32,377 nt of DNA, from contig CAJWPE010000013.1 in NCBI GenBank assembly GCA_913045625.1, forward strand, positions 1 through 32,377. Direction: 5' to 3'. Positions within the stretch are counted from its first letter, which is position 1, and every line of letters starts with the position of its first letter. Source of the stretch: an uncultured Chloroflexota bacterium. GTDB lineage: Bacteria; Chloroflexota; Dehalococcoidia; Lucifugimonadales; UBA826. Of the stretch, positions 1 to 32,377 are shown piece by piece. The position numbers and the translations under genes are program-made. The notes below the pieces were generated by a model that saw nothing but the letters and a program-made list of their open reading frames with translations, made no database searches and had not been told where the DNA came from.

Positions 1-277
1 TATTATGATAAGTTGCATAAACTGGACAAACTGGTTCACACGGAGCATTTCCACAATGTTGACAAATTATTGGAATAAACCTTGCTTTAACATCTGGAAA
101 TTCCCCCTCCCAATATCTCTCAATTCGAATCCACTGAATTGCTCGCCTTTGATTAAAATGAGCCTCTAAGTTAGTTGGAATATTGTTTTCTGACTGACAA
201 GCAATCACACAAGCATTACAACCAGAACACCTATCAATATCTATTACCATTCCCCATTTGTGAGATTCTTGTGCCAT
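1..277 (-). CDS. Ferredoxin-type [4Fe-4S] subunit of a respiratory CISM complex (ActB2/QrcC/NrfC-like), 3' part outside window
   Basis: The 92 visible residues start at an ATG (277) behind a GGAG eight bases after the stop of the upstream gene. Two cysteine sets are visible. C17, C20, C23 and C27 form the classic C-x2-C-x2-C-x3-C [4Fe-4S] site. C72, C75, C80 and C84 form the C-x2-C-x4-C-x3-C set of HybA/NrfC/ActB2-type electron-transfer subunits. The protein would carry electrons between the quinone-side membrane subunit and the cytochrome c partner. No signal peptide is seen, so it is probably co-exported with its Tat-bearing neighbour or assembled on it. In many alternative complex III systems this domain is fused to the C-terminus of ActB; here it is a separate gene. 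It continues beyond base 1, so length and downstream partners (an NrfD-like ActC is expected) cannot be seen. Confidence 0.85.
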   Translation of the reverse strand, partial: MAQESHKWGMVIDIDRCSGCNACVIACQSENNIPTNLEAHFNQRRAIQWIRIERYWEGEFPDVKARFIPIICQHCGNAPCEPVCPVYATYHN

Positions 278-285
278 TTTTTCTC

Positions 286-2541
286 CTAATGACTTTTGTC
301 CGACTTACCATTTGTGATTTCAACAACATGATTATGTTCATCACGAGGAAAGTCAGGAACAGAGTTTTCTAATTTTGGTAATCTAATATTTTCACCAGAA
401 ACAGTAATGTTTACTTTAGTAGACCCCCATGCCAAGGCCCCAGTTTGAGAATCAAAATTTAATCCCAAAATAGACAAAACATTAGAACCTCTTCCAGCCG
501 AATATCTTCCACCATCCCTATGTCCTTGTCCAATGGGAACTCCCAGAATTCCTGGAGGAGTAGCAGGATTTGGCCACGCCAAAGCTTTAATCATAGATCC
601 ATTCGATGCACGAATTTCAATAACATCTCCTTCAGAAATATTCATTGCTTCAGCTTCTCTATAGTTCATTTCTACCCAAGTTTGCCAAGCAGCAGTAGAT
701 AGAGGGTCAGGCAATGCTTGCATCCAAGGAATAAAGGCATATCTACCATCATAAAAAGCAGAAGAAACGAAAGGAATTAAATTAAACCTCCCATTTCCGT
801 TAAATGTCGGTTCATCAATATCAACTAATTGACCAAATTTAAAAGAATTATCGGATTTATAGTTGTGATCCCACCAGCCACCCCGAGCAAGTAAAGCATT
901 CCAAAAAGAAGTAAACGAAGAGTATTTTGCTCCATTAATATCGCCACGATTTAAATCATACAACTCTTTAGCAGTATTCTTTAAAACATCGACATACGTT
1001 TCGCCACCCAATTGCAGGTCAACACCCATCACTTGAGATGTCGTCATCAGAACTTCCGCAAACCCTTTCGTTCCAAGATTTTGTCCTCTTGATTCAAAAA
1101 ATGGCCTAACAACTGGCTGTTGAAAACCAATAGTTTGATATCCAGGACCTGCTAACGGAACGTCAGTACCCCAATCTTCTAAAAGTGTATTTTGAGGCAA
1201 AACCAAGTCCGCAATAGAAGTAGAATCGTCCATCATATTCCCAAAACTGACTATCATAGGAACATTAGCAAAATCATTTTTAAATCCAGCTGAATCAGGC
1301 AATCCATAATATAAATCAGCGTCCTTCAAGAGCAAAAGCTCTATATCACCAGACTTAATCTCATCAACAATTTCAATAAACTCTTGAGAAGAATTTGGTT
1401 TAGAAGAGGATAAGCCAGTAATTGGGGGGTCAGGATTAAATATAATCCCACCTGATTTACCAACATTATTTACAGCTAAATTTAATGAATATATGGCAAT
1501 TAAGTTCTGCAATCCATTCGTGTTTGCAGATGCAGAATCCCCTCCAAGAGCAATAGAATGATCTGAATGAGAAAATTCTTCGGTAATATGTTTAATAGTA
1601 TCTACTGAAACCCCAGAAAGAGATGATACAAATTCAGGAGTATATTTATCTAGTTTCGAAAGGTCGCCTGCAGAAAATTTTGATGTATCCATCTCTCCGT
1701 GCAACGCCATTTCATGCATTATAGACATTGCCACCATCCCCTCAGTTCCAGGGTTAACATAGATCCATTCATCGGCGTTTGCCGCAGTTGTGGAAAATCT
1801 AGATTCAATATGAATTAGCTTACCTCTGTGATCGTTGCCTTGCCTAAACTGTCCATACCCACGAAGATACCTAGTAGGAGACACCCATGTATCCAAAAAA
1901 TCACATCCAAAAGACAAGATTAAGCTTGCATTATCAACATCAAAATCAGGGATGCTTTTTTGGGCAAAAACATGATTCATTGCATTTAATAAATTTGTAT
2001 GCTCTACAGGCTCAAAAGTCATTTGTCTAATTTGATTTGCAGATACAAATTTATCAAGTATTAATTTTTCATTTCCATTAACAATATCCGTAACAATTAA
2101 TGCTTTTTTAGAATCAGACAAATTATCAAAACTTGCAGCTAATCTAGCTATAGCATCTTCCCAACTGATCTCTCTAAATTCCCCAGAACCCCTAGAGCCA
2201 GTTCTTACCAAAGGAGAACTGATTCTATCTGGATGATACAAGGCTTGAAGCATAGATTCTGCTTGAGAACTATGACCACCTCTATTAAGTGGATGGTCAG
2301 TATTACCTTCAACTTTCTTAGCTCTACCTTCCATTACTCTAACAACTATTCCCTGTGAGCTAATCCCGTCCTTAAAAGTAGTTGCATACCAATTATCTAA
2401 TCCGGTTACCAAATCTTCAGGCATTTCGACAGAAGAATCTATCAAAAGCTCTTTTTCTGGAATACCACAAGCTTGGAAAAGAACAGCTGCTCCAGCTGAA
2501 CCTCCCATAAGTGTTAAAAATTGTCGTCTTGTAAGTGGCAT
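286..2541 (-). CDS. actB: Tat-exported molybdopterin-oxidoreductase-fold subunit, ActB1/QrcB-like, probably cofactor-free
   Basis: The 751-residue protein starts at ATG 2541 behind an AAGGA. The N-terminus carries a twin-arginine signal (TRRQFL, R5-R6, then a Gly/Ala-rich stretch) and a Cys at 25 in FQACG, which could be a lipidation site. The body has the molybdopterin-oxidoreductase family layout, with WYATT near residue 52 and VEGNTDHPLNRGG near 77. The N-terminal four-cysteine cluster motif of catalytic members is absent. That loss is what is known for ActB of alternative complex III and for QrcB, where the fold is structural and holds no molybdenum. Upstream are the pentahaem cytochrome and a small membrane protein; downstream is the separate ferredoxin subunit. 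Inference: part of a quinol:electron-acceptor oxidoreductase. A true catalytic molybdoenzyme is less likely. Confidence 0.78.
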   Translation of the reverse strand: MPLTRRQFLTLMGGSAGAAVLFQACGIPEKELLIDSSVEMPEDLVTGLDNWYATTFKDGISSQGIVVRVMEGRAKKVEGNTDHPLNRGGHSSQAESMLQALYHPDRISSPLVRTGSRGSGEFREISWEDAIARLAASFDNLSDSKKALIVTDIVNGNEKLILDKFVSANQIRQMTFEPVEHTNLLNAMNHVFAQKSIPDFDVDNASLILSFGCDFLDTWVSPTRYLRGYGQFRQGNDHRGKLIHIESRFSTTAANADEWIYVNPGTEGMVAMSIMHEMALHGEMDTSKFSAGDLSKLDKYTPEFVSSLSGVSVDTIKHITEEFSHSDHSIALGGDSASANTNGLQNLIAIYSLNLAVNNVGKSGGIIFNPDPPITGLSSSKPNSSQEFIEIVDEIKSGDIELLLLKDADLYYGLPDSAGFKNDFANVPMIVSFGNMMDDSTSIADLVLPQNTLLEDWGTDVPLAGPGYQTIGFQQPVVRPFFESRGQNLGTKGFAEVLMTTSQVMGVDLQLGGETYVDVLKNTAKELYDLNRGDINGAKYSSFTSFWNALLARGGWWDHNYKSDNSFKFGQLVDIDEPTFNGNGRFNLIPFVSSAFYDGRYAFIPWMQALPDPLSTAAWQTWVEMNYREAEAMNISEGDVIEIRASNGSMIKALAWPNPATPPGILGVPIGQGHRDGGRYSAGRGSNVLSILGLNFDSQTGALAWGSTKVNITVSGENIRLPKLENSVPDFPRDEHNHVVEITNGKSDKSH

Positions 2542-2553
2542 CTTAATCCTTAT

Positions 2554-3189
2554 TTAATAGTGACATGTAGCACAGTCAGTTGGGGCGTTATGTTGCTTGT
2601 GGCAATCTACGCAATGACCCATTTTTAATGGTTCAACTTGTTTGACTCTTCCATCCTCAGTACCGTGAACTTCTTCCATATTAGCGACATCACCATGGCA
2701 CTTTGAACAAACTGCACTAGCCTCTATACCCTCTTTCTCACTGAAATATCTAATGTGAGCCTCATGAACAAAATGCACATGATCAGGAACTCTATGGACA
2801 CGAATCCAATGGATAGACCTGTCGTCTTCATATAAAGAACGCATTTTTGTAATACCTTCAAGACCATCTCCAACTGCACTATGACATGTCATACACAATC
2901 CAGTAGTAGGAACATGAGCAGCAGCTTCTTTGTCTACACCACGGTGACAAAATGTACAATCCATTCCCAATTCTTCAACGTGCTTTTTATGAGGAAAAAC
3001 AATTGGCTGCTCAGGACCTTCATTCGCAAAAATAACAGGTTGACCATTCATCCAGGCAGTTAAAACAAAAGTTAGAGCAATGACAACACCACTAAATATT
3101 ATCAGGCCAAAAAAGCCTGCAATACTCAAAAAAACCATTTGTTTTTTCGAAGGTTTTAATCTTTTAAATTCAAAATCACCAGGTAACAA
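2554..3189 (-). CDS. actA: Membrane-anchored pentahaem cytochrome c, ActA/QrcA-like
   Basis: The 211-residue protein begins with a basic segment and one membrane helix (about residues 18-45), which leaves the rest outside the membrane. Five CxxCH haem c sites are visible, at C78-H82, C99-H103, C161-H165, C193-H197 and C206-H210. Five haems with one N-terminal anchor matches ActA of alternative complex III; QrcA of the related Qrc complex has six. The segment WIRVHRVPDHVHFVHEAH (near 128-145) is the histidine-rich distal-ligand region typical of this family. The start is TTG 3189, with AGGA seven bases upstream. It sits 12 bases ahead of the ActB-like gene, consistent with one operon. It would receive electrons from quinol via the complex and pass them to a soluble carrier or an oxidase. 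Confidence 0.82.
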   Translation of the reverse strand: MLPGDFEFKRLKPSKKQMVFLSIAGFFGLIIFSGVVIALTFVLTAWMNGQPVIFANEGPEQPIVFPHKKHVEELGMDCTFCHRGVDKEAAAHVPTTGLCMTCHSAVGDGLEGITKMRSLYEDDRSIHWIRVHRVPDHVHFVHEAHIRYFSEKEGIEASAVCSKCHGDVANMEEVHGTEDGRVKQVEPLKMGHCVDCHKQHNAPTDCATCHY

Positions 3190-3199
3190 TTATTTTTCC

Positions 3200-3499
3200 T
3201 TAAATCCACCAATCAGGGTAGATAATATTTAACACATCAATAGCAACAGTTAATGAACGTATAAAAAAGTATGCGGCCGCACCTAGGAGAACAAACCCAA
3301 ATCCATATATAGGTAATCTTAATTTAGTAAATACAGGGGGTAATTCATGGGCCTTCACGTGCGACGGGATCACATTATGAGTTAAAACCATATTTAGTGC
3401 AAAAAGCACCATAAACAACACAAAAAAACAGAAGTTGTCTACAACAATATTTAACTGCACCCAATACTCTCGGGTTATGTATAGAGGATCTATTTCCAA
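3200..3499 (-). CDS. Small two-helix membrane protein at the head of the ActAB-like operon; family not recognised
   Basis: A 99-residue protein with two hydrophobic helices, about residues 17-39 and 63-82. They are joined by a His-containing loop (HNVIPSHVKAHELPP), and the tail is short and aromatic (PDWWI). It starts at TTG 3499 with AAGG six bases upstream, and ends ten bases before the pentahaem cytochrome, so it is the first gene of the respiratory operon as seen here. I do not recognise the family. By position and size it might be an accessory subunit of the complex, such as a counterpart of the small membrane subunit ActG, but no sequence motif shows this. The three loop histidines at or near the membrane surface could bind a haem or metal; that is speculation. 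Coding is supported by tight packing, the ribosome-binding site and clean membrane-protein composition. Confidence 0.7.
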   Translation of the reverse strand: MEIDPLYITREYWVQLNIVVDNFCFFVLFMVLFALNMVLTHNVIPSHVKAHELPPVFTKLRLPIYGFGFVLLGAAAYFFIRSLTVAIDVLNIIYPDWWI

Positions 3500-3647
3500 T
3501 CTGTACCTTAACCTTATAGATAATTTGTTACAAAGATATACTTAATTCTACTACAATTACCTCTCTCAACGAGTGAAAATTATCACATTCGACTTTTTGA
3601 GTGTCAAGCACAAAAAATTGATTGGTAATAATATAAATTGAATTAAA

Positions 3648-3653
3648 TATAAT
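3648..3653 (+). promoter_or_regulatory. Candidate -10 element for ribF-tyrS
   Basis: A perfect TATAAT lies in the 211-base gap between the divergent respiratory operon and ribF. It would give a leader of about 50 bases. No good -35 sits at 16-18 bases; TTGATT at 3618-3623 is 24 bases away, too far. In such AT-rich DNA a lone TATAAT is weak evidence. The rest of the 3500-3710 gap shows no gene or strong hairpin. Confidence 0.3.
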
Positions 3654-3710
3654 AGATGATTAAACTAATAAAATATTCGCATTTATAGGCACAAAACAGG
3701 CATAATAGTT

Positions 3711-4637
3711 ATGGGACACCTAAATGATCTCAAAAATCATAGCAACAAAAAAGCATCTTTATTAGCTATCGGCGTATTCGACGGTGTACATCTAGGGCAC
3801 CAACACCTGTTTAGTAATCTTATAAAAACATCAAAAGATAACAATCTATTATCAGCTGTTTTAACTTTTAAAAATCATCCAGGTACAATTTTAAACCCGG
3901 ATTTTCATGCCCAACTCGTAACCACTACCCAAGATAAGATCAAATTAATAGAATCAACTGGGGTAGACTTTGTTGTTCCTATTTCCTTCGATAAAGAATT
4001 ATCGCAATTAAGTGCAAAATCATTCATAGAATTACTGCAAAAACACTTGAACATGAAAGGACTTTCTGTAGGCCCTGATTTCCATATGGGAGCAAATCGT
4101 GAAGCAGATGTTTCTAAATTAAGCATACTGGGCAAGGATATGGGTTTTTTTGTAAACACCCCATCTTTATTTGAAAAAACCAAAATCCCCGTAAGAAGCT
4201 CTTCAGTAAGAAGCTCATTATTATCAGGAGATATCGAGTTAGCAAATTCTATTTTAGGAAGAAAATTCTCATTATCAGGAGAGGTTATAAAAGGATTTCA
4301 AAGAGGCAAAGATTTAGGGTTCCCAACAGCTAATTTATCATTAGATGTCAACCAAATAATTCCTAAAAATGGAATTTATGCTACTCAAGTAACCCTCAAT
4401 AACCATTTGTTCAACGGAGCTACAAGTATTGGGACTAACCCAACATTCAACAATGAGCATAAATCCATAGAAACATTTATTTTGGATTTTAATCGTAATA
4501 TCTATGGAGAGAACATTACAGTAGAGTTTATCTCTAAGATTAGGGACGAAGAGACATTTAATTCTACAGAAGATTTAATCATCCAAATGGAAAACGATGT
4601 CAAAAAAATTCAACAAATTTTAAAAATAAATAATTAG
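3711..4637 (+). CDS. ribF: Bifunctional riboflavin kinase / FMN adenylyltransferase (FAD synthetase)
   Basis: A 308-residue protein that makes FMN from riboflavin and then FAD from FMN in the cytoplasm. The N-terminal FMN adenylyltransferase half has the nucleotidyltransferase motif GVFDGVHLGHQ (21-31), the GPDFHMG segment (121-127) and a Ser-rich SSSVRSSL motif (163-170) matching the family's second ATP site. The C-terminal flavokinase half has GKDLGFPTAN (199-208) and IGTNPTF further on. The length is normal for the two-domain enzyme. The start is ATG 3711; the nearest ribosome-binding match (AGG at 3698-3700) is weak and rather far. tyrS follows after eight bases, so the two are probably co-transcribed. 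The flavin product has no special link to its neighbours. Confidence 0.93.
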   Translation: MGHLNDLKNHSNKKASLLAIGVFDGVHLGHQHLFSNLIKTSKDNNLLSAVLTFKNHPGTILNPDFHAQLVTTTQDKIKLIESTGVDFVVPISFDKELSQLSAKSFIELLQKHLNMKGLSVGPDFHMGANREADVSKLSILGKDMGFFVNTPSLFEKTKIPVRSSSVRSSLLSGDIELANSILGRKFSLSGEVIKGFQRGKDLGFPTANLSLDVNQIIPKNGIYATQVTLNNHLFNGATSIGTNPTFNNEHKSIETFILDFNRNIYGENITVEFISKIRDEETFNSTEDLIIQMENDVKKIQQILKINN

Positions 4638-4645
4638 GAAAAATC

Positions 4646-5833
4646 ATGCCCCTATACGAAACTGATGACATACTACAACGAGGTGTTGAAGAAATTATTG
4701 TAAAAGATGAATTCTTAAAAAGTTTCAATCAAAATTCACCACTAAGACTTAAAATGGGATTTGATCCTAGTGCACCAGATATTCATTTAGGGCATGCAGT
4801 TGGATTAAGAAAACTTCGACAACTTCAAGAACTTGGTCACAAAGTTGTTTTAATTGTTGGAGATTGGACAGCTCAAATAGGAGACCCCAGCGGAAGATCT
4901 CAGACTAGAAAAATGTTAACTTCTGAAGAAGTTAATTCAAATGCTCAAACATACCTAAACCAATTCTTTAAAATCGTTGATAAAGATAGAACAGAAATAA
5001 GATGGCAAAGTGAATGGTTCGGAGACTTTAATTTAACAAACGTTATTGAATTAACTAGTAATTTTACAGTTGCTCAAATTTTAGCCCGAGACGACTTTTC
5101 TAAAAGATTTAAAAGTAATCAACCCATCTCTGTTACAGAGTTGTTATACCCATTACTCCAAGCATATGATTCCTTAGCGATTGACTCGCAAGTTGAATTT
5201 GGAGGTACTGACCAAAGATTCAACTTACTTTTAGGAAGAGAACTACAACAAATCCACAATAAAAATCCTCAACATTGCTTTATAATGCCACTATTACCAG
5301 GCACCGACGGAATCCAAAAAATGAGTAAAAGCCTAGGTAATTATGTTGGCATTAACGAAACCCCAAATGACATTTTTGGCAAAATAATGTCAATTCCTGA
5401 TTCTCTAATAACCTCTTATTATTATTGGTTGACTGATATTCCAACAAACCAAATTAAAGAAATTGAAAAAGATTTAGAGAACAATTCAACTAACCCCATA
5501 AATACCAAAAAAAATGTGGCATTTGAAATAGTTTCAAATTTCCACTCACACAGGGAGGCAGTGGAAGCTCAATCATATTTTGAAAAAACTGTACAAGAAG
5601 GAGAAATTCCTACAGATATTCCTGAATATAATTTAAATCCTGATTCTCAAAATAACTTAAGCAATATTTTGGTTGAAGCCGGCATTTGCCAATCATCAGG
5701 AGAAGCAAAGAGACTAATCTCTCAAGGTGCAATTAAATTAGAAAATTCCACTATCTCTAGCAATTTAAAAGAACAAGAACTTCAGTCAGGAATTTTAAAG
5801 GCCGGAAGAAGGAAATATCTCAGATTTATATAA
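4646..5833 (+). CDS. tyrS: Tyrosyl-tRNA synthetase
   Basis: A 395-residue class I aminoacyl-tRNA synthetase that charges tRNA-Tyr. The HIGH signature appears as HLGH (47-50), preceded by MGFDPSAPDI, and the KMSKS loop is exact at 225-229. The substrate pocket is seen in VEFGGTDQRFN (183-193). The C-terminal 60 or so residues have the S4 RNA-binding pattern (SGEAKRLISQGAIKL). The overall pattern matches the TyrZ-like bacterial subgroup. Start ATG 4646 has AGGA at the right distance and overlaps nothing. It forms a two-gene unit with ribF. The 95 bases after it hold a very short ORF and a direct repeat, described separately, and no clear terminator. Confidence 0.95.
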   Translation: MPLYETDDILQRGVEEIIVKDEFLKSFNQNSPLRLKMGFDPSAPDIHLGHAVGLRKLRQLQELGHKVVLIVGDWTAQIGDPSGRSQTRKMLTSEEVNSNAQTYLNQFFKIVDKDRTEIRWQSEWFGDFNLTNVIELTSNFTVAQILARDDFSKRFKSNQPISVTELLYPLLQAYDSLAIDSQVEFGGTDQRFNLLLGRELQQIHNKNPQHCFIMPLLPGTDGIQKMSKSLGNYVGINETPNDIFGKIMSIPDSLITSYYYWLTDIPTNQIKEIEKDLENNSTNPINTKKNVAFEIVSNFHSHREAVEAQSYFEKTVQEGEIPTDIPEYNLNPDSQNNLSNILVEAGICQSSGEAKRLISQGAIKLENSTISSNLKEQELQSGILKAGRRKYLRFI

Positions 5834-5860
5834 ATAATTACTTTCTTTATCATTATGTAC

Positions 5861-5889
5861 AGGAGTGATAAATGAGTGATAAAATTTAA
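5861..5889 (+). other. Possible five-codon upstream ORF with its own ribosome-binding site
   Basis: AGGAG at 5861-5865 lies six bases ahead of an ATG (5872) that opens a five-codon frame (MSDKI) ending at TAA 5887-5889. It sits 40 bases upstream of the aminotransferase start, which itself has a poor ribosome-binding site. The 11-mer GTGATAAATGA occurs at 5865-5875 and again over the aminotransferase start (5922-5932). It could be a leader ORF, a relic of a duplicated translation start, or chance. Confidence 0.25.
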
Positions 5890-5928
5890 TATCCAAAGTT
5901 ATTTTTTACTGAGAAACTATGGTGATAA

Positions 5929-7014
5929 ATGAAAGATACTAACTTAAGAATTCCAGGACCTGTTCCATTACCACAAGAGACTTTAGATTTGATGTCAAGT
6001 CAAATGATCAATCATAGAGGCCAAGAATACGCCGACATGTTAGATCAAATGACTAATAATCTTAAAACTGTTTTAATGACAAAATCGGATGTTTATTTCA
6101 TCACCGCATCTGGTACTGGTGGCATGGAGTCGGCAATAGTAAACACTACTTCACCAGGAGACAAAGTTCTATCTATTTCTATTGGATGGTTTGGGGAAAG
6201 ATTTGCAGAAATAGCTGATGCTTATGGATGTGAAACTGTAAAAATATCTTTTGAATATGGTGATTATGCTGATACCCAAATAATAAAAACCGCCTTAAAT
6301 GAAAATCCTGATATTAAAGCAGTTTTAATTACTCACAATGAAAGCTCTACAGGAGTAAGAAATCCTCTCAAAGAAATATGTGAAATCATAAAAAACAATT
6401 CAGACGCGTTAATTTTAGTAGATGCAGTTTCCTCAGCTGCTGGATCAATCATATCTACAGATGCATGGGGCATCGATGTAGTAGCAACTGCTTCACAAAA
6501 ATCTTGGATCGCTCCTCCAGGCATTGCAATGGTTTCATTCTCTGACAAAGCATGGAAAGCTTACGACAAATCAAAATGCCCCAAATATTACTATGACATG
6601 AATCAATACAGAGAATATGCAGAAATAGGACAACCTCCTTTTACACCTTCTCTTACTACTATGTACACACTTCACGATTCATTAAAAAAAATGGTGAACG
6701 AAGGAATGGAAACCATATTTGATAGGCATTCTAGAATCGCACAATTTACTCGTGACCTTGCAAAAAATATCGGTTTAGATATTTTACCTGTAGAAGCTTA
6801 TGCGTCAGACACAGTAACCGCTATCAAGCTCCCAGAAAATGTTGACGGTAAGATGATAGTCAAGGAAGTAGAAAAAAATTACAACATCGTTCTTGGCGGA
6901 GGACAACAAAAACTAGCCGGTAAAATTATCAGAATAGGACATATGGGCTGGATAAACCAAGAAGATATTGAATCATCAATTGTAGCTTTGAAGGAAACTC
7001 TAGATAGACTATAA
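5929..7014 (+). CDS. Class V PLP-dependent aminotransferase, alanine/serine-glyoxylate aminotransferase-like
   Basis: A 361-residue fold-type I PLP enzyme. The opening IPGPVPLP and the segment MINHRGQEY are typical of the serine-pyruvate / alanine-glyoxylate aminotransferase branch. ASGTGGMESAI (60-70) is the phosphate-binding loop, D165 in LILVDAVSS binds the pyridine nitrogen, and K191 in TASQKSW is the expected Schiff-base lysine. A C-terminal RIGHMGW motif is also a family mark. The likely reaction is amino transfer to or from glyoxylate or pyruvate; the exact substrate (serine, alanine, ureidoglycine) cannot be told from sequence alone. Start ATG 5929 has only a weak ribosome-binding match. 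It converges on ftsH, and the two stop codons are adjacent. Confidence 0.85.
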   Translation: MKDTNLRIPGPVPLPQETLDLMSSQMINHRGQEYADMLDQMTNNLKTVLMTKSDVYFITASGTGGMESAIVNTTSPGDKVLSISIGWFGERFAEIADAYGCETVKISFEYGDYADTQIIKTALNENPDIKAVLITHNESSTGVRNPLKEICEIIKNNSDALILVDAVSSAAGSIISTDAWGIDVVATASQKSWIAPPGIAMVSFSDKAWKAYDKSKCPKYYYDMNQYREYAEIGQPPFTPSLTTMYTLHDSLKKMVNEGMETIFDRHSRIAQFTRDLAKNIGLDILPVEAYASDTVTAIKLPENVDGKMIVKEVEKNYNIVLGGGQQKLAGKIIRIGHMGWINQEDIESSIVALKETLDRL

Positions 7015-7028
7015 CTAGTTAGTTATAG
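7009..7028. terminator. Small inverted repeat spanning two convergent stop codons
   Basis: CTATAACT (7009-7016) and AGTTATAG (7021-7028) form an 8-bp stem with an AGTT loop. It contains the aminotransferase stop (7012-7014) and the ftsH stop (7015-7017). It is AT-rich and lacks a T-run on either side, so it is at best a weak bidirectional terminator or mRNA end stabiliser. Confidence 0.25.
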
Positions 7029-8838
7029 AAGCAGGGGCAGAATTCAATAGATTCGTTAATTCTTCTCCCTCTACAGATTCGTGTTCAACTAAATATTTAG
7101 CCAATGCTGATAACTTGCCCAAATTTTCATTTAATAATTTTTTTGCAACTTCATATGCATTCTGGACTAAACCATGAACTTCATCATCAATAGTTTCTGC
7201 AATGGTGTCACTGTAATCTCTTTGTTCAGAAATTTCTCTACCCAAGAAAACTAATTCCTCTCTTTTACCAAAAGTTCTAGGACCTAGTTTTTTGCTCATT
7301 CCAAGCCTAGTAATCATAGCCCTAGCAATATTTGTTGCTTGTTCTAAATCATTTCCAGCGCCAGTGGTAACCTCATAGAACATTATTTCTTCAGCTACTC
7401 TTCCTCCCAAAGCAGCAGCTAATCGAGCTTCAAGTTGATTTTGTGTAACTAAACTAGTCTCTTCTTCAGGTAAAAATCTAGTATGACCGCCGGTTTGGCC
7501 TCTTGCAACAATTGTGACTTTAAATGGGGGATCAGCATATGGTAAAAGATGAGCCACTAATGCATGTCCAGCTTCATGGTAAGCAACCATTTGCTTTTCT
7601 TTTTCGCTAATATTTTTATTCTTTTTTTCAGGCCCAGCAATCACTCTATCTATAGATTCTGCAATTTCTTCATACACAATCTTTTTTTTGTTCCTTCTCG
7701 CAGATAATATTGCAGCCTCATTAAGCAAATTCATCAAATCTGCCCCACTGAACCCTGAGGTTTGTTTAGCTACTGCTTCCATATCAATTTCTTCATCAAT
7801 AGGCTTACCTTTAGCATGCACACTCAAAATCTGCTCTCTACCCTTAACATCGGGATTATCTAAAGTAACTCTTCTATCAAATCTTCCAGGTCTCAAAAGA
7901 GCAGGATCTAAGATGTCAGGACGGTTAGTTGAAGCAAGCACTATGACATTAGCACCTGTATCAAATCCATCCATTTCAACAAGAATTTGATTTAATGTTT
8001 GTTCACGTTCATCATGCCCACCGCCTAATCCAGCACCTCTCTGCCTACCAACAGCATCAATTTCATCAATAAATACTATACAAGGAGCATCTTTCTTAGC
8101 TTGTTCAAATAAATCCCTAACTCTAGATGCGCCAACTCCTACAAACATTTCCACAAATTCGGATCCACTTATAGAAAAGAATGGCACTCCAGCTTCACCT
8201 GCAACAGCTCTAGCCATTAATGTTTTTCCTACACCGGGGGGTCCCATCAAAAGAACACCGCGAGGAATTTTTGCACCTAATTCAAGAAATTTTTGAGGAG
8301 ACTTCAAAAATTCAACTACTTCTTGTAACTCTTCTTTAGCTTCATCAACTCCTGCAACGTCAGTAAAACTTACTTCTGGATTATCTGTCTCGTATTTTTT
8401 TGCTTTAGATTTTCCAAAACTAAAAGTTTGACTAGTACTTCCTTGGGCTTGTCTCATCATGAAAATAAGCAATCCACCAAAAAACAATATCGGTAACAAG
8501 TTGAAGAAAATACCAATAACACTTCCTAAACCACTATTACCTTTTACTGATATATCAACAGAATTTTGAGATCCGGATTCATTTAATTGTTCCACAATAC
8601 TTGAACCAGGTTCTTTTCTAGATGTGTAGCTATTACCATCGAATCCTTCAGCAGATAAATTATCTCCACTAACATCAATTGATTTTAATTTTCCAGCATT
8701 AGCCAAAGATATCATTTGACTTACAGGAATTTCAGATGAAGTTGCAAATGAAGGACTAAATACAGTCACAAACACTGCGAGCATACCTGCTGCTATTAAC
8801 ATGTAAACAAAGATTCCCTTGAAAGAGCCTAATTTCAT
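7015..8838 (-). CDS. ftsH: ATP-dependent zinc metalloprotease FtsH
   Basis: A 607-residue membrane AAA+ protease that degrades damaged or short-lived membrane and cytosolic proteins. Two N-terminal membrane helices (about 7-30 and 104-128) flank a small outer domain. The AAA domain has Walker A GPPGVGKT (199-206), Walker B IVFIDE (254-259), the pore loop MFVGVGA (231-237) and the second region of homology around 303-320. The zinc site HEAGH is at 421-425, with the third ligand expected in [11 protein letters not shown] downstream. Length and order are standard. Start ATG 8838 has GGAG five bases upstream. It is transcribed divergently from the OmpR-type regulator, sharing a 129-base control region. 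Confidence 0.96.
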
Positions 8839-8873
8839 ATTTTCTCCATGAGATTTTTTTGTATCGGTCTTAC

Positions 8874-8903
8874 ATTTTACAGTAGTTGATCTTTACGGGT
8901 AAA
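8874..8903 (-). promoter_or_regulatory. Candidate ftsH promoter
   Basis: On the minus strand TTTACC (8903-8898) and TAAAAT (8879-8874) are separated by 18 bases, matching the -35 and -10 consensus in four and five positions. They lie about 40 bases ahead of the ftsH start. The -35 overlaps the palindrome at 8891-8904. Confidence 0.4.
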
Positions 8904-8904
8904 G
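8891..8904. promoter_or_regulatory. 14-bp palindrome between divergent promoters
   Basis: CTTTAC-GG-GTAAAG is a perfect dyad. It overlaps the proposed -35 of ftsH and lies 25 bases upstream of the extended -10 of the regulator gene. The position suits an operator acting on one or both promoters. No binding protein can be named. Confidence 0.3.
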
Positions 8905-8928
8905 GAGACATTTAAATTAAATACAATT

Positions 8929-8937
8929 TGCTATAAT
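8929..8937 (+). promoter_or_regulatory. Extended -10 promoter of the OmpR-type regulator gene
   Basis: TGCTATAAT is a perfect extended -10 (TGn plus TATAAT at 8932-8937). Transcription should start near base 8944. That places the GTG at 8941 upstream of the transcript and favours ATG 8968 as the translation start, with a leader of about 24 bases. Confidence 0.6.
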
Positions 8938-8967
8938 TGGGTGAAATTTAATTTAACAGATAAACAT

Positions 8968-9642
8968 ATGACATCATTGCAATATAGTTTAGATAACAGT
9001 ACTGCTAACAAAGTCACAGCAATACTATCTCAAGAAAATATCAAAAGTTTGATAATTCAAACAAACGACGATGCTGCAAAATTCTTAGCAGAAAGTACCT
9101 CAGCAGAACTAGATATAATTATTATTGACGTTGCTTCAATTTCATATGATGCATTTCAGAAAATGATTATTTCATCCAATAATCACGGATTTCCTTCTTT
9201 AGCAATTGTTTCTCCTGAATCTCTACTGATGTTAAAAGATTCTGAAATTTCTGACTTTATTACTACTCCAATTAAATTTTCTGAATTAATTACTCGATGT
9301 CAAAGACTGACAAAAAATCAAATTAATACCTCAGACGAAAAAATCATCAGATTTGGAGATTTATTTATTAATCCGTCTAATTATGAAGTTAAAATGAAAG
9401 GGGAGAGGGTTAATTTAAGGTTCAAAGAATATGAGTTACTATTACTACTAGCATCTAATCCTGGAAGAGTTTATGACAGAGCATCATTATTAAATCAAAT
9501 ATGGGGTTACGATTATTTCGGCGGAACGAGAACTGTAGATGTGCACATCAGAAGATTAAGAAGCAAAATAGAAATTTTGCCAGAAACAGAATATATTGAA
9601 ACAATTTGGAATGTTGGGTACAGATTTGTAGAGAACAAATAA
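8968..9642 (+). CDS. OmpR/PhoB-family DNA-binding regulator with degenerate receiver domain
   Basis: About 224 residues from ATG 8968; a GTG at 8941 would add nine residues but lies ahead of the predicted transcription start. The C-terminal half is a good winged-helix domain: LRFKEYELLLLLASNPGRV, LLNQIWGYDYFGGTRTVDVHIRRLRSK split over two helices, then ETIWNVGYRF. The N-terminal half has receiver-like length and one candidate phospho-acceptor (D54 in IIIIDVAS). It lacks the acidic pair near the start and the conserved lysine: the usual ITKPF is replaced by ITTPIKF. No histidine kinase is adjacent. Inference: an orphan regulator that may work without phosphorylation, as GlnR-type proteins do. 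lipB follows after three bases, and ftsH is divergent. Targets are unknown. Confidence 0.8.
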   Translation: MTSLQYSLDNSTANKVTAILSQENIKSLIIQTNDDAAKFLAESTSAELDIIIIDVASISYDAFQKMIISSNNHGFPSLAIVSPESLLMLKDSEISDFITTPIKFSELITRCQRLTKNQINTSDEKIIRFGDLFINPSNYEVKMKGERVNLRFKEYELLLLLASNPGRVYDRASLLNQIWGYDYFGGTRTVDVHIRRLRSKIEILPETEYIETIWNVGYRFVENK

Positions 9643-9645
9643 TTC

Positions 9646-10299
9646 ATGTACAAAATTATGTCCAAATTTTATGGTCAGCTAGCATATAAAAAAGCAATGA
9701 CTATCCAAAATTCTCTAGTGAACTCCACTAAACAAAACGGTGAATTTCATTTAATGCTACTAGAACATCCTGATACAATTTCTATGGGTGTTCGGAGTGA
9801 AACTTCAGAAATACTAACGGATTTAGAAAAAATTTCTAAATTAAAAATATCAATTCAAAATTCTGATCGTGGTGGTCAAACAACATTCCATAATCCCGGA
9901 CAATTAGTAGCTTACCCAATCATAGATTTAAATAAAATTAACATGAAACCGAAGGATTATGTTGCAAAGTTACAACTCTCTATAATTAAAACTTTGACTC
10001 ACATAGGAATAAATGTAGAAGCAAAAGAAATGCCAATTGGTGTATGGGTAAACACAAAAAAAGTTGCTTCTATCGGAGTGAGAGTTAAACAAGGGATTAC
10101 TTCTCACGGAATTTCTCTAAACGTAAATAATGATTTAAAAAGATTCGAACACATTATCTCTTGTGGAATAAAAGATAGTGTTCCAACTTCTATACAAAAT
10201 GAAACCAACCAACTCTATTCTATACATGAAGTAGCTACATTATTCTCTGAAAATTTTGCAAGTGTACTTGAGTTGAAACAAGTCAATGTTAAGAGTTAA
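9646..10299 (+). CDS. lipB: Octanoyl-[acyl-carrier-protein]:protein N-octanoyltransferase
   Basis: A 217-residue LipB that moves octanoate from acyl carrier protein onto lipoyl domains, the first step of lipoate synthesis. The family motif RGGQTTFHNPGQL (75-87) matches the RGGxxTxHxPGQ consensus, with Asn in place of the usual Gly at 83. The catalytic pair is seen as K139 in TKKVASIG and C173 in ISCGI, and SHGISLNV (153-160) is the substrate-binding strand. It starts three bases after the regulator stop, at ATG 9646 or possibly ATG 9658, so the two are probably co-transcribed. Its last 11 bases overlap the end of the convergent phoU. LipA, its usual partner, is not in the window. Confidence 0.92.
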   Translation: MYKIMSKFYGQLAYKKAMTIQNSLVNSTKQNGEFHLMLLEHPDTISMGVRSETSEILTDLEKISKLKISIQNSDRGGQTTFHNPGQLVAYPIIDLNKINMKPKDYVAKLQLSIIKTLTHIGINVEAKEMPIGVWVNTKKVASIGVRVKQGITSHGISLNVNNDLKRFEHIISCGIKDSVPTSIQNETNQLYSIHEVATLFSENFASVLELKQVNVKS

Positions 10300-10963
10300 G
10301 ACTAGCTCTGAAATCATCTCTCCTAGAAGATCCGGTGACTAAAAATAAAACCCTTTCTGCAATATTTGTAGCACGATCAGCAGACCTCTCCAAATCATGA
10401 GCTACCCACAAAAGATATGTTGCTCTCTGAATAGTGGCGGGATCAGCCATCATATAAGTTAACAATTCACGATAGACTTGATTATAAGTGTTATCAATTT
10501 CATCATCTAAATCACATACTGTAAGAGCTATATGAGGATCTCTATTTACAAAACTATCAATGCTTAAACGTAACATTTTTGTAGCGTTTTCAGCCATCCT
10601 AGGAATATCTATTAAAGGTTTTAATGGAGGCATATCACCCATTAAAACACTAATTTTCCCAATACCTTCAGCATAATCACCAATTCTTTCCAACTCAATA
10701 GCAATCATCATCACTGAAACAATTATTCTTAAATCTCCAGCAACTGGGGACTGAAGAGCAATTAACTGTATACATTTTTCTTCTATCTCAGCTTGCTTAT
10801 TATCTATCAAATCATCATCATCAATGACTTGTTGTGATGAAATTACATCTCGATTTTTTAGGGCCTGAATTGCTTTGAGTACAGAATGTTCAACCATACT
10901 TGAAAGTTCTAAAATTTCATCTTGAATCAAATTCAAATTGTTTTCAAAATCTGCCCTTAACAT
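10289..10963 (-). CDS. phoU: Phosphate signalling protein PhoU
   Basis: A 224-residue all-helical protein made of two PhoU repeats of about 100 residues each. The first has LIDNKQAEIEEKCIQLIALQSPVAGDLR (about 52-79) and then IELERIGDYAEGI. The second has the parallel DDEIDNTYNQVYREL and HDLERSADRATNIAE. The E/DxxxRxxD metal-binding pattern is present in both. PhoU links the Pst transporter to PhoR and represses the Pho response when phosphate is plentiful. It is the last gene of the pst unit, 69 bases after pstB, with a strong ribosome-binding site (GGGAGG). Its end overlaps the convergent lipB by 11 bases. No terminator hairpin is apparent there. Confidence 0.95.
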   Translation of the reverse strand: MLRADFENNLNLIQDEILELSSMVEHSVLKAIQALKNRDVISSQQVIDDDDLIDNKQAEIEEKCIQLIALQSPVAGDLRIIVSVMMIAIELERIGDYAEGIGKISVLMGDMPPLKPLIDIPRMAENATKMLRLSIDSFVNRDPHIALTVCDLDDEIDNTYNQVYRELLTYMMADPATIQRATYLLWVAHDLERSADRATNIAERVLFLVTGSSRRDDFRASLNS

Positions 10964-11032
10964 TTTTATACCTCCCTTTGTTCTTCCTCAAACCTTCAAT
11001 CAAAATTGATGTTGAACTTTACCATAAATAAA

Positions 11033-11815
11033 TTAGCTAAATCTTCCAGTAATATATTCTTCTGTTCTTGTATTAGATGGATTACTAAATATTTTCTGAG
11101 TATCATCATGTTCTACAAGATACCCTGACCTGTTCTCTCCAACCATAAAAAAAGCTGTCTCATCAGAAACTCGAGCTGCTTGTTGCATATTATGAGTCAC
11201 GATAACAATAGTTACATGATCTTTGAGTTGTTTAATTAATTCTTCAATAGCTAAGGTTGCTATAGGATCTAAAGCAGAAGCAGGCTCATCCATCAACAAA
11301 ACCGCTGGCTCAACCGCTAAAGCTCTTGCTATGCATAAACGTTGTTGCTGACCTCCTGAAAGAGTAAAAGCACTATTGTTTAACCTATCTTTAACCTCAT
11401 CCCACAGAGCTGCTTGGTTTAAAGCTCTTTCAACTGCCTCATCATAATTTCCTTTAAAACCATTTACTTTCAACCCCCATGCTATATTCTGGTAAATTGT
11501 TTTTGGAAAAGGATTTGGTTTTTGAAAAACCATTCCAATCCTTGATCTGATTTCAGTAGCATCAATTTCACCACCGTACAAATCTACACCTTCAAACATT
11601 ATTTTACCTTGAACAGAAGCACCTACTATCAAATCATTCATTCTATTCAGGCATCTCAAAAATGTGCTTTTGCCACATCCAGAAGGACCAATTAATGCAG
11701 TAATAGAATTCTGGTTAATATCTATATCAACATCTTTAACGGCATTAAATTCACCGTAAAAAACATTCAATTTTTGTGCGCTTAAAACTACTGTTTGATC
11801 TATTTCCGAAGTCAT
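11033..11815 (-). CDS. pstB: Phosphate ABC transporter ATP-binding protein
   Basis: A 260-residue ABC ATPase that powers high-affinity phosphate import. Walker A is GPSGCGKST (43-51), the Q-loop is VFQKP (96-100), the signature is LSGGQQQR (152-159) and Walker B with the D-loop is [12 protein letters not shown] (173-184). The switch histidine is in [13 protein letters not shown] after Walker A and [10 protein letters not shown] are marks of the PstB subfamily. The length is normal. It starts at ATG 11815, four bases after the pstA stop, behind a GAGGAG that lies inside the end of pstA; this is consistent with translational coupling. The protein acts on the cytoplasmic face with the PstC-PstA pair. 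Confidence 0.97.
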
Positions 11816-11819
11816 TAAA

Positions 11820-12719
11820 TTACTCCTCTGATCTTTTTTGATACTTATTTCTCAAGAAAACTGCGATAGCATTCATACTCAAAAGCAGAACTAACATCAC
11901 TATTATTCCCGCAGCTGCTAAACCTCGGAATTCATCTTGTGGTCGTGATACCCAGTTATAAATTTGAATAGGTAATACTGTAAACCTATCCATAGGATGA
12001 CTTGGAATAAAGGTCAGATAAACCAAAGCACTAATCGCAATTACTGGAGCAGCTTCACCAATTGCTCTAGACATAGACAATATAGTTCCAGTCAAAATAC
12101 CTGGAATTGCTGAAGGCAAAACAACACCTTTTATGACTTGCCATTGATCTGCCCCCATAGCATAAGCACCTTCTCTGTAAGAGTTGGGAACTGCTCTAAT
12201 TGCTTCTCTAGAAGCCAGTATTACTATCGGAAGTACTAATAGAGACAATGTCATAGCACCCGCCAAAACACTTCTACCTAAAAATTGGTCAGATGTCCCA
12301 ATATAATAAACAAACAAAGACAACCCCAATAACCCATATACTATAGAAGGAACTCCGGCCAAATTGGCAACGTTAATCTCAATAATTCGAGTAAATAAAT
12401 TTCTAGGCGCATACTCTTCAAGATAAATTGCCGCACAAACTCCTATTGGAACAGTAATTAACGCAGTCATAAACATTAACCAAACTGTACCCATTAAAGC
12501 AGAAAACAAACCAGCTTCTGCTGGTTTTCTTGAAGGATAATCAAATATGAAATGCCAACTCATCCAAGGTAGGCCACCTGTAACAACATCAATAATTAAC
12601 ACAATCAATCCCACTATTCCAACTAATACAGATAGTAAAAAAAGTACATAAACAATATTTCCAATTATGACTCTTGAACGCCTATTGGGGTTGATAGAAT
12701 GATGTGAATTAGTGGACAT
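11820..12719 (-). CDS. pstA: Phosphate ABC transporter permease PstA
   Basis: A 299-residue membrane permease with six predicted helices, the first at about 18-46. The ABC-coupling (EAA) loop is visible as [25 protein letters not shown] split around residues 180-205, with the conserved AxG and [12 protein letters not shown] near 220-228 is typical of PstA. Together with PstC it forms the phosphate channel. It starts at ATG 12719, two bases after the pstC stop, and ends four bases before pstB. The short hydrophilic N-terminus ([13 protein letters not shown]) is cytoplasmic. Confidence 0.95.
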
Positions 12720-12721
12720 TT

Positions 12722-13636
12722 TTAATATTCCTCTCTAAATCGTGTAACAACCCAAAATCCCAAAAGATTCATCAATAATGTCAAAGCAAACAAGACTAAA
12801 GCAACAGCAAATATAGTGTTGTATTCAAGTGATCCTACAGGAGCTTCACCTAATGCCAACTGAACAATATAAGCTGTCATAGTCTGAATGCTTTCTGTAG
12901 GATCAAAAGTCATTTTAGGTGTCGCACCAGCTGCAATTGTCACTAGCATGGTTTCACCAATGGCTCTAGATATAGCAATGATAAACGCTGCAATAATTCC
13001 AGATAGTGCAGCTGGAACCACTATACGTAAACTAACTTCATATCTTGTGGCACCGAGCGCATATGCCCCCTCTCGCAAACTTCTGGGAACAGCTATCATG
13101 GCATCCTCACTTAGTGAGGAAACCATTGGAATGATCATGACACCCATAACTATCCCAGCACTAAGAGCATTGAAAATTATTAAATCGGGCAAAAATACCT
13201 GTAAAAGTGGAGTAACAAAAGTAAGAGCAAAATAACCATAAACAACTGTAGGAATTCCCGCCAACACTTCCAAAATAGGCTTAATTATTCTTCTAAGCCA
13301 ATCTGGAGCGTATTCAGAAAGAAAAATTGCTGTCGACAATCCTATAGGGATAGCAACCATAGCAGCAATAACTGTAACCAACAAAGTGCCTGAAACTAAA
13401 GGAAGTACACCATATGACCTAGGTTTTAAAATAGGTGTCCATCTAGTTCCAGTAAGAAATTCAATTATAGAAATTTCTTTAAAAAACTCATATGCCTGGT
13501 AACTAAGTGTTAACAAAATAGCCAGCGTAGTAAGAATAGATAGGCTAGCGCAAGCCAAAAAAATGTATTTTACTATTGAGCCCTCTAAACTTGGGCCTCT
13601 AGATCTTTTGGTAAATGAAGATTGATCTTCAATCAT
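12722..13636 (-). CDS. pstC: Phosphate ABC transporter permease PstC
   Basis: A 304-residue membrane permease, partner of PstA. A first helix at about 24-52 is followed by a periplasmic loop holding FLTGTRWTP, a family mark. Further helices then lead to the EAA loop [16 protein letters not shown] (about 184-199), and [10 protein letters not shown] follows. The cysteine-poor, glycine-rich helices and length are normal. Start ATG 13636 has only a weak GAGAG-type ribosome-binding site. It is separated from pstS by 263 bases that hold a strong hairpin and an apparent pseudogene relic, so its expression may be tuned below that of pstS. Confidence 0.95.
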
Positions 13637-13723
13637 GTTTTCTCTCAGTAGATAAATTAGAAATCACTACAACATGAATTTTGATGATTTTCAATAGAAA
13701 TATATTAATAACAGATTAATGTA

Positions 13724-13879
13724 TTAATCTAAAATATCATTAATTAGTTCATCGACTTTTGTGTGAATTTGATCCCGGATATTTCTAGTTAATTCTATCG
13801 ATAGTCCCTTGGGATCATCGATACCCCAATCCTCAATGTAGGCATAGAACCTATTACTAGTGAAAGGGCTTCTCCCCTT
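13724..13879 (-). pseudogene. Relic resembling the C-terminus of a low-molecular-weight tyrosine phosphatase / ArsC-type protein
   Basis: Between pstS and pstC one minus-strand frame stays open for 51 codons (13879 to the TAA at 13724-13726) with no ATG, GTG or TTG to start it. The translation is protein-like rather than random: it contains YIEDWGIDDPKG, then an amphipathic helix with IRDQIHTKVDELINDIL. The order (D/H)W-x-x-x-DP, a short gap, then RD-x-I-x-x-x-V-x-x-L is how I remember the C-terminal end of LMW-PTP/ArsC proteins, which are often encoded near pst genes. The N-terminal catalytic CX5R loop and about 90 residues would be missing; only 20 bases separate the frame from the pstS stop. 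A chance ORF remains possible. Confidence 0.45.
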
Positions 13880-13889
13880 TCACTAGTAA
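13854..13889 (-). promoter_or_regulatory. Strong 15-bp hairpin just after pstS
   Basis: TTACTAGTGAAAGGG (13854-13868) pairs perfectly with CCCTTTCACTAGTAA (13875-13889) around a 6-base loop, starting 10 bases after the pstS stop. Neither side carries a T-run, so a simple intrinsic terminator is unlikely. The probable role is to stop 3' decay and keep pstS mRNA more abundant than pstCAB, as is common for binding-protein genes. Partial termination is the alternative. Confidence 0.7.
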
Positions 13890-13899
13890 ATAAATTAAT

Positions 13900-14868
13900 C
13901 TATTTCATCAAAAGTGACTTGTTATTGTCATAAACAGCTTCACCAGAAGACACATATCCAACTTCGTTAGTTAAATCTGGACCTACCTGCATATAGTAAT
14001 CAACAAAAGTTTTTACTTCTGGCCTAGTTTTATATGCGGACTTATTAACATAAATGAACAAGGGTCTTGATAATGGAGTGTATTCACCTGAAGGAATAGT
14101 TTCTTTACTAGGTTGTACGCATCCGTCACCATTATCAACACCAAGTAATTTCAACTTTTCAGAGCTCTCAACATAGTAAGCATAACCAAAATAACCTAGC
14201 GAACCATTAGAACCTGAAATTCCTGATATTAGTACGTTATCGTCTGCACTAGCGGTGTAATCTGCTCTTGAAGCTTGAGCTTCACCATTAATTTCTTCAG
14301 TAAAGTAATCAAATGTTCCGGAGTCAGTATCAGGTCCAAAAAGATTCATCTTTTGATCAGGAAAATCAGATCTTACTTGATTCCAGTTAGTTACATTAGA
14401 TCCTGGTTCCCAAATTTGCTTAAGTTCTCCGACTGTTAAACAATCGATCCAATCCATATTAAGATTAACCATTACTGATAAGCCATCAGTTCCGAGTCTC
14501 AATTCGTCATATGTAATGCCATTTTCGTCAGCAATACTAGACTCTTTGGGATTTTTCATATGTCTTGAAGCATTTGAAATGTCTGTTTCACCCACAATAA
14601 ATCTTTTAAATCCTCCACCAGTTCCAGAAACACCAACATTAACCCGAACTTTTGGATATAGCTTATTGAATTCTTCGGCTACAGCTTCAGAAATCGGGTA
14701 AACAGTTGATGAACCATCAATTTCTACAGTCCCTTCCATTTTTGAGTCTTCTTGTTGGGATGTAACAGTAGCATCAGGTTCTTCTGTAGAACATGCAATT
14801 ACAAATGCAGTGAATGAAGCAAATAGCGAAACCAAGAAATACAATTTTAAACTGCTAATATTTAACAT
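13900..14868 (-). CDS. pstS: Phosphate-binding lipoprotein PstS
   Basis: A 322-residue extracytoplasmic phosphate-binding protein. The N-terminus is a lipoprotein signal: a hydrophobic run ending in FVIAC, with Cys26 as the probable lipid-bearing residue, then a Ser/Glu/Thr-rich linker. The mature part has the phosphate-binding loops DGSSTVYPI (51-59) and GVSGTGGGFKRF (78-89), plus SDADNV-like contacts and GPDTDSGTFDYF further on, all PstS marks. The length is normal. Start ATG 14868 lies within an exact tandem duplication of the ribosome-binding region. A Pho-box-like repeat lies about 85 bases upstream, and a strong hairpin follows the stop. It delivers phosphate to PstCA. Confidence 0.96.
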   Translation of the reverse strand: MLNISSLKLYFLVSLFASFTAFVIACSTEEPDATVTSQQEDSKMEGTVEIDGSSTVYPISEAVAEEFNKLYPKVRVNVGVSGTGGGFKRFIVGETDISNASRHMKNPKESSIADENGITYDELRLGTDGLSVMVNLNMDWIDCLTVGELKQIWEPGSNVTNWNQVRSDFPDQKMNLFGPDTDSGTFDYFTEEINGEAQASRADYTASADDNVLISGISGSNGSLGYFGYAYYVESSEKLKLLGVDNGDGCVQPSKETIPSGEYTPLSRPLFIYVNKSAYKTRPEVKTFVDYYMQVGPDLTNEVGYVSSGEAVYDNNKSLLMK

Positions 14869-14893
14869 TTTTTAACTCCGTTTTTTAACTCCG
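14868..14893 (-). repeat. Exact 13-bp tandem duplication of the pstS ribosome-binding site
   Basis: On the plus strand TTTTTTAACTCCG occurs twice head to tail (14868-14880 and 14881-14893). On the mRNA each copy carries CGGAG, so pstS has two identical Shine-Dalgarno sites 13 bases apart. The nearer one is at the normal distance from the ATG. Confidence 0.8.
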
Positions 14894-14950
14894 TACATAT
14901 ATTCATATGATTGGTTAAATCAGAATAAACTAAGGCATCCAAAGCAAAAG

Positions 14951-14989
14951 TTAACGATAAATTAACAGATAATTAAGGACTAATTAGAG
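14951..14989 (-). promoter_or_regulatory. Pho box: TTAACA-like repeats in 11-bp phase
   Basis: On the plus strand the hexamers TTAACG (14951), TTAACA (14962), TTAAGG (14973) and TTAGAG (14984) recur every 11 bases. The first two match the TTAACA repeats bound by Gram-positive PhoP/PhoB. Read on the minus strand toward pstS, they give CTGTTAA-TTTA-TCGTTAA, which also fits the 7-4-7 pattern of the E. coli Pho box. It lies between phoR and pstS. No clear -10 was identified downstream. Confidence 0.65.
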
Positions 14990-14994
14990 AAATA

Positions 14995-16371
14995 TTATTG
15001 AACCAATTGGAGTGTAAATGAGAAAACACTACCCTCACCAATTTGACTTGTTACAGATACTGACCCACCCTGAGTTTGAGTTAAATGTTTGACTATAGCG
15101 AGTCCAAGACCAGTACCAGAATCAGATCTAGATTTATCAGCCTTATAAAATCTTTCAAACAAATGAGGAATATGTTCCTCATCGATTCCTTGTCCAGAAT
15201 CTCGAATGTTAATTTTCACAAATTGGCCATCAATTTCAGTAGAAACACTAATTTCCCCATCTTTATCAGTATATTTGATTGCATTTTCTATCAAATTAAC
15301 AAATATTTGGATAATGTGATCTTTAGTGCCATTAACAACAATCTCAGAATCTGCAAGGTTTCTTATTTCAGGATGATCACCATAAAACCTATTCTTAGTC
15401 ATATTAATAGACTCTTCGATGATTGAAACTAGATTTAAATGATCCATTTCAATTTGATCTACACCACTTTCTATTCTAGAAAGTTCTAATAAATCATTGA
15501 TGAGCAGTGTCATTCGAGTGACTTCTCCCGAAATTCTTTCTAAATATCTATCTCGTACACTTTCATCATTAATTCCACCTGATTCCAATGTTTCAAGCAT
15601 TACAGAAATTGAAGTAATTGGACTTCTTAATTCATGAGAAACATTACTCACAAATTCTCTTCTAGTATTATCCAACTGGTAAAGATCTGAGAGATCGTGA
15701 AAATTCAAAAGTATAGCTTTTTCATTCTGAAAATTTAATGGGGTAGAAGAAACAAAAAAAGTTTTACTTAAATCAAATAATTCTATTTCTAGATTTAAAG
15801 TTTCGTTAGATTCCCTAGATGAATTTACTAATTGGAGAATTTGATGATATCTAACCACATCAGACAATCGTCTTCTTTTAAAACTTTGACCTGTAAAATT
15901 AAAAAGGGAAAGAGCTGAATTATTCATCAAATCGATCTCATTTGAACTATTCACTACCATCACAGAATCATCCATATTGTCCAAAACTACTGATAATGTT
16001 TCTGCATCCAAATTCATTTGACTAAGATTAATTTCCATTTTTTGTGCCATTTCATTAAAAATGGAAATTAATTCATTTTGTTTTCCTTTTTTAGTTGCTG
16101 GTAACGTGAAATCATATGACTCTGATTTGAGATGTTCCATACCATCTGTCAACAGATCTAAAATATATTTTTGATCATTAATAACTTTTATACTTATTCC
16201 AGCAATTACAAAAAATAATATGATTACCAAAAAAGAGAAAAAAACTTGGAATAATTGAGAGTCAACAAAAAACACTAATAAAAAACTTGCTGCAAATGCA
16301 GACAAAATTAAAAAGCTAGGCAAAATAGTCAAAACTAATTTAACTAAATCAAAATTCCTCACTATTTTCAC
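14995..16371 (-). CDS. phoR: Phosphate-regulon sensor histidine kinase PhoR
   Basis: A 458-residue membrane histidine kinase. Two adjacent helices (about 10-35 and 41-62) leave almost no outer loop. Next come a HAMP-like linker, a PAS domain (about 122-225, with VLDNMDDSVMVV), the dimerisation/phospho-acceptor helix with H246 in SHELRSPI, and the ATPase domain with NLIENAIKYT, DSGQGI and GTGLGLAIV. The lack of a sensor loop is usual for PhoR, which reads phosphate through PhoU and the Pst transporter. The start is GTG 16371, sharing GTGA with the phoB stop, so the pair is translationally coupled. pstS follows after the Pho box, which supports assigning this kinase to phosphate rather than another signal. 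Confidence 0.9.
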   Translation of the reverse strand: MKIVRNFDLVKLVLTILPSFLILSAFAASFLLVFFVDSQLFQVFFSFLVIILFFVIAGISIKVINDQKYILDLLTDGMEHLKSESYDFTLPATKKGKQNELISIFNEMAQKMEINLSQMNLDAETLSVVLDNMDDSVMVVNSSNEIDLMNNSALSLFNFTGQSFKRRRLSDVVRYHQILQLVNSSRESNETLNLEIELFDLSKTFFVSSTPLNFQNEKAILLNFHDLSDLYQLDNTRREFVSNVSHELRSPITSISVMLETLESGGINDESVRDRYLERISGEVTRMTLLINDLLELSRIESGVDQIEMDHLNLVSIIEESINMTKNRFYGDHPEIRNLADSEIVVNGTKDHIIQIFVNLIENAIKYTDKDGEISVSTEIDGQFVKINIRDSGQGIDEEHIPHLFERFYKADKSRSDSGTGLGLAIVKHLTQTQGGSVSVTSQIGEGSVFSFTLQLVQ

Positions 16372-17063
16372 CCATCGAATCTATATCCGATTCCTCTAAT
16401 TGTTACCAACCTGGATGGGGAACTAGGATCATCCTCAATTTTTTCCCTAATCCAACGAACATGAACGTCAACTGTTCTGATATCTCCAATATACCGATGA
16501 CCCCAAAGCTTTTCTAAAATTTGATGTCTAGATAAAGCTTTTCCTTGATTTGAAGCTAAAAGATATAGTAATTCAAATTCTCTAGGCTTTAGATTAATCT
16601 CTTGATTATCTATTTTTACTCTATGACTTTTTGTGTCAATACTTAAATTCCCAATAATAATTAATTCATCATCAGAAAGGGTAGATGATGATAAGTTTGA
16701 AGATCTTTTAAGCATATTTCGAATTCTTACAACCAATTCCCTCATACTAAAAGGTTTAGTAATGTAATCATCAGCTCCTAATTCAAGCCCAACAACTCTA
16801 TCAATCTCTTCACCTTTAGCAGACAACATAAAAACAGGTAAATCAAGATCTTTCCTAATCATTCGACAGACTTCAAATCCATCTAACTTAGGTAACATCA
16901 CATCCAACAAAACCAAATCAGGCATGATAGTTCTAGCTTTATTCAAGCCATCTTCTCCGTCATTAGCTGAATAAACATCAAAACCTTCCTGAGAAAGACT
17001 ATAAACCACTGCCTCTCTTATATTTTCTTCATCTTCAACTACTAAAATTTTAGGATCTGACAT
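16368..17063 (-). CDS. phoB: Phosphate-regulon response regulator PhoB (PhoP-type)
   Basis: A 231-residue OmpR-family response regulator. The receiver is intact: acidic pocket E10-D11-E12, phospho-acceptor D54 in VLLDVMLP, and the conserved K103 in YITKPF. The C-terminal winged helix has LKPREFELLYLLASNQGKAL, then RTVDVHVRWIREKIE and TIRGIGYRFDG. It should bind the repeats ahead of pstS once phosphorylated by PhoR. It starts at ATG 17063 behind an AGG, 66 bases after queA, and overlaps phoR by four bases. The gap to queA holds one TTAAC but no phased repeat set, so autoregulation is not clear. Confidence 0.92.
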   Translation of the reverse strand: MSDPKILVVEDEENIREAVVYSLSQEGFDVYSANDGEDGLNKARTIMPDLVLLDVMLPKLDGFEVCRMIRKDLDLPVFMLSAKGEEIDRVVGLELGADDYITKPFSMRELVVRIRNMLKRSSNLSSSTLSDDELIIIGNLSIDTKSHRVKIDNQEINLKPREFELLYLLASNQGKALSRHQILEKLWGHRYIGDIRTVDVHVRWIREKIEDDPSSPSRLVTIRGIGYRFDG

Positions 17064-17129
17064 AAAAAGTTAACCTAATTCAAAATTTTCTAATACTAAA
17101 AATACACCAAAATTTTTATTGATACCATT

Positions 17130-18170
17130 CTAAATAATCAGCATCGCATCACCAAAACTGTAAAATTTATAATTATTTGTAACAGCCACTTTATAGGAAT
17201 CAAGAATAATTTCTGTAGATGATAATGCTGAAGTTAACATTAATAACGTAGATTTTGGAAGATGGAAATTGGTAATCAGTCCATCTGCTATTTGAAACTC
17301 ATAACCTGGAGTAATAAATATGTCAGCCCAACCTGTTCCACCTTTAATATTTTCATAACCTCCTGAAATATCAGCTACATTTTCTAATAAACGTAAAGCT
17401 GTTGTACCAACAGAAATGACTCTTCTACCCTCATTTTTAGCATTTTTAATTTTTATAGCTGCCTCATCGCTTAATTCCCAATACTCCGAGTGCATTTGAT
17501 GATTTTCTAAATTTTCATCCTTAACTGGCCTAAAACTATCCCATCCAACATGTAATGTCACAAACAGAGTCTCAATTTTTTTAAGTTTGATTTGCTCTAA
17601 AAGATTTTGAGTAAAATGCAATCCAGCTGTTGGCGCTGCAACACTACCTTCATGTTTTGCATAAACAGTTTGATAATTATCTGACGTACCCACTGATTTT
17701 TTTATATAAGGAGGTAACGGTAATTCTCCCAACTTATAAATCAAACTATCGTCATCTATCCGAATAATTCTAGAACCAGAATCATTCACTTGCTCAACTA
17801 CTCCATGAATCTGATTCTGTTGATTGCCTATAACAAATTTTGAACCTAACCTCATTCTTTTACCTGGCTTCACTAAAGAAGTCCATAAACCGTCTTCGAT
17901 TTTGCTAAGCAATAAAATTTCAATCGGTTTTAATGATTTTTTATCAGTTCCGTAAAGTCTCGCTGGAAACACTTTAGTGTCATTAAACACCAATAAATCA
18001 CCTTCTTGAAGAAATTTTAATATTTCAAAAAATTTAACATGATTTAAATTGCCAGATTTTTTATCCAAAACCATCAATCTACAATGATCTCTAGGTTCAG
18101 CAGGAAATTGAGCTATAGATGATTGAGGTAAGTCATAATTAAAATCTGATGTTTTGAATTTGCGCGCCAT
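17130..18170 (-). CDS. queA: S-adenosylmethionine:tRNA ribosyltransferase-isomerase
   Basis: A 346-residue QueA that transfers and rearranges the ribosyl part of S-adenosylmethionine onto preQ1 in tRNA, giving epoxyqueuosine. Family marks in order are SDFNYDLPQSSIAQFP near the N-terminus, DHCRLM, LLVFNDTKVFPARL, GELPLPPYI, AAPTAGLHFT, VTLHVGWDSFRPV, and the C-terminal TNFHLPKSTLLML and FGDAML. I place the start at ATG 18170 because it fits the family N-terminus and clears the ubiE stop by four bases. A TTG ten codons upstream (18200) has no ribosome-binding site and would overlap ubiE. Other queuosine genes are not in the window. Confidence 0.94.
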   Translation of the reverse strand: MARKFKTSDFNYDLPQSSIAQFPAEPRDHCRLMVLDKKSGNLNHVKFFEILKFLQEGDLLVFNDTKVFPARLYGTDKKSLKPIEILLLSKIEDGLWTSLVKPGKRMRLGSKFVIGNQQNQIHGVVEQVNDSGSRIIRIDDDSLIYKLGELPLPPYIKKSVGTSDNYQTVYAKHEGSVAAPTAGLHFTQNLLEQIKLKKIETLFVTLHVGWDSFRPVKDENLENHQMHSEYWELSDEAAIKIKNAKNEGRRVISVGTTALRLLENVADISGGYENIKGGTGWADIFITPGYEFQIADGLITNFHLPKSTLLMLTSALSSTEIILDSYKVAVTNNYKFYSFGDAMLII

Positions 18171-18174
18171 GAAA

Positions 18175-18894
18175 TTACTCGTTTTTTTGACCCACAACAA
18201 TAGCTACCGTACCAAAAGCCAATTTCTTCACTACCGGTTTCTTAAAACCTTTTTTCGTCATCAAAACAGCTAATTGTGTAGAAGTTAAAAAATTAGAAAC
18301 TGATTGAGGTAAATAAGTATACGCTTCACGGTCACCTGCAAAAATCGAACCAATTCTAGGAGTGATTTTTTCAAAATACAGTGGAAATAATCTCGACATA
18401 ATCTTCCCTTCTGGTTTTACTATTTCTAATATAACTAAATTGCCTCCGGGCACTAAAACTCGCAATAATTCTTCTAAAGCTGTAGATAAATCTACAAAAT
18501 TCCTAACTCCAAATCCGATAGTAATAGATTCAAAACTGTTATCTGAAAAAGGTAATTCGTGAGCATCTGCAACTACTGGAACAAATTTTTTATCAAAATT
18601 TCTTTTTTCAGATTTAATTTGACCTATATTCAACATTTCAACAGAGAAATCTAAACCAACTACTTTATTTGCAATTTTTTGGTTTAAAATTTCAAAAGCA
18701 AAATCTCCTGTTCCTGTAGCAACATCTAAAAACATTCCTGTTTCTGATTTTTTCAGATATTTTGTTGCTTTTTTTCTCCATGAATAATGCATTCCCGCAG
18801 TCATAATAGTATTCAATAGATCATATCTCCCAGAGATTCTATTAAACATATTCGATACAAATCGTGACTTATCTTTTCCGCGTAAATTAACCAC
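18175..18894 (-). CDS. ubiE: Demethylmenaquinone/2-methoxy-6-polyprenyl-benzoquinol C-methyltransferase
   Basis: A SAM-dependent methyltransferase of the UbiE/MenG family, about 239 residues. Marks are MFNRISGRYDLLNTIMTAGMHYSWR near the N-terminus, the SAM loop FLDVATGTGDFAF, FGVRNF in the middle and LEIVKPEG toward the C-terminus, the last two being typical of the family. The likely reaction is the final methylation of demethylmenaquinone. The menaquinone assignment is inference from the probable Chloroflexota host; the quinone cannot be told from sequence. I prefer GTG 18894, which has GGGG five bases upstream. ATG 18912 would add six residues but has no ribosome-binding site. It overlaps the end of nnr by eight bases. 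Confidence 0.9.
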   Translation of the reverse strand: MVNLRGKDKSRFVSNMFNRISGRYDLLNTIMTAGMHYSWRKKATKYLKKSETGMFLDVATGTGDFAFEILNQKIANKVVGLDFSVEMLNIGQIKSEKRNFDKKFVPVVADAHELPFSDNSFESITIGFGVRNFVDLSTALEELLRVLVPGGNLVILEIVKPEGKIMSRLFPLYFEKITPRIGSIFAGDREAYTYLPQSVSNFLTSTQLAVLMTKKGFKKPVVKKLAFGTVAIVVGQKNE

Positions 18895-20449
18895 TAGTAC
18901 CCCTGTAAACATTGATGACTTCAGGAATTTTATTATATAAATCTGAAGCTACTAAACCTGAGGTACCTTTAAACTCTTTTTCAATTTTGGCTATTTCAGA
19001 ATGAAGAAAAACTGCTAATTCTGATGATTTTTCCAATGATAACCCTTGAGAAATAAATCCTGCGATCATACCTGCTAAAACATCCCCAGTTCCTGCAGTA
19101 CTTAATAGAGGATTAGACTGAGGGTTTATCAATATTTCACCATTTGGAAATCCAATCAGTGTAAAAGCTCCTTTTAGAACTATGATCTTGTTCCAATAAT
19201 TTGCAAAGTGCCTGACAACTTCAACTCTATCGTTTTGAATGTCCTCAATACTCATTCGTGTCAATCTAGACATCTCTTTTAAATGGGGAGTCAAAACTGC
19301 TTTATGTTTAAATCTATCCCACCATTTATAGGATTTAGATAAAATATTTAAAGCATCTGCATCTATCACAAAATTTGCTTTTTCATCAGATGAAAACAGC
19401 ACATTTTGCACAAATTGGACCTTATTTTCAGAAACTCCAAGCCCACAACCTAGTAAAATCGAAGAATATTTTTTTATCTCTGATGCAATTTTTACATTAT
19501 CAAATGGAGAAACTTTTAATTCACCACTTTTATCAACTGGTAATGAAAAAATGATCGACTCAGGTGTCAAACTTACAAATTGTCCCACAATGTTTGATGG
19601 AATCATTCCTTCAACAAGTCCTGAGCCAACTCTACTTGCTGCATTAGCAGCAAGAGCAACAGAACCAGGAAAATTTTTCGAACCTCCAATAATCAAAGTT
19701 TTTCCAAAAGAACCCTTATTTGAATTTAGTTTTCTGACAGGAAAATCTTTAAAAGACGGAGCAGAAATTGATGTGGTTAAAATATTCACATCAAATTCTT
19801 GATTTAAGCCAATATCTAGTACATTTAATTCACCCACATATTCAACTGACAATGGATTGTAATGCCCTAATTTAGGAAATCCTAACGCAAGAGTAAAATC
19901 AGCAACAATAGTAAATGGGTCACATTGGCCATTATTTGGATTTAACCCCGAAGGAATATCTACAGATATTATTGTATTTGTAGAATGATTCTCCTTAATA
20001 ATTTGAATAAATTGTCCTAACTCAAAATTAATTGGTCTAGACAATCCTGTACCAAAAATAGCATCAACGATCACATCAGATTTATCAATTAAGTCTACAT
20101 AAGTTTGTTGAATTTGATTGTCAGAAAAATCGTATATTGTAGATTTCTGATCATCGTACAATTTCTTGAATTTCATCAATTCTGTATCATTTGAAGATCT
20201 TGGTCGTAAAATTACCAAAGAAACATCATAACCCTGAGATTTCAAATTTGATGCAGCTACAATTCCGTCAGATCCATTAGTTCCAGAACCTAATAAAAAA
20301 GTGATTTTATTAGAATTTTCAGGAAATTTTTCAGCTATGAAATCCGCAATGAGTAATCCAGAATTATTAATAAGAGTTTCGTCGGTAATTGCATTCTGAA
20401 AAGAAAAGTTTTCTATTGCTTGCATTTGAAGCCTAGAAACAATTTTCAA
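18887..20449 (-). CDS. nnr: Bifunctional NAD(P)H-hydrate repair enzyme (epimerase plus ADP-dependent dehydratase)
   Basis: A 520-residue fusion that repairs hydrated NADH and NADPH. The N-terminal YjeF_N epimerase domain (about 1-215) has LLGSGTNGSDGIVAA, where the second Gly of the usual GNNGGDG is Ser, and VDAIFGTGLSRP and VDIPSGLNP. The C-terminal kinase-like dehydratase domain (about 230-510) has GSFGKTLIIGGSKNFPGS, DADALN, VLTPHLKEMSRL and STAGTGDVLAGMIAG. The start is TTG 20449, sharing TTGA with the dtxR stop and with AAGGAAG four bases upstream. ATG 20425 is the fallback. Tight coupling to dtxR and ubiE marks a small operon at the tail of the ribosomal cluster. Confidence 0.92.
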   Translation of the reverse strand: MKIVSRLQMQAIENFSFQNAITDETLINNSGLLIADFIAEKFPENSNKITFLLGSGTNGSDGIVAASNLKSQGYDVSLVILRPRSSNDTELMKFKKLYDDQKSTIYDFSDNQIQQTYVDLIDKSDVIVDAIFGTGLSRPINFELGQFIQIIKENHSTNTIISVDIPSGLNPNNGQCDPFTIVADFTLALGFPKLGHYNPLSVEYVGELNVLDIGLNQEFDVNILTTSISAPSFKDFPVRKLNSNKGSFGKTLIIGGSKNFPGSVALAANAASRVGSGLVEGMIPSNIVGQFVSLTPESIIFSLPVDKSGELKVSPFDNVKIASEIKKYSSILLGCGLGVSENKVQFVQNVLFSSDEKANFVIDADALNILSKSYKWWDRFKHKAVLTPHLKEMSRLTRMSIEDIQNDRVEVVRHFANYWNKIIVLKGAFTLIGFPNGEILINPQSNPLLSTAGTGDVLAGMIAGFISQGLSLEKSSELAVFLHSEIAKIEKEFKGTSGLVASDLYNKIPEVINVYRGTSG

Positions 20450-21204
20450 AGATCTTCCTTAGAATCAGATATCCAAATCATTTGAGCTACTTTGAATCCA
20501 AAAACCAATTCAGAATCTAAACAAGATACTACAACTACTCCACGAGAATCAGATACATTTTTCAATATAATTTCTTGTCCTGGTAAAAAGTTGTTTTCTA
20601 CAAAATATGCGACTAAATTTTCATCGTCCTCAGGAACTCTATTTACCAGATATGGTGTATCAGTTTTAGCATTTGATAACGAGATTAATTTCTTAGGTTT
20701 TTTGTATGCTGAGCCAGGAATAGGATGACCAAAAGGACAAGTAGTAGGATGATTGAGAAGTTCAATTATTCTATGTTCCAAATAAGGAGAAATTGCATGC
20801 TCCAACCTATGTGCTTCCCTATAAGCATATTTCAAATCAACTCCCAGAACATCTACAGCTAACCTTGCTGCCAATCTATGACGTCTTAAAATACTATGAG
20901 CTAGCTGAAGACCTAATTTTGTAAACACAATTTCTTTACTAGAAGAAGTTTGAACCAATTGCGCTCTTGCTAACCTTCTAACCATCGCACTAACTGAAGG
21001 GAGAGATGTACCCAATCCTTCAGATTTTGGTAAATTTTTAAAATGGTCTGACAATCCAACAACAGTAACTTTAATCTCTTGCTCTTCTAACCTTAAAATT
21101 GATAAAAGATAATTCTCCATGGCCATAGAAAGCCTATTTTCTTCCTGCATAAAAGGAAAATGTAATGGCGCTTCAGATTTTTTAATTTTGCCTGAAGGAG
21201 ACAC
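20446..21204 (-). CDS. DtxR/IdeR/MntR-family metal-dependent transcriptional regulator
   Basis: A 252-residue metalloregulator. The N-terminal winged helix (about 25-95) contains LPSVSAMVRRLARAQLV, the DNA-reading helix region. The dimerisation domain has RRHRLAARLAVDVLGV and EAHRLEHAISPYLEHRI, carrying the His and Glu ligands of the two metal sites, and then HPTTCPFGHPIPG. A C-terminal SH3/FeoA-like domain follows (about 165-247). The first helix-turn-helix has an apparent insertion (PKSEGLGT) compared with standard DtxR. Start GTG 21204 has GGAG seven bases upstream; ATG 21150 is an alternative. Whether it senses iron or manganese cannot be decided. It sits 27 bases after rpsI, an unusual place for a metal regulator. 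Confidence 0.87.
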   Translation of the reverse strand: MSPSGKIKKSEAPLHFPFMQEENRLSMAMENYLLSILRLEEQEIKVTVVGLSDHFKNLPKSEGLGTSLPSVSAMVRRLARAQLVQTSSSKEIVFTKLGLQLAHSILRRHRLAARLAVDVLGVDLKYAYREAHRLEHAISPYLEHRIIELLNHPTTCPFGHPIPGSAYKKPKKLISLSNAKTDTPYLVNRVPEDDENLVAYFVENNFLPGQEIILKNVSDSRGVVVVSCLDSELVFGFKVAQMIWISDSKEDL

Positions 21205-21231
21205 TCTATGACTCCAAAAAAATGATTAAAT

Positions 21232-21630
21232 TTATCGCTTTGTATATTGTTTGGCTTTTCGAGCTCTTTTTAAACCTGGTTTCTTTCTTTCTTTAATTCT
21301 TGCATCACGAGTCAATAAACCTGCTTTTTTTAATTGGTCCCTAAACTTACCATCATCAATTTCAGACAATGCGCGAGCTATTCCATGCCTAATAGCTCCA
21401 GCACGTCCGTTAACCCCTCCACCTCGAACTTTAGCTACCACTCGATATTTGCCTTTAGTATTAGTTACAGTAAAAGGCTCATTGATCACTTGTTGCCAAA
21501 TACTATACGGAAAAGCATCTTCGATTAATTTATCATCAATTACGACAGGGCCTTCATCTTGATATAACCTAACTTGAGCTACAGCAGTTTTTCTTTTACC
21601 TACTGCGTATGTGTATCCTTGATTGACCAA
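21232..21630 (-). CDS. rpsI: 30S ribosomal protein S9
   Basis: A 132-residue S9 with YAVGKRKTAVAQVRL at the N-terminus, VRGGGVNGRAGAIRHGIARAL in the middle and the basic tail ending KQYTKR, whose last residues reach the P-site tRNA. The start is TTG 21630, with AGGAG seven bases upstream. It follows rplM after ten bases, the universal L13-S9 pair, and precedes dtxR by 27 bases. Confidence 0.97.
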   Translation of the reverse strand: MVNQGYTYAVGKRKTAVAQVRLYQDEGPVVIDDKLIEDAFPYSIWQQVINEPFTVTNTKGKYRVVAKVRGGGVNGRAGAIRHGIARALSEIDDGKFRDQLKKAGLLTRDARIKERKKPGLKRARKAKQYTKR

Positions 21631-21640
21631 TTAACTTCTC

Positions 21641-22078
21641 CTAACTATTTTTAGCATTAAATTGAGCTTGATGTGGGTGTTTTTCATCCGAATAAATTTT
21701 TAATCTAGACAACATTTTGGTTCCAGGAATATTTTTGGGCAACATACCCTTTACTGCATTTCGAATCACTCTATCAGGATAAGTGTCTAACATTTCTTTT
21801 AATGAAGTTTCTTTTAATCCGCCATGATACCCACTATGCCTAAAATAAGACTTATCTTCTAATTTGTTTCCTGTAGTCTGAATTTTCTGGGCATTAATCA
21901 CAACTACATAATCACCAGTATTCATGTATTTAACATATGTGGTTTTATGTTTACCTTGTAATAACAAAGCAATTTTTGAACAGATTCTTCCTAATGTTTG
22001 ACCTTCAGCATCAATTAAATGCCAATCCGGATTCAATTCGGATTTTTTAGGTTGTATCATTTTTTGTCTTATAGCCAT
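21641..22078 (-). CDS. rplM: 50S ribosomal protein L13
   Basis: A 145-residue L13. DWHLIDAEGQTLGRICSKIA, GDYVVVINAQKI, YFRHSGYHGG and AVKGMLPKN are family marks in the expected order. I place the start at ATG 22078, which has GAGGA six bases upstream and clears the truA stop (22093). A TTG six codons upstream would overlap truA and gives no better ribosome-binding site. Confidence 0.96.
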   Translation of the reverse strand: MAIRQKMIQPKKSELNPDWHLIDAEGQTLGRICSKIALLLQGKHKTTYVKYMNTGDYVVVINAQKIQTTGNKLEDKSYFRHSGYHGGLKETSLKEMLDTYPDRVIRNAVKGMLPKNIPGTKMLSRLKIYSDEKHPHQAQFNAKNS

Positions 22079-22092
22079 ATTAATCCTCAAAT

Positions 22093-22839
22093 TCAATTTT
22101 TAGGGAAATATTCATAATTCACTTTTTCTAAACATAATCCATTTGCCGGCAATGAAGGAGATATATTATCTCCCCTTGCACTGATTAATTCAAATAATTC
22201 ATCCAAATTCATTTTACCTTTCCCAACAATCAATAAACTTCCAATCATTCTTCGTACCTGTCTAGGCAAAAATGCGTTACCTTCAACAGTATAAAAAATA
22301 GAATCGTCTATGCGCTCTATTTTAGAATCAAATATCCTTCTTATAGTAGAAAATCCCATTTTCATTGGGGAACAAAATTTTTTAAAATCATGTACTCCCA
22401 AAAACATTTGAGAAGCTTCTTTCATTATTTCAATATTCAAATCGGCAGATTCAAAATACATAGTTTTTCTCAAAAGTGGTGATCTGAAATCAGAATTTAA
22501 TATTGAATATTTATAAACTCTAGATAGAGCATCTCTTCGAGGATCAAAATTATGCGAAACCTCAGAAATAAACTTAACAGCAATGTCATCTGGCAAATAA
22601 TAGTTGATTCCCTGAGAATACACTTTTAAATCATCTGAAAAACAGGAATCAAAAGCAATAACTTGATACTTTGCATGAACTCCAGAATCTGTTCTACCAG
22701 CTCCTTTAATTCTTACAAAATCACCAGTAAGACAATTTATTGATTTTTCTAATTCCCCCTGTATAGTTCTTGCATTTTCTTGGAATTGAAACCCACTGTA
22801 TTCAGTGCCTTCATATTCTATTATAAGAGCTAACCGCAT
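22093..22839 (-). CDS. truA: tRNA pseudouridine(38-40) synthase TruA
   Basis: A 248-residue TruA that makes pseudouridine at positions 38-40 of the tRNA anticodon arm. YEGTEYSGFQFQ at the N-terminus, the catalytic Asp in GAGRTDSGVHA (about 46-56), ARxALSRVYKY-like RDALSRVYKYSI, and FLPRQVRRMIG near the C-terminus are all family marks. Its position between rplQ and rplM is the common Gram-positive/Chloroflexota order. Confidence 0.95.
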   Translation of the reverse strand: MRLALIIEYEGTEYSGFQFQENARTIQGELEKSINCLTGDFVRIKGAGRTDSGVHAKYQVIAFDSCFSDDLKVYSQGINYYLPDDIAVKFISEVSHNFDPRRDALSRVYKYSILNSDFRSPLLRKTMYFESADLNIEIMKEASQMFLGVHDFKKFCSPMKMGFSTIRRIFDSKIERIDDSIFYTVEGNAFLPRQVRRMIGSLLIVGKGKMNLDELFELISARGDNISPSLPANGLCLEKVNYEYFPKN

Positions 22840-22855
22840 TCACAAAATAAACCCA

Positions 22856-23209
22856 CTAGTCTACTAATTCTAGTATGGCCATTTCTGAAGCATCACCCTT
22901 TCTTGGTCCAAGTTTTATGATTCTTGTGTAGCCGCCGTTTCTGTTTTCAAATCTTGGGCCAATTTCATCACAAACTTTCTTAACCATATCTTGGTCAGTA
23001 AGAAGTGCTGCAACTTTTCTACGATGGTGCAGAGATCCTTTTTTACCCAAAGTAATGACTTTTTCAGCCATCTTTCTAACTTCCTTAGCTTTGCTATCAG
23101 TAGTATTCATTTTTTCATGTCTCAAAAAGTCGGTTACCATATTTCTCAACATCAAATTTCTGTGAGCCGTAGGTCTACCTAATTTTCTTCCTGATAAACG
23201 ATGTTTCAT
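22856..23209 (-). CDS. rplQ: 50S ribosomal protein L17
   Basis: A 117-residue L17: [17 protein letters not shown] opening, then [17 protein letters not shown] and [16 protein letters not shown], and the C-terminal [18 protein letters not shown]. The length is normal. It lies 22 bases after rpoA, as in most bacteria, and 16 bases before truA. Confidence 0.97.
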
Positions 23210-23231
23210 CTTATTTCCTATTACCCTAAAA

Positions 23232-24245
23232 TTATTCCTCTAAAAGCTCTTCTGATCCACCAATAAATTTGGATGAACTATCGGGCAGAATATCCATTTC
23301 TCTAAATTTATCGTAAAGCTCATTATAAGATTTCTCACCAAAATTTCTGATGCTTAAAAGTTCTTCTTTTGATTTCTCGATTACTTCTCCAACTTTATTC
23401 AATCCTGCACGTTTCAAACAATTCAAAGTTCTAGATGATAAATCCAATTCTTCAACCGTTAAATTATAGTGCTCTGCAGGTATGTCCATACTTACTCCAT
23501 CAGAACCTTCTTGGACATCATCAGCTTTGGTAAACAAGAAAAACTGATTCACTAGTAAATTGGCAGACTCAATAACAGCTTCTGCAGGAAATACTGACCC
23601 ATCAGTCCATATTTCTAAATGCAGTTCTTCATAGTCTGCTTTATTACCAACTCTAGTTTGTGAAACAGAATAGTTTACTTTTCTAACAGGTGTAAAAATA
23701 GAATCAATTTGAATAACCCCTATCGGAAACCCATCACCACTATCAGCAACTTTATATCCTTTACCTTTTTCCACATTCATTTCAATTTGAAGATGAACAT
23801 CATCAGAATTTGAAGTAGCAATATGAATTTCAGGATTCACAACAGACATACCTGATGGCACAGATATATCTGAACCAGTAATTTCTCCAGAGCCTTTGTA
23901 ATCAATTGTCATAGTACCCGGATTTTCAATTTCACATCTGATTCTAATATTTTTTATGTTGAGCAAAATTTGAGACACTTCTTCTCGAATGTTTTCGATA
24001 TTACTGTACTCATGTAAAACGCCTTCAATTTTGACCCAAGTAACTGCTGCTCCATATAAGGAGTTATACAAAACCCTTCTCAATGGATTCCCTAATGTCA
24101 CTCCATAACCAGGATCTAGCGGTCCTACTAGAAATCTACCGTAATTATCGGAAACTTCTTCTACAGACAGTTTAGGGTTAACAACTACAATTTCGTTTTC
24201 TTCTTCAAATGATAAAATTGGGGAATTTGGATATTCCAAAGTCAT
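23232..24245 (-). CDS. rpoA: DNA-directed RNA polymerase subunit alpha
   Basis: A 337-residue alpha subunit, the scaffold for RNA polymerase assembly. The N-terminal dimer domain (about 25-245) has [22 protein letters not shown] split over residues 36-57, [15 protein letters not shown] and [20 protein letters not shown]-like segments. A linker is followed by the C-terminal domain (about 265-325) with [16 protein letters not shown] and [11 protein letters not shown], which contact UP elements and activators. The order rpsD-rpoA-rplQ is standard. Start ATG 24245 follows GGAG-type sequence, 16 bases after rpsD. Confidence 0.97.
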
Positions 24246-24261
24246 CTAATAAACTCCTTGG

Positions 24262-24861
24262 TTATTTAGAATAAAACTCAACAATTTGAACAGTATCCAC
24301 TACTAATTCACCATCTTGAGCAGTTGGTTCACTAACTACAGTAGAAGACATCTCATCTGTATCAACACTGACCCAATGAGCTGATGCGATGGTTTTACTG
24401 TTTTCTATAGCAAATTGATAAAGAGAAGTTTTTGCTGCTTTTTCAGTCCATTGAATCTTATCGCCCATTTTGACTTGATAAGAAGGAATGTCTACTTTCT
24501 TACTATTTACTAAAAAATGTCCATGATTGACAGCTTGTCGAGATTGTTTTCTAGTTAAAAACATCCCTGATCTGTACAAAACATTATCCAATCTACGTTC
24601 TAACAAGATCATAAGATTATCACCTGTGATCCCATCCATATATAATGCTTTTTCATAGTAATTTTTAAATTGTTTTTCTAGAACTCCGTAGAGAAAACGT
24701 GCTTTTTGTTTTTCTCTAAGCTGTAATCCATAGTTAGTAATCCTTCTACGCCTAGATAAAGCTGGATTACCCCTCTTCTCTTTTCTAGTCGTATATACTC
24801 CATAGGATTCTAAACCTAAAGTTCGTAATTTTTTTTGAATAGGTCCAATGTATCTTGCCAT
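24262..24861 (-). CDS. rpsD: 30S ribosomal protein S4
   Basis: A 199-residue S4, a primary 16S rRNA-binding protein. [13 protein letters not shown] opens the protein; the S4 fold has LERRLDNVLYRSGM, RKQSRQAVNHGHFLVN and the C-terminal VEFYSK. The start is ATG 24861, which shares one base with the rpsK stop (TAATG) and has GGAG upstream. A longer frame extends ten codons into rpsK but does not fit the family. The usual N-terminal zinc cysteines are absent, so this is the zinc-free form. Confidence 0.96.
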   Translation of the reverse strand: MARYIGPIQKKLRTLGLESYGVYTTRKEKRGNPALSRRRRITNYGLQLREKQKARFLYGVLEKQFKNYYEKALYMDGITGDNLMILLERRLDNVLYRSGMFLTRKQSRQAVNHGHFLVNSKKVDIPSYQVKMGDKIQWTEKAAKTSLYQFAIENSKTIASAHWVSVDTDEMSSTVVSEPTAQDGELVVDTVQIVEFYSK

Positions 24862-25244
24862 TAAACTCTCCTTCTTTTTGGAGGTCGACAACCATTATGA
24901 GGAATAGGAGTGACATCCTTGATACTAGTTACTGAAATGCCAGCACCTTGAATAGCTCTAATCGCAGCTTCTCTTCCAGCGCCTGGCCCTCTAACAAATA
25001 TATCAACAAACTTCATACCCTGATCCATGGCTTTTTTTGCAGCATCTTCACCAGCTCGTTGAGCAGCAAAAGCTGTAGATTTTCTTGAACCCTTAAAACC
25101 TGCAGTCCCAGCACTTCCCCATGAAACTGTATTCCCAGAGGGATCAGTCAAAGTAATAATAGTATTATTAAATGTTGATTGAATGAATGCCTTACCATTA
25201 GGTACTTGTAATCGATCTTTTTTTCTAGTTCTCTGTCTTGCCAT
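24861..25244 (-). CDS. rpsK: 30S ribosomal protein S11
   Basis: A 127-residue S11 with [37 protein letters not shown] split over two segments, [16 protein letters not shown] and the C-terminal [16 protein letters not shown]. It is translationally coupled to rpsD by a one-base overlap and lies ten bases after rpsM. Confidence 0.97.
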
Positions 25245-25254
25245 TTAGTATCCT

Positions 25255-25623
25255 TTAAGAGCTCTTTCTAGACACAGCAACTCTGCGTCCTCTTTTCGTT
25301 CTCGCATTAGTCTTAGTTCTTTGTCCTCTTAAAGGTAAAGCCCTTCTGTGCCTAGTGCCTCGATAACATCCTATATCAATTAAACGACGGATATTTGAAT
25401 TAACTTCTCGTCTCAAATCTCCTTCAACTATTTTTTCTCTATCAATCACATCCCGAATGCGATTTAATGAATCATCAGATAAGTCCTTAACTCTTGGGTT
25501 ATCTAACACTCCTGCCTTTTCAACTACATCCAAAGCTTGAGTAGGACCAATGCCATAAACATAAGTCAAAGCCGTTTGCACCCTTTTGTTGTCAGGTATA
25601 TTTACACCCGAAACTATAGCCAT
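25255..25623 (-). CDS. rpsM: 30S ribosomal protein S13
   Basis: A 122-residue S13: [21 protein letters not shown] near the N-terminus, [24 protein letters not shown]-type segment, and a basic tail [16 protein letters not shown] that reaches the A- and P-site tRNAs. The start is ATG 25623, with AGGG six bases upstream, one base after the rpmJ stop. An apparent 12-codon extension runs into rpmJ and is not real. Confidence 0.97.
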
Positions 25624-25624
25624 A

Positions 25625-25738
25625 TTATCCCTGCCTTTGTTTGTGACGTAGAGTTTCACAAATAACCATGACCCGCCCTTTACGCCGAATAATTCGACAT
25701 TTTGGACATCTCTTGTTTACTGAAGCTCTAACTTTCAT
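25625..25738 (-). CDS. rpmJ: 50S ribosomal protein L36 (zinc-binding form)
   Basis: A 37-residue protein, [14 protein letters not shown] at the start and [11 protein letters not shown] at the end. The zinc ligands C11, C14, C27 and H32 are all present, so this is the C+ type of L36. It lies between infA and rpsM, its usual place, and ends one base before the rpsM start. Confidence 0.96.
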
Positions 25739-25759
25739 TTCTATTAATCTCCAAAAATA

Positions 25760-25984
25760 CTATCTAAATCTATAAGTGATTCGGCCCCTAGTTAAATCAT
25801 AGGGAGACAAATCAACCAAAACCCTATCACCAGGAAGAACTCTAATATAGTTCACTCTCAATTTTCCTGAGATATATGCCAATACTTCATGGCCATTAGC
25901 CAATTCAACTCTAAACGATGCATTAGGCAAAGCTTCAATAACTGTGCCTTCAACTTCTATAGACTCTTTTTCTTTTTTTGTCAT
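25760..25984 (-). CDS. infA: Translation initiation factor IF-1
   Basis: A 74-residue single OB-fold protein that blocks the ribosomal A site during initiation. [32 protein letters not shown] and [19 protein letters not shown] are family marks, ending in RGRITYRFR. It has AGGA five bases before the ATG. A 76-base gap separates it from map; I saw only a weak dyad and no convincing promoter there. Confidence 0.97.
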
Positions 25985-26060
25985 AAATCCTATTTTATTT
26001 TTTTCTCAGCATAAAACACGCGAAGATACAGTATACAACGATATTCAATATCTTCCTATA

Positions 26061-26837
26061 TTAAGTGAATACTTCAGGACCATTTTCAGTTATAGCTACA
26101 GTATGCTCAAAATGAGCAGATAATTCTCCGTCCTCAGTAACTATAGTCCACCCATCTTCAGCGATCTTAGTTTTCCATGTACCTACATTCAACATAGGTT
26201 CTATAGCCAAAACCATTCCTTCACGCAAAAGCGGGCCTTTTCCTGGTTGTCCATAATTTGGAACTTGAGGCTCTTCATGTAGTGAGCTCCCAATCCCATG
26301 TCCCACATATTCCCTTACTATCGAAAAGCCTGATTTATCTGAAGAAACCTGTATTGCATGTGAAATATCCGATAACCTAGCACCAACAATTGCCTGTTTT
26401 ATGCCTTCTTCTAATGCAGTTTTTGTAGCTAACATTAATTCTTCAGCAACTGTTGAAATTTTTCCTACTCCAAATGTAAAAGCAGTATCTCCATGAAATC
26501 CTTCTACAATTGCACCAAAATCAAGACTAACAATATCTCCATCTTTTATTTTTCTATTACTTGGAATTCCATGAACAATTTCTTCATTAAAAGAAAAGCA
26601 TATAGTGGCAGGAAATGGTGACATTGATGGAGAGGGTTGATAGCCTTTAAATGAAGGAATTGCTCCTGCTTTTCTTATCATTTCTTCAGCTAGTGCATCT
26701 AGCTCTAAACTAGTAACACCGGGCAGGATAGATGCTTTAACAATTTTTTTAGTATCTGCGAGAATTTTTCCTGCTTGCCTCATCAAATCTAATTCTCTAG
26801 GTGATTTGATAGTAATTCCAGAAGGCTGATTAATCAT
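26061..26837 (-). CDS. map: Methionine aminopeptidase, type I
   Basis: A 258-residue M24A peptidase that removes the initiator methionine. The five metal ligands fit the family: Asp in VSLDFGAI, Asp in FHGDTAFTFGVG, His in EYVGHGIGSSLHEEP, Glu in LAIEPMLNVG and Glu in FEHTVAITE. The substrate-gating EEIVHGIP is also present. The first eight bases of the gene overlap the end of adk, so the two are coupled. It is a normal-length enzyme without the zinc-finger extension. Confidence 0.96.
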   Translation of the reverse strand: MINQPSGITIKSPRELDLMRQAGKILADTKKIVKASILPGVTSLELDALAEEMIRKAGAIPSFKGYQPSPSMSPFPATICFSFNEEIVHGIPSNRKIKDGDIVSLDFGAIVEGFHGDTAFTFGVGKISTVAEELMLATKTALEEGIKQAIVGARLSDISHAIQVSSDKSGFSIVREYVGHGIGSSLHEEPQVPNYGQPGKGPLLREGMVLAIEPMLNVGTWKTKIAEDGWTIVTEDGELSAHFEHTVAITENGPEVFT

Positions 26838-27462
26838 TCAATTGAATCTCCAATTTACTCTGTACTTCATCAACACTTTTAGAACCATCAATATTAATTA
26901 ATTTATTTTGTTGGTCATAATATTCGATCACAGGTTGAGTTTCTTGCATATATACTTTGAGCCTATTAGTTACAACATCAGGTTTATCGTCATCTCTTTG
27001 ATAAAGATCATCCGGACATTGATCACAAATCATTCCGTTTTTTGATGGATAAAATATTTTATGAAAAGAAGCTTGACAGGTTTTACAAATCAATCTCCCT
27101 GACAAACGTTCTATCAAATCAGCAGTCGGAACATCAAAAAATATAACCTTATCGACAGAACCTAATTCTTTATCCAAAGCTATAGCTTGGGGTAATGTTC
27201 TAGGAAAACCATCTAACACAAAACCAGAAATATTCGATGGATCATTAACCCAATCCAATACCATTCTAATAGTCACATCATCTGGAACATATTCTCCCCG
27301 GTCCATATAAGTTTTTGCTAATACTCCAAGTTCGGTATTATCTGACAAATTTTTTCGAAAAAGATCCCCAGAAGAAACACTAGAAACATTAGCTTTTTCT
27401 GCTATAAATCCAGCTTGAGTTCCTTTACCTGAACCAGGTGCTCCCATTAAGAGAATTCTCAT
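26830..27462 (-). CDS. adk: Adenylate kinase with zinc-type lid
   Basis: A 210-residue enzyme that interconverts ATP plus AMP and two ADP. The P-loop is GAPGSGKGTQ (7-16), the AMP site includes SSGDLFR and FVLDGFPRT (81-89), and the lid holds four cysteines, C126, C129, C146 and C149, the metal-binding form found in Gram-positives and Chloroflexi. It starts at ATG 27462, sharing one base with the secY stop (TAATG), and overlaps map. Confidence 0.96.
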   Translation of the reverse strand: MRILLMGAPGSGKGTQAGFIAEKANVSSVSSGDLFRKNLSDNTELGVLAKTYMDRGEYVPDDVTIRMVLDWVNDPSNISGFVLDGFPRTLPQAIALDKELGSVDKVIFFDVPTADLIERLSGRLICKTCQASFHKIFYPSKNGMICDQCPDDLYQRDDDKPDVVTNRLKVYMQETQPVIEYYDQQNKLINIDGSKSVDEVQSKLEIQLND

Positions 27463-28796
27463 TAAATGAAGCCTTCATAATTTCTCATTAATAATTGAGA
27501 TTCAAGTTGCCGCATAGTATCTAGAGCAACTCCTACCATTATCAAAAGGCTAGTACTACTCAATGTCAAAGATCTGATATCAGTCGCCAATGTAATAAAA
27601 AATGGAACAACCGCTATAAACCCTAAGAAAATAGCTCCGCCCCAAGTAACTCTCACAATTACTTTGTTCAAATATTCTTGAGTGGGAGTTCCGGGACGAA
27701 TTCCAGGAACAAAACCTCCATTTTTCTGAAGAGTCTCTGCAAGATTCTGTTGTTGATAAATAACAATCGTATAAAAAAAAGTAAACATGACTACAAGAAA
27801 AAACACAGCGATCCAATAAGGTAAATTAGTGGGACTTAAAGTATTTACAAAAAATGTTGCAATTGAATTACCAAATCCGTCACCTACCGGATCTCTAAAA
27901 TAACTAGCTATAGTAGCTGGTAAAATAATTATTGAAAATGCAAAAATTAAAGGAATCATTCCTGCAGTATTAACTCGAATGGGAAGAAAAGAAGATCCAG
28001 TTTGGCGTTGCATTCGACCACCTCTAAATACACTTCTACCATATTGAACTGGAATTCTACGAACAGCTTCATTAAAGAAAACGATCAAAAATATAATTGC
28101 AAACCCAATCACTCCCAAGACCATCAAACTAGAAACAAAATCATTCTCCAAAAAACCTTGTCCAACTAATTGAGGAAAACTCGCAACTATTCCTCCAAAT
28201 ATAATTAAGGAAATCCCGTTACCTAAGCCTTTTTCAGTAATCAATTCTCCTAGCCAAACTAAAAACATTGTTCCAGCAACTAATGAAAGCATCATTGCTA
28301 TAGTATGAACATTAAGCCCAAAATCAATGCCTGGCAAAACACCAGATGATCTTAAAAGAGTTAATTGACCTAATCCTTGCAAAAAAGCGATAGGAACTGT
28401 CAAATAATGAGTATATTGATTAATTTTTTGTCGACCGTAGTCACCTTCTTGAGATAAATCTTTCAACATAGGCACAACAGGCGTAAGAATCTGCATAATA
28501 ATTGAAGAAGTAATATAGGGATATACTCCTAAAGCAGCCACACTAAGGTTTGCTAATGCTCCTCCACTAAATAAATCCAAAAATCCCAATAGAGCTTGTT
28601 GACGAAATGCTTGAGATAAAGCCTGTGTATCAACTCCCGGAACAGGGACATGAGCAACAAACCTAAATATCAATAACATAGCGAAAGTGAATAAAATTTT
28701 GTTACGTAAATCTGGAACTTTCATTGAGTCTATCAAAGCCTGAATTAATTGAGGCCTAGATAACTCTTCTCCCTTAGATGATGATTGCCTTAACAT
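27462..28796 (-). CDS. secY: Protein translocase channel subunit SecY
   Basis: A 444-residue membrane protein with the ten-helix SecY layout. DLRNKILFTFAMLLIFRF gives the first helix, FLDLFSGGALANLSVAALGVYPYITSSI (split around 73-105) forms the plug and second helix, and GLGNGISLIIFGGI and GRSVFRGGRMQRQTGSSFLP are conserved loops. NGGFVPGIRPGTPTQEYL (about 350-368) is the cytoplasmic loop that contacts SecA and the ribosome. It follows rplO directly (TAG next to ATG) and overlaps adk by one base. Confidence 0.97.
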   Translation of the reverse strand: MLRQSSSKGEELSRPQLIQALIDSMKVPDLRNKILFTFAMLLIFRFVAHVPVPGVDTQALSQAFRQQALLGFLDLFSGGALANLSVAALGVYPYITSSIIMQILTPVVPMLKDLSQEGDYGRQKINQYTHYLTVPIAFLQGLGQLTLLRSSGVLPGIDFGLNVHTIAMMLSLVAGTMFLVWLGELITEKGLGNGISLIIFGGIVASFPQLVGQGFLENDFVSSLMVLGVIGFAIIFLIVFFNEAVRRIPVQYGRSVFRGGRMQRQTGSSFLPIRVNTAGMIPLIFAFSIIILPATIASYFRDPVGDGFGNSIATFFVNTLSPTNLPYWIAVFFLVVMFTFFYTIVIYQQQNLAETLQKNGGFVPGIRPGTPTQEYLNKVIVRVTWGGAIFLGFIAVVPFFITLATDIRSLTLSSTSLLIMVGVALDTMRQLESQLLMRNYEGFI

Positions 28797-29246
28797 CTAT
28801 CCTAATTCCTGAACTGTTCCCCCAGCAGCAATGATCTTGTCTTTTGCTGAACGAGAAAACTTATGAGCAGTAACATTAATAGAAAAATTAATTTCTCCAT
28901 CACCTAAAATTTTAATTGGGGAATTTGTATTCTTTAACACATTCTTATCAACTAAAGTTTCAGGAGAAATTTCACTATCTTTTTCATACAATTTCGAAAT
29001 CGTTGTCAAATTAATTGGGATAAATTCTCGACGAAATATATTATTAAACCCTCTTAACGCAGACAATTTTTTAATTAATGGTAATTGACCACCCTCAAAC
29101 CCAGGACGCACACCACCACCTGTTCGAGACTTTTGGCCCTTCATTCCCTTTCCAGAATAACTACCATAACCACTTGAGTCGCCTCTTCCCACTCGTTTCC
29201 TATTTTTTTTTGATCCTTGCGGAGATTTCAATGAATGTTGTTGCAT
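28797..29246 (-). CDS. rplO: 50S ribosomal protein L15
   Basis: A 149-residue L15. The Gly/Lys-rich N-terminus (GSKKNRKRVGRGDSSGYG, then GKGMKGQKSRTGGGVRPGFEGGQ split) threads through the 50S subunit. The C-terminal globular part ends AHKFSRSAKDKIIAAGGTV. It is 17 bases after rpmD and abuts secY. Confidence 0.96.
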   Translation of the reverse strand: MQQHSLKSPQGSKKNRKRVGRGDSSGYGSYSGKGMKGQKSRTGGGVRPGFEGGQLPLIKKLSALRGFNNIFRREFIPINLTTISKLYEKDSEISPETLVDKNVLKNTNSPIKILGDGEINFSINVTAHKFSRSAKDKIIAAGGTVQELG

Positions 29247-29263
29247 ATTTCACTTCACTTAAT

Positions 29264-29440
29264 TTATTCAGTCACATCCACTAGATGCTTTACTTTATTA
29301 ATCATTCCCATAATTGAATCAGTCTTCTGGTGTTCAACTGTGTGATTCAACCTCTTCAAACCAAGACTTTCAATAATTTTTCTCTGTCTATGAGAGTAAC
29401 CTATAGTACTTTTTTTCCATGTAATTTTTATAGTATCCAT
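29264..29440 (-). CDS. rpmD: 50S ribosomal protein L30
   Basis: A 58-residue L30 starting at ATG 29440: IKITWKKSTIGYSHRQRK, then SLGLKRLNHTVEHQKTDSI, and GMINKVKHLVDV. These match the L30 pattern (short strand, two helices). It sits three bases after rpsE, in its standard place between S5 and L15. Confidence 0.95.
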   Translation of the reverse strand: MDTIKITWKKSTIGYSHRQRKIIESLGLKRLNHTVEHQKTDSIMGMINKVKHLVDVTE

Positions 29441-29443
29441 AAC

Positions 29444-29992
29444 TTACTCACTAGCTTGTTCGAGAGTACGAGACTCATATTTCTTTTTTTCAACAAATTC
29501 TTTTCTTCTAGAGACCTCTTCATCTGGATCTTTTAACATTTGGAGACCTTTCAAAGTCGCTTTTACAACATTAGTAGGATTTGTACTTCTTCTAACTTTA
29601 GTAACTATGTCTTTTACTCCAGCTAATTCTACTACTGCACGAACTGCCTCACCTGCAATTATTCCTGTACCAGCAGGAGCTGGCTTCAACATTACAATAG
29701 TGCCCCCAAATTTGGCCTCAACATCATGTGCTATGGTGTCTCCCTTAACTGGAACTTCAACCATATTTTTCTGAGCATAAGTTGATCCTTTTTTAATTGC
29801 ATCTGGAACAGCAGCAGCTTTACCCATACCGATTCCTACTTTTCCTTCACCGTTACCAACTACAACTGTGGCGCTAAAAGTTAAATGTCGACCACCTTTA
29901 ACAACTTTTGAAACTCTATTAATTCTTACAGTTCGTTCAGATATCCCTGAACTTTCTTCTGAATTAAATTTACGACTATCTTCTTGTACCAT
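29444..29992 (-). CDS. rpsE: 30S ribosomal protein S5
   Basis: A 182-residue S5 that supports decoding fidelity. RTVRINRVSKVVKGGRHLTF is the double-stranded-RNA-binding-like N-domain; VVVGNGEGKVGIGMGKAAAVP and PAPAGTGIIAGEAVRAVVELAG follow in order. The start is ATG 29992, with AGGA seven bases upstream; a TTG one codon earlier is less likely. The charged tail (EEVSRRKEFVEKKK) is longer than in E. coli. Confidence 0.96.
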   Translation of the reverse strand: MVQEDSRKFNSEESSGISERTVRINRVSKVVKGGRHLTFSATVVVGNGEGKVGIGMGKAAAVPDAIKKGSTYAQKNMVEVPVKGDTIAHDVEAKFGGTIVMLKPAPAGTGIIAGEAVRAVVELAGVKDIVTKVRRSTNPTNVVKATLKGLQMLKDPDEEVSRRKEFVEKKKYESRTLEQASE

Positions 29993-30017
29993 CAAAATTC
30001 CTGTTAACTAATTTATA

Positions 30018-30383
30018 TTAAAACTTTAGACCTTCTTCACGTACAGCCTCTGCAACAGCCTTAACTCTGCCATGATATTTATACCCACCTCGGTCAAAAA
30101 CAACCTGAGTGATTCCTTCATTTTTGGCTTTCTGGGCAATAATCTGGCCAACACGTTTGGAAATTTCTATTTTTCCAATCATGTTTGCTTCAGCTTGAAT
30201 ATCTTTATCTAATGTAGAGGCTGAAGCTAGAGTATGACCTTTAGAGTCATCAATTAATTGAGCATATATATTATTTAAACTTCGATAAATAGCTAGCCTT
30301 GGACGATCAGTAGTTCCTACCACTTTTTTTCTTATTCGCCCATGTCGAATAACTCTACGTACCTTAGAATTTAAAGTTGACAT
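30018..30383 (-). CDS. rplR: 50S ribosomal protein L18
   Basis: A 121-residue L18, the 5S rRNA-binding protein. [40 protein letters not shown] and [20 protein letters not shown] are family marks, and the C-terminal REEGLKF is standard. It is 25 bases before rpsE and two after rplF. Confidence 0.97.
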
Positions 30384-30385
30384 AA

Positions 30386-30928
30386 TTAAGCTCTCCTTGC
30401 ACTCTTACCAGGTTTGAGTCTTACAACTTCGTCTGAATATCTGATACCTTTTCCTGTGTAAACATTAGGTGGTCTTACTTTCCGAATCTGTGCAGCAATT
30501 TGCCCGACAGCCTGTTTATCTACTCCAGAAATTTTAATTTTATTATTACCATCAACCTCTAAAGAAATTCCTTCTTCAGGATCAATATCAACAGTATGAC
30601 TCAACATCACATTGAGTGTGATTCCTTTTCCTTTCTGTTGGACTCTATATCCTACACCTACTAAATCCAATTCTCTCTCGAAACCATTACTTACACCTTC
30701 AACCATATTTGCCAACAAGCTTCTAGTTAAACCATGAAAAGCTTTATGATGACTCTCATCTGAAGGACGAGAAACCTTTAACAAGTTGTCATTATGTTCA
30801 ATAACCATATCTTCATTAAAAGTACTGCTCAAAGTCCCTTTTGGACCTTTTACAGTAACAGACTGTTGATTAATTGAAACTTCTACACCAGATGGAACTG
30901 GAATAATTTGATTACCAATCCTAGACAT
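30386..30928 (-). CDS. rplF: 50S ribosomal protein L6
   Basis: A 180-residue L6: [17 protein letters not shown] opens it; [28 protein letters not shown] and [11 protein letters not shown] follow; the C-terminal [18 protein letters not shown]-like segment carries the rRNA contacts. The start is ATG 30928, with AGGAG eight bases upstream; a TTG six codons before it runs toward rpsH and does not fit the family. Confidence 0.97.
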
Positions 30929-30939
30929 TTTTAATACTC

Positions 30940-31341
30940 CTACCAAACATAAAAAAGTACCTCTCCACCAACTCCCTTACCTCTAGCATTTGATCCAGTC
31001 ATCACTCCCTGGTTAGTGGATAAAACTGCTAAACCTCTTTTCCCATAAACATAAGGAATCTCATCCTTAGTGACATAAACTCTTAATCCAGGTTTGCTTA
31101 CTCTTTTCAAACCATTAATAACAGGATCATTTTTACCCCAATAATGTAAATTAATATCCATTGAAGCGTCATGAGTTCCGTCATTTTTCAACTCAAATCC
31201 ATCAACAAAACCTTCTTCATCTAAGATTTTGGCAATATCAAGTTTAATTTTAGAAACAGGAACATTAACAGAATTTTTGCCCACCATAAGAGCATTTCTA
31301 ATTCTGGTTAACATATCTGCAATAGGGTCTGAAACTGACAT
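30940..31341 (-). CDS. rpsH: 30S ribosomal protein S8
   Basis: A 133-residue S8: DPIADMLTRIRNALMVGK near the N-terminus, VPVSKIKLDIAKILDEEGF, KRVSKPGLRVYV, and the C-terminal LAVLSTNQGVMTGSNARGKGVGGEVLFYVW region, ending in the standard aromatic. In other bacteria it binds and represses the spc mRNA; whether that holds here is not shown. Confidence 0.97.
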   Translation of the reverse strand: MSVSDPIADMLTRIRNALMVGKNSVNVPVSKIKLDIAKILDEEGFVDGFELKNDGTHDASMDINLHYWGKNDPVINGLKRVSKPGLRVYVTKDEIPYVYGKRGLAVLSTNQGVMTGSNARGKGVGGEVLFYVW

Positions 31342-31350
31342 ATTACTTCC

Positions 31351-31656
31351 TTACCAACTAGCTTTTTTAACACCGGGTAATTGTCCCCTATGTGCCATTT
31401 CTCTAAATGCAATTCTAGATAATCCAAAATGCCTAATATACCCATGAGGTCTTCCTGTTACCTGGCATCGATTACGAATCCTTACAGGATTAGCATTTCT
31501 AGGAATCTCTGAAAGAGCTCTACGTGCCTTTATCTTTTCCTCAAAGGGTGCTTTAGAGTCATTAATAATAGAAAAAAGTTCATCTCTTTTACCTGAGTAT
31601 TTTTCTACTAATTTTCTTCTTTTTTCGTTCCGCTCAACTGATGATTTTTTGGCCAT
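31351..31656 (-). CDS. rpsN: 30S ribosomal protein S14, long zinc-free form
   Basis: A 101-residue S14. The N-terminal half is the extra helical part of the long form ([20 protein letters not shown]), and the C-terminal half has [21 protein letters not shown] and [17 protein letters not shown]. The single Cys leaves no CxxC pairs, so it is the zinc-independent (C-) type. The short zinc form of about 61 residues is common at this locus in Gram-positives. Confidence 0.96.
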
Positions 31657-31665
31657 GTTTTATCC

Positions 31666-32241
31666 TTAATTAGTTTTCACAAAAGGCATACCTGCCAATT
31701 CTAATAATCGCATACCCTCTTGATCAGTATTAGCAGTAGTTACTATTACAACCTGTAACCCTCTAATTTTGTCTATATTGTTATAATCTATCTCTGGGAA
31801 AATGGTATGTTCGCGAATTCCTATAGAACAATTTCCTCTTCCGTCAAAACATTCTCTCTCTATTCCCTGAAAGTCTCTAATTCTAGGCAACGCTGCGTTC
31901 AATAACCTATCTAGAAACTCATACATTCTTTTGCCTCTAAGAGTTACTTTGGCTCCTATAGGCATACCTTCTCTTAACTTAAAACCAGCGATTGATTTTC
32001 TGGCTTTTGTAGTAACAGGTTTTTGTCCTGTAATTAAAGAAAGGTCAGAAGTAGCATTTTCTATGGCTTTTGAATTTTGCAAAGCTTCACCAAGGCCCAT
32101 GTTTACAATTACTTTTGTAACACGAGGTATTTCCATTACACCTTTATACCCAAATTCTTTTTTTAATTCCGGCGCAACTTCGTTACGCAACTTCAATAGA
32201 AGTCTAGGTACATTTAAATTTTCGTCAATTTCAGTTGTCAT
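31666..32241 (-). CDS. rplE: 50S ribosomal protein L5
   Basis: A 191-residue L5, another 5S rRNA binder. [40 protein letters not shown] split, [28 protein letters not shown] split, and [17 protein letters not shown] are family marks. ATG 32241 shares ATGA with the rplX stop, so the two are translationally coupled. Confidence 0.97.
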
Positions 32242-32377
32242 TCAATTATTTCCAAACAATCAGGGTTTTTACACATCCTAGCTCTCGTACCATCGGGTAA
32301 TAAATGTGACTTCACTTTAACTGCCTGTGAACAATGAGCACACAGCAACATCACATTTGAAACATGAATAGGTAATT
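32238..32377 (-). CDS. rplX: 50S ribosomal protein L24, C-terminal part (5' end outside window)
   Basis: The last 45 residues of L24 are visible: [14 protein letters not shown] opens the KOW-adjacent region and [14 protein letters not shown] closes the protein. The spacing C-x2-C, about 18 residues, then C-x4-C suggests a zinc ribbon, as in some other bacterial L24s. The stop overlaps the rplE start by three bases. The start and N-terminal KOW motif lie beyond base 32377. Confidence 0.92.

Follow-up and report, generated by a model that had tools for sequence, protein, structure and literature searches.

The open frame between pstS and pstC is almost certainly the 3' end of an arsC gene that lay inside the pst operon and was inactivated by a single internal deletion of 316 bases. 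The window (the whole stretch of DNA analysed, 32,377 nucleotides) belongs to genome G000, and it was compared with two other genomes of the same SAR202 genus. The contig of G001 matched QCNV01000001.1 (SAR202 cluster bacterium AG-426-M11) at 100%, and G002, a third species, matched JAKUTY010000001.1 (SAR202 isolate ALOHA_A2.5_119); in both cases the two records were taken to be the same genome. The relic shows a known enzyme decaying in the ordinary way. What is unusual is how well the loss is documented in an uncultured marine group, with the whole gene, two broken copies and the junction all available.

The pst operon and the frame in the pstS-pstC gap

The minus strand of the window carries open reading frames for phoU, pstB, pstA, pstC and pstS, named from the NCBIfam models whose cut-offs they exceeded. 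The features of the pstS-pstC region are as follows.

13900 to 14868, minus strand: pstS open reading frame (TIGR02136, 289.1 bits; cut-off 206.6)
13854 to 13889, minus strand: hairpin 3' of pstS, 15 pairs and a 6-base loop (predicted fold, -24.2 kcal/mol)
13838 to 13879, minus strand: first 14 codons of the 51-codon frame (KGRSPFTSNRFYAY), not ArsC (comparison with G001)
13843 to 13845, minus strand: surviving arsC start codon (alignment to G001 and translation)
13795 to 13845, minus strand: 16-codon out-of-frame reading from the old arsC ATG (translation)
13724 to 13845, minus strand: arsC residue from the old ATG to TAA, 122 bases with 316 lost inside (2 differences in 122 from the G001 gene minus bases 7-322)
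13837 to 13839, minus strand: deletion junction, ACA triplet (ACA at nucleotides 7 and 323 of G001 arsC, a difference of 316)
13724 to 13837, minus strand: ArsC codons 109-145 with the stop codon, no longer in the frame of the old start (97% identity; last 106 bases identical)
12722 to 13636, minus strand: pstC open reading frame (TIGR02138, 272.1 bits; cut-off 196.45)

Elsewhere in the window, positions 8941-9642 encode an OmpR-like DNA-binding protein, for which Pfam at E <=0.001 gave only a C-terminal Trans_reg_C domain, with no receiver domain among the first 150 residues.

Between the pstS stop (13900) and the pstC start (13636), translation of the minus strand from 13879 to 13724 gave 51 open codons ending in TAA, none of which was ATG, GTG or TTG. 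The codon list and the open reading frames thus bore out the startless frame described in an initial annotation made from the letters of the window. The same annotation read this frame as the C-terminus of an LMW-PTP/ArsC protein, a reading that the profiles and the alignment with G001 upheld for the last 37 codons, which correspond to ArsC residues 109-145, and not for the first 14. The latter, KGRSPFTSNRFYAY, result from reading the hairpin arm, the spacer and the former start region in a different frame.

The profile search that the annotation had proposed returned matches to LMW-PTP/ArsC proteins from PF01451, TIGR02689 and the PDB, and the profile matches were confined to the C-terminal part of the frame. 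Residues 12-45 aligned with positions 110-143 of the 144 in PF01451 (16.7 bits, short of the gathering score of 23.2; E 0.0087) and residues 15-46 with positions 95-126 of the 126 in TIGR02689 (E 1.5e-6, 28.5 bits, below the NCBIfam cut-off of 157.6), while the best PDB sequence match was 2myu, a glutaredoxin arsenate reductase (E 1.6e-4). Scores below whole-protein cut-offs are expected, since the remnant is a fragment. As this case shows, an open frame that lacks a start codon and lies in an operon gap may be a genuine relic even with a Pfam score under the curated threshold. The translation, IEDWGIDDPKG..., retains the C-terminal D-W and D-P motifs and the final helix; D111, W112, D116 and P117 (G001 numbering) are shared by 33-34 of the 34 ArsC rows in the alignment.

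An intact arsC in a genome of the same genus

The pstS-pstC gap of G001 contains a whole arsC of 145 codons. The order in the DNA is pstS (truncated at the contig end), hairpin, complete arsC and pstC, with the PF01451 match at G001:C1:90295-90675 and the neighbouring pstC at 89275-90183. The prediction that a relative would still carry the gene intact at this place was thus confirmed, and the window remnant is 97% identical to residues 109-145 of the G001 protein. The intact gene was found in this gap in one genome only, G001, which is 78% complete and whose contig ends inside pstS.

The G001 protein scored 81.3 bits against PF01451, well over the gathering score of 23.2, and has the CX5R motif (C17, R23) together with two more cysteines, C94 and C101, which we take to be redox partner cysteines. 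C17, R23, C94 and C101 are conserved in 34, 34, 34 and 33, respectively, of the 34 aligned ArsC rows. The scores against the NCBIfam models were all below the cut-offs: TIGR02689, 77.6 bits (cut-off 157.6); NF010053, 61.2 bits (cut-off 215); and TIGR02691, 56 bits (cut-off 174.3). By its sequence, the protein belongs to the superfamily of the arsenate reductases, with an exact subtype and function that these scores do not settle. A survey with PF01451 found matches in 22 of 60 genomes at E <=1 and in 16 of 60 above the cut-off, the window genome being counted in. In the tree of the 34 ArsC rows, the G001 sequence stood beside that of G246, a genome of another family (support 93/90), on long branches, a position that does not settle the source of the gene.

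The deletion junction

When bases 7-322 (316 bases) were removed from the G001 arsC, the remaining sequence differed from the 122-base residue in the window at only two positions by exact comparison, and the final 106 bases were the same at 106 of 106 positions. The same deletion model gave seven mismatches in 122 bases for G002, two of them at positions shared with the window, and the G002 junction was identical in position. An ACA triplet is found at both ends of the stretch that is deleted relative to G001. The exact comparison, on which the junction is based, agreed with a second gap alignment; the placement given by a first MAFFT gap alignment was wrong, having paired the hairpin with arsC sequence, and was discarded.

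Everything between codon 3 and codon 108 is missing from the window copy. The CX5R active-site loop, which the initial annotation had correctly supposed to be lost, falls within the 316 deleted bases, as do the counterparts of C94 and C101. Moreover, 316 leaves a remainder of 1 on division by 3, so the frame was shifted; the ATG was kept, out of frame, and there is no complete start-to-stop arsC frame in the window copy. With the CX5R loop and both cysteines deleted and the frame shifted, the window locus is unable to make ArsC.

The 3-base microhomology may have given rise to the deletion, through either slippage or end joining, and its occurrence in two species may reflect either common descent or transfer along with the pst genes by homologous recombination. 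The intact enzyme would reduce arsenate that comes in with phosphate, the arsenite would leave through the ACR3 pump that the window genome still encodes, and the loss of arsC would probably be tolerated where arsenate is low relative to phosphate.

Several other accounts of the gap were weighed. The frame could be non-coding pstS-pstC sequence that has the look of a protein by chance, in keeping with the Pfam match, which is a weak one by itself (E 0.0087, short of the gathering score), and with the first 14 codons, which are indeed not ArsC. This account is refuted by G001, whose pstS-pstC gap contains an intact arsC that ends in the same 106 bases (106 of 106 identical), and its probability is negligible. 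Misassembly of the window genome, which is a draft of 96 contigs with 7.47% contamination, is hardly more credible as the origin of the short form, because the separate genome G002 has the same junction in a 193,614-base contig, with further substitutions of its own.

It is somewhat less far-fetched, and still very improbable, that the residue remains functional, as a small protein made from a non-standard start or as a pstC leader kept by selection. Both G000 and G002 have kept the frame open, and positions 13637 to 13829 have barely changed among the three genomes. However, the frame lacks ATG, GTG and TTG, five changes in 13724-13845 occur in G002 alone, one of them turning W112 into C, and the low divergence extends over the whole pst stretch, so that it is no sign of selection on the residue.

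The hairpin downstream of pstS

The initial annotation held that the hairpin had taken the place of the lost catalytic part. This was rejected, as G001 has the stem alongside the intact gene: there the stem core is unchanged, the loop is longer and arsC follows (-19.0 kcal/mol), and the stem is also present, with one loop base changed, in G002 (-25.4 kcal/mol). The hairpin therefore predates the deletion, barring an independent origin of the stem in each line. The fold of positions 13637-13920 had a z-score of -4.95 relative to shuffled sequences. The possibility that the hairpin is a genome-wide repeat was also rejected, the pattern (no mismatches, loop of 4-14) having been found at one place in the window genome, palindromic on both strands.

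Gap folding covered 30 pstC loci, 27 of them outside the genus, of which three lacked a pstS match and were left out. The remaining 24 gaps were 30-275 bases long, and strong stems were seen in several of them, in sequences of varying base composition folded unshuffled. The hairpin is a separate feature, one that perhaps sets the level of the pstS message relative to the downstream genes.

Probable exchange of pst genes between species

The three genomes differ little over one stretch of the operon.

11033 to 14741, no strand assigned: low-divergence stretch among three genomes, pstB to pstS, up to the point where the G001 contig ends (identity per 500-base bin and fourfold sites)

In 500-base bins, G001 and the window were 74-90% identical up to 10.5 kb; from 11.0 kb to the contig end in pstS, identity was 93-98%. 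At fourfold degenerate sites, 33-57% differed in eight genes from 286 to 10299, 40% in phoU, 25% in pstB, 7% in pstA, 14% in pstC and 5% in pstS. Between G001 and G002, the figures were 3% in each of pstB, pstA, pstC and pstS, 33% in phoU and 43-62% in eight neighbouring genes. Since fourfold sites are synonymous, the low divergence fits recombination and not selection on the proteins.

The odd-one-out genome also switches along the operon. When differences confined to a single genome were counted, with no outgroup, G001 stood alone at 29 sites and G000 at 6 in pstS, G001 at 6 and G000 at 25 in pstC, and G001 at 16 and G000 at 67 in 11033-12719, which places the arsC relic near a switch in ancestry. 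To judge from these patterns, the pst genes look as though they were swapped between species by recent homologous recombination, which would mean that such genes pass from one species to another. Alternatively, the low pst divergence might come from a chimeric contig in the assembly of G001; the arsC relic is unaffected either way. In the remainder of the window, identity to G002 was 95-99% per 1000-base bin at 16000-20000 and 4000-6000 and 83-92% in several nearby stretches; these high and low patches look like further mosaic ancestry.

The initial annotation regarded the loss as recent. This is plausible, but dating is complicated by the signs of interspecies exchange, and the order of the deletion and the exchange is not fixed by these data. 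A more speculative proposal, which we put forward as a possibility and consider rather doubtful, is that the pst operon in this SAR202 genus is an exchangeable allele, recombined between species with or without a built-in arsenate reductase, so that species trade protection against arsenate for a shorter operon as the local arsenate/phosphate ratio changes.

Arsenic genes elsewhere in the genus and the order

A profile search of the window genome found no second place matching PF01451, up to E 10. The genome encodes an ACR3 arsenite pump (TIGR00832, 403.1 bits; cut-off 282.8), and PF01758, the Pfam family of ACR3, had matches in all three genomes of the genus, that in G002 being a piece at a contig end; the ACR3 model was applied to the PF01758 protein of the window genome only.

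At E 1e-6, matches to the G001 ArsC were found in 69 of 250 genomes of the order, including the remnants in the window genome and G002, and in none of the 13 genomes of the family outside the genus. Weak PF01451 matches occurred in G005 (E 0.24) and G007 (E 0.068), on contigs other than that of pstC. An arsC match lay by pstC at 3 of the 30 pstC loci (E 1e-6), all three of them in the genus.

At two other loci of the order arsC lies near a pstS relative and outside the pstS-pstC gap. In G118 (L085:3-1838), the end of pstS, a MIP-family channel and arsC are consecutive on one strand. In G157, from another family of the order (L092:6-2624), a response-regulator-like frame, named from its translation only, is followed by arsC and pstS on one strand. 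The arsC matches at L078 and L086 (G087 and G193, same order) each have one internal TAA, and may be decaying copies or sequencing errors.

The window genome also encodes a PF03960 (Spx/ArsC-like) protein with an in-frame TGA (L098:1471-1827; G000:C3:40601-40885), which occurs twice in G002 (L099, L100) and was not found in G001. The TGA corresponds to the first residue of a U-x-x-C motif. A tRNA-Sec was detected over the gathering score in all three genomes of the genus, and the stretch after the TGA folds slightly better than shuffled sequences (z -1.76). The protein scored best on Spx models, below every curated NCBIfam cut-off, and is a candidate selenoprotein, probably of a known kind; a U-x-x-C 'arsenate reductase 2' appears in a list of marine selenoproteins (PMC2398784). 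It may serve as a second ArsC in place of the lost one, although its best scores are on Spx models.

Comparison with known systems

Among literature titles on SAR202 with arsenate reductase, or with phosphate and arsenic, none names a loss of arsC in pst, and a literature search combining SAR202, homologous recombination and single amplified genomes was without result. The closest known counterparts are the redox-coupled arsenate reductases of the LMW-phosphatase fold (PF01451; TIGR02689, NF010053, TIGR02691; PDB 3t38, 2l17, 1jf8). Their C-terminal end is matched by the window residue, and the G001 gene is alike over its length, with CX5R and two conserved cysteines. The window copy differs in that codon 3 to codon 108 is missing and no enzyme is made.

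Arsenic islands of 5-71 kb have been described that carry pst and phn genes along with the aioBA arsenite oxidase genes (PMC3834237). As outlined in that source, the islands resemble the present case in the clustering of arsenate and phosphate genes, whereas the SAR202 genus has a single arsC inside pst.

In SAR11, LMWPc_ArsC and an adjacent aquaporin are reported in most strains of one ecotype and in none of another, and the frequency of the gene is inversely related to phosphate, according to the sections of PMC6426599 that deal with it. The gene row in G118 resembles this ArsC-aquaporin pair as described there. The SAR11 and SAR202 genes share the enzyme fold, their occurrence in marine bacteria and a patchy distribution among close relatives. 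By the same account, the SAR11 gene has an aquaporin as its neighbour and one ecotype lacks it, while the SAR202 gene lies within pst and has left visible remains; the link to phosphate comes from the SAR11 data only. By analogy, ArsC may protect the SAR202 genus against arsenate taken up with phosphate. The comparison, as far as the SAR11 account goes (PMC6426599), suggests that SAR202, like SAR11, has the LMW-type ArsC in some close relatives and lacks it in others.
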